Of a stretch of 64,000 nt of DNA, positions 1 through 64,000 are shown piece after piece; positions within the stretch are counted from its first letter, which is position 1; each line of letters begins with the position of its first letter. Made by a program: the position numbers and the translations under genes. Under the pieces are notes generated by a model that was given only the letters and a program-made list of their open reading frames with translations, was not told the DNA's origin and made no database searches. The stretch comes from Bradyrhizobium sp. WBAH42 (lineage in GTDB: Bacteria > Pseudomonadota > Alphaproteobacteria > Rhizobiales > Xanthobacteraceae), in assembly GCF_024585265.1 (NCBI RefSeq), contig NZ_CP036533.1, positions 310,001 to 374,000 on the forward strand, in the 5' to 3' direction.

Positions 1-635
1 AGCACGTGCGGCCTGATCGCCTCGCGCTCGAACGCGCCGGCCCAGATCCGCGCCAGCTCGCCCTTGCTGGCGGAGATGCAGAAATGATTGGACCAGAACG
101 CGACGAGGCGCTCGGTGAAGCCGCACTCGACGAGCGTTGCGCGCTGCAACCGCGCCAGCGCCTCGGCGCGAAAGGTTTTCTGGATCACATTGAGCGGCTG
201 GGGCGCGGGCTTGGCGGCGGGCTGCGGCGCGGGTGCGCTCGGCTGCATGGTCTCAGGCTTCGGTGCGCCGTCGGCGGGCTGCGCATCGGCCATTTGGCCG
301 GTGATCTCCGCCGCGGCATTCAGCGAGAGATTGCGGCGCAAGGGCGGCTTCTGATCGGCAGGCGCTTGGGCCGGCGTCTCGACGGGCGCGGCGGCCTTCG
401 CCGCCTCACGCGCCTGCTTGACCTCGTCCTGATAGGCAAACACGGCCTGACCGAGTTGCGGCGTCGACTGCAGACCCGGCGCTTCCAGCAGCACGCCATT
501 GGGACGCGAAAGCTCCGCCTTCACGAAGCCGCGCGGGTCGGAGCTTGCATTGATGAGATCGCCCGATGCACCGCCGCGGGCGCCGAAGCCGAAGCGGTTG
601 AGCGCGACGAGGGCGGCTTGCGAATCGCGGGCCAT
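1..635 (-). CDS. DUF1800 domain protein, 3' end outside window
   Basis: The reverse strand reads open from an ATG at 635 to the window edge, 211 codons, with no stop, so the gene is partial. AAGGA lies nine bases before the ATG. The start MARDSQAALVALNRFGFGA is the usual N-terminus of DUF1800 proteins (an ALNRxxFG motif). An Ala/Pro-rich linker follows at about residues 80-140, then the typical LVAFWSNHFCIS segment near residue 180. DUF1800 proteins are usually paired with a DUF1501 protein and are thought to be exported, but their biochemical role is unknown. The linker is longer than in most relatives. The family call is firm from the motifs; function is not known. Confidence 0.82.
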   Translation of the reverse strand, partial: MARDSQAALVALNRFGFGARGGASGDLINASSDPRGFVKAELSRPNGVLLEAPGLQSTPQLGQAVFAYQDEVKQAREAAKAAAPVETPAQAPADQKPPLRRNLSLNAAAEITGQMADAQPADGAPKPETMQPSAPAPQPAAKPAPQPLNVIQKTFRAEALARLQRATLVECGFTERLVAFWSNHFCISASKGELARIWAGAFEREAIRPHV

Positions 636-751
636 CGATGATTGTCCTTCGCGCGTTGGGAGGTGCTTTCCTGCGACGCGGGCGGCGCGTAATATACCGC
701 AGCGACAGATGAACCCGACATGAAAATGACGGCGAAGCTTCGACGTAAATC

Positions 752-955
752 ATGACAAATCCGAAAGAAATGCCGTCAGCGCCGGCACTTGCGCGCCGTC
801 TCACCTGTTCCCGCTGCGGCAGCGAATTCGGCTGCGATCTCTCCGGCAATTGCTGGTGCGCGGAGGAGACGGCACGGCTGCCGATGCCGCTCGAGGGCGA
901 GGACTGCCTGTGCCGGGAGTGTTTAAGGAAAGCGGCGGCGGAGGCAGTCTCGTAG
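752..955 (+). CDS. Small cysteine-rich CWC-type protein
   Basis: This is a 67-residue protein with CSRCG near residue 19, then CDLSGNCWC, and CLCREC near the C-terminus. That spacing matches the cysteine-rich CWC family (PF14375), thought to bind a metal such as zinc. It has no signal peptide or membrane segment. A second possible start lies at 770 (MPSAPALARR), which keeps all the cysteines. It stands alone, transcribed away from the DUF1800 gene at its left. The role is unknown; the family call rests on the cysteine pattern. Confidence 0.72.
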   Translation: MTNPKEMPSAPALARRLTCSRCGSEFGCDLSGNCWCAEETARLPMPLEGEDCLCRECLRKAAAEAVS

Positions 956-958
956 TAT

Positions 959-1049
959 CGTAGGGTGGGCAAAGCGAAGCGTGCCCACCATTCTTGGCGA
1001 TCGAGAGAGATGGTGGGCACGGCGCTTTGCGCCTTTGCCCACCCTACGA
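959..1049. repeat. Intergenic palindrome, TAGGGTGGGCAAAG family
   Basis: A long inverted repeat: CGTAGGGTGGGCAAAGCG at the left is mirrored by CGCCTTTGCCCACCCTACG at the right, with an inner GTGCCCACCA/TGGTGGGCAC pair. Related copies are at 14181-14303 and 36471-36561. It lies between genes and could fold into a long cruciform or RNA hairpin. Confidence 0.85.
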
Positions 1050-1060
1050 AACTACGTGCG

Positions 1061-1756
1061 TTACACCGCAAATCCCGGCGACTTGCGCGCCATGCCGTCG
1101 AACGCATCCAGCAGCTTTTCGCGCCAGGCATAGACCGGATCATCCGCTTCGAGCAGCTTGAACGGGCTGACCACGCGCGCCCATTGGAATCCGCCGAACA
1201 CGATGTAGTCGGCGTAGTTCGGTGCCTGCCCGCCGAGAAAAGGCTGCATCTTGAAGGTCTGACGCATGATCTCAAGCGATTTGCGGAACGCGATGACGCC
1301 GGCATCGCGGCTCGCCTGGACCTCTTCCAGGCTCTTGCCGAACCGCGCCTCGCGCGACTTGCGGAAATAGGCGGCATCGACCTCATTCAGATTCTTCGGG
1401 ATGTCGGCGATAACAAGCGGAGAGAGACCGCCGACGATCGCGATGTCGCCCCACGCATTGATCATGCGCGCCATGGCGCGGCCGCCCTCGCCGCCGAACA
1501 GCGACGGGCGATCCGGAAATTTATCCTCGAGATAGTTCGCGATGGTCCAGGAATCGACCACCGGCTTGTCGAGATGCAGCAGCACCGGGACCCTCTCCGA
1601 GCCGTGCGGCGCGATGGCGCTCTTCTCGGTGAAGCGCCAGGGCAGCGTCTCCGCCGCAAGGCCCTTGTGCGCCAGCGCCATCCGCGTGCGCCAGCAATAC
1701 GGGCTGAAGGGGCGCGTGGGATCGGTGCCGACGAGTTCGTAGAGCTTGAGTGACAT
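1061..1756 (-). CDS. Glutathione S-transferase family protein
   Basis: The 231-residue protein has an N-terminal thioredoxin-like domain (SLKLYELVG, FSPYCWRTRMAL, then VPVLLHLDKPVVDSWTIANYL, which holds the cis-Pro and the glutathione-binding D/S pair) and an all-helical C-terminal domain ending in LDAFDGMARKSPGFAV. It resembles the beta-etherase-like or plant-style GSTs of Bradyrhizobium. I place the start at 1756, with GGAG nine bases upstream; the longer ATG at 1774 falls inside the neighbouring palindrome. The substrate is not evident. It probably conjugates or isomerises small electrophiles in the cytoplasm. Confidence 0.85.
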   Translation of the reverse strand: MSLKLYELVGTDPTRPFSPYCWRTRMALAHKGLAAETLPWRFTEKSAIAPHGSERVPVLLHLDKPVVDSWTIANYLEDKFPDRPSLFGGEGGRAMARMINAWGDIAIVGGLSPLVIADIPKNLNEVDAAYFRKSREARFGKSLEEVQASRDAGVIAFRKSLEIMRQTFKMQPFLGGQAPNYADYIVFGGFQWARVVSPFKLLEADDPVYAWREKLLDAFDGMARKSPGFAV

Positions 1757-1768
1757 TGGCTGGTGCTC

Positions 1769-1849
1769 CGTCATTGCGAGCGCAGCGAAGCAATCCAGAC
1801 TGCCGCCGCAGAAACATTCTGGATTGCTTCGCTGGCGCTCGCAATGACG
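1769..1849. repeat. Intergenic palindrome, GTCATTGCGAGCGCAGCG family
   Basis: CGTCATTGCGAGCGCAGCGA at the left pairs with CGCTGGCGCTCGCAATGACG at the right, and AGCAATCCAGA with TCTGGATTGCT. Copies of the same element are at 8365-8445 and, degraded, at 36349-36432. It sits directly upstream of the GST gene. Confidence 0.88.
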
Positions 1850-1871
1850 TTTGTGGAGGCAGAAGTGGGTC

Positions 1872-2102
1872 TCACCGCCCGTTGGCGCGCAGCAGCCTCT
1901 CGCCGCCTTCCGTCACCGCGATCACCAGCCCGATTCCGGCAATCGTCTCGCGCGCGACGTAGCCGCGCTCGGCGGCGTCTTCCCAGATGGTAAGGCGCGG
2001 GCACGAGGTCTTCCAGGTCGCGAGCACCTCGGCGTAGGCGCGCGGCTCGCGCGCCACCCATTCGACGAAGTCCAGCACCAGCGGATCGGCCGTCTCGCTC
2101 AT
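1872..2102 (-). CDS. Conserved small protein of unknown function
   Basis: The gene encodes 76 residues, starting MSETADPLVLDFVEWVARE and ending LLRANGR. Its ATG overlaps the stop of the upstream permease gene in an ATGA arrangement, so the two are very probably cotranslated. The sequence is acidic in its first half, with no membrane segment, cysteines or recognisable motif. Codon use matches the core genes around it. I do not recognise a family beyond its likely conservation in Bradyrhizobium, so no function is assigned. Confidence 0.72.
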   Translation of the reverse strand: MSETADPLVLDFVEWVAREPRAYAEVLATWKTSCPRLTIWEDAAERGYVARETIAGIGLVIAVTEGGERLLRANGR

Positions 2103-2878
2103 TGCAAACCTCCCTTGTCGAAGGCGGCCAGCACCGGCGCACGCAGCAACAGCCAGCCGCCATAGGCGATGTAGTAGCAGGCGATGGTGGTGATCAGCTT
2201 GTTGGACCAGGCGATGAACTGCTGGTCAGTCATGGCTTCGAGGATGCGCCGCGCCAGCGTGGTGCCGAGCATCGAGGCTGCGATCGCGACCGCAGCGAGC
2301 ACGGGATCGAGGCTCGCGGCCTGGTCGATGATGCCGCCGAAATAAATCAGCTTGGTGAAATGGCTGATGAGCTGGCACATCGCTTTCGTCGCCACCTTCT
2401 CGCGCCGGCCGAAATCGCCGCCGAGGAAGAAGGTGTCGAGCAGCGGGCCGGAGACGCCGGTCATCAGCATCAGGCCCATGCAGATCGTGCCGTAGACCGT
2501 GCCCTGCCAGAGCCTGTCAGGATCCGGCTTGATGTTCGCGGGCAGGAGCCGCGCCATGAACGGCGTGGCGCCGAGCAGCAGCAGCGCCGTCGGCTTGTCC
2601 GGCACGTAGCGGGTCAGCGACCAGGCGGCGAGCGCCACTGTCGCGCCGACCATGTAGTTCGCAACCGGCCGCCAGCGGATATGCGCCCGCCACAGGAACG
2701 CCCGCCAGCCGTTCGAGGCCATCTGCGTGATCGCATGCAGCACCATCGCGGTCGGCAGCGGCATCAAGGCCAGCAGCACGCCGATCAAGATCAGCCCGCC
2801 CGCCATGCCGAACAGCCCCGACAGGAACGCGGTGGCCACCATCAGCAATCCGAGGGCAGCGATCATGATGGGCGTCAC
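2099..2878 (-). CDS. TauE/SafE family membrane transporter
   Basis: This is a polytopic protein of about 259 residues with roughly eight hydrophobic segments, beginning MIAALGLLMVATAFLSGLFG. The early GLFGMAGGLILIGVLLAL stretch is the hallmark of the TauE/SafE sulfite-exporter family, which moves small organosulfur or sulfite anions across the inner membrane. I favour a GTG start at 2878, with GGAGA five to six bases upstream; an ATG at 2911 is possible. It is followed by an overlapping 76-residue gene. It lies divergent from the LysR gene at 3141 across a palindrome-rich gap, so that regulator may control it. The substrate cannot be read from the sequence. Confidence 0.85.
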   Translation of the reverse strand: MTPIMIAALGLLMVATAFLSGLFGMAGGLILIGVLLALMPLPTAMVLHAITQMASNGWRAFLWRAHIRWRPVANYMVGATVALAAWSLTRYVPDKPTALLLLGATPFMARLLPANIKPDPDRLWQGTVYGTICMGLMLMTGVSGPLLDTFFLGGDFGRREKVATKAMCQLISHFTKLIYFGGIIDQAASLDPVLAAVAIAASMLGTTLARRILEAMTDQQFIAWSNKLITTIACYYIAYGGWLLLRAPVLAAFDKGGLQ

Positions 2879-2920
2879 GAGGGTCTCCGGGGTAGCGAGC
2901 AAGGGACGCAAGGCTGTCTG

Positions 2921-3059
2921 CTCCCTCTCCCCGTTCTTACGGGGAGAGGGTGGGGTGAGGGGCTATATCCGCGATCACCGTAACAGTCGGATTCGCGGAG
3001 AGTCCCCCTCACCCGCCGCGCTTCGCGCGTCGGCCTCTCCCCGCAAGCGGGGAGAGGCG
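2921..3059. repeat. Paired palindromes, CTCTCCCCG...CGGGGAGAG family
   Basis: Two hairpins lie side by side: CCCTCTCCCCGTTCTTACGG with its complement, and GGCCTCTCCCCGCAAGCGGG with its complement. They are separated by a shorter sequence that includes CCCCTCACCC. The same modules recur at 12671-12740, 44503-44647, 47571-47715 and 51095-51222. Here they fill the divergent region between the permease and LysR genes. Confidence 0.82.
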
Positions 3060-3140
3060 AAGAGGAACGTGCCTTGCTTGCCGCTCTCGCGCAAACTGAG
3101 TTATCTTGCCCTGGCATCAGCTTTCCTGAGGGTGGGTCAT

Positions 3141-4055
3141 TTGCGGCGGCTGCTGTTTCTCAACGGCATCAAGGCGTTCGAGGCGGCGGCGCGGACCGGC
3201 AGCTTTGCTGCGGCCGGGCTGGAGCTGAGCGTATCGGCGGCCGCCGTCAGCCGCATGGTGCACCTGCTCGAAGAACGGCTCGGCGTCGCCCTGTTCGAGC
3301 GCAAGGCCAATCGCCTGGTGCTGACGCAGGCGGGCCGCGCCTATCAAGGCGGGCTGACCCCGATCTTCGATGCGCTGGCGAGCCTCACGGCACAGGTGAC
3401 GGCGCCCGCCAGCGTGCGCGTGCTCACCATCGGCGTCGGCCACACCTTTGCGATGCGCTGGCTGATCCCGCGCCTGTCGGAGTTTCGCAGCGAGGAGCCC
3501 GACATCGAGGTGCGCTTCACCACCGGCGGCGCCGCGGTGCCGTTCGGCGAGGACTGGAGCTGCGGCATCAAGCTCGGCACCGGCGACTGGCCCGGCCTCG
3601 TCGCCGAGCCGCTGTTCGCGGGCGACCTCACCCCCGTCTGCGTGCCGCGCCTCGCCGGCGGATTGAAGCGTCCGGCCGACCTGAAGGGACCGAGCCTGAT
3701 CCGCGTCGCGCACTCACCCGAGGACTGGCCGATCTGGCTGAAGGCGGCGGGCACGGCGAGGATCAACGCGCGCGGGCCCGAGTTCCAGTTCTACGGCCAG
3801 GCGCTGCAGGCCGCGGCCGACGGGCTCGGCATCGCCATGGGCATCCGCCCCTATATCGACGACGATCTCGCGGCCGGCCGGCTGGTGGCGCCATTCGACC
3901 TCTCGGTGCCCAAGGGCATGCGCTGGTACCTGCTCTATCGCAGCTTCCAGACCGAGCAGCGCGACTTTGCCGCGTTCCGCCGCTGGATCATGCGGGCGGC
4001 ATCGGAACCCGCTGCCCGCCCGCGCAAGATCGGCCGCGCTGCAGCGCGGAACTGA
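3141..4055 (+). CDS. LysR-family transcriptional regulator (GcvA-like)
   Basis: The protein has 304 residues. The N-terminal winged HTH reads FLNGIKAFEAAARTGSFAAA, then LSVSAAAVSRMVHLLEERLG, ending in LFERKANRLVLTQAGRAY. The C-terminal ligand domain contains the GcvA-type IRPYIDDDLAAGRLVAPF segment. No ATG fits: the coding homology begins right at a TTG at 3141, with GAGGGTGGG as ribosome-binding site, so TTG is the likely start. It is divergent from the TauE/SafE gene, a common arrangement for a LysR protein and its target. The inducer is unknown. Confidence 0.88.
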   Translation: MRRLLFLNGIKAFEAAARTGSFAAAGLELSVSAAAVSRMVHLLEERLGVALFERKANRLVLTQAGRAYQGGLTPIFDALASLTAQVTAPASVRVLTIGVGHTFAMRWLIPRLSEFRSEEPDIEVRFTTGGAAVPFGEDWSCGIKLGTGDWPGLVAEPLFAGDLTPVCVPRLAGGLKRPADLKGPSLIRVAHSPEDWPIWLKAAGTARINARGPEFQFYGQALQAAADGLGIAMGIRPYIDDDLAAGRLVAPFDLSVPKGMRWYLLYRSFQTEQRDFAAFRRWIMRAASEPAARPRKIGRAAARN

Positions 4056-4076
4056 AGGCGGGCAAAAAAGCCGCCT
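4056..4076 (+). terminator. Short hairpin after the LysR gene
   Basis: AGGCGG (4056-4061) pairs with CCGCCT (4071-4076) across an A-rich loop, starting at the LysR stop codon. There is no clear T-run, so a terminator role is only suggested. Confidence 0.4.
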
Positions 4077-4155
4077 GCTTGTGAACGGCTTCACATCCCA
4101 AAATCCGCAAATGTGGTCCCCTGACCCTCCGAAAAGAAACGTGGGACCTACACTC

Positions 4156-4380
4156 ATGACGACCCTCTACGACGGCTTTGACATCGAATCCTTCGAAGCT
4201 GGCAAGGGGCTGTGGCACGCGCGGATCCGCCGTGCCGATCTCAGCCCGGTGGCCATCGACGGCGTGCTGTTTCCGGCCATGGAAGTCGGCTTCGCCTGGC
4301 CCGATCGCGATGCCGCGATTGCCGATGCCAAGCACCACATCGATCGTTTCCGCCTGCGGGCCGACAGCGACGACGAATAG
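4156..4380 (+). CDS. Conserved hypothetical protein, 74 aa
   Basis: It begins [20 protein letters not shown] and ends in an acidic tail (DSDDE). A central segment, [20 protein letters not shown], is followed by a short helix with KHHIDRF. The look is of a small soluble alpha/beta protein. It is followed 48 bases later by a zinc-ribbon-like gene on the same strand and then by uvrB. A second in-frame reading through 3967 exists but overlaps the LysR gene, so 4156 is taken as start. No known family was recognised. Confidence 0.7.
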
Positions 4381-4428
4381 GCGGTCCGCAGGCGGACCAG
4401 GGCGGCGAAAAAAGGGGGCAAACCGGTC

Positions 4429-4656
4429 ATGTCCATCATCGAAACCGATGCAGCTCGGCCGCGAATCTACGCCCGCTCAGTGCTGTCCAATTGCCCGGAA
4501 TGCGACGGCGATCTCACAGTGCTCCGCGTGATCGGCGGCCGCGCCGGATGCGAGTACTGGACCATGCGCTGCACCGATTGCGGCGGCATTCATCTCGACA
4601 TCCTCGAGCCGAATGTCGCCGCCGGGAACGACGACGGGCCGCTGCCGGCGGCGTGA
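4429..4656 (+). CDS. Small zinc-ribbon-like protein
   Basis: The protein has 75 residues. Two CxxC pairs, NCPECDGDL and MRCTDCGGI, about 26 residues apart, form a probable zinc ribbon; an acidic, Pro/Ala tail follows. It lies between the 74-residue hypothetical gene and uvrB on the same strand. It could act in nucleic-acid or protein binding, but nothing specific can be said. The cysteine layout is clear; the family is not named. Confidence 0.72.
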
Positions 4657-4748
4657 ACGGAAGGCTGCTGCCAACCTGCTGTCAGCGGCCTGCATGGCCA
4701 CGGGCCTTCACCCTTTATTGCGGGGCGGACTCGTCCCATATTCGCCTC

Positions 4749-7709
4749 ATGGCGAAGAAACCTGCTCCCCCCAAATCCCCCAAAACCAAGGCTCCGAACT
4801 CGAAGGCGCATCGCCCCGATGTGCAGCCGATCGGGCCGGCGCTCGCCGAATTGCTCAATCCCGCGATCAATCGCGGCGATGCGGGCTTGGGATCAGGCAC
4901 AGGCCTGCAGCCGCCGCCGGACAATTCGCGCGACCGCCGCGCCGGGGGCGAAGCCGCCGCGCATCGCGCGCGGGCTTCGACGCCGAAGGAATTTCCGCAA
5001 GATGCGGCGCGGCCGATGCCACTGCGGCCCAATCCGCAGCCGCCGGGCGCTCGTCAGTCCAGTGAGCTTGCTGGGCTGGAGGAGGCGCCGCAAGCCAATT
5101 ACGGAACCGCGGCCACGATTCCGACGCTCGATCCGGAACTGGCGCGACAGCTCGGCCTGCCCACCGAGGAGGACGATGCCGAAGCGCTGGCGCGTCCGCC
5201 GCGTTCCAAGATGGAGGCACTGGGCGTCAAGGCCACCGCGGATGCGCTGGAATCGCTGATCCGCGAGGGCCGGCCGGAGTTCCGCAAGAACGACGGCTCC
5301 ATGAAGGTGTGGACGCCGCACCGGCCGCCGCGGCCGGAAAAGTCCGAAGGCGGCGTGCGCTTCGAGATCAAGTCGTCCTACGAGCCCAAGGGCGACCAGC
5401 CGACGGCGATCGCCGAACTGGTCGAGGGCATCGACCGCAACGACCGTTCGCAGGTGCTGCTCGGGGTCACCGGCTCGGGCAAGACCTACACCATGGCCAA
5501 GGTGATCGAGGCGACGCAGCGCCCGGCCCTGATCCTGGCGCCGAACAAGACGCTCGCCGCGCAGCTCTATGGCGAGTTCAAGAACTTTTTTCCCGACAAC
5601 GCGGTCGAGTATTTCGTCAGCTATTACGACTACTACCAGCCGGAAGCGTATGTGCCCCGCACGGACACGTACATCGAAAAGGATTCGTCGATCAACGAGC
5701 AGATCGACCGCATGCGCCACTCGGCGACGCGCGCGCTGCTCGAGCGCGACGACGTCATCATCGTCGCCTCGGTGTCCTGCATCTATGGTATCGGCTCGGT
5801 CGAGACCTACACCGCGATGACCTTCGCGCTGAAGAAGGGCGAGCGCATCGACCAGCGCCAGCTGATCGCCGACCTCGTCGCGCTGCAGTACAAGCGCACC
5901 CAGGCCGATTTCACCCGCGGCACGTTTCGCGTGCGCGGCGACGTCATCGACATCTTCCCGGCGCACTATGAAGACCGCGCCTGGCGCGTGAACCTGTTCG
6001 GCGACACCATCGAGAATATCGAGGAGTTCGATCCGCTCACCGGCCACAAGCAGGACGAGCTCGAATTCATCAAGATGTACGCCAACTCGCACTACGTGAC
6101 GCCGCGCCCGACGCTGGTGCAGGCGATCAAGTCGATCAAGTTCGAATTGAAGCAGCGGCTCGACCAGCTCAACAACCAAGGGCGTCTCCTGGAAGCGCAG
6201 CGGCTGGAGCAGCGCACCACCTTCGACCTCGAGATGATGGAGGCGACGGGCAGCTGCGCCGGCATCGAGAACTATTCGCGCTATCTCACCGGGCGTCGCC
6301 CCGGCGAGCCGCCGCCGACGCTGTTCGAATACGTGCCCGACAACGCGCTGATCTTCGCTGACGAAAGCCACGTCACCATCCCGCAGATCGGCGCCATGTT
6401 CCGCGGCGACTTCCGCCGCAAGGCGACGCTGGCGGAATACGGCTTCCGCCTGCCTTCCTGCATGGACAACCGCCCGCTCCGCTTCGAGGAATGGGACATG
6501 ATGCGGCCGCAGACCGTCGCGGTGTCCGCGACCCCGGGCAGCTGGGAGCTGAACGAGAGCGGCGGCGTGTTCGTCGAGCAGGTCATTCGCCCGACCGGAC
6601 TGATCGATCCGCCGGTCGACATCCGCCCGGCGCGCACGCAAGTGGACGATCTCGTCGGGGAAGTGCGCGCCACCGCGCAAGCGGGCTATCGCTCGCTGAT
6701 CACGGTCCTCACAAAACGCATGGCGGAGGACCTCACCGAATATCTGCATGAGCAGGGCATCCGCGTCCGCTACATGCACAGCGACATCGACACGATCGAG
6801 CGCATCGAGATCATCCGCGATCTGCGCTTGGGTGCGTTCGATGCGCTGGTCGGCATCAACCTCTTGCGCGAAGGCCTCGACATTCCCGAATGCGCGCTGG
6901 TCGCGATCCTCGATGCCGACAAGGAAGGCTTTTTGCGCAGCGAGACCTCGTTGATCCAGACCATCGGCCGCGCCGCGCGCAACGTCGACGGCAAGGTGAT
7001 CCTCTATGCCGACCAGATGACCGGCTCGATGGAGCGCGCCATCGCCGAGACCAACCGCCGCCGCGAGAAGCAGGTCGAGTACAACAACGCCAACGGCATC
7101 ACGCCGGAGAGCGTGAAGAAGCAGATCGGCGACATCCTCAACTCGGTCTACGAGCGCGACCACGTGCTGGTCGAGGTCGGCGGCCACGACATGACCGACG
7201 ACGTCATCTCGATCGGCCACAATTTCGAGGCCGTGCTCGCCGATCTCGAAACGCGGATGCGCGAGGCCGCCGCCGATCTGAACTTCGAGGAAGCCGCGCG
7301 CCTGCGCGACGAGGTCAAGCGCCTGCGCGCGACCGAGCTCGCCGTGGTCGACGACCCCACCGCGAAACAGCGCGTGGTCGCGGGCAAGGCCGGCGCTTAT
7401 GCCGGCACCAGGAAATATGGCGACGCCGCCAACCTGCCCGTCAGCGCCATGAAGAACAAGAGCGCCGCAACCGCGCTCAAGGCCGGCGGCGGCAAGGGCT
7501 CCCGCGTGCACAAGCCGCATCTCGACGAGATGCACGGCCCGGAATCGCTGCCCTACCGCGAGAGCCGCGCGCTGCCCTCAAAGCCGTTCGGCAGCACCAG
7601 CCGGATCATCCAGCCGACGGATTCAAGGCAGTCGGGACCGGAATTCGGGCCCGCGCCGAAGTCGACGGGTGGGGCGCCGGGACGACGTGGGGGGTGGAAG
7701 AAGAGGTAG
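4749..7709 (+). CDS. uvrB: Excinuclease ABC subunit UvrB, extended at both ends
   Basis: UvrB is the damage-verifying helicase of nucleotide excision repair; it is loaded by UvrA and recruits UvrC. The 986-residue product carries Walker A GVTGSGKT near residue 239, the [12 protein letters not shown] beta-hairpin near 291, [11 protein letters not shown] near 536, helicase motifs [13 protein letters not shown] and QTIGRAARN, and a UVR domain ([16 protein letters not shown]) near 843 that contacts UvrC. Escherichia coli UvrB has 673 residues. Here about 200 Pro/Ala/Lys-rich residues precede the conserved start, and about 120 basic residues follow the UVR domain. Such tails are usual in Bradyrhizobium. 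The start at 4749 lacks a strong ribosome-binding site. Confidence 0.97.
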
Positions 7710-7814
7710 GGCGGCGCAGGTTTATCGGCGACGTTCGTGGTTATGGATTCTCAGATGCGCAATCGCGCATCATAGCTCGCCGCTCTGCGGAATGACACGC
7801 GGAGAGATTCCCCC

Positions 7815-8201
7815 TCACCCCACGCTCGCCGTCACCACGGCCATCACCGACAGCAGCAGCATGATCGTCACCAGTTGCAACGAGGCGACGGGCTGGGTGC
7901 GCCAGGCCGTGATCTTGTCGGAGAGCGACAGATGGGCCTCGAAGAATTTCGGCTCGTAGACGGTCTTGAAGAGGTGCGGGAAGCTCGGACCCAAGGTCAC
8001 GGCCAGCATCGCGTGGGCGAGCGAGGCGAAGGCGACGAAGATGGCGACGCCGGGGTCGCCGACGAGGTCGTGGTTGCCCACGAGCTTGAGCAGGAAGGCC
8101 GCGGTGGCGAAGGTCGGGAAGCTCTGCAGGGTCGCGGTCAGCGCGAGGCCTTCGAGCGCGTTGTGCAGGCGGGACTTTCTGGCGGTGGCGATGGCGGCCA
8201 T
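7815..8201 (-). CDS. Predicted membrane protein, 128 aa
   Basis: Three hydrophobic segments are visible: LALTATLQSFPTFATAAFLL, VAIFVAFASLAHAMLAVTLG, and a C-terminal LQLVTIMLLLSVMAVVTASV. The first ATG (8222) is less likely than the one at 8201, which has AGGGAGA upstream and begins MAAIATARKSRLHNALEG. It is convergent with uvrB and isolated at its 5' side. It is probably an inner-membrane protein; no domain family was recognised. Confidence 0.68.
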   Translation of the reverse strand: MAAIATARKSRLHNALEGLALTATLQSFPTFATAAFLLKLVGNHDLVGDPGVAIFVAFASLAHAMLAVTLGPSFPHLFKTVYEPKFFEAHLSLSDKITAWRTQPVASLQLVTIMLLLSVMAVVTASVG

Positions 8202-8851
8202 GGCACGTCTCCCTGATGACATGCCGATGACGGTAGTCGCCGCGCCGGTGGGGCGATGTGAGATGGGTCACGCGGGGAGCGGTACGGGGCTTCGCCTCTT
8301 CCCGGCATGCGGGGGACAGGCCGGAAGCCAAAGTCCGGGTTGAGCCCGCAGCTGCTCTCAACGTCGTCATTGCGAGCGCAGCGAAGCAATCCAGAGTCTA
8401 TCCGTGGACGGGATTCTGGATTGCTTCGCTGCGCTCGCAATGACGTGTTGAAGGAGCGCTGCTCCCGATCTCATCGGACTCGCGAAGCCTCCCCAACCCT
8501 TCCAGCGCGAGCGAAGCTCGTCGCGGCAGCATCCGCATTCGCCAAGGCTTCGGCGGATCAGAGCGGCGAGGGAGTAGCCCGCGGGCGTGGCGGAGACCTC
8601 GCGGTTCCGTACGTGTGCGTCGTGATGACGTTGCGCACGGCTCCATGCGCGTTGCGCGCCAGGCAACCGAACTCGGCGCGAATTCGTGCAGCCCATCCCA
8701 CAACTCAACTCACAGTTGCACACCATGAACCGGGCATTGCGCTCATGCGTCAAAACGTCTGCAACATCCCTGTGATTTCGCGGATTGCCGGTGCGCGACA
8801 CCGCGCGTTAGCGTTGCGCGACGTCACGGGGCCAAACGAGGACGGGCAGGA
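8202..8851. other. Gene-free stretch with one palindrome
   Basis: Between the membrane protein and the first NTF2 gene I see the palindrome at 8365-8445 and GC-rich sequence with no credible gene on either strand. Open frames here have no start signals and look random. Confidence 0.6.
8365..8445. repeat. Intergenic palindrome, GTCATTGCGAGCGCAGCG family
   Basis: CGTCATTGCGAGCGCAGCGA pairs with CGCTGCGCTCGCAATGACG, and AGCAATCCAGA with TCTGGATTGCT. It is a near-perfect copy of the element at 1769-1849. Confidence 0.88.
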
Positions 8852-9289
8852 ATGACGGTGGAGCAGCTGAATCGCCAACGCGTCGTGCATCTGCTCGATG
8901 CCTTCGCGCGCGGCGATATCGAGACGGCGCTGGCCTGTTGCACCGACGACGTCTATTTCCTCACCCACGCGCCGATCGACGTGCTGCCGCACATGGTGCC
9001 TCGCCATGGCAAGCAGGAGCTGCGCGACCTCTGGCAGACGGTCTGGTCGCGCTATTCGGAGATTCGCTACAAGATGCCGCACATCGTCGCTGAGGGCGAG
9101 GCGGTCGCGACCTACATGCACGCATTTTTCAAGAAGCGCAGCAACGACCGCATCGTGCAGTTCGACATCGCGGTGTTCTACACGTTCCGCGGCGGGCTAG
9201 TGGCGCAGATCCGCGAGATCATCGATTCCTACGACCTGGTGCAGCAGGTGCTGGAACGGGAGATCGGGCCGCTGATCACGGGGCGGTGA
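8852..9289 (+). CDS. NTF2/SnoaL-like protein (first of two)
   Basis: The protein has 145 residues. It has the SnoaL/NTF2-like layout: an N-terminal helix (QRVVHLLDAFARGDIETALA), CCTDDVYFLTHAP, then beta-strands ending FTFRGGLVAQIREIIDSYDL. Such proteins form small cone-shaped barrels used as enzymes or ligand carriers; no catalytic residues can be assigned. A paralog with the same APIDVLPHM/GPIDMFPFL signature lies 200 bases downstream. An AGGA sits upstream of the ATG. The fold is clear; the function is open. Confidence 0.82.
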   Translation: MTVEQLNRQRVVHLLDAFARGDIETALACCTDDVYFLTHAPIDVLPHMVPRHGKQELRDLWQTVWSRYSEIRYKMPHIVAEGEAVATYMHAFFKKRSNDRIVQFDIAVFYTFRGGLVAQIREIIDSYDLVQQVLEREIGPLITGR

Positions 9290-9487
9290 GCGTCGAGACC
9301 CGGACAATTACGGGATCCTATTGTAAATCTCACAAAGAGCGATCAAGTGTGCATTGCAAAAACGTGAATTGCGTTTTGGCCGAAATCTGCTATTTCATTC
9401 GTATACAAATGAGTTGAGCCCCGGCGCCTGACTGCGCGTGGGGTTGTTTTCCGTTTTTCCGTAAAGCCAGCTTCAGGACTGCCCCAA

Positions 9488-9928
9488 ATGACAGAGCACA
9501 GCCTCTGGCGTTTCTCGCGCGCGTTGCACCGCGCGATCAACGACCGGCATTTCGAGGATATCGAGAGCTTGATCGACGAGGACGTCGAATGGGCGCTCTA
9601 CGGCCCGATCGACATGTTTCCGTTTCTCGGCGCGCGCCAGGGCAAGAATGCCGTGCTCGACGTCATCCGCCAGCTCGCCGACAATTTCCAGGTCCGCCGC
9701 TTCGACCGCGAGAGCATCATGCTGGGCGTCGATTCCGCCGCCTCGATGCTGCGCTATTCGCTGACGGCCCTGGATTCCAACAAGCCGATCAGCTTGCGCG
9801 TGGCGCAGTTCGCCCAGTTCAAGGCCGGCAAGCTGATCAGCATGCGGGTGCTGATCGACACCTTCGATCTGGTCGAGCAGGCACTCGGCCGCGCCATTCA
9901 TCTGCCGAAGATGACCAGCGTCGGCTAA
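9488..9928 (+). CDS. NTF2/SnoaL-like protein (second of two)
   Basis: This 146-residue paralog of the preceding gene starts MTEHSLWRFSRALHRAINDR and carries GPIDMFPFLGARQGKNAVLD and a final FKAGKLISMRVLIDTFDLVEQ. Its spacing of 198 bases from the first copy, across an AT-richer stretch, suggests its own promoter. The two copies have diverged strongly except at the strand ends and the DVxxxxxxPID segment, so they may bind different ligands or form a heterodimer. No catalytic function can be assigned. Confidence 0.82.
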   Translation: MTEHSLWRFSRALHRAINDRHFEDIESLIDEDVEWALYGPIDMFPFLGARQGKNAVLDVIRQLADNFQVRRFDRESIMLGVDSAASMLRYSLTALDSNKPISLRVAQFAQFKAGKLISMRVLIDTFDLVEQALGRAIHLPKMTSVG

Positions 9929-10225
9929 CGTAGCGAAACAACAACCTGAAGCACGATGAAGATCATCGCGCTTTAGGGGGGACGCCAACGGGCCCCGCTG
10001 TTCGGGACCGATGACAGGCGATCGCGACGTCCTGGCCTCCAGCCCCGCCGGATGCCGTCGCATCACGAGCTCGTCATCGGGCGCGCGCCTTTCGCGCGGC
10101 CCGTTGGTTCGCGTCCCCTTGCGAACCGCCACAATTCCGCAACGATAAATCGGCACCTTCAGCGCCGGAATGGCGCATGGTCATTGCGGCCGCTATAGTG
10201 CGGCGGACAGCATGCGCTGGGGTTC

Positions 10226-11146
10226 GTGGGCAGGACGATGGAATTCTCGACAGGGTTTGGCTGGACCAGGCTGCCGTTGCTGGCAGCCGCATTCATTTTG
10301 GGCTCGGCGCTGACGTTACAGGCGCAGATCATTCCGCCCTTCTCTCCGCCGCCATCCGACGACCAGGCCGAGGCGGCCGAAGCTCCCGAGGTCAATGATC
10401 CCGACATCATGAAGGGCATCGACGTCGACAAGCTCGACTGGAGCCAGCTCGCGGTCGATGCGGGGACCGGCATCGACCCGATGGCCGCCAAGAAGCGCGC
10501 CCAGGCCGCCGCCAGGGAAGGCCTCGACTGGTCGTCGAACCCCAATGCCAACGGCTCCTCCGCGGTGACCGTCAAGCAATCGGTGTTCTCGTTCTGGGAT
10601 ACGCGGATCGGCGCCGACATGACGGTGGCGAGCGAGCCCAAGACGATGTCCGAGCTGCTGGCGCAGAAGGCCAGCAACGGCGGCAACCTGCCGCAATCCT
10701 CGGGCAGCGCCTGGGCGACGGCAACCGCGCCGGGCGCGGGCGCGATCTGGGACAAGACCGCGGTGGAAGCCAGGGTCGATCCCGGCGCCGAGCACAGCAA
10801 GATCGGGGCGTCACTGACCAAATCGGTGCCGCTGTCGGGCGACACCTCGCTGACGCTGCAGAACGGGTACAGCGTCAACCAGCAGGGCAGCAGTGCGGTC
10901 CCCGGCATCGGCGGCCACGTCACGCGCAATTACGAGACCGACCAGAGCGCCAAGGTCACCGTGACCGACACCGGCACCAGCGTCATTGCCGGCCAGACGC
11001 TGTCGACCACCGAGGACAAATGGCTGCGCAAGGTCGGCGCGGAGCAGAAGCTGTTCGACAACGTCACCGTTTCCGGCTCGGTCGGTGAAACCTCGCAAGG
11101 CACGCTGAACAAGAGCGTGACCGCGGGCTTCAAGAAGAGCTGGTGA
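10226..11146 (+). CDS. Secreted protein with low-complexity middle, unknown
   Basis: The product has about 306 residues. A signal peptide is evident (LPLLAAAFILGSALTLQAQ). After it comes an acidic, proline-rich segment (PPFSPPPSDDQ), then DIMKGIDVDKLDWSQLAVDA. The C-terminal half is rich in T, S, G and V with alternating hydrophobics, as in an outer-membrane or cell-surface beta protein; it ends in KSVTAGFKKSW with a terminal aromatic residue. The start could be the GTG at 10226 or the ATG at 10238. I know no named domain. A surface or periplasmic location is inferred from the signal peptide and strand pattern. Confidence 0.72.
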   Translation: MGRTMEFSTGFGWTRLPLLAAAFILGSALTLQAQIIPPFSPPPSDDQAEAAEAPEVNDPDIMKGIDVDKLDWSQLAVDAGTGIDPMAAKKRAQAAAREGLDWSSNPNANGSSAVTVKQSVFSFWDTRIGADMTVASEPKTMSELLAQKASNGGNLPQSSGSAWATATAPGAGAIWDKTAVEARVDPGAEHSKIGASLTKSVPLSGDTSLTLQNGYSVNQQGSSAVPGIGGHVTRNYETDQSAKVTVTDTGTSVIAGQTLSTTEDKWLRKVGAEQKLFDNVTVSGSVGETSQGTLNKSVTAGFKKSW

Positions 11147-11393
11147 GCCCTTCGCCGCTCCCCGCCTGCGGGGAGAGGGAGTGAAGCACCGGCCGAGTTG
11201 CGCCCTAACCTCGCCGCAGCCGCCGATTCACACTTCCCTAACCATACGCCACGGCAAAACCCCCGAATGGTCCGTCCTTGCCGCATCTCGGCCCATTTGC
11301 GGTCAAAATCGGACGCCCTGATGCGGCCTGCCTCACAGACGTCGTCGTGCGGGGGACACTCGCGCTGCGCTCAACGCGAACAGGGGAACAACG

Positions 11394-11816
11394 ATGAACG
11401 CCATGCGTCCTGAAAAGGTCGAAGCCACCGAGACCGAGACGGTCGACACCAACCTTGCCGCCGTGACCGAGGTCGAAGCCGGCATCCGCGATTTCGTCCG
11501 CAACGACATCGCCTATCTGCGCCGTCCGGCCGCGACCACCACCGACGCCCCGCCGCTCGATCCGAGCGCGGAAGCCACCGTCAACAACGTCAACTCGCTG
11601 ATCCAGCGCGTCGCTGGCACCTCGCTCGCCGAGATCGAGAATTTGATCTCCGAGCTCGAGAGCCTGCGCGACCTGCTCCACGCCGAAGGCCAGCGCGTCC
11701 AGCGCGAGATCTCCGGCTACGCCCAGCTCAGCCAAGCCGCGATGAAGTCGACCCGCATGATCGCCGACAACGTCGCGCAGTGGAAGCGCGCCGCCGACGG
11801 CCTGCGCAACAGCTGA
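11394..11816 (+). CDS. Conserved alphaproteobacterial protein, 140 aa
   Basis: The N-terminus is acidic and Thr/Glu-rich. A middle segment (IAYLRRPAATTTDAPPLDP) leads into a long amphipathic helix region from about residue 65 (VNSLIQRVAGTSLAEIENLI, then ELESLRDLLHAEGQRVQREI), typical of a coiled coil. There is no membrane segment. A rho-independent terminator follows directly. The ATG at 11394 is preceded by GGGGAACAACG. It is well kept and probably highly expressed, but its function is unknown. Confidence 0.75.
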   Translation: MNAMRPEKVEATETETVDTNLAAVTEVEAGIRDFVRNDIAYLRRPAATTTDAPPLDPSAEATVNNVNSLIQRVAGTSLAEIENLISELESLRDLLHAEGQRVQREISGYAQLSQAAMKSTRMIADNVAQWKRAADGLRNS

Positions 11817-11838
11817 TCGGTCAGCACCGCATCATTGG

Positions 11839-11870
11839 CCGCCGCGTTCCGGAAGGGACGCGGCGGTTTT
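11839..11870 (+). terminator. Rho-independent terminator
   Basis: CCGCCGCG (from 11839) pairs with CGCGGCGG (11859-11866) and is followed by TTTT. It lies 23 bases after the stop of the 140-residue gene. Confidence 0.75.
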
Positions 11871-11908
11871 GATTTGGGTTGGGTCACGCTGCCGTTTCTC
11901 CGACGCAG

Positions 11909-12010
11909 GTGTCATCACCCGCGAAGGCGGGTGATCCAGTACTCCGAGACAGCGAGGCTGGAGCCGAGCAGCCGCGGCGTACTGGATGCCCCGCCTTCGC
12001 GGGGCATGAC
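11909..12010. repeat. Intergenic palindrome, GTCATCACCCGCGAAGGCGG family
   Basis: GTGTCATCACCCGCGAAGGC at the left pairs with GCCTTCGCGGGGCATGACA at the right, with an inner GATCCAGTAC/GTACTGGAT pair. This is a third palindrome type, seen once here. Confidence 0.82.
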
Positions 12011-12172
12011 AGCGGAGGGTAGACAGAGTGGCCTTCTGGGTCCGGCGCTGCGCAGCAGCGTTGCACGCTGCAGCGCGTCCGGGACACGAACCTGCCTTTT
12101 GAACCCACCGCCCCTTCCCGGCGACAAACGCCAAGCGCCCGTGCCGTCGCGGCCGGGCTCGGGGGACATGTC

Positions 12173-12310
12173 ATGGAAAGCATTCGGCCCGACACCACGG
12201 ACCCGATCCCGTTGCGGCCCGCGCCGAATCAGTTCGGCACGATCATGCTGCGCTTTGTCGGGTTGCTGGCGGTTGCGATCGCCATCCTGGCGTTCGTCTA
12301 CAGCCGCTGA
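12173..12310 (+). CDS. Small single-span membrane protein, 45 aa
   Basis: The ATG at 12173 follows GGGGGACATGTC, a good ribosome-binding site. The product starts MESIRPDTTDPIPLRPAPNQ and ends in one membrane segment, MLRFVGLLAVAIAILAFVYS, with a final Arg. The short Pro-rich cytoplasmic part and single C-terminal span suggest a tail-anchored inner-membrane peptide. It is convergent with another small membrane gene at 12349. It is unlike anything I can name. Confidence 0.62.
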   Translation: MESIRPDTTDPIPLRPAPNQFGTIMLRFVGLLAVAIAILAFVYSR

Positions 12311-12348
12311 GCTGCGGCCGGATGCCGGCCGCGATCATTAACGAATTC

Positions 12349-12495
12349 TTACCGGGCCGCTTCGACGGTCGAGGCTTCCAGCGTGTAGGCGCCATCGGCA
12401 TAGCCCTTCACCACCATGCCGGCGACCAGCATCACGGCCAGCGTCGCAGTCGCGAAGATGAATCCAACAAATTTGAGTGCGCCGCGGTCAGCCAT
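12349..12495 (-). CDS. Small single-span membrane protein, 48 aa
   Basis: It begins MADRGALKFVGFIFATATLA and continues with VMLVAGMVVKGYADG, ending TVEAAR. One membrane segment fills residues 8-27, followed by a short periplasmic tail. The ATG is preceded by GAGGAC and the reading frame is clean. Similar short proteins occur across Bradyrhizobium with no known role. It sits 38 bases from the convergent 45-residue gene. Confidence 0.65.
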   Translation of the reverse strand: MADRGALKFVGFIFATATLAVMLVAGMVVKGYADGAYTLEASTVEAAR

Positions 12496-12670
12496 GGTCC
12501 TCGTCCCCTGTCTCTGCCAATTCGTTTCAAATAGACAGCGACAGGTTCATAATTAGTTAGCAACTCACTGGTTCCGCCAAAAGCTTCGCGGTCACCATGT
12601 TGCGCAGGCTTATGGCAGCCACCCGGAATCGCGTCCATAGCGCGCGAGCAACACTCGCTCGGTTTCTCTC

Positions 12671-12740
12671 CCCCTCTCCCCGTTCTTACGGGGAGAGGGT
12701 TGGGGTGAGAATTCGACCTCTCCCCGCAAGCGGGGAGAGG
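12671..12740. repeat. Paired palindromes, CTCTCCCCG...CGGGGAGAG family
   Basis: CCCTCTCCCCGTTCTTACGG with its complement, then GACCTCTCCCCGCAAGCGGG with its complement: the same two-module element as at 2921-3059. It lies between the small membrane gene and the MaoC pair. Confidence 0.82.
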
Positions 12741-12773
12741 TGAAGGAACCGCGACCGCTCGATCAATTCTAAA

Positions 12774-13253
12774 TCACGCGCCCTTGCGCAGCGGCACGAA
12801 GGCGGAGGCGGTGATGGAATAGACCTCCTCGCCGCGCTGGTTGGTGCCGGTGGTGCGGGCCGTCAAAATGCCCCAGCCGGGACGCGAGGCGGAGGTGCGC
12901 TTGTCGATGACTTCATTGACGTAAGAAACTATGTCGCCGGCGAGCACCGGCCTGATCCAGCGCAGATCGCGAAAGCCCGGCGACGGGCCCCATACCGCAA
13001 CCTCTTCGCCGCGCGAGGCGGCCTCGCGCGCCAGACGCTGGCCGTCGGCGACAAGCAGGCTCATGCAGGCCGAGCCGACATGCCAACCCGAGGCCGCGAG
13101 CCCGCCGAACAGCGAATTCTTGCCCTCCTCCTCGTCGAGGTGAAAGCGCTGCGGATCGAACTTGGCGGCGAATGTCTTGATGGATTCCGCCGTGAACGTG
13201 TACGCGCCGATCTCGCGGCGCTGTCCGATCGCGATGTCTTCGAAGTACCGCAT
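12774..13253 (-). CDS. MaoC-family dehydratase (downstream copy)
   Basis: This is a 159-residue hot-dog-fold protein starting MRYFEDIAIGQRREIGAYTF. The hydratase segment AAKFDPQRFHLDEEEG keeps the Asp and His of the MaoC active-site motif. These enzymes add water across enoyl-CoA or related thioesters. Its ATG overlaps the stop of the preceding MaoC gene by one base (TGATG), so the two are translated together and probably form a heterodimer, as in split double-hot-dog hydratases. The acyl chain preferred is not evident. Confidence 0.88.
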   Translation of the reverse strand: MRYFEDIAIGQRREIGAYTFTAESIKTFAAKFDPQRFHLDEEEGKNSLFGGLAASGWHVGSACMSLLVADGQRLAREAASRGEEVAVWGPSPGFRDLRWIRPVLAGDIVSYVNEVIDKRTSASRPGWGILTARTTGTNQRGEEVYSITASAFVPLRKGA

Positions 13254-13705
13254 CAGGCCGCTCCCTCGCGCCGCTTGATCAGGATCGGCGAGGTCATCTC
13301 GGCGAGCGCCTGCCCCGCCGCATTGCGCGCGGTGCATTTGAACTTGACGATGCCGAGCTCAGGACGGCTCTTCGAGACCCGCGCCTCCAGGACGTCGACA
13401 TCGAGCGTGAGATCGTCGCCGGGCCGCAGCGGCGAGAGCCAGCGCACCTCGTCGACGCCGGGAGATCCCAGTGACGCGGCGCGGGTGATGAAGCCGTCGG
13501 CCATCATCCGCATCATCAGCGAGCACAGATGCCAGCCCGAACCGGACAGGCCGCGGAGCATGCTTTTGGCCGCGGCCGCCTCGTCAAGGTGCATCGGCTG
13601 CGGATCGAACTCGGCGGCAAAGGCCAGGATCTCGTCGCGGGTGACATGGCGCGGGCCGAACGTTCCGAACCGGCCGGGCGGGAAATCTTCGAAGGTCAGG
13701 GTCAT
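13253..13705 (-). CDS. MaoC-family dehydratase (upstream copy)
   Basis: The protein has 150 residues, starting MTLTFEDFPPGRFGTFGPRH. It keeps AAEFDPQPMHLDEAA, with the Asp/His pair, and SGSGWHLCSLMMRMM, matching the ASGWHVGS segment of its neighbour. The two genes clearly arose by duplication. It is probably an enoyl-CoA hydratase or acyl dehydratase subunit acting with the overlapping downstream copy. The longer frame reaching 13930 lacks homology and is not used; ATG 13705 begins exactly at the family N-terminus. Confidence 0.88.
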   Translation of the reverse strand: MTLTFEDFPPGRFGTFGPRHVTRDEILAFAAEFDPQPMHLDEAAAAKSMLRGLSGSGWHLCSLMMRMMADGFITRAASLGSPGVDEVRWLSPLRPGDDLTLDVDVLEARVSKSRPELGIVKFKCTARNAAGQALAEMTSPILIKRREGAA

Positions 13706-13871
13706 CTCGGGAAAGCTTTGCGGGAATGACAGATTGTGGCCGCACTTTGCGGCAATCTCAACCCGCCAGCCCGCATGGCTCGTGCTACATACTTGGGATC
13801 GCCGTTGATTTGAGTCGGATCGATCGACGACAGAAGCCCGTTTGAAGTCCCGATTTGCCTTGGGGAGAGCA

Positions 13872-14168
13872 ATGTTTTCATTCAGCGACCTGTTCCAATG
13901 GGACCGCTTCATCACGCCGACGATCATCAAGACCTTCTACTGGCTGGTGATCGCGCTGATCTGTCTGTTCGGCCTCTCCGGCATCTTCTCAGGGCTGGCT
14001 GCGATGGCGATCAGCCCGTTCGGCGGCTTCCTGGTGCTGCTGTCATCGATCGCCAGCGTCGTGGTCGGCATCGTGTTCTCGCGCATCGTCGCCGAGCTGA
14101 TCCTGATCGTCTTCCGCATCAACGAGCATCTCGGCGCGATCCGGGACCAGGGCGGCGGGATGCGGTGA
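13872..14168 (+). CDS. DUF4282 membrane protein
   Basis: The product has 98 residues. Two membrane segments (FYWLVIALICLFGLSGIFSG and FGGFLVLLSSIASVVVGIVF) are separated by a short loop, and the tail SRIVAELILIVFRINEHLGAI carries the conserved ELxxxxFRI motif of DUF4282. GGGGAGAG precedes the ATG. The family is widespread in alphaproteobacteria and of unknown function; it is probably a two-span inner-membrane protein. Confidence 0.85.
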   Translation: MFSFSDLFQWDRFITPTIIKTFYWLVIALICLFGLSGIFSGLAAMAISPFGGFLVLLSSIASVVVGIVFSRIVAELILIVFRINEHLGAIRDQGGGMR

Positions 14169-14180
14169 GGTCGGCGCAAG

Positions 14181-14303
14181 TGCCGTAGGGTGGGTTAGGC
14201 GAAGCCGTAACCCACCTCTTCTGTCTCTGCGGACCGAGACAGTGGTGGGTTACGCCGAGCAGATGCGCTTCGCGCATATGCTCGTCTAACCCACCCTACG
14301 GCA
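14181..14303. repeat. Intergenic palindrome, TAGGGTGGGTTAG family
   Basis: TGCCGTAGGGTGGGTTAGGC at the left pairs with TCTAACCCACCCTACGGCA at the right, with inner GTAACCCACC/GGTGGGTTAC. It is a relative of the elements at 959-1049 and 36471-36561 and lies between convergent genes. Confidence 0.85.
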
Positions 14304-14316
14304 CCGATGATGGTGC

Positions 14317-15414
14317 CTACGTATTAAACCTGAAATGCATCACGTCGCCGTCGGCGACGACGTAGTCCTTGCCTTCGAGGCGAAGCTTGCCGGCATCGCG
14401 GGCACCGGCTTCGCCGCCGAGCGCGACGTAATCCTCGTACGCGATGGTCTCGGCGCGGATAAAACCCTTCTCGAAATCGGTGTGGATCACGCCGGCCGCG
14501 CCGGGCGCCTTGGTGCCGCGATGGATGGTCCAGGCGCGCGCTTCCTTCGGACCCACGGTGAAGTAGGTGATGAGATGAAGCAGCGAGTAGCCGGCGCGGA
14601 TCAGGCGATCGAGGCCGGCTTCTTCGAGGCCCAAGGTCTCCAGGAAGTCCGCGCGCTCGTCACGCGAGATGGTCGCGATCTCGGATTCGATCTTAGCGGA
14701 GATGACGACGGCAACCGCGCCCTCCTTCGCCGCCTGCTCCTCGACCGCCTTGGAGAAGGCATTGCCGGTGGCGGCCGAGCCTTCCTCGACGTTGCAGACA
14801 TAGAGCACGGGCTTTGACGACAACAGGCCGAGCATGGAGAACGCCCGCTCCTCCTCCGCCTTGCGCTCGACGAGGCGCGCGGGCTTGCCGTCGCGCAGCA
14901 GCACCAGGGTGCGGTTGACGAGATCGAGCTGCTCCTTGGCGTCCTTGTCGTTGCCCTTGGCCTTCTTGGTGAGGTTGTCGACGCGCTTTTCGAGGCTATC
15001 GAGATCGGCGAGCATCAGCTCGGTCTCGATGGTCTCGATGTCGGCCAGCGGGGCGATCTTGCCTTCGACATGGGTGATGTCGGAGTCTTCGAAGCAGCGC
15101 ACCACATGCGCGATGGCGTCGACCTCGCGGATATTGGCCAGGAACTGGTTGCCGAGCCCTTCGCCCTTGGAGGCGCCGCGCACGAGGCCGGCGATGTCGA
15201 CGAAGGTCAGCCGGGTCGGGATGATCTGGCCCGACTTGGCGATCGCCGCGAGCTTGTCGAGCCTGGGATCAGGCACGGCGACCTCGCCGACATTCGGCTC
15301 GATGGTGCAGAACGGATAGTTCGCGGCCTGCGCCGCGGCCGTCTCGGTCAGCGCATTGAACAAGGTCGACTTGCCGACATTGGGCAATCCGACGATCCCG
15401 CATTTAAATCCCAC
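14317..15414 (-). CDS. ychF: Redox-regulated ATPase YchF (OLA1 family)
   Basis: A 365-residue Obg-type ATPase that binds ribosomes and modulates translation and stress responses. Visible motifs are the P-loop GLPNVGKST at the N-terminus, [20 protein letters not shown] (G3 region), a central helical domain rich in Lys and Asp, and a C-terminal TGS domain ([20 protein letters not shown]) ending MHFRFNT. The start is GTG at 15414, since homology begins exactly there. It lies five bases after pth on the same strand, an alphaproteobacterial arrangement. Confidence 0.96.
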
Positions 15415-15419
15415 GAGCG

Positions 15420-16025
15420 TTATTCCTTGCCGTTCACGTCCTTGGTCAAAAATCCCTTCGCCTGCATCGCAAGATGCACCCTGTTGGCAAAGGTCGCGTC
15501 CGTGCCCTTGGCGAGCAGTGCGGCGTGCTCGGCGACCGCGTCGCAGAGCGTCGCCACCCATTCGTTGTCGGCCTTGACGAAGTCCGACAGCACATGGCCG
15601 TGCACCATCTCCTTGACGCCGGGATGACCGATGCCGAGCCGCACGCGGCGATAATCGTTGCCGATATGCGCCGAGATCGAGCGCAGGCCATTATGGCCGG
15701 CGATGCCGCCGCCGATCTTCACCCGCACCTTGCCCGGCGGCAGCTCGAGCTCGTCGTGGAACACGGTGGTGTCCCCTGGCGCGATCTTGAAGAAGCTCGC
15801 CGCTTCCTGAACGCTGCGGCCGGACTCGTTCATGTAGGTCGTGGGCTTGAGCAGGATCACGCGCTCAGTGCCGAGCGCACCTTCCGAGGTCTCGCCCTGA
15901 AAGCGGCGGCGCCATGGCGCAAAGCCATGACGCCGCGCGATCTCGTCGACGGCCATGAAGCCGATATTGTGCCGGTTACGTGCGTATTTCGCGCCGGGAT
16001 TGCCGAGCCCAACAAAGAGTCGCAT
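15420..16025 (-). CDS. pth: Peptidyl-tRNA hydrolase
   Basis: The protein has 201 residues. It recycles peptidyl-tRNA that drops off ribosomes. Motifs: [20 protein letters not shown] (with the catalytic His in RHNIGF), PTTYMNESG, and [15 protein letters not shown] with the active-site Asp, then [12 protein letters not shown]. The length is normal for the family. It stands between rplY and ychF on the minus strand, five bases upstream of ychF, and is probably cotranscribed with both. Confidence 0.96.
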
Positions 16026-16083
16026 GACGCGGCGCGCCCCCCGCTCGGCGCGCGGTCAAGGACCGCGCGCCAGCTTCGAGAGA

Positions 16084-16803
16084 TTACTTCTTCTTGTCGC
16101 CGCCGGCGGGAGCCTTGGCGGCAGCGGCAGGAGCAGCAGCGGCCGGAGCCGCGGCACCAGCGGCCGGAGCGGCCGCAGCGCCCGGGGCAGCACCAGCAGC
16201 GGCAGCCGCAGCAGCGGCCTTCTGCTCTTCGGCGTAACCGGACGGCGGCACGATGGTGACGAGGGTCGCGTCCTCGCGGGTCAGCGCCTTCACGCCGGCC
16301 GGCAGCTTGATGTCGGCCAGATGCAGGGAGTGACCGATCTCGAGCGCGCCGACATCGGCTTCGATGTATTGCGGGATGCTCTCGACGCCGCATTCGAGCT
16401 CGATCGCGTGGGCGACGATGTTGACGGTGCCGCCGCGCTTCACGCCCGGGGAGCCTTCCGCCTTCACGACGTGCAGGGGAACGCTGATGCGGATGGTGGC
16501 GCCTTCGCCCAGCCGCATGAAGTCGACATGGATCGGGAAGTCCTTGACCGGATCGAGGTGGTAGTCGCGCGGAATGACGCGGTGCTTCTTGCCCTCGAGG
16601 TCGATGTCGACCAGCGTGGTCAGGAACCGGCCGGCGAGGATGCGCTGGCGCAGTTCACGATCTTCGATCGATATCGTCAGCGGGGGCTGGTTGTTGCCGT
16701 AGATCACTCCGGGCACTCGCCCGGCGCGACGCTCAGCCCGGGCGGCCCCCTTGCCGCTCTTCGGACGTGCGGTCGCCTTCAATTCCTTGACGGTCGTCGC
16801 CAT
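16084..16803 (-). CDS. rplY: 50S ribosomal protein L25 (Ctc form)
   Basis: L25 binds 5S rRNA in the large subunit. The 239-residue product is the two-domain CTC form: an N-terminal domain (MATTVKELKATARPKSGKGA through VIYGNNQPPLTISI) and a C-terminal beta domain ending ALTREDATLVTIVPPSGYAE. It closes with an Ala/Pro-rich tail of about 50 residues and a final KKK, as in Bradyrhizobium. The start at 16803 matches the family N-terminus. A hairpin in its 5' leader lies at 16834-16854. Confidence 0.96.
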   Translation of the reverse strand: MATTVKELKATARPKSGKGAARAERRAGRVPGVIYGNNQPPLTISIEDRELRQRILAGRFLTTLVDIDLEGKKHRVIPRDYHLDPVKDFPIHVDFMRLGEGATIRISVPLHVVKAEGSPGVKRGGTVNIVAHAIELECGVESIPQYIEADVGALEIGHSLHLADIKLPAGVKALTREDATLVTIVPPSGYAEEQKAAAAAAAAGAAPGAAAAPAAGAAAPAAAAPAAAAKAPAGGDKKK

Positions 16804-16833
16804 GTCGTTAAGTCCTTGTTTTTGCAAAAGTTA

Positions 16834-16854
16834 ATGGGCCGCAAGGCGGCCCAT
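16834..16854 (-). promoter_or_regulatory. Hairpin in the rplY 5' leader
   Basis: ATGGGCCGC (16834-16842) pairs perfectly with GCGGCCCAT (16846-16854). On the minus strand it is followed by AACTTTTGC and lies about 30 bases before the rplY start. It could be a terminator of a lost upstream gene or an attenuator or protein-binding leader of rplY. I see no upstream minus-strand gene left. Confidence 0.5.
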
Positions 16855-17013
16855 GGCATGGTCCACAGCAAGCCTCCAGGGGTGCGGGGGCCGCGGACGT
16901 GGCGGGCTTTTACCCGGAAGACGCGGAAATGACAAGGAGAATGGGCTGGCAGCCCGGGGGGTTGCACCCTTGCTTCTTACGCTCCCCTGGAGGGGGAGGG
17001 TCGATCGCGCGAA

Positions 17014-17244
17014 GCGTGGTGCCCCAAAGGCACGTCCATCCAGAAGCTGGTGTCGGTGGAAGGCCATCGCTGGGCCATCGAGGACAGCTTCGAAACCGCC
17101 AAGAACGAGCTCGGTCTTGACCACAACGAAACTCGCTCCTGGCGACGTATCCCGCACGCTCACATCCTCGCGTGGTCGTCCTGGCGCAGGGCTCATCAGG
17201 CCAACGCGCGCAAAGCGCATCTCAAGAAAAAAAGGCAACTGTAA
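17014..17244 (+). pseudogene. IS701-like transposase C-terminal remnant
   Basis: The frame reads AWCPKGTSIQKLVSVEGHRW followed by AIEDSFETAKNELGLDHNET, the conserved C-terminal segment of IS701-type DDE transposases, where the acidic residue of EDSFETAK belongs to the active site. After RSW the family sequence is lost, probably by a frameshift, and the frame ends in lysine-rich residues at 17244. There is no N-terminal half. The upstream 16960-17013 bases show nothing else. It marks the start of the accessory region beside rplY. Confidence 0.8.
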
Positions 17245-17742
17245 TGCTAGTCTCTCGATCAACTCCAACATTCACCCTCCAAGGATCGCAACCGGCCTCT
17301 TGCCGATCGAGCCCTTAATGTCAGCCCATAGAGCACCCCTCGCGAATCAGGTGCTCAGCAAGGAATCACAAGTGATTCTTTCGACTCAAGATTTCGCCGA
17401 TCAGCAAACCAGGCCGAGTGGTCAAAGTTATGGGTAATTGAAAGCCTCACCGGATGCTCACCCCAAAGGCGGCCTTTTCGCGGTTATTCAGCTGGCCGCT
17501 CCGGAGCAGCGCGCTTCCCTTCCGCTCGCCTTGCCGTTGCAGGCTCCTTTTCCAGCTGCCGAAGGCACCGCGCGGCGGCTCGCGGGCTAACCGCCAGCGC
17601 CGCCCGACTGCACAGAACCCCCTCGCCCAGAGCTCCCTCCCAAGAAGATGTGGCAGATACGGAGGGGCATCATCGCGGCCAATTGATCCGGGGAAAACGG
17701 GGAATTTCACCCTGCCGCTAAATTCAAGAATGACGGCTGGCC
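17245..17742. other. Gene-free stretch before the tRNA fragment
   Basis: There is no recognisable gene. Open frames on both strands are short and of low quality. The sequence is a mosaic of lower- and higher-GC patches. Confidence 0.6.
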
Positions 17743-17787
17743 TTCACACAGGAGAGGTCCAAGGTTCGATCCCTTGTGCGCTCACCA
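17743..17787 (+). other. tRNA-Val(CAC) 3' fragment, probable att site
   Basis: Read as a tRNA: anticodon loop TTCACAC (U33, anticodon CAC, A37) at 17743-17749, 3' anticodon stem AGGAG, variable loop AGGTC, T-arm CAAGG-TTCGATC-CCTTG with a perfect five-base stem, 3' acceptor strand TGCGCTC, discriminator A and CCA. The five bases before the loop (TGGCC) cannot pair with AGGAG (CTCCT is expected), so tRNA identity stops at the anticodon loop. That is exactly where tyrosine integrases cut tRNA genes. It cannot fold as a functional tRNA. It is the 3' remnant left by integration of a mobile island. Confidence 0.85.
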
Positions 17788-18210
17788 TTTTACGGGCTTT
17801 TTTGAAGCCTCCCAGGTTTTTCCAACGTGAGAGGGTGCTTGTAAGCGAATCGTCGCGTTCACATCGCCGCGATCAGGTCGGAGCTTGAAGTATCTCCGCA
17901 ATCGCGTTTGCGGCTTCACATTCCCAAGCGACCAAAACCTTCCACCTAACCTTCGAAGCTCGTAGGAGCGGCCGGGTAAATGCGCAGTTCTTGGCACGCT
18001 GCGTTTCCCCAGCCATCCACAACGCAGGCACCTCTGACGACGATCATCACACGCTTTTCATGTTATATATTCGCATCTAGCGAGTCGCGGGCATCGGACG
18101 AGGTCGTCTCGACGATCAATTTCTTGGTTCAACACAGAGGCGTCACATGGCTCAATGCACAGCACCGGTGGAAGGGCATCGCTCGGCGGATGCTGCCATC
18201 CGGCACTGCG
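17788..18210. other. Gene-free stretch after the tRNA fragment
   Basis: This is lower-GC sequence with a short T-run after CCA (TTTTACGGGCTTTTTTGAAG), perhaps the old tRNA terminator. No gene is recognised. Confidence 0.55.
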
Positions 18211-18960
18211 CTATTGTTCAATTGGAATCGACCCGCTGAGCCAGAGCGGTGATCCGCCTCCGAACGACCAACCAGCCGTGTAAGCAATCGGTGCGCCGGC
18301 GGGTGCTTTCGCGTACAGCGGCGCATCGGACCATTGCGCCATCCGCGGGTCGGCGCCAAAATGGTAGTTCAACCCGATCTTTCCGATGTGATAGTTGCTG
18401 GACAGCCTGGTTGTGTTCGCCGGAAGAACTGCGAACGGCTGGATTCTGCACCGTGGGAGGCGTTGCGACGCTCGGTGCCCCGAATGCAGATAGTTATGCT
18501 CAGCTTTCACCGACCATGCAGGCGTAAGCGCTTGCTCGACGCCCAGCCCCATGGGGGCACTGAAGCGACCATAGTCAACATGGGTTTTCTCCTGTGGCCA
18601 ATCAAGTTGTGGTTATTGAAGACGTCGCCTCGATTGTTTTGCCAAGCGACGCGCCTCCCTCGAGATAGGCCGGCGTGTGGCCCAGCGCGCCAAACGCGTA
18701 GCCGATGCGGCCGGTCCCGGTGGCAAAGACGTTGCGGCCTGCCTTGCACTTTGCGCTCACGACAAAGCCGCACGCCGCGAGGCAGGTATTGGTGCCGTCG
18801 GAGACGGCACCGCTGGCCTCGAGTTCGACACACCACTCAGCCGTTCTTCCGCCAATTGTAGCCGATCTGGCCACCGGCGAGGAACACTGGGGTATCGACG
18901 ACATCGCCATGGATTGACGAACCGTAGGATTGCTGAGGGAGGTGCGGCCGTTAGCCGCCG
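18211..18960 (-). pseudogene. Broken outer-membrane beta-barrel protein
   Basis: Two frames together match an Omp25/31-like barrel. The upstream part (to about 18602) reads GTGRIGYAFGALGHTPAYLEGGASL. After a frameshift near 18560-18600, the second frame reads GLGVEQALTPAWSVKAEHNY and KIGLNYHFGADPRMAQW, then an Ala/Pro-rich WSDAPLYAKAPAG tail. The family signature (GVExALTPxWSxKxEYxY) is clear. The gene lacks a clean N-terminus and signal peptide, so it is inactive. The original protein was probably a surface porin or adhesin of rhizobial type. Confidence 0.65.
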
Positions 18961-19159
18961 CCGCCGCAAAGAGAGCAAGTCGCGTGCCGTAGGGAATTCG
19001 CGGGCTCTGCAGGCACTTCGTCGCGGCGTGCGGCGTCAAGTTGCTGACATTGTGTCAATACCGACAGCCGCGCAGCCACTGCCCTGCCAGCAATACTTAG
19101 CTGGCGCGGTGTCATGGGTCCACGCTCACAAGGCGCTGGTCTCCCTGGGCCGCCGATCG

Positions 19160-19262
19160 GCGTCGGACCCCCGCGCCCACTCAAAATTGGCCCTCAGCTC
19201 GTACTTGGTCGGCGTCTGCACGGGCAGATCAGCCGGCTTCGCACCGGCACCCTTAGCAGGAC
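19160..19262 (-). pseudogene. Remnant of ABC substrate-binding protein (ABC_sub_bind)
   Basis: The minus strand reads GAKPADLPVQTPTKYEL, the conserved near-C-terminal signature of PF04392 binding proteins (normally continuing VINLKTAKALG). It then runs out of frame. Only about thirty codons survive and there is no start. It is one more sign of decay in this region. Confidence 0.6.
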
Positions 19263-19382
19263 CATCTTAAGCCATGCAGGAGCGGCCCCGACGTCAGCCT
19301 CCTCTTCCTCCAAAACGCGGACGAAGTTGCCGGGCGGGCCTCGGCCTCACTCAAATCGGACGCATGCCCGCGCTGCTTAGCT

Positions 19383-20420
19383 TTACACTTCTGGATCTGA
19401 AATGCGGGTCAGCATTCTCACGTGCGGTCCCGCCCGTTTGAAGATCGGCTCCCAAAAGGCATAGGCGTCCTCGACGAAACTCTCGGTTACGGTGAACTTC
19501 GTGAGCGCGCCCCGATATGCGGCCTGTCGCCGGCAGCCCTGCCCCTCCACAAGGTGCCAGATGAATTGAGCGACCTGGCGTGCGTATGTGCTCGGACGAC
19601 CTTGGTGGTTGGGTACGATCTCAAGTCGCATGGTCCCAGCGTCACGCGTCTGCGGTTCGGTGATATTGGCAAGCCAGATGAAAATTGATGGATCAATGCT
19701 CGCGGCATAGCCGTCGCGCTTGAGCTGCTGATTGATGATAGAGAACGCGCTGGCGGCTTCTCTGAAGCATTCGCTCAGGATGAAGTTCGCCTCATTCTCC
19801 AGCTTTCCGCTCCGAAGATCGTCCAGTAATCTGACCGCCTCGTCAGTGAGCCGCCGCATGTATCGCGGTTGGGGCTGCTTTGCGTCGTCGTTTGGTTCCT
19901 CCTGTACAATCAATTCGACCGCATCCGCGCGGAACTCCGTTGCGGCATCTTTGAGAACGGGCAAAAAATCGCTTTCAACGCAGGAATCGCCGACGTCTTT
20001 CGACGCCGCGTCGCCTCCCACCCGTGTCTCCACAAGATTCTTTGCGTGGTCCAACGCAACGTTCAGGCTGGCTTTGAGGTTTTCAGAAGCTCTTTCTTGA
20101 GAGTCCTCGACAGCCTTTACCATCATCTCCGCGGTACTGTCGGATTCTATGAGTTCGTCCTTAAGTGGCGCCGCCGCATTCCGAGATTCAAGCTCCGCAA
20201 AGGGGCTCGGAGCCGTCGCTTGCTTTGCTAGGATCGTTTGATCAGACGTATTCGCGCCTGTGTGCTCCGATCGCGGATTGGAAGCAGCAATCTCGCCGGA
20301 CAATACAAACAGGCCATCGTCAACGGCTCGGCTCGCCGCCGCGGTAAGATCCACCAGCGAGCGCCGCACGCATCGCGTCTGCCTAGCGCGCCGCTTTTTC
20401 GTTTCTTGCATATGGCTCAT
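19383..20420 (-). CDS. ParA-linked protein with phasin-like segment
   Basis: This intact 345-residue gene begins 38 bases inside the 3' end of the ParA-like gene, with GAGGGG ten bases before ATG 20420, so it is translationally coupled to it. The first 90 residues are basic then low-complexity. Residues about 100-165 read as long helices (AEMMVKAVEDSQERASENLK, then ASLNVALDHAKNLVET) that recall phasins, the PHB-granule coat proteins. A basic-to-acidic hinge (QPQPRYMRRL) leads to a C-terminal domain with TYARQVAQFIWHLVEGQGCR and FWEPIFKRAGPHVRM that I cannot name. It could be the cargo adaptor for ParA. The phasin match is by eye only. Confidence 0.7.
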   Translation of the reverse strand: MSHMQETKKRRARQTRCVRRSLVDLTAAASRAVDDGLFVLSGEIAASNPRSEHTGANTSDQTILAKQATAPSPFAELESRNAAAPLKDELIESDSTAEMMVKAVEDSQERASENLKASLNVALDHAKNLVETRVGGDAASKDVGDSCVESDFLPVLKDAATEFRADAVELIVQEEPNDDAKQPQPRYMRRLTDEAVRLLDDLRSGKLENEANFILSECFREAASAFSIINQQLKRDGYAASIDPSIFIWLANITEPQTRDAGTMRLEIVPNHQGRPSTYARQVAQFIWHLVEGQGCRRQAAYRGALTKFTVTESFVEDAYAFWEPIFKRAGPHVRMLTRISDPEV

Positions 20421-21051
20421 GATCTGACGACCCCTCGACAAGCTTTTTTAAGACCCAGCGCCACAGCTCACGAACTTCCTCCGAGGCTCTTCCCTGTTGT
20501 GCAAACTCGGTCACGCCTAATCCTGCCCCAAGTGCGTCCTGGTGGTCATTGCGCTGTCCGACATAGGGAAGCGCAAGCACCCCGAGCGAATTGAGCGACG
20601 TTGCAGCTTCGCTCAGGCGACAGCCCCGCGGTGGCGTCTGATTGAGGACGAAAGCAAATCGGCGGTTGAGCCTAAGAATAGCACTCACCGTCGGTATCGC
20701 AGCTTCGATGTCGGCTGGACTCGGACGCACCGGGATCAGGCAAAGATCGGTCTTCGCGATGGCGCGCATGGCCAGTGCATTGTTTGTGGCGGCGGTATCG
20801 ATGACCGTAAGCCAGATCCCCTCAGCTTCAAGGCTGACGAGCGCCCCTTCTATTTCGGCGGGATCGGCGACCCGAACGACCCGCGGATGAGGATGGCCGC
20901 GCCGCTCTACCCATTTTGAAATCGTGCCTTGTAGATCCGCGTCGACAATTGCGACGCGCTCCCCGTTCCCCGCCGCTGCGACTGCAATTCCGACCGCCAG
21001 CGTGCTCTTGCCGCTTCCGCCTTTTTGGGTGACCAGAGCAAGGACATACAT
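20383..21051 (-). CDS. ParA/MinD-type ATPase (orphan)
   Basis: The protein has 222 residues. It starts MYVLALVTQKGGSGKSTLAV; KGGSGKST is the deviant Walker A motif of ParA-family ATPases. IVDADLQGTISKWVERRG and LTVIDTAATNNALAMRAI are the A' and Walker B/switch II regions, and LCLIPVRPSPADIEAA and FVLNQTPPRG follow. Such proteins form nucleoid-bound gradients that move plasmids, chromosomes or protein cargoes. There is no ParB; the downstream overlapping gene is the only partner. A longer frame to 21153 has no homology, so ATG 21051 is taken. It is intact although its surroundings are decayed. Confidence 0.88.
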   Translation of the reverse strand: MYVLALVTQKGGSGKSTLAVGIAVAAAGNGERVAIVDADLQGTISKWVERRGHPHPRVVRVADPAEIEGALVSLEAEGIWLTVIDTAATNNALAMRAIAKTDLCLIPVRPSPADIEAAIPTVSAILRLNRRFAFVLNQTPPRGCRLSEAATSLNSLGVLALPYVGQRNDHQDALGAGLGVTEFAQQGRASEEVRELWRWVLKKLVEGSSDHEPYARNEKAAR

Positions 21052-21564
21052 TGCCTGCGCCTCCAGACAACAACGACATGAAACGCACGAGTCGTCGAAA
21101 ACACTTAGCCTACGGATCGGTGACCTACCATTCCCCATCGTGAATCGCATCAAGAGCGAGCGTGGAACTCACAGCCAAATCAAGCCCACCACCAACGGTA
21201 TACCGCGAGATGGTGCAACGTCCGCTCGTACCTCATAAAATCGATCGGCCTCCGACGCTGTCGAGATATCCTTATTCTGCGACCAAGTTCGCCCACTTCA
21301 AAGACGCAGAGGATAGTAATCGCGGCTCAACAGCCGGAGTAAGCCTACAAGATCATGTAGTTGTAGTACTGCTGTTTACAAGGCTCTCTCCTGAAGCCTG
21401 TCGCTGACACCGGGGAAGCCATGTCGACAGTTGCCAGCGCAATTCGGCGCCTTTGGTGCCGAAGCTTTCTTGCTCTTCTGGTGATCATCGCGGTCACTGC
21501 TTTGATCGCGGTCCTGACCAGCCCCCAGCTTGGTGCGACAATCGAAGCTCTCGAGCCGCCTGGC
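21052..21564. other. Gene-free stretch upstream of parA-like gene
   Basis: It contains no recognised gene. A short frame from 21421 encodes a hydrophobic segment (CRSFLALLVIIAVTALIAVL) that stops at 21582; it may be an unrelated leader or a relic of the P450 gene N-terminus. The ParA promoter should lie here. Confidence 0.5.
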
Positions 21565-22723
21565 TGGCGGCGAAGTTCCTGAAATGGATGATCGCCAAAC
21601 ATCCGGATGCGTTGTTCGCACTAATCCAGCGCGTCAGGCCCAACTTGGCGTTCGGCGTCGCGGGCCGGTGTTCATCACCCGCTTCCCCGACGTGCAGGAA
21701 GCGCTGACATCTTCAACGCAACCTATGCGCCGATGATGGACCCTTTCGTCGGCCCCTTCATGCTCGGCCGCGACTGCACCGAAATTTACCAGCGCGACAA
21801 GGGTTTCATGCGCGCCTTCATGCGCATGGAGGATCTGCCGGCAATTCGCCAGAAAGTGCGCAGCCTCGCCAACGCGTCCGTCGAAAGCAGCTCTAATACC
21901 CAGAACCAGATCGACGTGGTCAGCACGTTGTCGCGCCTGGTGCCCATTCAGCTGACCGGAGAATATTTCGGCTTTCCCGGCCCAGATCTGGCGTCGTGTT
22001 CCGCTGGTCGCGCGCCAGTTGCACCAGGACAACACTGACGCTGGGCAGGAGATGCGCGCCTACCTGACACAGCTGCTAGCACAACGGCGCGAGCAGCTGA
22101 ACACCGGCGCGCCGCTCGACGACGTGTTCAGCCGTTTGCTGAAAAGTCATTTTGACGATTCGATCGGCTTCGCTGACGAACGCATTATTACCAACATGAT
22201 GGGCACGCTGGTCGGCGGAATCGAGACGACTTCGGCGGCAATCGTACAGCTCCACGAGCAGTTGTTCAAACGTCCGAAGATCCTGAAGGAGCCGATCGAC
22301 GCCGCCTACAGCAACGACGATCATCTGATGTATCGCTATTGCTGGGAAGCGCTGCGCTTCAACTCAATCAATCCGTTCGTGGTGCGCCAGTCCCGGACCG
22401 ATTACCGGATAGCCAAGGGCTCGTTGCGCGCGGCAACAATGAAGGCCGGCAGCACGCTGCTGATCTCGACCCGGTCGGCGATGCGGGACGGCTTGAAATT
22501 GCCGGCGCCGTCCAGCTTCGCCATCGACCGGCAGCAGTCGGTCTATATGCATTTGGGCTACGGGATGCACACCTGCCTCGGCGACGAGATCAGCCGCATC
22601 CAGGTTCCGGAAATCGTTCGCCGGATCCTGCAAATCCGCGGGGTGCGTCCCGCCGCGGAGATTGACTACGCAGGAGGGCCGTTTCCAGAGCGTTATCCGA
22701 TCACCTACGACACAGCCGCCTGA
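21565..22723 (+). pseudogene. Cytochrome P450, frameshifted
   Basis: P450 homology runs through at least three frames: AKFLKWMIAKHPDALFALI, AGRRGPVF.. joined to FPDVQEAL, then MMDPFVGPFMLGRDCTEIYQ through LTGEYFGFPGPDL (21733-22038), then from 22019 the I-helix GTLVGGIETTSAA, the ExxR region YRYCWEALRFN and the haem loop HLGYGMHTCLGDE holding the cysteine ligand. The frame changes near 21700 and 22000 break the gene, although the C-terminal 230 codons are open. Similar P450s occur on rhizobial symbiosis islands. A P450 of this type would hydroxylate a lipid or terpenoid; here it is dead. Confidence 0.8.
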
Positions 22724-22929
22724 AGGGCAGACTTCCCAACAACGAGCATAGTCGCCCAGTGCCCCACTAACCTAGATCGCTGGCGCGATGTTCTGGGCGC
22801 GCAGGCGACCAGGCGAAGCCTTCGGTCTGCTCGAAGCGCTTGGCGAATGTCTCCTCGAGGTCCTCCTCGGACGGAAACGTCGCGTCGTCGGCAAGACGGC
22901 CGAGGGTCGACCCGTCCATCAGCATGAGG

Positions 22930-23330
22930 TCGACGTCGCGGGGAGATCGCCGCCTCGCCGGTGGGCGAACGGCGGCGAAGAAACGCTGGATGCTTACGGC
23001 ATAGATGGCCCCTCCGATCTTCCGGCGGAGCACCTCGCGTGGATGAGGGCGCTGCCACTTCAATTTCGCGACGAGCACAGGTTGTTTGTTCATGCCGAAG
23101 TAAGACCAGGCGTTGACTTGGAGGCTCAATCCAAGGGTGATATGTTGTGGATACGTGAACCGTTCCTATCCTCAAGGCTGTGGCACGGTGCACTCGTGGT
23201 GCACGGCTATACGCCGACAAGCAACGCGTACCCCGGACGTTCAAGCCAATCGCGTCAACATTGATACAGGAGCTTGCTTCGGGGACCTCTCACGGGGGAC
23301 CTCTCACGGCAGCAGCATTTGGTCCGGTAC
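22930..23330 (+). pseudogene. Metallophosphatase (Ser/Thr phosphatase type) remnant
   Basis: The plus strand reads NGGEETLDAYGIDGPSDLPA, then RLFVHAEVRPGVDLEAQSKG and DMLWIREPFLSS, and in a shifted frame VNIDTGACFG and GGPLTAAAF. These are the C-terminal signatures of calcineurin-like phosphoesterases of the diadenosine-tetraphosphatase type (FVHAGxRPG, metal-binding His; VVHGYTP; INIDTGAxxGGPLTA). The N-terminal metal-binding half is missing and two frameshifts break the rest. Minus-strand frames here, such as 22767-23129, show no homology. Confidence 0.65.
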
Positions 23331-23634
23331 TGTCGGGGCCTCTGTTCTGTCTCGACAAGCAGATGCTGCTCGGTCCACGGTCGCGCGATGTCTCGGCCGC
23401 CACGATGTCTGCAGTGGAGCCTCAAGAGTCGCTCGCTCCCGGTCTTTCCCTATTGAAGCGGCCAAGACGATCAATATGCCGGTTCAGGCGCGCCCTAAAC
23501 GAACTCCTGACTGAACTTCCGTCTCTTGGTCGCTCAATTCCGTCTTCTTGAACACCCAATCTCAGTATCCAGCAAAGCTGGTAGCAGCTTATCTGAGCAT
23601 ACCTCAGAATTGAACGAGACCACAAGCCCATCGC
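23331..23634. other. Gene-free stretch
   Basis: No gene was recognised between the phosphatase remnant and the acetoacetate-decarboxylase-type gene. Confidence 0.5.
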
Positions 23635-24411
23635 TCACTGTTTACCTGGATTTGTGTCTTCCGATAGGATGTCAATCACCTTGAGCCTGGCGTCATACTC
23701 CTCGTATGAGCCGAGCACGGCTTGTCCAACTGACAAATTGTGCACGGGGTCCACTATTGAGGGGGAGTCGTAGGTTAGGGAGGTGGGTCCGGTAAAGTGA
23801 ACTTCCTCACCAAACTCGTCGCGTCGCAACGTTCTGGCGGTGCACCACTTGATGAGTTGCGTTACTGCTCCTTTTCCGCTCTCATTGATGGGCGGAAGAT
23901 GTCGAACCGAATAGAAATACGTTCGCGCAGAGTGCGTCTGCTGGGAGTCCGAACTCTTGCGCTGGTCTGGTTGCGCGGTGAGGGTCAGTAGGCGCTTGCC
24001 GGCCGGACGCTCGAGCGTTCCCTGAAATAGACCGCCCTCTCTAATCAGAGTAATGTGCGCCAGCTTTTTTGGAGCACCAAGAACCTCTCGTCCCGAGGCG
24101 AGCGCGGCATCGTTTGTTGTCACGTAAATGTAAGGAATGTAAAAGCCAATCTCACCGCCCGAATCACGAACTTGAATTCCTGAATAGCACTCCAAGTATG
24201 ACCCCACTGTGCTTGAGGGATAGCTCGCGACGCCAACAATGGCGATTGCTGGGTTTGCAGACGGTACTAACCCCTTCGGCAATAGATGGCGAACCTCGTT
24301 CCCCACGCTGAATATATGGTTTAAGGCTCGGCAGCGGAGGAATGTGCTGCCAAGGTCTTTGCTCCCATGGTAGAGGGGCGCATCAAACGGAATACCTTTA
24401 ACGTCGGGCAT
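23635..24411 (-). CDS. Acetoacetate decarboxylase family protein
   Basis: An intact 258-residue protein. SYLECYSGIQV and GEIGFYIPYIYVTTNDAALA precede GREVLGAPKKLAHITL; the first Lys of PKKLA is the Schiff-base lysine of acetoacetate decarboxylases, and the SYLE glutamate is kept. True members turn acetoacetate into acetone and CO2, but ADC-like relatives use other keto acids. The middle (residues about 150-185) is Ser/Gln/Arg-rich and divergent. Lower GC and codon use than the core genes point to foreign origin. It stands alone; a promoter would lie in 24412-24600. Confidence 0.82.
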   Translation of the reverse strand: MPDVKGIPFDAPLYHGSKDLGSTFLRCRALNHIFSVGNEVRHLLPKGLVPSANPAIAIVGVASYPSSTVGSYLECYSGIQVRDSGGEIGFYIPYIYVTTNDAALASGREVLGAPKKLAHITLIREGGLFQGTLERPAGKRLLTLTAQPDQRKSSDSQQTHSARTYFYSVRHLPPINESGKGAVTQLIKWCTARTLRRDEFGEEVHFTGPTSLTYDSPSIVDPVHNLSVGQAVLGSYEEYDARLKVIDILSEDTNPGKQ

Positions 24412-25804
24412 GGCATCCCTCCTCGCTCTTGAGGGTTTACAATCGGAGAGCCAACTGACTCATGTCAAGACTTTCTGGTTGTGGAAGCATGATGAAGAGA
24501 GTGTAATGTGCGCCCTCGTATGCGGCTTACGCGTCCGTCGGCTTATAGTGAAGATCGGAATTGTCCTTACGAGGCCGCCTTGCACCTTAGTTTTGTATTG
24601 CTGAATGGGCTTGACGTTGTGCATACATTCCGGAGAAGCGTACTGGGGATGACATTGAGTCAATGCGACTCGCAATTTATGGTTATGCAACGTCAATGCC
24701 ATCGTCTCGTTATGGGGGGCTAGACGGATTGCTCGGCTGCAGATGACGAACTGGAGTACGAGAGCCCACCGACAACTTCGCTTCTTGTCTTGTTGCCTTC
24801 CGCGCTTGTTTGTTTGATGGCACAGAATGTTAAAAGTCCGACATGACTAAACGCGGAGGCAACGATGAGGAGGTTCGCAAAGCGGTCGAATTCGTGGCTA
24901 GCTTGACTAAACTAGATCGGCCGCGACAGCTATCTCGGTGCATGGCCGAAATACATCCTCGCGGATACCGACGTCCCGCGAGGCACGTCGGTAGAGCTCC
25001 AGAACCGTATAAATTCTGGTGAGTTTGCGTTCTTGTCAGTGTCTGGCGCGGCGCTTGCACAGAATGGATACTCCAGTTCGCACATTCGGAGAACATGCAT
25101 CGTTATATTCCAGCTCCTCGCGCTACCGCTCACAAAGAGCTCGCTAACCATCTGCCCATTGGGATACGACATTATTGGAGGCAACCCAGCCGACGATTAG
25201 TCGTGCCTGAGCGGCGAGCGCATGTCCGCGACCTCAGGATCGTCAGCATGAGTCTCATGCGTGATGCGGGAAGACCTTGCCCGCCAGTGACCGAGGAACC
25301 GCGCCGGAAGTGTCACAAGCATTTCTTGGTCCTGTCAGCGCACGAGTCCTCTTACCTTGCCGGCTCTGAAAATTCGTTGTCGATGGGCGGTCTGACGATC
25401 GGCGTCCCGCACGTGTCAGGCCCCTGAAAACATCTTCTGACTATCAGCTGAGGGACCGTCTCATCAAAACGAGAGTATGAGTCGCGATACTACAGAAGTG
25501 GAAATCCAGAAAGCTAAGCATCAGCGACAGCAGTGCGCCGGCATCCGAGACGCGCGGCGGATCATAGAGATCCTGGGGTTCGCGGGCCGCTTCCGCTGCG
25601 ACCCTGTTCTTTGCGAACGTCAAAGCGTCAGCGCGTCGCCGAAGGGGCACTGTTGCGCGGCGCGCGGCGAGCTAGATGCCGTCGTTCATCAACTCGGTCT
25701 AGCGCTACGTTGGCAGAAACTGTTTTCGCCACTGTTTTTCAAGGGTTTACTTTCGGCAATATGGACACTGCTAAGAGGGTGGCCGAAAGGGAGAGATCGA
25801 TGAT
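24412..25804. other. Low-GC, gene-free stretch
   Basis: Nearly 1.4 kb, AT-richer than the core. Short open frames exist on both strands, for example a plus-strand one starting MTKRGGNDEEVRKAVEFV at 24843, but none is conserved enough to name. I see no nod box or clear promoter by eye. It probably holds decayed genes. Confidence 0.5.
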
Positions 25805-26110
25805 GGCGTGACGTGCGGTGGGCATGGTTGGTTGAGGCGGAGGCCGGGTGATTCTGTTGTTTCCGCCCCGCGTGTGCGAGGCGACGAGTTGCAGGAGGCG
25901 TAGGCGATCATTGTCTTCAGGGGCGTGGCGATGAAGTCCCCTACCATGATCGCCCTTCAAAGTGATCAAGTCCAAGCGCCTCCTTCTGCTGATGCGCCTG
26001 CTCACAAATCCACCGTGCCCTTGATAGTTGCGGCCAGCGTGCGCAGATCCGTCGCCGCCGGAAGATTGGCGAGATAGTATTCTCGTGTGCGGGCGAAACG
26101 GGCATCTCTC
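25805..26110 (-). pseudogene. IS701-family transposase C-terminal remnant
   Basis: On the minus strand, through two frames, it reads [20 protein letters not shown], then [15 protein letters not shown] residues ([19 protein letters not shown] in the adjacent frame), then RPPPQPTMPTARHAII. This is the final part of an IS701-type transposase (xYYLxNLPxxTxLRTLAxxIKxRWxCEQ then [19 protein letters not shown]). There are several frameshifts and no N-terminal half. It is a different subgroup from the remnant at 17014-17244. Confidence 0.72.
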
Positions 26111-26423
26111 CCGCGGTCACGCGACCGTTTGACCGTGTGAGCCTTGCCGCTCTGCTGGAGCTACTTTAGGATTCAAGCGTTCCCCCGCTCCTAACGGCGC
26201 GAGCGCGACCCGATTCCTTTCCGTGCAGGCCCCCTGCTCAACGATGTCGAACTGGTCACGGAGCCGGCCCGCAGACACTCGCGTGGCGACATGGTCCAGC
26301 TCGGCGAACCAGTCTCGCTCAGGGCAACCTCGTCCTTGTCTCTAGTACCAACGCAGGTCACGGCATTCTTGCGGGGAAAGTGGCCAGGATCGTCAAGCCG
26401 TTTTTCACGATGAGGCGCAATGC

Positions 26424-26545
26424 ATGGGCATAGGCCTCTCGATTGCGCATACTATCGTCGAAGCGTATGGCGGCCGCATCGGGCGAGAACGTCCCGTCAG
26501 GGGGCGCGTCTTTCACGTCAGCCTGCCGCTTACTGTGGCGCGATG
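26424..26545 (+). pseudogene. Histidine-kinase C-terminal scrap
   Basis: MGIGLSIAHTIVEAYGGRIG followed by VFHVSLPLT is the G2 box and closing strand of a HATPase_c domain, as at the end of FixL-like sensor kinases. No more of the kinase is present; upstream bases to 26111 have no recognisable coding sequence. Confidence 0.7.
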
Positions 26546-26569
26546 GCGACGCCCTTCCCGGCGAACGCC

Positions 26570-28129
26570 TCACACGAACGCTTTCTCCAGCGTCGCGAAG
26601 ATCACGGCGAACGACTTGTCGTGGCGCGTCACCGGCGGCACCGGGCGATCGATCTTCATGAGCTGATAGACCGCCATCTGCGCCGCACGCACCGAATATT
26701 CGACTGTGAACACGACGTCGTCGGGAACTTCGACGAACTGGCTGACGAAGGCGAGGTTGACGGAATTCCTGGGCACCGGCAGCGGCCGGTCGGCCAGGTT
26801 GCGCGGCATGAACATGCTGGTGATGTAGGGCATGCGGCAGGGAATGCAGATCGCATCCTCGAACACATTCGCGTCGAAGTTGAGGTGACCGCAGAGCTCC
26901 TTCAGGATCTCTGCGCCGCCGCAATTGGACATCGGCTTTGCCACGAAATTGCCGACGCGGTCGGGATGCAGCGCATAGCCCCAGAACACCTGAACGTTGT
27001 TCGGCTGCCCCGTGAAATGTGGCTGGTGATAGAGCACGACCGACATCAGCCAGTTGGAATCCTTGAACGTGACCAGCCCGCCGGTGCCGGCCCTGTTGCC
27101 GGAGAACGCTTCCATCTGGTCGAAGAAGCGTGGATCGCCGCAGGTGACGGTGAAGGACAGCCAATAGGATTCGGGAATCGAATTATTGAACGCCGACGGA
27201 TTGCCGAATTCGGGACGTCCTTGCGCGATCGTCTCCCAGAGCGCCCAGCCCTGACTGTCGGCCTTGGTCAGGCGCGGCGGCGGCTCGGTCATCAAGCCCA
27301 GGCTCGAAGCATCCGTCATCGAGCCGTTCTGGAAGAAGACGATGTCGTCGCCCTCAAGCCGGACGTTGGCGGTGTGGCTGTCGCGGTCGAGCGTGAGCTG
27401 GCGCACCCGCAAGCGCCCGCAGTCGGCCGCGAACGCCATGTCGACGACGCGCGTGCCGCGCACAAACTGCACGCCCTGGCGCTTGAGCCAGTCCGCGAGC
27501 GGCCGCACGATCGCGTCATACTGGTTGTAGACGGTACGCTTGACGCCGCCGAGCGTCTCGATGCGCGGAAACTCGTTCACGAAACGATGCAGATAGCGCT
27601 TCAGCTCGACCGCGCTGTGCCAGGGCTGGAAGGCGAAGGTGGTCTGCCACATGTACCAGAAATTCGATTCGAAGAATCCGGGCGACAGCCAGTCGGTGAT
27701 GCGGCTGTTGCCGAGCGTCTCCTCCGAAGCCTCGGTGAGCCGAAGCAGCTCGAGCCGGTCGCGTGCGGAGAAGCCCATATGCCAGACATCGACCTTGAAG
27801 CGGTTACGGTCGACCAGACGTGCCCTGGAGTGCGCAGGATTTTCCACGTTGAATGCGACCGTCTCCTCGCGCACGCTGCGGCCCGGATGCTCGAGCGAGG
27901 GAATGCTGGAGAGCAAATCCCAGGTGCATTCGTAGTGATCCGTGGTAAGCATGCGCCCGCCGCGAAGCGAGTAGGCGCCGTTCGCGAGCTGCGCGCCGTC
28001 GAGGCTCCCACCGACCAGCGGCTGCGCCTCGTAGATCACGATGTCGCGCCCCGGCAGCTGCGCATCGCGGACGAGGAACGCCGCGCCCGCGAGCGATCCA
28101 ATGCCGCCGCCGATAAAATACGCCTTCAT
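26570..28129 (-). CDS. Oleate hydratase (MCRA family)
   Basis: The 519-residue enzyme is FAD-dependent and adds water to the cis-9 double bond of oleic acid to give 10-hydroxystearate. It starts MKAYFIGGGIGSLAGAAFLV, with the GxGxxG dinucleotide motif, then IVIYEAQPLVGGSLDG. Later segments typical of the family are FFESNFWYMWQTTFAFQPWH, VKRTVYNQYDAIVRPLADWL, WALWETIAQGRPEFGNPSAF and PCRMPYITSMFMPR. The length is in the normal range. The start at 28129 replaces an upstream ATG with no homology. GC is high, close to the core, unlike its neighbours. It is flanked by a kinase scrap and an IS5 remnant. Confidence 0.93.
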   Translation of the reverse strand: MKAYFIGGGIGSLAGAAFLVRDAQLPGRDIVIYEAQPLVGGSLDGAQLANGAYSLRGGRMLTTDHYECTWDLLSSIPSLEHPGRSVREETVAFNVENPAHSRARLVDRNRFKVDVWHMGFSARDRLELLRLTEASEETLGNSRITDWLSPGFFESNFWYMWQTTFAFQPWHSAVELKRYLHRFVNEFPRIETLGGVKRTVYNQYDAIVRPLADWLKRQGVQFVRGTRVVDMAFAADCGRLRVRQLTLDRDSHTANVRLEGDDIVFFQNGSMTDASSLGLMTEPPPRLTKADSQGWALWETIAQGRPEFGNPSAFNNSIPESYWLSFTVTCGDPRFFDQMEAFSGNRAGTGGLVTFKDSNWLMSVVLYHQPHFTGQPNNVQVFWGYALHPDRVGNFVAKPMSNCGGAEILKELCGHLNFDANVFEDAICIPCRMPYITSMFMPRNLADRPLPVPRNSVNLAFVSQFVEVPDDVVFTVEYSVRAAQMAVYQLMKIDRPVPPVTRHDKSFAVIFATLEKAFV

Positions 28130-28224
28130 GACTTGCCTCGATTGCAATTCGACAATTCGAAGCAACATAGCATGGCCGGACGCATCCAAGGTTGCGCTGG
28201 ATCAAGCGGGGTGAGGACTGGCTC

Positions 28225-28905
28225 AGCTACGCGGAAAGGCGACCGATTGAGCCGTTGTTGCCGCGAAGACGCAAGGGAGCGCATCGGGTCGATGCTCGAT
28301 GCGTGATTAACGGCATTGTCCAGTTGCCAAAAGCAGGTTCGCGCTGGCATGATTGCCCGGAAGTCTACGGTCCGTACACAACGGTGTACAACCGCGTCAG
28401 TCGCTGGAGCCGAGAGGGGATTTGGACAAACGTTTTTACGCTCTGACTGAATCAAGCGGCGTGTCCGGCTCGATCTCGGTGGATTCCAGCTAAATCAAAG
28501 GCCATGGCCCCGCGACCGGCCCAAAAAAGAGGGACCTTTAACAAGGCGATCGGCTGCTCGCGCGGCGAACGACCACCAAAATCCAAGTGTTGATCGACAA
28601 TGTTGGCCGCCCGCTTCTTTCCTGATTACTCCTGGCAACACTCACGCAGCCCGCGTCGTCGGCTGATCGAGCCTACGCCGTCAGAAGCTTGCGCGACGGG
28701 TTGGCCGCACGCCGCTCAAGGCTGTCATGCGGCCGAATCCGCGCCGCAAGCATCCGCATCGCTGCGATAGAGCCTACAGAGGGCGCAATGTCATTAGCGA
28801 TGATCCGCCGTCTCGCAGACGTCCGACAGATCGCAACCTGATACGACAGGCGCGCAGAATCGTCCTGTTTGCAATCTTCTTGGCAGCAGGAGGTGCAAAG
28901 CGGGT
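28225..28905 (+). pseudogene. IS5-family transposase, multiply frameshifted
   Basis: The open N-terminal part (to about 28446) reads PLLPRRRKGAHRVDARCVIN then GSRWHDCPEVYGPYTTVYNR and RWSREGIW. The match continues through TKIQVLIDNVGRPL-like residues near 28575 in other frames and ends with MRPNPRRKHPHRCDRAYRGR near 28727-28800, the conserved PNPxRKxPxxxDxxxYRxRNxIER segment. Stops and shifts make it inactive. Both IS ends are lost. Confidence 0.78.
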
Positions 28906-29159
28906 ACTACTGCCATAGCTCGATAGCCTCCCGCGCCTGGTCCGACGCGGTCACCATCAGCCGGCTGGCGCACTCAGGGTTAGCAGCATTGATTATTGGC
29001 CCTAGCCACGCGGTCTGCGATACGTCAGCATCGTCTGTAATGTACATCTCGGATCGTGATCCTGTTGCTGGACGAGGAGCCCTGCAGTCGCCCGGGGACG
29101 GCTCGCTGCGCATCACTCAATCGCGATCCTCGCCAGCGACCGGCGCGGAGGCTTAGGGC
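28906..29159. other. Short unassigned stretch
   Basis: A minus-strand open frame contains MYITDDADVSQTAWLGPIIN, but I recognise no family. Confidence 0.4.
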
Positions 29160-29345
29160 GACGCCGAGGCAAAAGGCCCCGCCGCACACGGTTCAGGTCG
29201 CAGATCGCTGGCATTTGAAGGAGAGCGCCAGCCGGGCTTCCTCGAAGGACCGGGAATTCTGCCCAGCTCTGCGCCTTTCCGCACGCCGATCTGAAGCTGA
29301 TCAGTTCCTTCTTGCCCTGCCGCGTCGCGCCAATCAGCACCAGCT
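29160..29345 (-). pseudogene. IS256-family transposase scrap
   Basis: MLIGATRQGKKELISFRSAC, then GKAQSWAEF, matches the core of mutator-type transposases (IGAxxxGKKELxxFxxGxRESAQSWRELL). Only about sixty codons survive, with a shifted remainder in 29345-29500. Confidence 0.68.
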
Positions 29346-29615
29346 TGCACTAGCCGTGCTCTTCCCTGCGGGCCTGTAGAAGAGGCTATCCGGGCGCGTG
29401 CGCCCGACGTGCCTGCAAATCGCACATCTCTTCGCGACGCTCGGTCATGGCGTATCGCTCTCTTTGAGAAGTTCTGTGGTATTCGGCGTCCGCCTCCTAC
29501 GCAGCCCATCTCAAGCAGTCACCCCCTACGTTACTGCATAGCACTGCTCGAAAGTGCTATTTAGGACAAGTGTCTCAATCTTGAAAGCGGTGTCGGGGTC
29601 TGCTGGAAGGCGTCG

Positions 29616-29735
29616 CTAGTGCGCTCGCACGGATGCGCGTTCTTTGCCACGCCCGAAATATCTCACGACTACGACGTAGAAGACCGGCACAAAGATCTGC
29701 TTGGAGATGATGTGCATCGAGATGAGCGCGTAACG
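29616..29735 (-). pseudogene. RND efflux pump C-terminal scrap
   Basis: The minus strand reads IFVPVFYVVVVRYFGRGKER before a stop at 29616-29618. This is the usual last membrane helix and tail of AcrB/MexF-type pumps. The upstream sequence is garbled, so only the final forty codons are traceable. Rhizobial islands often carry such pumps near nodulation genes. Confidence 0.45.
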
Positions 29736-30785
29736 CTTGCTATCTGAGGCCGTCTTTATGTGATACTCGGCGGGATTTCGATTTGCCTACGGGAACCCTG
29801 TGGCCTTCACCTCCATCGATTCGACTGGAAACGAGATCGGCTGCCACGCTGGCGAAAGCCACTCGCAATCCAGCTTTCGTTTGCAGTTTGTTACAAGGGA
29901 TAAAATCAAAAGTTGCCCGGTTGCGACGGGTTTCCTCGCTTGGCTCGTCATCCGTAGCGCCGGGGACTACGTGCGGCTGCAGTCCCGGCTGTCCCGGAGC
30001 CAGCGCGACCAGCGCCAGCACGTTCAGAACTTTCGGACTTGCGAAGGGCGTCACCGCCGGTTGCTGCGGCAGTGCTGCGGTCAGCTTCGCGACCTGCGCT
30101 GGCGCACAGTTGGGCGGCGCGGAGGAGCCCGGGACAGCTCTGGGCAAACACACTGATTGCGTAGCCCTACGCTTGCGTTGGATAGTAGCGCTCAGAAAGA
30201 CCTGCGCGGCAACTACGAAAACTAGTTGCATCCATTCGCTCCTGAAAGATGGCTGTCGTACAGCGGACTTCGAATGTATCAAGCAGGTCTTCGTGACAAT
30301 TGAATTCCTCATGCAAGCTGCCGGGCCTCGTTAGGAGGAGACAACCTTGGCCAGGGGCTTCAGATCAATCACAGCGCGCTAGCGGTTGATGCGCACGACA
30401 TTGCGGCGCTAACGACAGGGTCGTCACTAGGATCCCCGATGGCGTATCCCCGGACACAAACGCGGAGCCATGCTTGCCATCGAGATAGCCTCCGGTCCGG
30501 CGATTTTCCGAGGAGCTTTCATGCCGAAGCGAGGTCGATCTTTTGTTTCGTCACCTGCTCATTTTTATGCGGCTCATTGGCGCGGCCGCTCAGCAGCCTC
30601 CGGTCGGTTTCTTCGCTGTACCGCCAGCTTCGATTATCCCGCGAACAAGCAGACACCTGGGCAAAATCGGACATTGGTAAACGTCCCGTGCAGCGTCTCC
30701 ACGTCTGGAAGATGAGATTGCCAGGATTGGCAAGGCGCCGATGCGAACCGGCCTCTCGTCGCAGACGGTAGAGGCCAAGAGTCCT
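29736..30785. other. Unassigned stretch with one doubtful ORF
   Basis: A minus-strand frame at 29740-30312 could encode up to 190 residues including a hydrophobic start (MQLVFVVAAQVFLSATI) and a Pro/Ala-rich middle. It lacks homology I can name and its opposite strand is equally open, so it is not called as a gene. From 30313 to 30785 I see nothing. Confidence 0.4.
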
Positions 30786-32432
30786 CTATTTGGTCACCGG
30801 GCAAGTCCCCGGATGGTTGCAGCGTGGAGGCGTCGATCGCGTGGTCGCGCTAACCTCCTCGGACGCCGGTCCTTCTGCTCCATTGAGAACGGCCGAGACG
30901 CGCCAGCGATATGTTGTTTGCGGCCTAAGATCGGAATCGCCGAAGCTGGCTCCTGCAACCTCGCCGATCCTCTGAAATGTGTCATCAGGGCCTGCACGCA
31001 GCACGCGGTATGTCGTTGCTTCTACCAGCGGCGACCAGACCAGGTCAACGCTAGTATCAGAAGCATCGATCACCGTGAGCCCCTGAGGTGCTGATGTCAA
31101 TTGCCGCGTCGCGCTGACGGGCGTCGCGCCATCGGCCGCGAGCGCGTCGAGCATAGCCTTGACCGCTTGGATCTGCGCCCCAGACTTGGTCACGTAGCTG
31201 CTCGTGTGATTGACGTAGCCCCACCAGTCCCAGCAGGCCTGCGGATTGGTGGGCCGATATAAGCTGGTCCTGGTCTGTGGATAGAGAATGATCAAACGGT
31301 TCGTATCCGCCCAGGCATTATAGCCGGTATCATTGACGAACTTGAGCCCGATCTCGCGGGCATTCTGGCGGCATCCGTGCAGCGCCACGTGGACACGGCA
31401 GAGAGCACCTTGCTCGCAGTCCTGAGGCACGAAGAGATAGCCGGTATCGCTCAGGCTCAACGCGGCGGGCGCCTGCGGCCTGGTATAGAGTGACTGATCG
31501 AAGCTCTTCACGACGCCCGCGAGCTGCCCGCGATTAGGTGGATTGAGGCGGCCATAAATATGCTGCAGGATGATTCCGGCCTGATCGTAGCCGCATTGGT
31601 CAATATACGGTTCCTTGTTAGCACTGCAGCTATTCAGTCCGGTGTCGCCCTGCTTGGCCACCACGAAGGAGTGCCCGGCGCCGAGGGCGGTCTGATAGAA
31701 GAGATTGCCTCGATTGGAGCCACCTAGATAGCGACGGTAGAAGTCGGCAGCCGCATCGGTGACGGCCCTATCGACGACCGCGTCGTTGTAGCCGTGAAAG
31801 AGATAGATCTTCTGCCCGGCAAGGTTACTATCCGGATCTATTTTGCCTGCTGACGCGTTCGCATCAGCCTTCGTCGTGAACGCCGTGATGTTCAGGCCCG
31901 ATGCAGGCCCTTTCATGCAGGGACCCGTCGCGCGCCACATCTTGGCCTCAGCGCACCAATAGGGACCGCCAGCGACCACCCCCACTCCCTTGACGATCGA
32001 GGACCAGGCTGCGCCGAACTGGACTGCCATGAAGGCGCCTGATGAAATGCCGGAGATCGAGCTCTCGCCGATCGGCGCGTGATAGCTGCGCAATGCCAAG
32101 GGCTCGGCAGAGAGAGGCGACATTCCAACGACCGCGGCGCAAATGGCGCCGATAGCGTGTTGCCGCAAGATGGCCAAGCCGTCGAAAAACGTGCTAATCG
32201 AACCGACGCGCAGTCTCCGGTGTTCATGTGAAAACGCGCCATCGGAACAAGAAATCACTCGCCAGTTCGGAAAAGGATTCTGCGGATTACCACAGTCGAC
32301 CGTCTGCCTGCCGTCCCGCGGCAGCGCCGACGTGATGATCGTGTCGGGCTGGTTCGGCTCCGAGGCAACAGGCGTGACGAGCGCCCCCTTGAGCATCCGT
32401 CCGCTTTGATCGATCAGTTTCTGGTAGGCCAT
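30786..32432 (-). CDS. PHB depolymerase-type secreted esterase with FN3 domain
   Basis: The 548-residue protein belongs to the short-chain PHA depolymerase (type 2 catalytic domain) family, which cuts poly(3-hydroxybutyrate) or oligomers outside the cytoplasm. The nucleophile is in GISSGAFMAVQF, the acid in YLFHGYNDAVVDRAV, the His in ALGAGHSFVV, and HVALHGCRQN forms the oxyanion side. A fibronectin type III domain (about residues 450-535) ends the protein, with CNHPGTCPVTK as tail. The hydrophobic signal (HAIGAICAAVVGMSPLSA) begins only near residue 92; about 75 unusual residues precede it, so the true start may be internal or the front may be a fusion. It is intact in a decayed setting. Confidence 0.85.
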   Translation of the reverse strand: MAYQKLIDQSGRMLKGALVTPVASEPNQPDTIITSALPRDGRQTVDCGNPQNPFPNWRVISCSDGAFSHEHRRLRVGSISTFFDGLAILRQHAIGAICAAVVGMSPLSAEPLALRSYHAPIGESSISGISSGAFMAVQFGAAWSSIVKGVGVVAGGPYWCAEAKMWRATGPCMKGPASGLNITAFTTKADANASAGKIDPDSNLAGQKIYLFHGYNDAVVDRAVTDAAADFYRRYLGGSNRGNLFYQTALGAGHSFVVAKQGDTGLNSCSANKEPYIDQCGYDQAGIILQHIYGRLNPPNRGQLAGVVKSFDQSLYTRPQAPAALSLSDTGYLFVPQDCEQGALCRVHVALHGCRQNAREIGLKFVNDTGYNAWADTNRLIILYPQTRTSLYRPTNPQACWDWWGYVNHTSSYVTKSGAQIQAVKAMLDALAADGATPVSATRQLTSAPQGLTVIDASDTSVDLVWSPLVEATTYRVLRAGPDDTFQRIGEVAGASFGDSDLRPQTTYRWRVSAVLNGAEGPASEEVSATTRSTPPRCNHPGTCPVTK

Positions 32433-33259
32433 GTCTGATCTCCTTCATCTGGTCAGACGTTCCCGGACGCCGCCGGGAAAGCGGGGGATAGGTGCTGGTG
32501 GAAGAAATTCTTGACAGGCGATCAATGCGCACGAGGAATTCGCATGTTGAAGCGAAGATACCGAAGCTGGTTTCTGGGTTTTCGCCAGCCGAAAACCACT
32601 AACTCGATTATGATACGAGTAGAATCCCAGCTAATGGCTGGGTTCTGCGCCAATGAACTGCTATGCGTTTGGACATTGTGGCATACTACGCTGCCGAAAC
32701 CGATGCCGACGTCAGCGGTCGCTTCGCTTGGCACTCCTTATCAACAGTTCGCTAATGCAAGATGTTCGATCCTTCTAACCAACCCTAGTGTTGATTCGTT
32801 GAACGTTCCACCCGCCAAAACTTGTAGGTTCAACCTACCCTGTTGAGTTCAGCGCGCCTGCGTGTGTCAATTCAAGTCGCTGGACGAAATGCCGTCAGAA
32901 GTCGACATTGGTATGCTGGTCAACTGCACAGTTATTCATAAGACCGTCGTCTGATTGCGGGATTTGCAAGCGACCTTCACGCACGCTTTTTAGAATCGCA
33001 ATCCTTGTTGCCAGGCTCTACGAGCCGCTTCGCTCCGGCCGAGAGCACTTTGGAGAAGGTGATAGGCTTGGGTCGTGGGTAAGGTAGAATATTCAGCTTC
33101 CAATGAGCTTGTTCGTGAGAGTGAAGCCGAGCACGAAAGAATAAAGGCGGAAATCATAGCCACCGAGCAGCGGTGACGTAGTGATCGCACGAGGGACGAT
33201 TCTGCTCGGAGCAGTTGTCGTTGGGCACGGGCGATCCGAACCATCCTCAGACCCAGTGA
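32433..33259. other. Gene-free, AT-rich stretch
   Basis: No recognisable gene. Open frames are short and without start signals. It lies upstream of the depolymerase and must hold its promoter. Confidence 0.5.
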
Positions 33260-33510
33260 AAACTCGAGCGCTGGCATCAGACGCTGAAGAACCGCATTCT
33301 GCTCGACAACTGCGACCGACCCGATGATCTCGAAGATCAAGTAGGGGCCTTCGTCGAGCCCTATGATCACGTCCGCTATCATGAGAGCATCGACAACCTC
33401 ACGCCAGCCGATGTCTACTGCGGCAGGGCCTGAGGCGATCCTCCCCGAACGAAACCGCATCAAGCGCGACACATCGCAAACCGCCGCTTGCAGCATCAAC
33501 TGCAGGCCGC
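33260..33510 (+). pseudogene. IS3-family transposase OrfB C-terminal remnant
   Basis: The plus strand reads ERWHQTLKNRILLDNCDRPD, then FVEPYDHVRYHESIDNLTPA and DVYCGRA, followed after a frameshift by EAILPERNRIKRDT. This is the end of the rve-type DDE transposase of IS3 elements (RYHESxxNLTPADVYFGR). The large minus-strand open frame that covers it is an artefact. Confidence 0.82.
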
Positions 33511-33875
33511 TTAACTCTAACGCTGATGAGCCAGAGCCTTCCTTGTCAAAGAGCCTGACCAGTCGCAAATTATCTGACGATGGCCAGGCGACGGCTCCGG
33601 TTTTAGGCAGTTTTTGTTTGATAGAGCGGTCGCAGGTCCGTCCAAGACTTCTGGGGCGTCTCCTGTGGTCACGGCTCCGCGCCTGGCGATCGCTCCAGCC
33701 GGCGCGCAACATGTACAAGTGCTCAAACCTCCTAACAATGGTAGAGTCGAGATGCCAGCCGGAGATGATAATTCGCCGGCGCGTATGGTTCTTCGAAAAT
33801 TCCCGACTGCTTCAGAGCCGATGCTGAGTTATTGAAGCTGAAGTGGCCAAACTACTGAGAATTTCGACTTCTAGC
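33511..33875. other. Unassigned stretch between IS3 and excisionase remnants
   Basis: Nothing recognisable on either strand. Confidence 0.45.
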
Positions 33876-34001
33876 GTGCGACGCCTGCAACAGCGGCGAC
33901 GCATTCCCTTCCTCAAAGTGGGCGGCAGCATTCGTTTCACCAACTACGGCGTCATTTCGTATTGGGCGAGGCAACGGACCGAAACAATCGAACGGATATG
34001 A
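33876..34001 (+). pseudogene. Excisionase-like HTH protein, 3' part
   Basis: The frame ends RRIPFLKVGGSIRFTNYGVI, SYWARQRT, ERI, then TGA at 33999-34001. IPFxKxGGxxRF is the end of the helix-turn-helix of the AlpA/excisionase (HTH_17) family. The first half of the domain is missing. Its stop overlaps the ATG of the integrase remnant as ATGA, the normal order in integrative elements. Confidence 0.68.
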
Positions 34002-34146
34002 CAGTGCGAATGATAAAACCTCGTGGTGGGTCGATTTCACGGTCAACTCCACTCGATATGGAAAACGTAGTCTCGAGAACACGAAGGCCGGTGCGCATGC
34101 GTACGAAGCGACCTTGCGACAACAGCTAGCGTGGCGATATCGATAG
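33998..34146 (+). pseudogene. Tyrosine integrase N-terminal remnant
   Basis: ATG at 33998 opens MTVRMIKPRG; after a one-base shift near 34025 the frame continues WWVDFTVNSTRYGKRSLENT then KAGAHAYEATLRQQLA, and stops at 34144. This is the arm-binding N-terminus of phage-type integrases (WWVDFxVxGxRYRxRSPENxKAGAxAYEAxLRxxLAxG). The core-binding and catalytic domains are gone, cut off at the IS3 remnant. Confidence 0.75.
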
Positions 34147-34214
34147 ATACCGGAGCGACACGGCCGAAGACCTTTGCCGAGTTCGCGGTGAAATGTGACC
34201 TTGCCTCCAAGTAT

Positions 34215-35176
34215 TATCCAGTTCTGAGTTCGCCCCGGCTGTTGGATTTGTCCGGTTGAACGGTGGGTGACAGCTGAAGGCGAACTCGGAGGGCGTTTTC
34301 CATCCTGGGAGTGTGGTCGCGCATCGTTGTAATCGGGCCCGCCAGCATCCGCGTGCGACGCAAGCCTGGGCCAGCGACGTGAACAGCGTCTCGTTCAGCA
34401 GTTCATCCCGCAGCCTGAAGCTCTCGATAAGGGCATTCTGCATGGGCTTGCCCGGCCCAATGTAGTGCCATGCGATGCGCCTCTGCCCGCCCCGGTCAGG
34501 ATGGCGTTGCTGGTCAGTTCGGTGCCGGTGTCGCTGACCACCGTCTTGGGCTTGCCGCGCTCCGATCACCAGCCGGTCCAGTTCCCGCGCCACGCGGATG
34601 CCGGAGAGCGAGGTATCGGCGACCAGCGCCAGGCACTCGCGGGTGCAGTCATCCACGACGGTGAGGATACGGAAGCGGCGGCCGCAGGTCAGCTGACCCG
34701 ACACGAAATCGAGCGACCGGCGGTCGTTCGGCGCCATCGGCACCGTCATTGGCGCCCGGGTCCCGATCGCCCGTTTGCGGCCGCCACGCCGCCGCACCGC
34801 CAGCCTCCCTTCCAGGTAGAGCCGGAACAGCTTCTTTTGGTTGACCCTCCCGCTTGAGCAGCACATGCAGGCGTCGATAGCCGAGGCGGCGGCGCTCCTG
34901 GGCGGTTGCCCGCATGCGCTGGCGAAGGCCGGCTTCGTCCGCCCGAGTCATTTGGTATCTCATGGTCATGCGGCAGCAGCCGATGGCTTTACACGCCCGC
35001 CGTTCGCTCATCCCGTGGGCATCCACGAGATGCGCGTTCCCCGCGGGCGTCACCACTTTATTCCCAACAAGTCCTTCAGCGCTGCATTGTTCACCATGGC
35101 ATCAGCCAGCAACCGCTTCAGCCGGGTGTTCAAAATCCCGATGATCTACTCTTCCGAAAACCGGCTGCGCTTCATG
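34215..35176 (-). pseudogene. IS3-family element, OrfA and OrfB broken
   Basis: OrfA starts at about 35176 with MKRSRFSEE then an in-frame TAG, IIGIL, and LLADAMVNNAALKDLLGIKW. OrfB follows: GMSERRACKAIGCCRMTMRY and ERRRLGYRRLHVLLKREG (34900-35056), then shifted frames with NDRRSLDFVSGQLTCGRRFR, ILTVVDDCTREC (first catalytic Asp), HYIGPGKPMQNALIESF (Glu) and LPGWKTPSEFAF. At least three frameshifts are present. The subgroup looks like IS51/IS407 relatives. It abuts the integrase remnant. Confidence 0.85.
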
Positions 35177-35346
35177 CTCTGGTCCTTGTCGTGGGCCAGA
35201 GCGAACTTCAACCTGGATTAAGCCTGAGGGGCAAGGTCACCACCGAAGATCAAATGGCCAAAAAAGGGCGTTGCCCGAAATTGATTATCTTTCGCCAGAA
35301 GAGTGTGAGTTGCTCCTTTCCCAGGCAAATGGCCTAGGGCTCGGAC

Positions 35347-36062
35347 TCAGCTGATCCAATAGGCAACGATGGCGGCGAGATGGACGGCAGCCAAGAAGTT
35401 CGTGGCTAGTTTGTCGTAGCGAGTTGCGACACGCCTGAAATCCTTGAGGCGGCAGAAACAGCGCTCGATGACGTTGCGCCCCTTGTAGGCGCGTTTGCTG
35501 AAGCTGTGGAGAGTGACCCTGTTGGATTTGTTTGGAATGACGGGCTTGGCACCACGATCGACGATTTCGGCTCGAAAGCCATCGCCGTCGTACCCTTTGT
35601 CGCCAATGAGGGGAGACATGGGTGGCGCGAGTTCCAAAAGGGCTGGCGCTGCGGCAATATCAGCGTCCTGGCCTGGAGTGAGATGAAATGCGCAAGGTCT
35701 GCAGTCAGGGTCACTCTGCGCGTGGATTTTCGTGGTCCGCCCGCCACGCGAGCGGCCGATCGCTTGTTCATGCTCCCCCTTTTCCGCCGCTCGCCGAGCG
35801 ATGCGCTTTGATCGTGGTGGAGTCGATGGACAAAGTCACGCCGTCTTTGCCGCAGCGGGCGAGCGCTTCAAAGATCGCCCGCCAATGTCCGCGCTTGGCC
35901 CAGCGATTGAAACGATTGTAGATCGTCGTGTACGGACCATAGTCGGGCGGGCAATCGCGCCAGCGTGCGCCGCACTGAAGCATGTGAATGATACCGCCGA
36001 TGACGCGTCGATCGTCATCGCGCACCGGTCCGGTCTGGTTCGTTGGCAGATGCGGCTCTTGT
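35347..36062 (-). pseudogene. IS5-family transposase, one frameshift
   Basis: The N-terminal part reads EPHLPTNQTGPVRDDDRRVI, then ARWRDCPPDYGPYTTIYNRF and SIDSTTIKAHRSASGGKGG. A shift near 35770 leads to the second frame with SPLIGDKGYDGDGFRAEI and RNVIERCFCRLKDFRRVATR and a proper end at 35347. The first dozen residues of the transposase are missing because it is fused to an IS481 end. It is recently broken compared with other IS remnants here. Confidence 0.85.
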
Positions 36063-36063
36063 T

Positions 36064-36306
36064 TAGTCCCGGCATTTGCTGGAGCGGGTTGAGTTTGAAT
36101 CGTTCTGGCTGGGAAGTCCAGCATTTGCAAATGTATTCGTAGGGTGTGAGGCCATTCAGGGTCTTCAGCCGCCGAGCATAGTTGTAGGCGTTGATGAAGT
36201 CGGCAAGGTGAGCTTCGAGCTGATCGTGTCGATCGTAGTAATAGCGTTGGACGGTCGCTTCCTTGATCGTGCGGTTCATTCGTTCGACCTGGCCATTGGT
36301 CGTCAT
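36064..36306 (-). pseudogene. IS481-family transposase C-terminal remnant
   Basis: TTNGQVERMNRTIKEATVQR, then ADFINAYNYARRLKTLNGLT and PYEYICKCWTSQPERF, ending QQMPGLN, is the C-terminal third of an IS481 transposase, including the catalytic Glu (ERMNRT). The front is cut at 36306, where core sequence starts, and the end runs straight into the IS5 remnant. Confidence 0.85.
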
Positions 36307-36348
36307 TGGGCGGGGTGAAGGTGCTGACGTGAGGGCCCGTGGCCCATC

Positions 36349-36432
36349 CCTTGCGAGCGTAGCGAAGCAATCCAGAGACTATCCGGGGCGGCAGTCTGGA
36401 TTGCTTCGTCGCAAGAGCTCCTCGCAATGACG
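36349..36432. repeat. Degraded palindrome of the GTCATTGCGAGCG family
   Basis: TTGCGAGCGTAGCGAAGCAA with TCCAGA is mirrored by TCTGGATTGCTTCG and CTCGCAATGAC, with a small insertion on the right arm. It is a relative of the elements at 1769-1849 and 8365-8445. Confidence 0.75.
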
Positions 36433-36470
36433 AGTGCTTCGCTGGCTTTGTCCTGCCAACCACCAGACTT

Positions 36471-36561
36471 CGTAGGGTGGGGAAAAGCGCGCTCTTCGCG
36501 CGCCGTGCCCGCGTCGTTCCTGCTGGTGGGCACGGCGCAAGGCGCCTTTGCCCACCCTACG
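36471..36561. repeat. Palindrome of the TAGGGTGGGCAAAG family
   Basis: CGTAGGGTGGGGAAAAGCGC at the left is mirrored by GCGCCTTTGCCCACCCTACG at the right. A relative of 959-1049. It lies just downstream of the antiporter stop. Confidence 0.82.
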
Positions 36562-36567
36562 GCAGCG

Positions 36568-38361
36568 TCAGACCCCCGCCACCGAGGACCACAGCTCGGC
36601 GAGTTTCTTCCGCAGCGCCTGGGCGCGTGTCGGCGGCGGCGGCGTCTCGTCATCCTCCGGCAGACGCAGGCCGACGACGTTGACGCGGCCACCGGAGATG
36701 CTGCGGGCGACCAGCACGATCTCGTCCAGCGCGAGCTCGGCGCCCTCCTTCGGCGCGCGATCGAGATGGACGTCGAAGTAATCGGCGAGCGTGAGCTTGC
36801 TCTCGTCCTCGCTCACCTTGACGCCGTAGATCTCGGCGAGCTCGGCGAGCGTGTGCTCGCCGGAGACCATGAAGTCGCCGAGCAGATGCGGATCGGGCGC
36901 GGTGCTCGGCTGCATGTCGACGAAGAAGCGGTCGAGCGACTCGGCCTTTTCCGGCGGCGCCAGCAGATAGATGTAGTCGCCTGGCGCGATCGGGTCGGCT
37001 TCCGTTGGCGTCAGGATGTTCTCGTTGCGGATGACGAGCGTCGGCTTGGACCAGGACGGGATCAGACCGCGGCGGAAATACAGGCTCTTGGGCCGCACCG
37101 GATAGCCGACCAGCTGCTGCTCGAGCTGGCCGGGCAGATCGAGCTCGACGCGGCGCGGGCCGCGTTCGGCGCGCGGCAGCGCCACGTGCAGCTTGCGGGC
37201 AGCCGGCGCCAGGGTCCAGCCTTGCAGCAGGAGCGAGATGATGACGACGACGAAGGCGACGTCGAAATAGAGATAGGCCTTGGACAGGCCAACCAGCATC
37301 GGGATCGAGGCCAGGAAGATCGCGACCGCGCCGCGCAGGCCCGTCCAGGCGATGAAGATCTTCTCGCGCCAATTGAAGCGGAACGGCGACAGGCACACGA
37401 ACACCGCGAGCGGCCGTGCCACCAGCATCAGGACGAGCGCGACGGCGACCGCCGGCAGCACGCTGGCACCCAGCCGGCTCGGCGAGACCAGAAGGCCGAG
37501 CAGCACGAACATCACGATCTGCGCCAGCCAGGTCGCGGCATCGAGGAAGGTCACCACCGAATTATGCGCGCGGGTCGGCCGGTTGCCGATGATGATGCCG
37601 GCGAGATAGACGGCGAGGAAGCCGGAGGCGTGCATGATCTGCGAGCCGCCGAAGATCACGAGCGCGCCCGTGGTCACGAAGGGCGCATGCAGTCCCTGCG
37701 GCAGGGCGACCTTGTTGAGCGCGATGACGACGAGGCGGCCGCCAAACACGCCGACGACGGCGCCCAGTGCCGCCTCCAGCACGAACTCCATCAGCACGTG
37801 CCCGGCCGAGCTCGAGCCGACCGAGATGTATTCCACCAGCATCAAAGTGAGGAAGATCGCGAAGGGATCGTTGGTGCCGGATTCCGCCTCCAGCGTCGCG
37901 CCGACGCGCGGGCGCAGACGCAGGCCCTGGGTGTGCACCAGGAGGAACACGGCGGCCGCGTCGGTCGAGGCCACCACGGCGCCGACCAGCAGCGACTCCG
38001 CCCAGTTGAGGTCGAGCGTGTATTTGGCGAACGGCGCCGTGACCAGCGCGGTCAGCAGCACGCCGACGGTCGCGAGCACGAGGGACGGGGCGAGCACGGT
38101 GCGGATGCTGGCAAAGCGCGTGCGCAGGCCGCCGTCGAACAGGATCAGGGCGAGCGCGACGGAGCCGACCAGATAGGTGGTGCGGACGTCGTCGAACTGG
38201 AGCTGACCGGGGCCGGAATCGCCGGCGAGCATGCCGATGACCAGGAAGACGAGCAGCAAGGGCGCGCCGAAGCGCAGCGCAAGCAGGCTCGAGAGGATGC
38301 CGGCCATGACGAGGACGGCGCCGAGCAATATGGCGAGACTGACGGAGTCGAGGGAAGCCAT
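36568..38361 (-). CDS. Potassium/proton antiporter (NhaP2/CvrA type)
   Basis: The 597-residue inner-membrane protein has about twelve hydrophobic segments covering residues 1-390 (Na+/H+ exchanger domain), including DGGLRTRF and GAVVASTDAAAVFLL with the conserved Asp residues, and ESGTNDPFAIFL. A cytoplasmic TrkA_C domain follows (NENILTPTEADPIAPGDYIY) and then a CorC/HlyC-like C-terminal domain. CvrA-type proteins export K+ in exchange for protons. The start at 38361 has a clear hydrophobic N-terminus. It is divergent from the MscS gene, a plausible osmotic-stress pairing. Confidence 0.9.
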   Translation of the reverse strand: MASLDSVSLAILLGAVLVMAGILSSLLALRFGAPLLLVFLVIGMLAGDSGPGQLQFDDVRTTYLVGSVALALILFDGGLRTRFASIRTVLAPSLVLATVGVLLTALVTAPFAKYTLDLNWAESLLVGAVVASTDAAAVFLLVHTQGLRLRPRVGATLEAESGTNDPFAIFLTLMLVEYISVGSSSAGHVLMEFVLEAALGAVVGVFGGRLVVIALNKVALPQGLHAPFVTTGALVIFGGSQIMHASGFLAVYLAGIIIGNRPTRAHNSVVTFLDAATWLAQIVMFVLLGLLVSPSRLGASVLPAVAVALVLMLVARPLAVFVCLSPFRFNWREKIFIAWTGLRGAVAIFLASIPMLVGLSKAYLYFDVAFVVVIISLLLQGWTLAPAARKLHVALPRAERGPRRVELDLPGQLEQQLVGYPVRPKSLYFRRGLIPSWSKPTLVIRNENILTPTEADPIAPGDYIYLLAPPEKAESLDRFFVDMQPSTAPDPHLLGDFMVSGEHTLAELAEIYGVKVSEDESKLTLADYFDVHLDRAPKEGAELALDEIVLVARSISGGRVNVVGLRLPEDDETPPPPTRAQALRKKLAELWSSVAGV

Positions 38362-38551
38362 CCACCTTCCGGGTAAAAAATCGCTGGAATTTCATCCTTA
38401 TCGTCGGCGGACTCGCGCGCCAACCCATTTTCGCGCTTCGCGGCAATCTGCCCGTATTTTACGGCCTTAACGCGCATCACTTCACGGTGTATCGATGGCC
38501 CGGCCGCGCCCTGCCCTCGAATCAATTCCTGCCCGCTTGCCGACGAGACCG

Positions 38552-39868
38552 ATGGACATGGACCTCAAAGACTTCATGGAGTTCGTGCAGACCACCGCAC
38601 GCAGCGTCGGGGCGGAAATCTCCTCACCCTGGTTCTACCTGCAATTCGGCCTCATCCTGGCCGCGGCCGGCATCGCCTATGCCGCGGAAGCCGGCATTCG
38701 CAGCCGTGTCGACCTGACCTCGCTGGCGATGCGCTGGCCGCTGCCGCTGCGACACTTCGTTCGGGTCATGGTCGCCAGCGCCTCGACGGCGGTGTTCACG
38801 CTGCTCGTGATCGTCTCGCGCGTGGTGATGTATCACGCGACCTGGCCGAGCCGCTCCTATCTCCTGATGGTCGCAGCCAAGCTGGGTTTCGCCTGGCTGG
38901 TGATCCGGCTCGTGACCTCGGTGCTGCGGAACGCCTTCATCGTCAAGCTGGTGTCGATCACGGCCTGGTTCGTCGCCGCGCTCTCGATCGTCGGCCAGCT
39001 CGATGCGACGGTCGACCTGCTGGATTCCTTCGCCATTGTGCTCGGCGGCCTCAGGCTGACCCCGCTTCTGGTGCTCAAGGCCGGCGCGCTGCTGCTGATC
39101 GCGCTCTGGCTCACCAACATCGCCAGCAATTTCGCCGAGAGCCGGATCAATTCGACCACCGACCTGACGCCATCGGTACAGGTGCTGCTGGTGAAGATCA
39201 TCCGCATCGGGCTGCTCACGGTCGCGATCGTGATCGCGCTCGGCGCGGTCGGGATCGACCTGTCGGCGCTTGCGGTGTTCTCCGGCGCGGTCGGCGTCGG
39301 CATCGGTATCGGCCTGCAGAAGATCGTGGCCAATTTCATCTCGGGGATCATCCTGCTCGCCGACAAATCGGTGAAGCCGGGCGACCTCGTCACCATCGGC
39401 GACAACACCGGCCGCATCAGCGCAATGAAGACGCGCTATATTTCCGTCGCTGCCGGCGACGGCCGCGAGTTCCTGGTGCCGAACGAGGATCTGGTGACGC
39501 AGAAGGTCGTCAACTGGACCTATACCGACAAGAACACGCTGGTGAAGATCGCCTTCGGCACCAATTACGACGCCGACCCGCGCCTGGTCACCAAGCTCGC
39601 CGCCGAGACCGCCGCCGCCCATCCGCGCGCCACCAAGAGCAAGGCGCCGAACAGCATTTTGACCGAGTTCGCGGAAGCCGGCATGAAGTTCTCGCTGACC
39701 TTCTGGATCGCGGACCCCGACGGCATGGACAACGTCAAGAGCGACGTGATGCTGGCGCTGTGGGACGCCTTCAAGCGCGAGGGCATCCGGGTTCCCTACC
39801 CCGTCCGCGAAATCCGCATCCGCGGCGGCGCCCTGCCGGTGGAAACCACCGTAGAAGTCCCGAATTAG
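38552..39868 (+). CDS. MscS-type mechanosensitive ion channel
   Basis: About 438 residues. Several membrane segments precede the MscS core (SALAVFSGAVGVGIGIGLQK, then IVANFISGIILLADKSVKPG and the KxxDLVTIGDNTG beta domain), with the C-terminal vestibule after VTQKVVNWTYTDKNTLVKI. These channels open under membrane tension to release solutes. The ATG at 38552 (MDMDLKDFMEF) is chosen over 38495. It shares an intergenic region with the K+/H+ antiporter. Confidence 0.92.
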   Translation: MDMDLKDFMEFVQTTARSVGAEISSPWFYLQFGLILAAAGIAYAAEAGIRSRVDLTSLAMRWPLPLRHFVRVMVASASTAVFTLLVIVSRVVMYHATWPSRSYLLMVAAKLGFAWLVIRLVTSVLRNAFIVKLVSITAWFVAALSIVGQLDATVDLLDSFAIVLGGLRLTPLLVLKAGALLLIALWLTNIASNFAESRINSTTDLTPSVQVLLVKIIRIGLLTVAIVIALGAVGIDLSALAVFSGAVGVGIGIGLQKIVANFISGIILLADKSVKPGDLVTIGDNTGRISAMKTRYISVAAGDGREFLVPNEDLVTQKVVNWTYTDKNTLVKIAFGTNYDADPRLVTKLAAETAAAHPRATKSKAPNSILTEFAEAGMKFSLTFWIADPDGMDNVKSDVMLALWDAFKREGIRVPYPVREIRIRGGALPVETTVEVPN

Positions 39869-39988
39869 GTCACTTTCGCCCCCGAGGCGGGCCCCTCGGC
39901 TTGCATGAAGCCTGCCAATCATTAAATTGGGGCCTGAAATCAAGCCTTTCCGCCAAAATCGAGATCAGCCCGAAGAGACCACACACGC

Positions 39989-40807
39989 ATGAGCTACGTC
40001 GACGCCACCGAGACCTCCCTGCGCAAGACCGGACAGATCAAGCTGCACGGGCCCGCCGCCTTTGCCGGCATGCGCAAGGCGGGCGCGCTGGTGGCCAGGT
40101 GCCTGGACGAGCTCACCGACATCGTCGGGCCCGGCGTGCCGACCTCCAGAATCGACGAATTCGTCCGCGACTTCGCCTTCAGCCATAGCGCCTATCCGGC
40201 GACGCTGATGTATCGCGGCTACCGCTACTCGACCTGCACCTCGCTCAACCACGTGGTCTGCCACGGCATGCCGGGCGACCGTCCGCTGAAGGAAGGCGAC
40301 ATCGTCAACATCGACGTCACCTTCATCGTCGACGGCTGGTATGGCGATTCCAGCCGGATGTATGCGATCGGCCCAATCGCCCGCAAGGCGGAGCGGCTGA
40401 TCGAGGTGACCTATGAAGCGATGATGCGCGGCATCGCTGCGGTGAAGCCCGGCGCCACCACCGGCGACATCGGCCATGCCATCCAGAGCTTCGTCGAGCC
40501 GCAGGGCATGAGCGTGGTGCGCGACTTCTGCGGCCATGGCCTGGGCCGCATGTTCCACGACGAGCCGAACATCATCCATATCGGCCGGCCCGGCGAGGGC
40601 GTGCAGCTCAAGCCCGGCATGTTCTTCACTATCGAGCCGATGATCAATCTCGGCAAGCCGCATGTGAAGATCCTCTCCGACGGCTGGACCGCGGTGACGC
40701 GCGACCGCTCGCTGTCGGCGCAATTCGAGCACTCGGTCGGCGTCACCGCGACGGGTGTCGAGATCTTCACGCTGTCGGAGCGGCACGGCGAGAAGCAGAT
40801 CGGGTGA
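39989..40807 (+). CDS. map: Methionine aminopeptidase, type I
   Basis: The 272-residue cytoplasmic enzyme removes the initiator Met from new proteins. The metal ligands are visible: Asp in VNIDVTFI and GWYGDSSRM, His in CGHGLGRMFH, Glu in FFTIEPMIN and Glu in QFEHSVGVT; the substrate-side His is in NHVVCHGMPG. There is no N-terminal zinc finger, as usual in bacteria. It is followed downstream by radC after a 2.1-kb insert with two low-GC genes. Confidence 0.96.
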   Translation: MSYVDATETSLRKTGQIKLHGPAAFAGMRKAGALVARCLDELTDIVGPGVPTSRIDEFVRDFAFSHSAYPATLMYRGYRYSTCTSLNHVVCHGMPGDRPLKEGDIVNIDVTFIVDGWYGDSSRMYAIGPIARKAERLIEVTYEAMMRGIAAVKPGATTGDIGHAIQSFVEPQGMSVVRDFCGHGLGRMFHDEPNIIHIGRPGEGVQLKPGMFFTIEPMINLGKPHVKILSDGWTAVTRDRSLSAQFEHSVGVTATGVEIFTLSERHGEKQIG

Positions 40808-40829
40808 GCACAACCTCGCTGTATTTCTG

Positions 40830-41300
40830 CTAAGATCCGAGAACGCGTCGAAGTTCGCAATACTTGGAATTGTCAGGACCATCAAAGGGGAGAAACGTTC
40901 TTTCTCCGCCAAAGTAGTGAAGTTTGATTTTCTGTTCACTTCGATCGACAAGAAAACACCCGCCTAGGCCGAAGATAGTCCCGCATACCGACTTTGTCTT
41001 TAAATCTGACGGAAATGAATTCGATGCCGGCCGGATCGGAATAGAACGCTTGTAGTCTCCTAGGGGAATTGGCAACCATTCCTCGACTGCTTGCACCTTG
41101 ATGTTCACGATGGCGGTCACACCGTCTTTGATCGTTTGTAAGCCGACATGTCCCTCCCCACTTACCCATCCTGGACATCTAAATCCCCAACGATCGGTCG
41201 TAAGGAAGTCTAGCACCTCGTCGTAAGACAGCGGTTTGCCGAAGGCTGCAGACGACGCAAAGAGAACCGCGATGATGCTAGCGAACCCTCGTATCAACAT
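40830..41300 (-). CDS. Secreted hypothetical protein, 156 aa
   Basis: It starts MLIRGFASIIAVLFASSAAF, a clear signal peptide with AFG-K as likely cleavage. The mature part holds four cysteines (FRCPGW, SVCGTIFGLGGCFL, YCELRR), so it may carry disulfides in the periplasm. No domain was recognised. Base composition is visibly lower in GC than map. Its stop is 22 bases from the end of map (convergent). Confidence 0.7.
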   Translation of the reverse strand: MLIRGFASIIAVLFASSAAFGKPLSYDEVLDFLTTDRWGFRCPGWVSGEGHVGLQTIKDGVTAIVNIKVQAVEEWLPIPLGDYKRSIPIRPASNSFPSDLKTKSVCGTIFGLGGCFLVDRSEQKIKLHYFGGERTFLPFDGPDNSKYCELRRVLGS

Positions 41301-41423
41301 TCTAGCCTCCTTTGGCGAGTTATCGATGAGAAATTCGGACTCAACATGCGCATAGGAACGATGACCAGCAGTATTGGGTCTCGTGCTGGTCGGTGACGGC
41401 CCAATTCCGCAGCCTTGCGCGCG

Positions 41424-42611
41424 TCATAAAACTTGGAAGTAGCCAAGTATCTTTTTCAGGAGTGGCACGATGAAGCTGACTATGGGGGGTATGACGTAAG
41501 CCGTAAGAAACTTCCGCATCGTAAGTGCATCGAACGGCCATACAGGCATGTCGTTGATTACAGCGCCAATCTTTCGCAACCGCTCGATCATCTGTTCATC
41601 GTCTGCGGTAATGACGCCAGACTGGAAGCGCGAGCGCAGGTCATCTAGTTGGGCCCGCATACGTAACGCTACACCGCTCATGAGTTGAGCCTTACTCTTC
41701 ATCATAGCATCGCGAAATGGGAGCAGAGGGCCAATGAAAACAAATGGGCCAATAACTGAGTAGGCAATCACAGCTACAACCAGAAATCCCACTCGCGCTT
41801 CGTTGGGCGTAAAAAAGTGGCTGACAAGCCAACCTAAGCCGATATTGAGACCGACAAGCGAGATTGCATACTGATTGCGCAGTCCTAACCGACCAATGGG
41901 TCGCAAGCCGCCCGCATTGTCCGGATGCAAGGGCAGCATGCGAAGCTCCGAATGGGAAACGACTTCCCATAACAATACTGGTAGAGCGGAACTGCGGATT
42001 ACGTAGACCGCTGCCACAACAGCGAACAGAAAGTCACAGTACATGCGGATGTAGCCAGCCGCAGAGAGCGGATGGCCGGACTCCCAACTGGTATACGCAC
42101 CGTCGGCAATCAACCGGTAGACGAAATAGACCGCGATTACTCCGGCAAGCATGCCCACAGCTTGCGCCCCCAGATTGATCCTGCGGAAAATACGATTCCA
42201 GCGGGCGACAAGAAACACGGCGCTTCCTTCGGAAGTATTCAGAATGCCGTCGACTTGAACGCGATTGAGTGAACGACAAAGGAGCGCATGGTCAGTTGTT
42301 GTTAGTATCAGCAGACAAGGAAACGACACCAGATACATAAAAATCGTGCTGACGTCGTAGAAAAAAGGCAAATTCAGTGTAGCCGATCGCGCCGCCATGG
42401 GTACGCCGAAGCAAGCGGCTATCAGCAACGGCAAAAAAGTGAAAGTAACAGCCCCTGCGTACAGCGCCACAGGAGTGAAAGCACCAAGTCCACGGCGATC
42501 AAGCCACTCAGCGATGGCGTGCAAACCCGAACCTGCTGTCGTATCCAGAGTCTTTGCAATAAGGGAAACTGAAACGGCAGACTCTGGTGAAACGTTAGAG
42601 GCATGGTCCAT
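41424..42611 (-). CDS. Multi-span membrane protein, unknown
   Basis: About 395 residues. It starts MDHASNVSPESAVSVSLIAK with GAGGG just upstream; the ATG at 42650 is a weaker alternative. At least six membrane segments are visible, such as LYAGAVTFTFLPLLIAACFG, IFMYLVSFPCLLILTTTD, and MLAGVIAVYFVYRLIADG. A soluble coiled-coil-like section, MRAQLDDLRSRFQSGVITAD, then two final hydrophobic stretches close it. Lower GC than flanks. It may work with the secreted protein next to it; no family is known to me. Confidence 0.7.
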   Translation of the reverse strand: MDHASNVSPESAVSVSLIAKTLDTTAGSGLHAIAEWLDRRGLGAFTPVALYAGAVTFTFLPLLIAACFGVPMAARSATLNLPFFYDVSTIFMYLVSFPCLLILTTTDHALLCRSLNRVQVDGILNTSEGSAVFLVARWNRIFRRINLGAQAVGMLAGVIAVYFVYRLIADGAYTSWESGHPLSAAGYIRMYCDFLFAVVAAVYVIRSSALPVLLWEVVSHSELRMLPLHPDNAGGLRPIGRLGLRNQYAISLVGLNIGLGWLVSHFFTPNEARVGFLVVAVIAYSVIGPFVFIGPLLPFRDAMMKSKAQLMSGVALRMRAQLDDLRSRFQSGVITADDEQMIERLRKIGAVINDMPVWPFDALTMRKFLTAYVIPPIVSFIVPLLKKILGYFQVL

Positions 42612-42962
42612 GTTTGCCCTCAAGCAATTCCAGAGGCAAATATATGTCAACGCGGCTTGCCCGCGAGGAAGGATCGCTACCTCAACGAGAGACTAATTAT
42701 CCAAAGCTTGGCAACATAATTGCTAGTTGTAGCAATGATTTCATACTACTCAATTTCCGATCTTAAGCAATCCAATTCGTCCTCCATCGCAGCTTGCGAC
42801 AACGCCCACGATCGGGGCGGCCATTGCGCGTTCATCTCCCAGTCTTAGGTCAACCACGGCTAACGTGCGCCGCCCCCCCCCGCTCGGACGCCGGCCGACA
42901 CGCGACGCGCCATCTCAATTGACGGTTGCAAAAGCGCCGGTCCCCGGCAATGCTGGCGGCCG

Positions 42963-43676
42963 ATGCCCGCCAAGCCTGACCACGACAACAGCAAGCCCGA
43001 GGACGCGCCGCACTATCTCGGCCATCGCGAGCGGCTGCGCGAGCGCTTCTACAGCGCGGGCGCGGATGCGCTGAGCGATTACGAATTGCTGGAGATGGCG
43101 CTGTTTCCGGCGCTGCCGCGGCGCGACACCAAGCCGCTCGCCAAGCTGCTGATCAAGACCTTCGGCTCCTTCGCCGAGGTCGTGCATGCGCCGGTGGCGC
43201 GCCTGCGCGAGGTCGACGGGATCGGCGAGTCCGCGATCAACCAGCTCAAGCTGATTGCCGCGGCGGCGCATCGGGTCGCCAAGGGCGAGGTCAACAGCCG
43301 CAACGCGCTGTCATCCTGGAACGAGGTGATCGCCTATTGCCGCACCAGCATGGCGTTTGCCGACAAGGAGCAATTTCGCCTGCTGTTCCTGGACAAGCGC
43401 AACCAGCTGATCGCCGACGAGGTGCAGCAGACCGGCACGGTCGACCACACTCCGGTCTATCCGCGCGAGGTGATCAAGCGCGCGCTGGAATTATCGGCGA
43501 CCGCGCTGATCCTGGTGCACAACCACCCCAGCGGCGATCCCTCGCCCTCGCAGGCCGACATCCAGATGACGAAGGCGATCATCGACATCGCAAAACCGCT
43601 CGGGATCGCCGTGCATGATCACATCATCGTCGGCAAGAACGGGCATGCGAGCCTGCGCGGGCTGCGGCTGATCTAG
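42963..43676 (+). CDS. radC: RadC family JAB-domain protein
   Basis: The protein has 237 residues. An N-terminal helix-hairpin-helix segment ([20 protein letters not shown]) and the C-terminal JAMM motif [14 protein letters not shown], the metal-binding signature of the RadC/JAB family, are both intact. RadC was named for DNA repair, but its true activity is unsettled. The gene is normally close to map in this group; here two foreign-looking genes lie between. Confidence 0.93.
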
Positions 43677-43703
43677 AGTCTCAAATCAGATGACAAGGGA
43701 ACG

Positions 43704-44492
43704 ATGAGCGACTGGCTGCACAATCTGCCGGTGCCCGTCATGGCGCTGGTGATCTTCGGATTCACCTATCTTATGGCCGCGGCGATCTTCGCAGGCATCA
43801 CGCTTGTCGCAACGGAGGAGCGTGCCAAATCGCTCAAAGTGATCTCGCCGGGCATGCTGCCCGTGCTCGGCATCATCTTTGGCCTGTTCGTCGCCTTCAC
43901 CGCAGCGCAGGTCTGGGGCGACAGCGATCGCGCCAGTGCCGCGGTGAGCCGCGAGGCCAGCGCGCTGCGCAGCGCCGTGCTGCTGGCCGGCGGCCTGCCG
44001 GCGGAGCAGGAGACGAAGCTGCGCGGCCTGGTGCGCGACTATGTCGGGCAGGCTGTCGCGGTGGAATGGCCGATGATGGCGCATCAGGAGGCATCGCTGA
44101 AAGTGACGCCGCCGGCGCTCGCCGATGCCCTGCAGCTCGTCATCACGATGACGCCGCAAGGCACGGGGCAGGCGAATGTGCAACGCGAGCTCATCGCCGC
44201 GCTGGAGCAGGCGCTGGATGCGCGGCGGCAGAGGATCATCGTCAGCCTCGCCGCAGTCAATCCAGTCAAATGGTGGTGCCTGTACCTCCAAGCCGCCTGC
44301 GCATTGCTGGTGATCGGCCTCGTTCATTGCGACAACCGGCTGGGATCGGCGATCGCGATGGGCCTGTTCGCGACGGGGGTGGCCGCCTCCGTCCTGCTGA
44401 TTGCCGCACACGACCGGCCATTCGCCGGTCAGGTCTCGATCAAGCCGGAGCCGCTGCTGCAGATCATGCCGGAGGCAGCAGCGAAGACCTAG
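43704..44492 (+). CDS. DUF4239 (bestrophin-like) membrane protein
   Basis: The protein has 262 residues. Two membrane segments at the N-terminus (MALVIFGFTYLMAAAIFAGI and GMLPVLGIIFGLFVAFTAAQ) and two near the C-terminus (LYLQAACALLVIGLVHCDN, FATGVAASVLLIAAHD) flank a soluble alpha domain with AAVSREASALRSAVLLAGGL. The ISPGMLPVLGxIFGLFVAFTA stretch is typical of DUF4239, an uncharacterised inner-membrane family. It follows radC at 27 bases on the same strand. Confidence 0.82.
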   Translation: MSDWLHNLPVPVMALVIFGFTYLMAAAIFAGITLVATEERAKSLKVISPGMLPVLGIIFGLFVAFTAAQVWGDSDRASAAVSREASALRSAVLLAGGLPAEQETKLRGLVRDYVGQAVAVEWPMMAHQEASLKVTPPALADALQLVITMTPQGTGQANVQRELIAALEQALDARRQRIIVSLAAVNPVKWWCLYLQAACALLVIGLVHCDNRLGSAIAMGLFATGVAASVLLIAAHDRPFAGQVSIKPEPLLQIMPEAAAKT

Positions 44493-44502
44493 ACGGAGGC
44501 GC

Positions 44503-44647
44503 ACTCCCTGTCCCGCTTGCCGGAGAGGGTCGGGGAGAGGATGTTTCCGCAATGGGATAATCCCCAAGAGGAAAACCTCACCCGGCGCGCGGGACGATGC
44601 TTCGCATCGCCCGGACGCGCCGACCTCTCCCGCAAGCGGGAGAGGTG
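44503..44647. repeat. Composite palindrome of the CGGGGAGAG family
   Basis: Modules CCGGAGAGGGTCGGGGAGAG, CCCGGCGCGCGGGACGATGC and GACCTCTCCCGCAAGCGGGA appear in this order; nearly identical in layout to 47571-47715. Confidence 0.75.
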
Positions 44648-44698
44648 AACCGAGACCGCGGCATTGATCAACCTAAAGCCATTGCGCTTGAGGCCAGA

Positions 44699-45403
44699 TC
44701 AGAACATCTGGCTTTTGGCGGCCTTCAAGTGGTCTTCTGCGGCCGTGATGCCGGCGAATGCCTTGAGCGTCAGGGCGGTCGGTTGCGGCTTCCATTCGGC
44801 AACCATTTTCTCGGCCTTCTCGAGCTCCGGCTTGGACAACATGGAAGCCATCTCGTTGACATTCCTGGCCGGCGCCACCTTCGAGAGCTTGAAATAGGCA
44901 TACGACAGGGACACGTCCCTCGGCGTGCCCTTTCCTGCAGAATATGCGCGGGACAGGCTGAAGAGGGCGCTAGGGAGGCCCTGGTCGCCTGCCATCTTCC
45001 ACCATTTCAGCGCTTCTTCCGAATTCCCTTGCCGGTCGTACATGAGAGCGACGTCGTGCTGAGCACGCGCGTAACCGGCCTTGGCGGACACAAGCTTGTA
45101 TTTCAATGCCTGATCCGGATCCGTTGCGACGACGCCCACGCCCTGCCCGTCATAATAACAGCCGAGCTTATAGGCTCCGAGCGGATCGTTGGCCGCGGCC
45201 GATTTTTGAAACCACTCGAATGCCTGGCTGCGATCCTGCGGTGTGCCGATGCCGTTATTGTGCATCATGCCGACATGATATTGCGCCTCCGCATCTCCGC
45301 GATTGGCCAACGCGACCATCGCATTGAAGGTGCGGGTGTCATTCGCGCTGGCGGGCACCGCGACAAGCAGAAGGCACGAAAAGGCCAAGGCAACGAATTT
45401 CAT
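44699..45403 (-). CDS. Exported Sel1-repeat protein
   Basis: The protein has 234 residues. A signal peptide (MKFVALAFSCLLLVAVPASA) is followed by four or so Sel1-type repeats, for example GDAEAQYHVGMMHNNGIGTP, AFEWFQKSAAANDPLGAYKL and ALKWWKMAGDQGLPSALFSL. Sel1 solenoids mediate protein binding in envelope stress and secretion. The ATG at 45403 gives a clean signal peptide. It stands between two palindromic elements. Confidence 0.86.
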   Translation of the reverse strand: MKFVALAFSCLLLVAVPASANDTRTFNAMVALANRGDAEAQYHVGMMHNNGIGTPQDRSQAFEWFQKSAAANDPLGAYKLGCYYDGQGVGVVATDPDQALKYKLVSAKAGYARAQHDVALMYDRQGNSEEALKWWKMAGDQGLPSALFSLSRAYSAGKGTPRDVSLSYAYFKLSKVAPARNVNEMASMLSKPELEKAEKMVAEWKPQPTALTLKAFAGITAAEDHLKAAKSQMF

Positions 45404-45500
45404 ATCAAAGCCCCATCGAGTTTGAACCATTCCGTCTTGGTCGCTCGAGACGGAGAAAAAGTTCGAAATCAGCGATCCTTGGCCTGCCCGGGCGGTCCCG

Positions 45501-45875
45501 TCAGGGCTCCACCCAGCGCTGCACCGCCTCGGCGGTGTCGGCAGGCGTGGTGTTGAAGCAGATCGCGGCATCCGGCGCCAGGCGGTGAACGAGGTTGAGC
45601 ACCTTCTCGAACAAGAGCAGGCGCTCCTTCGGCTCGCGCAGGCCGGCGCCGATGACGATGCAGTCGAAGCGCTCATCGCGCAGCGCCGCCACCACGCCGG
45701 CTTCGGCTGTGACATCGAGATCGATCAGGCAACTCGTGACCTCGAAGCCGAGATCGCGCAGGCGCAACAGCTGCGCCTCGATGTAGTCGCGCACGAGCTC
45801 CGGCGTCAGCTGCGGGAATGCGCTGTAGTCGGCATTGCCGGGTTCGATGCCGATCGCGAGGACGCGCTTGGCCAT
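45501..45875 (-). CDS. Conserved hypothetical protein, 124 aa
   Basis: It starts MAKRVLAIGIEPGNADYSAF and contains CLIDLDVTAEAGVVAALRDE, FDCIVIGAGLREPKERLLLF and FNTTPADTAEAVQRWV. The alternation of hydrophobic strands and helices suggests a Rossmann-like or receiver-like fold. GGAG lies eight bases before the ATG. No active-site motif is recognised. Related proteins are common in Bradyrhizobium with no function known. Confidence 0.75.
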   Translation of the reverse strand: MAKRVLAIGIEPGNADYSAFPQLTPELVRDYIEAQLLRLRDLGFEVTSCLIDLDVTAEAGVVAALRDERFDCIVIGAGLREPKERLLLFEKVLNLVHRLAPDAAICFNTTPADTAEAVQRWVEP

Positions 45876-46127
45876 GCAGAACACTCCTTGCCGGACCGTC
45901 TCGTCTTGCTAACGGAGGGATCGCCGGCCGGTTCCCGGAGCGGTGGAGGCCTCGCCCTGGTTCTACCGAGATTTCCCGCCCAAGCTGTAAGCCATTTCAC
46001 ATGCGCCGCGCCGGCGACCTGCCAGACTTTCGACAGATCACGCTGGAGCCAGGCACCGATCACGACACCTGGCTCACCTTGGTTTGCACGGCAAGTCGAT
46101 CATTCAATCAATTTGCGGGAGCGGAAG

Positions 46128-47522
46128 ATGATTTCATTCGAGAGTTTCAAGAACGAATACGAGCGGAATTGGGCCGGTCTCGAAATCCGGACCGGACGCG
46201 TCGCCGAGGCGAATGCCATCGCCCGCAAGGCGCTCAACGGCAAGGCGACCTATCAGCAGATCGAGCGGCTGACCGGCGTGCCCTGGTACTTCACCGCGCT
46301 CTGCCATTACCGCGAATCCAACTTCGATTTCGACACCTATCTGGGCAACGGCGAAACGCTTCATCGCACGACGACGATCGTTCCGAAGGGGCGCGGCCCG
46401 TTCGCCACCTTCGTGGACGGCGCCGTGGACGCGTTCAGAATCGAGAACTTCATCGGTGCGCGGGATTGGGGCATCGCGCGGATGCTGTTCCGGCTCGAGG
46501 CGTTCAACGGCTTCGGCTATCATTCCAAGGGCGTCAATTCGCCCTATCTCTATGGCGGCTCGACCCTGTACGGCCCGCCGGAAGCAAGAGCCGGAAAATT
46601 CGTCCGCGACCATGTGTTCGATCCCGGTCATGTCGATGCCCAGCTCGGCACGGCGGTGATCCTGCATGCGATGATGGCGCTGGATTCGTCGATCGCGCTC
46701 GACGACGGCCCGCAATTCGCCGGTCGCACCGAGCCCGAGGATGAGGTGGCTTCGACGGTCATGCTGACGCAGCAGGCGCTGAACAAGCTCGGCGCCAATC
46801 CGCCGCTCGTCGAGGACGGCATCAGCGGACCGAAGACCAGGGCCGCCGTCTCGCTGTTTCAGCAGCAGAACGGCCTGAGGGATACCGGATTGCTCGACGC
46901 CGCCACGGTCGCCGCCATCACGCGCGGGATGCAGCAGCCAGGCCCGGCCGGGCAGAACGGCGACCTCTCGCAGATCCTGAAGCGGCTGGAAGATCTCACA
47001 CAAGTGCTGCGACCGCCGGCAAGCGGCGGGACGCTGCCAGCGATCGTGCCGAGCAACACATTGCCTGCCACCAACGATCCCGTCAGCCTGTTCGAACGGC
47101 TGTTCTCCCTCATCAACAAGACAGCGCCCATGCCCGGACCCGTCGCCCCGATGAGCCCCGCCCCCGTCGATCAGCTGAAACAGGTCGTCGATTTGCTGAG
47201 CACCCTGCTCAACAACGGCGGCGGCAAGCCGATGCTCGGCCAGGTCAATGGCGCGCTCGGCGAGACCATCGGCAAGCTGCTCGACGGCAAGAAGACCGCG
47301 CTCGGCATCGGCGGCTCGCTGATCACCGCCCTGCTCTCCTCGGTGACGGCAAGCCCGAATGCGGGAGGCCTTGCCGGGCTGCTCGGAACCATCGTGTCGG
47401 CCGTGCCCGGCCTTGGCCAGTTCGCAATGCCGATCTCGCTCGCGCTCGCCGTCTGGGGCGTGCTCGGCAAGATGGAGAAATGGGCGCAAGGCACCGCGCC
47501 GCCGCCGAAGGTGACGACGTGA
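46128..47522 (+). CDS. Endolysin-like muramidase with PG-binding domain and hydrophobic tail
   Basis: The protein has 464 residues. The N-terminal domain (about 1-180) resembles phage-type lysozymes: VPWYFTALCHYRESNFDFDT, then WGIARMLFRLEAFNGFGYHS and SPYLYGGSTLYGPPEARAGK; the Glu of HYRESNFD is the likely catalytic acid. A peptidoglycan-binding domain follows (LNKLGANPPLVEDGISGPKT, AVSLFQQQNGL). The last 90 residues are hydrophobic (IGGSLITALLSSVTASP, GLLGTIVSAVPGLGQFAMPI), perhaps a membrane hairpin. GCGGAAG precedes the ATG. No other phage genes are near. Confidence 0.8.
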   Translation: MISFESFKNEYERNWAGLEIRTGRVAEANAIARKALNGKATYQQIERLTGVPWYFTALCHYRESNFDFDTYLGNGETLHRTTTIVPKGRGPFATFVDGAVDAFRIENFIGARDWGIARMLFRLEAFNGFGYHSKGVNSPYLYGGSTLYGPPEARAGKFVRDHVFDPGHVDAQLGTAVILHAMMALDSSIALDDGPQFAGRTEPEDEVASTVMLTQQALNKLGANPPLVEDGISGPKTRAAVSLFQQQNGLRDTGLLDAATVAAITRGMQQPGPAGQNGDLSQILKRLEDLTQVLRPPASGGTLPAIVPSNTLPATNDPVSLFERLFSLINKTAPMPGPVAPMSPAPVDQLKQVVDLLSTLLNNGGGKPMLGQVNGALGETIGKLLDGKKTALGIGGSLITALLSSVTASPNAGGLAGLLGTIVSAVPGLGQFAMPISLALAVWGVLGKMEKWAQGTAPPPKVTT

Positions 47523-47570
47523 GGACCCAGGGAAATCGGACTTGGGATGCTTCTCCAGGAGCAGGTGCGC

Positions 47571-47715
47571 TCCCTCCCCTGCTTGCGGGGGAGGGTTGGG
47601 GAGAGGGTGTCTCCACAATCGAGAACCCCCAAGAGGAGAAAGCCCTCACCCGGCGCGCGGGACGATGCTTCGCATCGCCCGGAACGCGCCGACCTCTCCC
47701 GCAAGCGGGAGAGGT
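47571..47715. repeat. Composite palindrome of the CGGGGAGAG family
   Basis: Same modules and order as 44503-44647, with CACCCGGCGCGCGGGACGAT and GACCTCTCCCGCAAGCGGGA. The two copies are about 3 kb apart. Confidence 0.78.
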
Positions 47716-47740
47716 TATCGAGCCCGCGGCTTGGCCCCGC

Positions 47741-48433
47741 CTACTGGCGCAGCATGATCAGGGGATCGGCGGTGTCGGGGACACGGCGCCACTGGGCGTT
47801 GTCGTCGGCCTCGAACTGCCAGGCGTCGCCTGATTTGGACATCAGGATGATCTGGCCACGCTCGAGTCGCCATTGCGTCGGGTTGAACTGCGCGATCGCG
47901 GCGTCGCATCTCGGCTTGAGGAAGACCTGGAAATTGTCCGGGCCCGCTTCGGTGTTGGTCAGCGTCAGCCCGCAGATCGGCTGGCCGTTGCCGCGCACCA
48001 TCGACCAGTCGCCGATCATCTGGTCCATCGACTTCGCCATCGAGCGCGCGGCGGCGAGGTCCTGCAGGATGTAGACGCCCTCGCCCTGGCGCAGGCCTTC
48101 GAAGATGCCGGCCTCGACCTCGGTGAAATCGATCACGGCTTCGCCGGTCGCATCCTGCAGGCGCACGATGTCGAGGCCCTTCACGCTCCAGGCGACGATG
48201 TCCTTGGTGAAGGGCAGCGCGGTCTTGCAGGCCGGCTCCAGCTCCAGCTTGTAGCCCTGGCCTGCGGCGTCACCTCTCAGTGTGACGACGCAGGTCTTGC
48301 TGCGCTCGGTGGTCGAGAGCTCCCACTGTCCGGGCATCTGCTTCTTCAGGCTCGTCGCATCCTGCGCACGCGCGATGCCGGTCGCGGCCAGAAAGGCCGC
48401 GATGGCAAATGCGAGAAGGCGACGTGCGATCAT
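47741..48433 (-). CDS. Tandem AprI/Inh-type protease inhibitor domain protein
   Basis: The protein has 230 residues. A signal peptide (LLAFAIAAFLAATGIARAQ) is followed by two copies of an Inh-like beta domain: the first with GQWELSTTERSKTCVVTLRG and LEPACK, the second with GDWSMVRGNGQPICGLTLTN and LKPRCD. Each has the two cysteines expected for a disulfide. AprI/Inh proteins inhibit serralysin-type metalloproteases in the periplasm. Two tandem domains in one chain are unusual. It overlaps the start of the dehydrogenase operon by one base. Confidence 0.85.
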   Translation of the reverse strand: MIARRLLAFAIAAFLAATGIARAQDATSLKKQMPGQWELSTTERSKTCVVTLRGDAAGQGYKLELEPACKTALPFTKDIVAWSVKGLDIVRLQDATGEAVIDFTEVEAGIFEGLRQGEGVYILQDLAAARSMAKSMDQMIGDWSMVRGNGQPICGLTLTNTEAGPDNFQVFLKPRCDAAIAQFNPTQWRLERGQIILMSKSGDAWQFEADDNAQWRRVPDTADPLIMLRQ

Positions 48434-49422
48434 CAGCGCCCCTTGACCGGCGTTTCCGCAACCGGCGTCAGCGGCGCCTTGCCGGCGAACCAGGACTTGA
48501 GATTGTCGACCACGAGTTGGTCCATGGCGTTGCGCGTCACCACCGAGGCCGAGCCGATATGCGGCAGCAGCACGACGTTCTGCATGGTCTTGAGCTCGTC
48601 GGGCACGTTCGGCTCGGCCGCGAACACGTCGAGGCCGGCGGCGAGAATGGTGCCGGATTTCAGCGCCTGGATCAGCGCCGGCTCGTCGACCACCGAGCCG
48701 CGCGCGACGTTGACCAGCACGCCGCGCGGGCCGAGCGCCTTGAGCACCTCGGCATTGATCATCTTTTCGGTCGAGGCACCGCCCGGCACGATCACAACAA
48801 GCGTGTCCACAGCTTTCGCCATCTCGATCAGATCAGGGTAGTGCTTGTAGGCGACGTCCTTGGAGGGGTTGCGCGAGTGGTAGACCACTGGCACCAGCGA
48901 GGCATCGAGCCGGCGCGCGATGGCCTGACCGATCCGGCCCATGCCGACGATGCCGACCTTGCGGTCGCGCAGCGAACCGACGCTGAGCGGATAGTTCTGG
49001 GTCTGCCACAGCCCGGAGCGGACATAGCGGTCGGCCTTGATGAACTCGCGCAAGGTCGAGATCAGAAGGCCCATCGCGACGTCGGCGACCTCCTCGGTCA
49101 AGACGTCGGGCGTGTTGGTGACGACGATGTTGTGCTCGGCGGCATATTTGGCGTCGATGTGGTCGTAGCCGACACCGAAGCTCGCCACCATTTCCAGCTT
49201 CGGCAGCTGCGACAGCGAATCCTTGTCCGCGCGCACGGTATGGTAGGTCACCGCGACGCCGCGGATCCTGTCGCGGACCGCCGGCGTCAGCCGCTCGAGA
49301 TCGCCGCGCGTCTCCGCCTTGTGCACGACGAAATGATCGGAAAAGCCGTTCTCGAGAATCGGCCGCACCGGCCCATAGATCAGAAGGTCGATCTTTTCGG
49401 ACGAAATCGAACCGGCAGCCAT
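48433..49422 (-). CDS. NAD(P)-dependent 2-hydroxyacid dehydrogenase
   Basis: The protein has 329 residues. The NAD(P) fingerprint is GIVGMGRIGQAIARRL; the catalytic Arg is in VNVARGSVVDE, the Glu in AAGLDVFAAEP, and the His in VLLPHIGSAS. Substrates are typically glyoxylate, hydroxypyruvate or larger 2-keto acids. It is the last gene before the inhibitor and follows the ABC permease, overlapping its stop. It probably reduces or oxidises the compound that the ABC importer brings in, or its breakdown product. Confidence 0.9.
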   Translation of the reverse strand: MAAGSISSEKIDLLIYGPVRPILENGFSDHFVVHKAETRGDLERLTPAVRDRIRGVAVTYHTVRADKDSLSQLPKLEMVASFGVGYDHIDAKYAAEHNIVVTNTPDVLTEEVADVAMGLLISTLREFIKADRYVRSGLWQTQNYPLSVGSLRDRKVGIVGMGRIGQAIARRLDASLVPVVYHSRNPSKDVAYKHYPDLIEMAKAVDTLVVIVPGGASTEKMINAEVLKALGPRGVLVNVARGSVVDEPALIQALKSGTILAAGLDVFAAEPNVPDELKTMQNVVLLPHIGSASVVTRNAMDQLVVDNLKSWFAGKAPLTPVAETPVKGR

Positions 49423-50240
49423 CAGTTTTCCTTTCCAAGCGCGCTTTCATGCCAGCGCCGTAAAACGAGGTGGGAAACTAGCGCCAGCACCCCATAGATG
49501 ACAATCCCGGCCAGCGACAACAGAAGCAGGCTTGCGAACATGCGGGGTATGTTCAAGCGATAGCCCGATTCGGCGATCCTGTAGGCGAGCCCGGAGCCGG
49601 CGCCGGCCGTTCCGGCCGCGATCTCCGCCACGACCGCGCCGATCAGCGACAGGCCGCCGGCGATGCGCAGGCCGCCGAGGATATAGGGCAGCGCCGCCGG
49701 CAGCTTGAGGAAGCGCAGGGTTTGCGGCTTTGACGCGCCATAGAGCTGGAACAGGCCGGCCAAATTGCGGTCCACCGAGTTCAGCCCGAGCGTGGTGTTC
49801 GACAGCACCGGGAAGAAAGCGACGATGAAGGCGCAGACGACCACCGCGGTCTGCTGCTCCAGATAGATCAGCAAGAGCGGCGCGATCGCGATCACAGGCG
49901 TCACCTGGAGCACGATGGCATAGGGGAACAGCGAATATTCCACCCATTTCGACTGGTTGAACAGCAGCGCCAGCGCGATGCCGCCGATGCTGGCGGCGAC
50001 AAAACCTTCGAGCGTGGTTGCAAGCGTGGTCGCCAGCGATTGTGACAGCACCGCCCAGTCCTTGATCAGTGTCAGCACGATGACCGAGGGCGCCGGCAGC
50101 ACGTAAGGCGGGATCTCCTTGATGCGGACCACGAGTTCCCAGGCAAGGAGGCCGGCTGCGAAGACGATGACCGGCAGCACGAAGCGCATCGCGCGTTGCG
50201 CGCCAGAGGATTTTGCCGGCACGGGAGCTTGCGCGCTCAT
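49422..50240 (-). CDS. ABC transporter permease (SsuC/ThiX type)
   Basis: The protein has 272 residues and about six membrane segments, starting MSAQAPVPAKSSGAQRAMRF. The cytoplasmic coupling loop is in the GLSLIGAVVAEIAAGTAG region. ATG 50240 overlaps the stop of the ATPase gene (ATGA). It forms the pore of an importer with the ATPase at 50237-51052 and the NMT1-type binding protein. Relatives carry riboflavin, pyrimidine, taurine or nitrate-like substrates. Confidence 0.9.
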   Translation of the reverse strand: MSAQAPVPAKSSGAQRAMRFVLPVIVFAAGLLAWELVVRIKEIPPYVLPAPSVIVLTLIKDWAVLSQSLATTLATTLEGFVAASIGGIALALLFNQSKWVEYSLFPYAIVLQVTPVIAIAPLLLIYLEQQTAVVVCAFIVAFFPVLSNTTLGLNSVDRNLAGLFQLYGASKPQTLRFLKLPAALPYILGGLRIAGGLSLIGAVVAEIAAGTAGAGSGLAYRIAESGYRLNIPRMFASLLLLSLAGIVIYGVLALVSHLVLRRWHESALGKEN

Positions 50241-51052
50241 AGCGTCGACTGCTCCGAATAGGACGGCGCCAACGCGGCGGACACGCGTCGGCAATAGTCG
50301 GAATAGGCCGCCGAGGTGCGAAACTCCTCAGCCCGCGGCTCGACCGTCTCGATGCGGATGTCGGCCTGGATGCGGCCGGGTCGCGCCGTCATGACCACGA
50401 CGCGCTGCGACAGATAGACGGATTCGAACACCGAATGGGTGACGAAGATGACGGTCTTGCGCAGGGACCGCCACAGCGCCAGCAGATCGTTGTTGAGGCG
50501 GAAGCGCGTGATCTCGTCGAGCGCGGCGAACGGCTCGTCCATCAGGAGGATATCGGGATCGGTGACGAGCGCGCGCGCCAGCGACACCCGCATCTTCATG
50601 CCGCCGGAGAGCTCGCGCGGAAAGGCATCGGCGAAATCGGCAAGGCCGACACTCGCCAGTGCCGCGTCGGCACGCGCGCGCCCTTCCGCCTTCGGCACGC
50701 CGCCGAGCTTCAGCGGCAGCCGCACGTTCTCACGGACGTTGGCCCAGGGCATCAGGGTGGGCTCCTGGAACACGAAGCCGATGCCGTGACCCGGCTGCGG
50801 CACGCCCTCGTGCCGTGCCACCCGCACCGTGCCCGACGACGGCGCGCTGAGCTCGGCGATCAGCCGCAACACCGTCGATTTGCCGCAGCCGGACGGGCCC
50901 AGCAGCGAGATGAACTCGCCCTTGCGGACCGCAAGATCGAACGGGCCGAGCGCCATCACGCCGTTGTCGTAAGTTTTGGTCACGCCGCGCAGGCTGACGG
51001 CGAGAGCGGTCAGACTGGGCTCGACGGCGGGTGGCGTTGAGCTCGCTACCAT
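50237..51052 (-). CDS. ABC transporter ATP-binding protein
   Basis: The protein has 271 residues. Walker A GPSGCGKST, Q-loop VFQEPTLMPW, signature LSGGMKMRVSLARAL, Walker B ILLMDEPFAALDE and the H-loop VTHSV are all present. The start is ATG 51052, MVASSTPPAVEPSLTA. It belongs to the SsuB/TauB/ThiZ group, in an operon with the permease and, 200 bases upstream across a palindrome, the binding protein. Confidence 0.93.
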   Translation of the reverse strand: MVASSTPPAVEPSLTALAVSLRGVTKTYDNGVMALGPFDLAVRKGEFISLLGPSGCGKSTVLRLIAELSAPSSGTVRVARHEGVPQPGHGIGFVFQEPTLMPWANVRENVRLPLKLGGVPKAEGRARADAALASVGLADFADAFPRELSGGMKMRVSLARALVTDPDILLMDEPFAALDEITRFRLNNDLLALWRSLRKTVIFVTHSVFESVYLSQRVVVMTARPGRIQADIRIETVEPRAEEFRTSAAYSDYCRRVSAALAPSYSEQSTL

Positions 51053-51094
51053 CGATCGCTGGTCTTTGTGAGGCTCGGTCGCGCCGCGTCTTTC

Positions 51095-51222
51095 ACCTCT
51101 CCCCAACGGGGAGAGGTCGGCGCGCAGCGCCGGGTGAGGGGCCTCAGGTCCCACGAGAGAGCGTAACCCCTCACCCGCACCGCATCTGACGATGCGATGC
51201 GACCTCTCCCTTCGGGAGAGGT
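51095..51222. repeat. Palindromes of the CTCTCCCC family
   Basis: ACCTCTCCCCAACGGGGAGA at the left and GACCTCTCCCTTCGGGAGAG at the right, separated by 100 bases with GGGTGAGGGG. It lies between the binding protein and ATPase genes, inside one likely operon, and could modulate their relative expression. Confidence 0.78.
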
Positions 51223-51258
51223 GGGCCCCAGCCGCACCGCCGTGCCTGATCTCAGCAT

Positions 51259-52281
51259 CTACGGCTTGTTCGGGCGCAGCTCGACGCCGACGCCCTTGTT
51301 GACGAAGCGCAGCGTATAGGATTTGCGGAAGTCGAGATCCGCCTTCACGACGCCGGCCTTGACCATTTTGTTGAAGAAGGAGGCATAGCGCTCGTCGCTC
51401 ATCGCACCGATGCCGTTCTTCAAGCTGTCGCCGGAATCGACGATGCCGTGCTCTTTCATCTTGGCGACGGAATAGGCCAGGAGATCGTCGGTCATCTCCG
51501 GGTTGAGCTGCTTGATCAGGGCATTGCCGGCGGAATTGTCGCGGTAGATGTAATTGTACCAGCCGATCATGGAGGCATCGACGAAGCGCTGCACCAGGTC
51601 AGGCTTCTTCTCGACGATCTCACGGCGGGTCTCGATCAGGGTCGAATAGGTGTTGAAGCCGTAATCGGCGAGCAGCAGCACGTTGGGCTTGAAGCCGGCG
51701 GCCTTCTCCACCGCGAACGGCTCGGAGGTGACGTAACCCTGCATGGCGCTCTTGGGATTGGCGATGAAGGGCTGCGGATTGAAATTGTAGGGCCGGACGT
51801 TCTTCTCGCTGAAGCCGTATTCGGACTTCAGCCACTGGAAATAGCTGGTCATGCCTTCCTTGGAGACGAACAGCGTCAGCGGCTTGAGATCCTCGATCTT
51901 GGCGACCTTGGCGTCGGGCTGCGTCAGCATCACCTGCGGATCCTTCTGGAACACCGCGGCGATGCTGACGACGGGAACGTTGTTGGCGACCGCGTCGAAC
52001 GACATCAGCGTGTTCGCGGCCATGAAGAAATCGATCTTGCCGGCAATCAGCAGCATCCGGTTGTTCTCGTTGGGACCGCCGGGGACGATGGTGACGTCGA
52101 GACCGTATTTCTTGTAGGTGCCGTCGGCGACCGCCTGGAAGAAGCCGCCATGCTCGGCCTCGGCGACCCAGTTGGTGCCGAATGTGACCTTGTCGAGCGT
52201 TTGGGCGCGCGCCGGCGCAAAGGAGGCGACAGCGGCCAACAAGCCTGCAATTAACGCTCGCCGCAGATGAAAGGGGGGCAT
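51259..52281 (-). CDS. ABC transporter substrate-binding protein, NMT1/THI5-like
   Basis: The protein has 340 residues. A signal peptide (MPPFHLRRALIAGLLAAVAS) leads to an NMT1-type domain: VTFGTNWVAEAEHGGFFQAV, YGLDVTIVPGGPNENNRMLL and AANTLMSFDAVANNVPVVSI. Such proteins bind thiamin-precursor pyrimidines, riboflavin, taurine or related small ligands. It is first in a minus-strand cluster with the ATPase, permease and dehydrogenase, divergent from the creatininase-family gene. The ligand cannot be read from the sequence. Confidence 0.9.
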   Translation of the reverse strand: MPPFHLRRALIAGLLAAVASFAPARAQTLDKVTFGTNWVAEAEHGGFFQAVADGTYKKYGLDVTIVPGGPNENNRMLLIAGKIDFFMAANTLMSFDAVANNVPVVSIAAVFQKDPQVMLTQPDAKVAKIEDLKPLTLFVSKEGMTSYFQWLKSEYGFSEKNVRPYNFNPQPFIANPKSAMQGYVTSEPFAVEKAAGFKPNVLLLADYGFNTYSTLIETRREIVEKKPDLVQRFVDASMIGWYNYIYRDNSAGNALIKQLNPEMTDDLLAYSVAKMKEHGIVDSGDSLKNGIGAMSDERYASFFNKMVKAGVVKADLDFRKSYTLRFVNKGVGVELRPNKP

Positions 52282-52359
52282 GATGGCACTCCGTCGACCC
52301 TGGCTGGTCCAATCGTCTCTGGTTCAAGTGAATGCAACGCGATAAAACCGCATGACATC

Positions 52360-52392
52360 AGGGGATGCGAGCCGGCCGGGCCCGCATCCCCT
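52360..52392 (+). promoter_or_regulatory. Hairpin between the divergent ABC and creatininase genes
   Basis: AGGGGATGCG (52360-52369) pairs perfectly with CGCATCCCCT (52383-52392) around a GC-rich loop. It lies 43 bases before the creatininase start. It is not a match to a riboswitch I know; it may be an operator, attenuator or small terminator. Confidence 0.5.
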
Positions 52393-52434
52393 CTTACCGC
52401 AAATTACGTGACAAATTCGGGCAAGGAAACCTCG

Positions 52435-53241
52435 ATGACGCCCTCCCGCGACTGGATCGACATCGACTGGGCTCATGCGAGCCCGGACGAGGTGTCGCGC
52501 TGGATCGCGGTGCTGCCGCTGGCGGCAACCGAGCAGCACGGCCCGCATCTGCCACTGACGACGGACGTGCTGATCGCGGACGCCTATCTGGCACGTGTGC
52601 GCGAGCTGTTGTCCGCGAGCGTTGCAGCGAGCTTCCTCCCGGTCGAACGGGTCGGGATTTCCACCGAGCATATCGACTATCCGGGCACGCAGACGCTGCC
52701 GACCGAAATGGCGCTGAAGAAATGGACTGGGATCGGCGAGGAGGTTGCACGCCGCGGCGTGAGAAAGCTCGTCATCGTCACCAGCCATGGCGGCAATAGC
52801 GCGGCCATGATGCTGGTCGCGCAGGACCTTCGCGCGTATCAAAAGCTCTTGGTAGTGACGACGTCGTGGTCGCGGCTCTCGGGCGCGGACACATTGTTCC
52901 CGGCCGATGAAGTGCGCCACGGCATTCACGGCGGCGCGGTCGAGACCTCGATCATGCTGGCGCGCTATCGTGATCAGGTGCGCAAGGATGCGATCGCTGA
53001 TTTTCCCGCGAGCAGCATCGCGATGGAGCAGCAATATCGCTGGCTCTCGACGCAGCGGCCGGCGCCGTTCGCCTGGCAGGCGCAGGATCTCAACGCCAGC
53101 GGCGCGGTCGGCAACGCGACGCTGGCTGAGCCAGCGAAGGGCGAGCAGTTGCTCGATCAAGGCGCGCGCGCCTTTTGCGAGCTGCTGGGAGAGGTCGATA
53201 ACTTCGACGTGAACAGGCTCGCCAAGGGGCCGCTCGGCTAG
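52435..53241 (+). CDS. Creatininase-family amidohydrolase
   Basis: The protein has 268 residues. The family motifs are LAATEQHGPHLPLTTDVLIA with metal-binding Glu, His and Asp, VIVTSHGGNSAAM with the metal His, and GIHGGAVETSIML with the metal Glu. Members hydrolyse creatinine, formamides such as 2-amino-5-formylamino compounds, or peptides of the mycofactocin type. AAGGAAAC precedes the ATG. Its position opposite an importer suggests it acts on the imported amide or heterocycle. Confidence 0.88.
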   Translation: MTPSRDWIDIDWAHASPDEVSRWIAVLPLAATEQHGPHLPLTTDVLIADAYLARVRELLSASVAASFLPVERVGISTEHIDYPGTQTLPTEMALKKWTGIGEEVARRGVRKLVIVTSHGGNSAAMMLVAQDLRAYQKLLVVTTSWSRLSGADTLFPADEVRHGIHGGAVETSIMLARYRDQVRKDAIADFPASSIAMEQQYRWLSTQRPAPFAWQAQDLNASGAVGNATLAEPAKGEQLLDQGARAFCELLGEVDNFDVNRLAKGPLG

Positions 53242-53380
53242 CCCGCATCCAACTGAAACCATTCGAGAAATGACGGGATTCCGGCAGCGCCAGATGCGCT
53301 TTCGAACCGGACACGGCATGCCTCCGTCCAACTGGGCACGCGGGCCACAACGGACCGCCTCAACCCGGATGGAGTTTCAC

Positions 53381-53644
53381 ATGTCGATCAAGACCAAGAT
53401 TGCCGCCGCAGCTCTCGCTGCTCTCGCCGTCACCGGCAGCATCGCGTCCACCACCACCTCGGCCGAAGCCAAGCAGCCCGGCTGGGTCTGGGGTGTCGGT
53501 GCCGGCATCGCCACCGCCGCCGTCGTCGGCTCCGCGATCGCCGCCAGCAACGATCCCTATTACCACGGCTATCACCGCTGCGGCTGGGTCGCGCAGTACA
53601 ACGCCTTCGGCCAGTACGTCGGCCGCGTTCGCACCTGCTACTGA
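53381..53644 (+). CDS. Small exported protein, 87 aa
   Basis: MSIKTKIAAAALAALAVTGS starts a signal peptide ending near SAEA. The mature part has a glycine-rich hydrophobic segment (WGVGAGIATAAVVGSAIAAS) and a tail with two cysteines (RCGWVAQYNAFGQ and VRTCY). Bradyrhizobium has many such short exported Gly/Tyr-rich proteins, of unknown role. GGAG lies seven bases before the start. A strong terminator follows. Confidence 0.78.
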   Translation: MSIKTKIAAAALAALAVTGSIASTTTSAEAKQPGWVWGVGAGIATAAVVGSAIAASNDPYYHGYHRCGWVAQYNAFGQYVGRVRTCY

Positions 53645-53721
53645 TCTGAGTACCTGAGGCCGATCTCCACGTGGATCCTGCGTCCGACACGGGCGCCTCA
53701 TCCACCCCGTGTCGTGCCCCC

Positions 53722-53752
53722 GACCCCGCCCGGCGTCCCCCCGGGCGGGGTC
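53722..53752 (+). terminator. Rho-independent terminator
   Basis: GACCCCGCCCGG (53722-53733) pairs perfectly with CCGGGCGGGGTC (53741-53752), followed by ATTCGTTTT. It ends the 87-residue gene. Confidence 0.82.
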
Positions 53753-54012
53753 ATTCGTTTTGAGCCCGGCGAATTTGTTGCAGCCGCGTCACACAGCGGT
53801 GCGAACTCTTCTCTGCGGCGATGCGCATCAGTTGCTATTGCGAATTAATCGCAATAAGGTTTGTCGCAGGTTCAGGAACTTGGCACGAAGTGGGGGCGAA
53901 TCGAGATCATCTCGGCCGGTCGCCTCAATCGCCGAGGCTTGGTGACAGAATCGTCGCGACCCGTCAGGGATATTCGGCGGGTGGAACAGATTCGCGTTTG
54001 GGGGCGTGCGTT

Positions 54013-56013
54013 TTGGCGTTGAGAGGTCACAGACATCGGTGCTTGCGAACGGCCGCGGCGATTGCCACGGGCGTGCTGGCTTTTCCGACTGCCGGCCGCG
54101 CGGCCGATCTGCCGCTGAAGGCGCCGGCCTTGAGAGCGGTCTATGACTGGACCGGCCTCTATATCGGCGCGCATGCCGGCTACGGCCGCGGCTCGTCGCA
54201 TTTTGCGCTGAACGACGGCACCGCACTCAGCGACAGCGGCGTCTTCAGCGGCATGATCGGCGGCGTGCAGGCGGGCTACAATTACCGCCTCAACTCCGGC
54301 TGGCTGGTCGGCGTCGAAGGCGATTTTACGTTTCCCAACTACATCACGTCGAACTCGATCGTCTCGTTCCTGGCGACGCCCGCCAACACCGTCACGCAGC
54401 AATGGGACTACACCGCGAGCCTGCGCGGGCGCGTCGGCTACACCAGCGGTCCGTGGCTCGTCTATGCCACCGGCGGCTTTGCCTGGATGGGCGAGCGCTA
54501 TTTCGACGCGCCGGCCTCCGGCGCCGAAATCCCGAAGATCCTGAACACACGTCCTGGCTGGGTCGCAGGCGCCGGCGTCGAATACGGTTTCGCGCCGCAT
54601 TGGAGCGCGCGGCTCGAATATCTCTACAGCCGCTTCGATAGTGCCAACGTCGCCTTCTCCACGGGCGCGCAATACACGTCCTCGTCGCTCGACTTCCAGC
54701 AGGTCAGGCTCGGCCTCAACCGCAAGGTCGATTGGCCCGGCATGCCGGGCTATAACCCGAAGAGCTCGCTGATCGACACGGAATCGGATCGCTGGGAGAT
54801 CCACGGCCAGAGCACCTATCTGCCGCAAGGCTATCCATCGTTCCCCGCGCTCTATACCGGACCGAACTCGCTGTCGCCGTCGCGACAGGCCAAGGCGACG
54901 TGGAGCAACAGCCTGTTCCTGAACGCGCGGCTGTGGGACGGCGGCGAGGTCTATTACAATCCCGAGCTGCTGCAGGGATTTGGGCTCAACGACACGGTCG
55001 GTGCGGCCGGCTTCCCGAACGGCGAAGCGCAGAAATCGAACTTCCCCTACCCGCACTACAACACCTCGCGCCTGTTCGTGCGCCAAACCTTCGGCTTCGG
55101 CGGCGAGCAGGAAGAGCTGGCGAGCAGCCAGCTGCAGCTGGGACAGAAGGTCGACGTGTCGCGCCTCACCTTGCAGGCCGGCAAGTTCCCCGTGGTCGAC
55201 GTGTTCGACGGCAATGCCTATGCCAAGGACACCCGCAGGGATTTCATGAACTGGTCGCTCTGGGCGCCCGGCGCCTTCGATTATTCCGCCGACAAGGTCG
55301 GTCTCACCTACGGCGTCACGGCCGAACTCAACCAGAAGCAATGGGCGCTGCGCGGCGGCTATTTCCTGATGGTGTCGGAATCCAATTCGAATCATTTCGA
55401 CACCAGGGTCGGCGAGCGCGGCCAGTACGTGCTCGAGCTCGAGACGCGCTTCTCGCTGCTCGGCCAGCCCGGTAAGCTCAGGACCATCGGCTGGCTCGAC
55501 AGCGCCAATATGGGCAGCTTCCGCGAGACGCTGAACAATCCCGCGCTCAATCTCGACATCGCGCAGACCCGGCGCGGACGCCTGAAGTACGGCTATGTGC
55601 TCAATCTCGAGCAGGCGATCACCGACGATGTCGGGCTGTTCGGCCGCTGGAGCTGGAACGACGGCCGGTTCGAAACGCTGGCCTTCACCGACATTCATCG
55701 CAGCCTGTCCGCGGGCTTGTCGATCAAGGGCACGAGATGGGGCCGGCCGGACGACGTGATCGGCGTCGGCGGCGCGATCAACGCGATCTCGCAGGATTAT
55801 CGCGACTTCCTTGCCGCCGGCGGCCTCGGTGTCCTCGTCGGCGACGGCGCGCTGAACTACCGCAAGGAACGCATCCTCGAAACCTACTACGCCTATGCGG
55901 TGAACAAGAACATCACCCTCACCGCCGACTATCAGCTCATCGTCAACCCCGCCTACAACGCCGACCGCGGACCGGTGTCGGTGTTTTCGGGCCGGCTGCA
56001 CGGGGAGTTCTGA
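54013..56013 (+). CDS. Fused Omp25-like barrel and OprB-type carbohydrate porin
   Basis: The product has about 666 residues. A signal peptide ends in FPTAGRAADL. Residues 30-235 are an Omp25/31-like barrel (YDWTGLYIGAHAGYGRGSSH, MIGGVQAGYNYRLNSGWLVG, EYGFAPHWSARLEYLY). From about residue 250 a carbohydrate-selective porin of OprB type follows (NSLFLNARLWDGGEVYYNPE, QAGKFPVVDVFDGNAYAKDT, final LTADYQLIVNPAYNADRGPV and a terminal Phe). Each part would fill one outer-membrane barrel. No ATG fits; I prefer TTG 54013 with GGGGG eight bases upstream. It probably moves sugars across the outer membrane. Confidence 0.86.
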   Translation: MALRGHRHRCLRTAAAIATGVLAFPTAGRAADLPLKAPALRAVYDWTGLYIGAHAGYGRGSSHFALNDGTALSDSGVFSGMIGGVQAGYNYRLNSGWLVGVEGDFTFPNYITSNSIVSFLATPANTVTQQWDYTASLRGRVGYTSGPWLVYATGGFAWMGERYFDAPASGAEIPKILNTRPGWVAGAGVEYGFAPHWSARLEYLYSRFDSANVAFSTGAQYTSSSLDFQQVRLGLNRKVDWPGMPGYNPKSSLIDTESDRWEIHGQSTYLPQGYPSFPALYTGPNSLSPSRQAKATWSNSLFLNARLWDGGEVYYNPELLQGFGLNDTVGAAGFPNGEAQKSNFPYPHYNTSRLFVRQTFGFGGEQEELASSQLQLGQKVDVSRLTLQAGKFPVVDVFDGNAYAKDTRRDFMNWSLWAPGAFDYSADKVGLTYGVTAELNQKQWALRGGYFLMVSESNSNHFDTRVGERGQYVLELETRFSLLGQPGKLRTIGWLDSANMGSFRETLNNPALNLDIAQTRRGRLKYGYVLNLEQAITDDVGLFGRWSWNDGRFETLAFTDIHRSLSAGLSIKGTRWGRPDDVIGVGGAINAISQDYRDFLAAGGLGVLVGDGALNYRKERILETYYAYAVNKNITLTADYQLIVNPAYNADRGPVSVFSGRLHGEF

Positions 56014-56021
56014 GCTGCGGC

Positions 56022-56765
56022 TCAGAACAGGAGCGCAACACCCGAGACGAACAGCAGCGCCAGCACGATCTTGCGGAACGCGGCCTCGTCGATCCGGCCG
56101 AACAGTTTCAGCCCGAGCCAGGTGCCGGCGAACAGAAACGGCACGCCGAGCGCGAACAGCTTCGCCGTGTCTGATGTGAGCGATCCGTTGGCACCGAGCC
56201 AGAACGCCGCCATGGCGAATACCACGACGGCGACCGGCTGGAACGTGGCACGCTGCGCGTCCTTGGGCAGGCCGCGCAAATTACACCAGATGGTGACGAC
56301 GATGCCGGCAAGGCCCGTCAGCCCGCCAAGCAGGCCGTTGACGAAGCCGACCGTCATGTCAACGGCCGGCGGCACGACGACCGCGAGTTTGAGCTGCGGC
56401 CGGAAGAATGCATAGAGGCTGTAGGCGATCAGGACAGCTCCGACCGCGATGCGAACACTCTTCGGATCGGCCCAGGTCAGGAGTGACACCCCGGCCGGCA
56501 CGCCGATGACTGCACCGACGATGAAGGGCCACAGCCGGTGCCAGTCGAGCGCGCTGCGCAACTTCCAGACCGAATAGCCCTGCACCAGAAGGCCGAAGCC
56601 GACGATCAGGCTGGTACTTTGAAGCGGCGTCAGCACGTAAAGCCACAACGATGCCGCGACCAAGCCGAAGGCGAAGCCGGAGAGGCCGGCGACGAACGCG
56701 CCGGCGAAGGTGGCCAACAGAAAGAGCGGAAGCTCGATTGCGATCCCGTCCATTGCTCGCTCCAT
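56022..56765 (-). CDS. TauE/SafE family membrane transporter
   Basis: The 247-residue polytopic protein starts MERAMDGIAIELPLFLLATF; the GAFVAGLSGFAFGLVAASLW segment is the family N-terminal repeat, mirrored by VGFVNGLLGGLTGLAGIVVT in the second half. It is not closely like the TauE/SafE protein at 2099-2878. It may export sulfite or small organic anions. It is convergent with the porin gene, nine bases away. Confidence 0.87.
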   Translation of the reverse strand: MERAMDGIAIELPLFLLATFAGAFVAGLSGFAFGLVAASLWLYVLTPLQSTSLIVGFGLLVQGYSVWKLRSALDWHRLWPFIVGAVIGVPAGVSLLTWADPKSVRIAVGAVLIAYSLYAFFRPQLKLAVVVPPAVDMTVGFVNGLLGGLTGLAGIVVTIWCNLRGLPKDAQRATFQPVAVVVFAMAAFWLGANGSLTSDTAKLFALGVPFLFAGTWLGLKLFGRIDEAAFRKIVLALLFVSGVALLF

Positions 56766-56869
56766 AGATCAGCGAGCAGCGCTTGCGTGGGATCACCACT
56801 TCACGGGGAGGCTGCGACATCCCCGGGATGCAAGTCTAGGTGAAGCGGCCTCTTTGCACAATGACCTCG

Positions 56870-58945
56870 TTACGCCGCGCGGATCGCGTCGAGGAATTTT
56901 CCGACCTCGGTCTTGAGCCGGCTGCTTTCGCCCGAGAGCGACCTTGCCGATGCGAGCACGTTGGAGGAGGCCGATCCGGTTTGGCTCGCGCCGCGCTGCA
57001 CGTCGACGATGCTGGCCGAGACCTGCTGGGTGCCGCGCGCGGCCTGCTGCACGTTGCGTGAGATCTCGCGCGTCGCCGCGCCCTGCTCCTCGACCGCTGC
57101 GGCGATTGCGGACGCGATCTCGGACATGCGGGAGATGGTGTCGCCGATCGACTTGATGGCGCCGACGGAGTCTTCGGTGGCGGCCTGGATCCCTGCGATC
57201 TGCTGGCTGATCTCGCCGGTGGCCTTGGCGGTCTGCTCGGCCAGCGCCTTGACCTCGGAGGCGACGACGGCAAAGCCGCGACCGGCCTCGCCGGCGCGCG
57301 CCGCCTCGATGGTGGCATTGAGCGCCAGAAGATTGGTCTGGCCCGCGATCTGGCTGATGAGCTCGACGACGTCGCCGATCCGGCCTGCGGCCCTGGCGAG
57401 CTCGCCGACATGCTCGTTGGTCCGCCCCGCCTGCTGCACGGCCTCGCCGGCGATGCGCGCGGAGTCCTGAACCTGGCGGCTGATCTCGTCGACCGACGAG
57501 GCCATCTCCTCGGCCGCGGCGGCAACGGTCTGCACGTTGGTGGAGGCCTGCTCGGAGGCGGCAGCGACGGTCGCCGTGACCTTTTCCGATTGCTCAGCCG
57601 AGCTCGTCAGCGTTCCCGCGGAGGCTTCCAGCTCGGAGGATGCCGACGAGACGGTGTTGATGACGTCGCCGATCATGGCTTCGAACTCACGCGCGACCTG
57701 ATCCATGCGCTGGCTGCGCTTCAGCTTCGCTTCCGCTTCGGTCGCGGCCGCCTCGTCGGCGGACTTCTTGGCGAGCAGCGAATCCTTGAAATGCTGGAGC
57801 GAGCCGGCGACCTGGCCGATCTCGTCGCTGCGGCCCGTCGCGGGAATCTCGACCTCGTGCTGTCCTACGGCGAGCGCTCCGATCACGTCGGCGATCCGCC
57901 CGAGCGGCGTCACCACGCGCCTGCGCAGCATGATGGTCACGCCACCGAGCGTGCCGAGCAGGGCCAGCACGGCGATTCCGGCGAGCGCGAGCATCGCCAG
58001 CGCGCCGTCGCGCGCGGCCGAGGCACGCTCGGCGGCTTCCGCCAGCGCAGCATCGCGCACGCCGTAGAACATCTGGATGGCCGGGACGATGACCTTCGCC
58101 AGCTCGTCGGCGGTGATGCCGTACTTGCCGTCGCTCTTCGCCGCAGGCATCTCCTTCTCCACGACCGAGGCTGCTTTTCCAAAATAGGATTCCGTCGCGG
58201 CCTTCAGCGTCGTGGCGATCCGGGGCGGATTGCCGAGCTGCTCCATACCGGCTTCGATGCGCTCACGGTCGGCTTCGACGCGTCCCTGCATGCGATCCAT
58301 CAGCGCGAATTCGGCCGCCGCCAGGGGGCGGCGTGCGGACAGCGCCGGCGACAATGTGGCCGCGCGGCTGCCGGCCGAAACGCGCAGATCCTGCGCCGTT
58401 CGCGCCAGGCTCAAGAGCGCGGCGAGCGAGGAATCGGCATTGACGACCTGTCCTTCGAGCCGGTTCATGATGGGCTCGATGTTGCTGATAACCTCGGCAA
58501 CGGCAGGCAGGAAGCCCTTGACCACAGCGCTGTCGCGCGCCGCAAGGGGAACGCTCATTGCGCGATCGGCCGCCGTGTAAACGTCCTTGAGCCGACGGGC
58601 GGCGCGATCCAGGATTTCGATCATCGCGGCGCCGTCATCGACCGCCATGAGCGCGCGTCTTGCGGCCTCGAATCCGGCATCGGCCGCTTTCGCCGCCTTC
58701 CCGGCAGCTTCGGTCTGCGCCTGCGTTGCCGCGCCTTCCTGGAAGATGGGGGTGATGTAGGGCGCACGAAGGCCAGCGACGTGCTGGCTCACTATTAGCA
58801 TCGCACCGAACGCTTCCACCGTCTTGATCGCGTCGGAGCGGTTCGTGAAGATGCGCGTCTGCGGTATAAGCACCTCGGCGCCGAGAATGACTGCAAACAC
58901 CGTCACCGTCAGCATCGACAGCGCGAAAAGCTTCCCGATCCGCAT
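56870..58945 (-). CDS. Methyl-accepting chemotaxis protein
   Basis: The 691-residue inner-membrane receptor has a first membrane helix at [20 protein letters not shown] and a second near residue 315 ([20 protein letters not shown]). Between them lies a helical periplasmic sensor domain of about 280 residues. A HAMP domain follows ([20 protein letters not shown]), then the MCP signalling hairpin with the conserved tip [20 protein letters not shown] and [15 protein letters not shown]. Ligand unknown. Chemotaxis genes are not otherwise present here. Confidence 0.92.
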
Positions 58946-59181
58946 CCTCAGGTCTCCGAATATTATTTCTGCAAGCGCGAAAACTAGCCGCCGGCCACTA
59001 AGGGCTCGTTAAGCAACGGTCCGTAGTTCCGCGGGGTGGCGGGTCATCGCGGGACCCCTTGGCACGCTGTCCGGTTCCCTTTGCCCGACGAATGCGCAGA
59101 ATCGCCAGCACTTCCGCACCGAATACCTATATCAATGGCTTGCGCCGGCCCCGGTCACACTTGCTTACCTCCGGAACGTCA

Positions 59182-60477
59182 ATGCTTTCGCTCGAACTCG
59201 TCATCGTCGTCGTCCTGATCGTCATCAACGGCCTGCTCTCGATGTCCGAGCTGGCCGTGGTCTCGTCCCGTCCGGCACGGCTGTCGCTGCTCGCGGCCAA
59301 GGGCGTGCGCGGCGCCGAACGGGCGCTGACGCTGGCGGCCGATCCCGGCAAGTTCCTGTCCACGGTGCAGATCGGCATCACGCTGGTCGGCGTGCTCTCC
59401 GGCGCGTTCTCCGGCGCCACGCTCGGGCAGCGGCTGACGCAATGGCTGCTCGAGTTCGGTCTGGCCCCCGGCATTGCCGAGATCGTCGGCGTCGGCATCG
59501 TGGTCACTCTCATCACCTACGCCACCCTGATCGTCGGCGAGCTGGTGCCGAAGCAGGTGGCGCTGCGCGACCCCGAAAGCATCGCGGTGCGGGTCGCGCC
59601 GGCGATGCACGCGCTTGCGAAAATATCGCTGCCGCTGGTCTTTCTGCTCGACATCTCCGGCAAGCTGATCCTCGCGCTGCTCGGCCGCGGCGGCAAGGCC
59701 GAGGAGAAGGTCTCGGAGGACGAGATCCATCACCTCGTCAGCGAGGCCGAGAGCGCCGGCGTGCTCGAGCCCGGCGAGAAGGAGATGATCGCCGGCGTGA
59801 TGCGGCTCGGCGACCGGCCGGTCGGCGCGGTCATGACGCCGCGCACCGAGGTCGACGAGATCGACCTGAACGACGATCCCGCCGCCGTCCAGGAGATCAT
59901 CGCCAAGAGCCCGCATTCGCGCTTTCCCGTCTCCGACGGCGACCGCGACAAGCCGATCGGCGTGCTCCAGGCCAAGGACCTGCTGGTCGCCTACATGAAC
60001 GAACGCAACCCGGACTTGCGCGCGCTCGTGCGCGAGGCGCCCGGCATCCCGGTGTCGGCAGATGCGCGCGACGTGCTGACCATCCTGAAAGCGGCGCCCG
60101 TTCACGTCGGGCTCGTCTACGACGAATACGGCGCGTTCGAAGGCATGGTGACGGCCGCCGACATCCTCGAGTCGATCGTCGGCGCCTTTCATTCCGAGGA
60201 AGGACCGCCCGAGCCGGCCTTCATCCGGCGCGACGACGATTCGCTGCTGATCTCCGGCTGGATGCCGGTCGACGAGTTCGGCGAGCTGCTCGGCATCGAG
60301 CTGCCGCCGCATCGCTACAACACAGTCGCAGGCCTCGTGCTGCAACAGTTCAGCATGCTGCCCAATGTCGGCGACGCCTTCGATTTCGGCGGCTGGCACA
60401 TCGAGGTGGTCGATCTCGACGGGCGGCGGATCGACAAGATCTTGGCCAGCCGGCTGGGCGAGCAGGCGGCGGCGTGA
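59182..60477 (+). CDS. CNNM/CBS/CorC-HlyC family membrane protein
   Basis: The protein has 431 residues. The N-terminal CNNM transmembrane domain has four helices (LSLELVIVVVLIVINGLLSM, STVQIGITLVGVLSGAFSGA, GIVVTLITYATLIVGELVPK). Two CBS domains follow (VMTPRTEVDEIDLNDDPAAV; VPVSADARDVLTILKAAPV region with YDEYGAFEGMVTAADILE), then a CorC_HlyC domain (PVDEFGELLGIELPPHRYNT). The family includes Mg2+/Co2+ exporters once called hemolysins. ATG 59182 opens directly with the membrane domain. Confidence 0.92.
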   Translation: MLSLELVIVVVLIVINGLLSMSELAVVSSRPARLSLLAAKGVRGAERALTLAADPGKFLSTVQIGITLVGVLSGAFSGATLGQRLTQWLLEFGLAPGIAEIVGVGIVVTLITYATLIVGELVPKQVALRDPESIAVRVAPAMHALAKISLPLVFLLDISGKLILALLGRGGKAEEKVSEDEIHHLVSEAESAGVLEPGEKEMIAGVMRLGDRPVGAVMTPRTEVDEIDLNDDPAAVQEIIAKSPHSRFPVSDGDRDKPIGVLQAKDLLVAYMNERNPDLRALVREAPGIPVSADARDVLTILKAAPVHVGLVYDEYGAFEGMVTAADILESIVGAFHSEEGPPEPAFIRRDDDSLLISGWMPVDEFGELLGIELPPHRYNTVAGLVLQQFSMLPNVGDAFDFGGWHIEVVDLDGRRIDKILASRLGEQAAA

Positions 60478-60484
60478 GCGCGCC

Positions 60485-60724
60485 TCACCCGAACCGCACC
60501 CCGATCCGCTTTTCCTTGCGCCAGACCACGGTGCAGCGCAGATGCCTGCCGTCGGCCTGAACGAACAGGGTGAAATGATCTGGAATGCCGACGGGGCTGG
60601 TGACGTCGAGTGCGGCGCCGGTGTCGGAGAGATTGCGGACGGTGCAGTCGATCGCGCCGCCGCCGAACTCGATCGTTCCGGCCTTCAGCACGCGATGTCG
60701 GGCTTTGTCGCGTCGCTCGTCCAT
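60485..60724 (-). CDS. PilZ domain protein
   Basis: The protein has 79 residues. RRDKARHRV gives the Rxxx(x)R part and NLSDTGAAL the N/DxSxxG part of the cyclic-di-GMP-binding motif; the rest forms the beta-barrel ending VVWRKEKRIGVRFG. It is a free-standing PilZ, probably a c-di-GMP effector for motility or surface growth. It lies convergent to the CorC-type gene. Confidence 0.9.
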   Translation of the reverse strand: MDERRDKARHRVLKAGTIEFGGGAIDCTVRNLSDTGAALDVTSPVGIPDHFTLFVQADGRHLRCTVVWRKEKRIGVRFG

Positions 60725-60821
60725 GGGGCAAATCTACACCCAAAGTTGAACCAGAGGTTAAACCCACCCTCCGCTCTCGGCAATTTGACGCCTCTGGCCT
60801 GCGGCAGCGGCGGCCGGAATG

Positions 60822-62447
60822 TCACAGCGCGGGCTGGAACGTCTCGGCGCGCGCCATCTGCCAGGCGTCGCGGAACCGCGGGTCTTCCGTGCCTTCGAGC
60901 AGCTCGCCCGGACGCAGCGCCGGATAGAGCTGCGCGAAGGACTTCACCTGGGTCGTCGACGTCCGTTGGCTGAAATGGATCGGCCGCAGCTGCTGCGGAT
61001 GTTCGAGGCCGGCCGCAGCGATCAATTCGGTCAGCGAGTGCAGCGTGGCGTGGTGATAATTGTGCACGCGATCGATCTTGAGCGGCACGTAGAGCGCGCG
61101 CGCCCGCGTTGGGTCCTGCGTCGCCACCCCCGTCGGGCAGCGATCGGTGTGGCAGCTCAACGACTGGATGCAGCCGAGCGAGAACATGAAGCCGCGCGCC
61201 GAGTTGCAATAGTCGGCGCCGATCGCCATCGCCCGCGCCATGTCGAAGGCGGTGGCGATCTTGCCGGAGGCGCCGATCTTGATGCGGTCGCGCGCATTGA
61301 TGCCGACCAGCGCATTGTGGACGAAACTGACGCCCTCGCGCATCGGCATGCCCAGATGATCCATGAACTCCAGCGGCGCCGCGCCGGTGCCGCCCTCATT
61401 GCCGTCGACGACGATGAAATCCGGATAGATCCCGGTCTGAAGCATCGCCTTGCAGATCGCCAGGAACTCCCAGGGATGGCCGATGCACAGCTTGAAGCCG
61501 GCCGGCTTGCCGCCGGAGAGGCGGCGCATCTCGGCGATGAACTGCATCATGCCGACAGGCGTGGAGAACGCGCGGTGCGAGGCCGGCGAGATGCAATCCT
61601 CGCCCATCGCGACGCCGCGGATCTTGGAGATCTCCTCGGAGACCTTGGCCGCCGGCAGCACGCCGCCATGGCCGGGCTTGGCACCCTGGCTGATCTTGAG
61701 CTCGACCATCTTGATCTGGTCGTCGCCGGCGACGCGCGCGAACGCTTCGGGATCGAAGCTGCCGTCGAGATGACGGCAACCGAAATAGCCGGAGCCGATC
61801 TCCCAGATGATGTCGCCGCCCATTTCGCGGTGATAGGGGCTGACGCCGCCCTCGCCGGTGTCGTGCGCGAAGCCGCCCTGCCTGGCACCGGCATTCAATG
61901 CCCGCACCGCATTCGGGCTGAGCGCGCCGAAGCTCATCGCCGAGATGTTGAACACCGAGGCCGAATAGGGCCTTGCGCAATCCGGTCCACCGATCACGAC
62001 ACGGAATTTCTCCGTGGCATGCGCCTTCGGCGAGACCGAGTGATGCATCCACTCGTAGCCCTCGCGATAGACGTCCTCCTGTGTGCCGAATGGGCGCTTG
62101 TCGAGCTCCATCTTGGCGCGCTGATAGACCACCGCGCGGGTGTCGCGCGAGAACGGCATGCCGTCCTTCTCGCTCTCGAAGAAATATTGCCGCATCTCCG
62201 GGCGGATTTCTTCGAGCAGGAAGCGGATATGCGCGGAAATCGGATAATTGCGCAGCACCGCGTGGCTCTTCTGCAGGAGATCGCGGACGCCGAGCAGGGT
62301 CAGCGCGCCGAAGATCAGGATCGGGATCAGCAGGATGTCGAAGATCTTGCGGTCGGCGATGCCGACGCCGATCAGGAGCGCGGTGACCACCGCGCAGATC
62401 GTCAGCACGATGAAGCGCGGCGAGAAGGGCAGCAGCAGGGTTTCCAT
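60822..62447 (-). CDS. FMN-binding glutamate synthase-like protein with membrane anchor
   Basis: The protein has 541 residues. N-terminal membrane segments (FIVLTICAVVTALLIGVGIA and IFDILLIPILIFGALTLLGV) precede a glutamate-synthase central/FMN domain: FNISAMSFGALSPNAVRALN, then GEGGVSPYH, MVELKISQGAKPGHGG, DGNEGGTGAAPLEFMDHLG and GCIQSLSCHTDRCPTGVATQ, whose cysteines hold the 3Fe-4S cluster. It lacks the amidotransferase domain. ATG 62447 has AGGAGGGG upstream; an ATG at 62543 is possible. Membrane-anchored GltS-like proteins of unknown substrate are common in alphaproteobacteria. Confidence 0.9.
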   Translation of the reverse strand: METLLLPFSPRFIVLTICAVVTALLIGVGIADRKIFDILLIPILIFGALTLLGVRDLLQKSHAVLRNYPISAHIRFLLEEIRPEMRQYFFESEKDGMPFSRDTRAVVYQRAKMELDKRPFGTQEDVYREGYEWMHHSVSPKAHATEKFRVVIGGPDCARPYSASVFNISAMSFGALSPNAVRALNAGARQGGFAHDTGEGGVSPYHREMGGDIIWEIGSGYFGCRHLDGSFDPEAFARVAGDDQIKMVELKISQGAKPGHGGVLPAAKVSEEISKIRGVAMGEDCISPASHRAFSTPVGMMQFIAEMRRLSGGKPAGFKLCIGHPWEFLAICKAMLQTGIYPDFIVVDGNEGGTGAAPLEFMDHLGMPMREGVSFVHNALVGINARDRIKIGASGKIATAFDMARAMAIGADYCNSARGFMFSLGCIQSLSCHTDRCPTGVATQDPTRARALYVPLKIDRVHNYHHATLHSLTELIAAAGLEHPQQLRPIHFSQRTSTTQVKSFAQLYPALRPGELLEGTEDPRFRDAWQMARAETFQPAL

Positions 62448-62822
62448 GATCCCCTCCTCCGCCAGCGGCAGGCGTTTCGGGGATGCATGCGTCTTGGTGT
62501 CGTCGGCCACGTTTCCGATCCTCTCGCCAGCAGAAGGCGTCACGATACGCCCGCGCTTGTCATACGGATATGACGCCGCCCTTGTTTCAGGCTAGCGAAT
62601 TCGGTCGAGACAAATCAATCAGCCGGATGGACGGGTTTTGCAGTGCAGCAGAGGGACGGGTTAGGCGGCAAGCGGCCGCAACCAAGCAGTGTCCCGGGCA
62701 AGCGCAAGCGCAGACCCCGGACCCAGAATGCAACGCCAAGCGATGCGGAGAGATGGGCCCCGGCTCTGCAGCGGACCGCCGAAGGGGCGCTGCGCTGCGT
62801 CCGGGGCACGATGGCGTGGCGC

Positions 62823-63596
62823 TCAGCGCTCGACGAAGGCCTTCTCGATCACGAAATGGCCGGGCTTGTTGCCGCTGCCTTCGACGAAGTCGCGGCTCTC
62901 GAACATCGCCTTCAGCTCTTCGAGCATCGCCGGGCTGCCGCACATCATGATGCGGTCGGTTGCGATGTCCAGCGGGCCTTGCCCGATGTCGTTGAAGATC
63001 TGCTCGGAGCTGATCAGATCGGTGATGCGGCCGCGGTTCCGGAACGGCTCGCGGGTCACGGTCGGGTAGTAGACGAGCTTGTCTGCGAGCAGCTCGCCGA
63101 ACAGCTCATCCTCGCGCAGGGTCGCAACCAGCTTCTCGCCATAGGCGAGCTCGGAGACCTGGCGGCAGCCATGCACCAGCACGATCGTTTCGAACTGCTC
63201 GTAGACCTCGGGGTCCTTGATCAGGCTGGCGAACGGCGCAAGGCCGGTGCCGGTCGAGAGCAGCATCAGCCGCTTGCCGGGAAGCAAATTGTCGGTGATC
63301 AGCGTGCCGGTCGCCTTGCGGCCGACCAGGATGGTGTCGCCTTCCTTGATCTTCTGCAGGCGCGAGGTCAGCGGACCGTCCTGCACCTTGATCGAGAAGA
63401 ACTCGAGCTCTTCCTCGTGGTTGGCGCTCGCCATGCTGTAGGCGCGCAGCAGCGGCCGGCCATCGACCTCGAGGCCGATCATGGCGAACTGGCCGTTCTG
63501 GAACCGGAAGCCGGTGTCGCGGGTGGCGCGGAAGCTGAACAGCGTGTCGGTCCAGTGGTGGACGGAAAGAACCTTCTCTCGGTAAAACGCGCTCAT
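62823..63596 (-). CDS. fpr: Ferredoxin-NADP reductase
   Basis: The protein has 257 residues. The FAD-binding RAYSMASANH motif, the NADP site LLSTGTGLAPFASLI, and MMCGSPAMLEEL are present, and the C-terminus GHFVIEKAFVER matches the alphaproteobacterial Fpr type ending in an extra residue after the Val-Glu pair. It shuttles electrons between NADPH and ferredoxin or flavodoxin, in redox stress and iron-sulfur supply. ATG 63596 starts MSAFYREKVLSVHHWTD. Confidence 0.95.
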   Translation of the reverse strand: MSAFYREKVLSVHHWTDTLFSFRATRDTGFRFQNGQFAMIGLEVDGRPLLRAYSMASANHEEELEFFSIKVQDGPLTSRLQKIKEGDTILVGRKATGTLITDNLLPGKRLMLLSTGTGLAPFASLIKDPEVYEQFETIVLVHGCRQVSELAYGEKLVATLREDELFGELLADKLVYYPTVTREPFRNRGRITDLISSEQIFNDIGQGPLDIATDRIMMCGSPAMLEELKAMFESRDFVEGSGNKPGHFVIEKAFVER

Positions 63597-63969
63597 GATT
63601 TTCGATATTCCGAATAGCTGCGGTTTTAGGGCAAAAGCGTTGCCCGGCCCTGAAACGGGGCGGTCACCATTTGCCATGGCGGAGGATTTCGCGTGTGTGA
63701 TCTACGCCATTGAGACCAATAATCAACCTCGTTTCGGATGCAATTGATGCCGGTCAAACCGGCATTTGCGGCAGAACTGGTCACATCATTAAGGAATCTG
63801 CTGCCTGGCGCGCGCGGAGGATAATTTCTTTTCCCTCGCGGGCTTCATTGCAGCACTTAATTTCCGCCGCGCTCGCGGGAATTTCATTAAGAATAGCTCT
63901 GATTTTCACCCGGTTTGGCGCCGATGCCCGCATTTTTGCGGCTTTTGGCGCCAGGGACGACGAAACACC
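63597..63969. other. Divergent promoter region
   Basis: An AT-rich region upstream of fpr, with a GATGCCGGTCAAACCGGCAT inverted repeat at about 63745-63765. Otherwise nothing recognisable. Confidence 0.5.
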
Positions 63970-64000
63970 ATGGCAAGCGGCGAGCGGATCTTCGTTCAGG
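63970..64000 (+). CDS. Possible start of a further gene, cut by window
   Basis: ATG at 63970 opens MASGERIFVQ to the window edge; the upstream GGGACGACGA is a weak ribosome-binding site. Ten codons are too few to identify it. Confidence 0.3.
   Translation, partial: MASGERIFVQ

Follow-up and report, generated by a model that had tools for sequence, protein, structure and literature searches.

A tRNA-Val(CAC) attachment-site scar in a probably displaced island segment next to rplY of Bradyrhizobium sp. WBAH42

In the window, by which we mean the whole 64-kb stretch of WBAH42 DNA that was analyzed, a conserved block of core genes around rplY gives way to accessory DNA, and core sequence resumes at a potassium/proton antiporter gene. 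Near its left edge the accessory DNA holds a 45-base 3' piece of a tRNA-Val(CAC) gene. The features are as follows (window coordinates, with the strand where one is assigned):

16084..16803, minus strand: rplY (ribosomal protein L25/TL5), core, left of the junction, followed by pth and ychF
17016..17017: breakpoint at the left core edge; past it, the 12 relatives examined carry DNA homologous to C1:2003936-2004437
17017..17255, plus strand: junction filler, a transposase C-terminal remnant at the left edge of the accessory DNA
17256..17742, plus strand: DNA 5' of the scar, which accompanies it in three relatives (17256-18742 conserved at 94-95%)
17743..17787, plus strand: attachment-site scar (F1), 45-base 3' piece of tRNA-Val(CAC), 43/45 identical to the WBAH42 gene
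17788..20434, plus strand: DNA 3' of the scar, also conserved in those three relatives (94-98%, small gaps)
20383-21153: ParA-like ATPase gene, below the NCBIfam cut-off
20435..23452: 3-kb stretch absent from the relatives' copies of the segment
22019-22723: P450-like C-terminal piece, below the NCBIfam cut-off
23453..33761: remainder of the shared segment
23635-24411: acetoacetate-decarboxylase domain
26570-28189: oleate hydratase
30786-32432: PHA depolymerase
34126-34866, minus strand: rve_3 transposase-like ORF, right end of the accessory stretch
35768-36463, minus strand: DUF4096 transposase-like ORF, right end of the accessory stretch
36570: core resumes; potassium/proton antiporter gene at 36568-38361

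The WBAH42 genome is a single contig (C1) of 8,285,880 bases, in which the sole intact tRNA-Val(CAC) gene lies at C1:118907-118981 on the plus strand. The scar runs from the anticodon loop TTCACAC to CCA and corresponds to the 3' end of this resident gene, CCA included. It is identical to the last 45 bases (C1:118937-118981) at all but two positions (E = 4e-15); a uniform base model predicts about 1e-16 matches with two or fewer mismatches in a genome of this size. Immediately 5' of TTCACAC, identity to the tRNA falls to 12/30, compared with 43/45 in the 3' part. An earlier note, made from the letters alone, had recognized a tRNA-Val(CAC) 3' piece from TTCACAC to CCA at 17743-17787 and had remarked that the preceding bases fail to complete the anticodon stem, and both observations hold. 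The same note called the piece exact, which it is not: CACACG has become CACACA just past the anticodon loop, and GCGCCC has become GCGCTC in the acceptor stem. The intact gene with the same last 45 bases that it proposed to look for elsewhere in the genome was found, at C1:118907-118981, although as a match with these two differences. ARAGORN called no tRNA gene over the 64-kb window, and RNA folding was uninformative, as the minimum-energy structure of the intact tRNA-Val itself lacks a cloverleaf.

Such pieces form a class within the genus. Extra tRNA-Val 3' pieces, at least 22 in total, occur in at least 17 of 35 same-genus relatives. Twenty fragments of the 45-base class were aligned with their flanks, leaving out a G028 fragment and a longer G002 piece (positions 10-75), and in all 20 the tRNA identity starts at the same base or within ∼3 bases; the 5' boundary of the WBAH42 scar at TTCACAC is thus that of the other att copies in this alignment. 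The arm ATTGTGG stands just 5' of the boundary in 11 of the 20. A tyrosine integrase of one family (Arm-DNA-bind_3 plus Phage_integrase) abuts seven of them, as well as one tRNA-Val fragment of strain SSBR45G; the other 13 gave no match to this family. No integrase gene adjoins the WBAH42 scar on its 5' side, and tblastn with two of the integrases returned no match in the 64-kb window or in the copy of the segment in G236 (see below), but a decayed scar need not retain its integrase gene. The scar is an attachment-site relic of island integration at tRNA-Val(CAC), a known kind, and the earlier note's reading of it as a tRNA-Val integration scar is borne out by the start base shared among relatives and by the integrases at 7 of 20 fragments.

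Two further partial copies are present in WBAH42. F2 (C1:8112509-8112558, minus strand) has a 387-amino acid tyrosine integrase ORF (PF00589) ∼350 bases off on its 5' side, the two together spanning C1:8112509-8114069; this integrase did not match the integrase loci at the relatives' tRNA-Val fragments. F3 lies at C1:7765153-7765207 on the minus strand. About 400 bases from F3, in the opposite orientation and 43 kb from nodA, another 3' piece runs from CTCTTAA to CCA (C1 about 7765609-7765655), presumably from a tRNA-Lys gene; F3 and this piece are possibly two att scars lying close together. In G236, ∼4.1 kb separates the tRNA-Val gene from a second 3' piece that is followed by native-like flank (C1:7459692-7463883), possibly a small tRNA-Val element. 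A Bradyrhizobium septentrionale plasmid also has a stretch of 51 bases that matches the scar region at 94% (NZ_CP088290.1:103780-103830), resembling the lone tRNA-Val att scar published for the Sym plasmid of strain 187; transposed att sites are likewise reported for USDA6 and E109 (PMC9174649, PMC9239051).

The two substitutions make the scar traceable. The same mutated sequence with the same flanks was found in Bradyrhizobium sp. RP6, in B. yuanmingense CCBAU 10071, and in the complete genome G236, that is, in 4 of 265 genus genomes with WBAH42 counted; RP6 (G060/G174) and CCBAU 10071 (G061/G289) each carry two handles that were taken as the same genome, their contig numbers and coordinates agreeing. 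The 955-base 3' flank matches 75 of the 265 genomes (WBAH42 included), but from its first base only four (WBAH42 again included). The remaining matches start at base 405 or later, in a stretch resembling an outer membrane protein gene, and were left out of the scar count; window positions 18202-18742 resemble outer membrane beta-barrel protein genes, a label that comes from a plasmid annotation. Across the three relatives, 17256-33761 is kept in order at 94-98% identity, minus the 3-kb stretch at 20435-23452, which is found only in WBAH42. The ParA-like ATPase gene and the P450-like piece (20383-22723) fall mostly within this stretch without counterpart.

The surroundings of the segment in the relatives are those of an island. 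The RP6 copy lies in 99.6 kb that is ∼99.9% identical to G236 1507780-1588113 and, inverted, to 1600228-1619359, and the 20.9-kb contig of CCBAU 10071 is 99.7% identical to RP6. Several transposase families are represented in the RP6 stretch, which also has an octopine-dehydrogenase-like and a C48-peptidase gene, and the G236 stretch has 59-61% G+C, as against 64-65% for the WBAH42 core at 90-130 kb. In two of the three relatives, then, the scar sits inside ∼99 kb of low-G+C, transposase-bearing DNA, and it seems to be carried in the interior of a large accessory island. This parent island may have been a symbiosis island. NodA and NifH gave no match in 160 kb of G236, and in WBAH42 nodA (7,722,510) and nifH (6,936,775) are both away from the segment. 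Beside the segment, G236 has a 1.16-kb stretch that is single-copy in the DNA compared and corresponds to WBAH42 8206446-8207594 at 95.8%, which suggests that the segment was formerly attached to the low-G+C region of WBAH42 at ∼8.07-8.27 Mb.

Both ends of the accessory stretch were compared with relatives picked from the 35 same-genus genomes, 12 at rplY and 11 at window 36570. On the left, core conservation stops between window 16943 and 17016 (at 17016 in G008), and what lies upstream of rplY in all 12 relatives has its homologue in WBAH42 at C1:2003936-2004437. This DNA had given no match to the WBAH42 stretches around F2, F3, and others before it was located at 1.98-2.00 Mb. The junction between rplY and the segment is absent from all 12, so the join is novel in WBAH42. 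The filler at this join yields E 0.0028 against PF01609, below the curated cut-off, and its portion 17017-17143 matches C1:8161739-8161865 at 92%. On the right, the next DNA shared beyond window 36570 in 11 of 11 relatives is homologous to WBAH42 C1:612852 onward, at distances of 50 bases to 9.7 kb. The relatives differ at the joins on both sides, so rplY and the antiporter gene did not adjoin each other ancestrally, and the accessory segment occupies the junction of a rearrangement. No copy of the segment is present at the WBAH42 breakpoints at 2.004 Mb and 0.613 Mb, and a single two-ended inversion is therefore not demonstrated. The segment meets the rplY side at 17017-17256, placing the scar 0.5-0.7 kb from the join with its flanks kept; the scar is thus not the point of recombination.

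The arrangement of the intact gene and the fragment invites a simpler explanation, in which tRNA-Val(CAC) at 118.9 kb was the entry site of an island whose right end, at 327.8 kb, is closed by the fragment as a true attR. The two are indeed direct repeats on the plus strand, 209 kb apart. However, the DNA directly 3' of the intact tRNA (CGCTTCGCC...) is the same as in G008, G026, G029, G018, and G014 (five of 29 relatives' loci viewed). Because this native flank follows the intact tRNA, the WBAH42 attB is empty, with no large element integrated at it. What follows the fragment on its 3' side differs from the DNA native to the region downstream of the tRNA, so that the comparison of these two flanks, which the earlier note had suggested, went against an island end here. 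The distance from tRNA-Val to rplY is 207 kb in WBAH42 and, in the same orientation, 218 kb (G008), 221 kb (G029), and 222 kb (G002); it is 262 kb in G011. Three 10-kb samples taken between the two genes, all from one relative (G008), map in order to WBAH42, one of them over ∼6 of 10 kb. From the similar distances and the order of the samples, the stretch is core as far as sampled, and the samples disclosed none of the accessory DNA that an attR would imply between tRNA and fragment. As far as these comparisons go, a simple 209-kb island is refuted, and we consider it almost certainly wrong. As a caveat, G008 and G029 lack, at the corresponding place, the DNA that WBAH42 has at ∼119.2-125.0 kb, just past the native flank of the tRNA; most of it is present in G005, beside its fragment.

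Another possibility is that a tRNA-Val element was cut by a large inversion, the fragment being the true end of its far half. This is the arrangement in G005, G021, G027, and G009, where the intact tRNA-Val keeps its upstream core and the fragment lies megabases away with the tRNA's native downstream core on its 3' side, within 0.1 to 6.7 kb. There are published precedents: a split island with inversion is described for USDA110 (PMC4036050), and bipartite tRNA-Val symICEs are modelled with split and inversion (PMC9174649; PMC9239051). In WBAH42, by contrast, it is the intact tRNA that has its native core downstream, the very arrangement that counts against such an end, and on each side the scar is bordered by DNA that relatives also carry, at other places; we hold this explanation to be very improbable. 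Integration at a secondary attB, whether the scar itself or something like it close to rplY, fares no better and is likewise very unlikely. The accessory DNA does start within 0.8 kb of the scar, but the core junction is 0.7 kb from it and falls at a transposase remnant. A search of the 20 kb upstream of rplY for the tRNA-Val piece found it in none of the 12 relatives, whereas the same pattern recovers the copies in the window and in G005. A second att copy at ∼36.5 kb was looked for and not found, and the window did not match the two integrases tested. Insertion at rplY was rejected on these grounds. The earlier note had placed the edge of an inserted island here, and that part of it fails, given the native flank at the tRNA, the sampled core, the foreign 3' flank of the fragment, the flanks shared with three relatives, and the join 0.5-0.7 kb away. 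Its alternative guess of an inversion or a composite island came near the mark.

We therefore consider it likely that the scar is a fossil att site inside a displaced, decayed island piece that was moved next to rplY, and not a local edge of integration. A tyrosine-integrase element would have entered tRNA-Val(CAC) and duplicated the 45-base core, and a larger accessory island would then have come to carry this duplicated core in its interior. When the chromosome was later rearranged, a decayed part of the island (17256-33761, flanked on either side by transposase remnants) would have ended up against the core DNA upstream of rplY, bringing the scar along; the scar would accordingly mark no site-specific integration at the rplY locus. 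This order of events is the one we infer, and the remnants suggest that insertion sequences took part in the rearrangement. The relatives' island could instead have acquired the segment; against this, the core junctions are novel in WBAH42 alone among the genomes compared.

Within the displaced-piece reading, the scar may well be the join of two elements once in tandem at tRNA-Val, the right end of one and the left end of the other, the pair having later moved in a larger island, though we lean slightly against this. Two or three scars stand 4 to 62 kb apart in G005, G013, and G027, and the scar region aligns with a G025 scar over 88 bases (83%), ∼40 of them in the 3' flank. In USDA6, one tRNA gene is reported to hold several islands (PMC3927601). 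On the other hand, no element-end genes were recognized beside the WBAH42 scar, and no copy of such a pair was found at a tRNA. An unlikely extension is that the segment is a third part, now detached, of what was once a tRNA-Val symbiosis element, and that its loss from the main island helped to lock the remaining parts in place. If that were true, fossil att sites in islands would record the dismembering and immobilizing of polypartite elements.

By way of comparison with published systems, the S23321 paper describes, next to symbiosis island B of USDA110, a partial tRNA-Val of 45 bp (PMC4036050), so the USDA110 precedent that the earlier note mentioned is in print. The WBAH42 scar derives from the same tRNA gene and equals the reported piece in length, but the USDA110 copy, as presented there, borders the island and a homologous native flank, whereas the WBAH42 scar is internal to island-like DNA in a piece that has probably moved (PMC4036050). 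Bipartite tRNA-Val symICEs, which pair a large element at tRNA-Val with a small one at ybgC, share the tRNA-Val target, the large inversions, and the att copies left behind (PMC9174649, PMC9239051). Unlike in those systems, the tRNA-Val site of WBAH42 is empty and the scar has no integrase. Deletion and duplication mediated by insertion sequences are reported for bradyrhizobial symbiosis islands, with pieces reshuffled by recombination at copies of these sequences; that report shows deletions and duplications and no move to rplY (PMC8692435). In WBAH42 a role for insertion sequences is suggested by the remnants.

A tRNA 3' fragment beside core DNA thus need not mark an integration site, since scars can hitchhike in island pieces. 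A method that matched each tRNA gene to its closest 3' fragment would in this case miscall a 209-kb, mostly core stretch as an island. The shared mutated scar, in turn, can serve to trace the history of a single island segment among Bradyrhizobium strains.

Elsewhere in the window, two RNAs score above the Rfam gathering score, a Rhizobiales-2 sRNA (53655-53751, plus strand) and a chrB-b RNA (56776-56825, minus strand). Window 36351-36438 contains a repeat of ∼80 bases with many copies across the WBAH42 stretches compared, and this repeat also occurs just downstream of tRNA-Val in G008 and G026.
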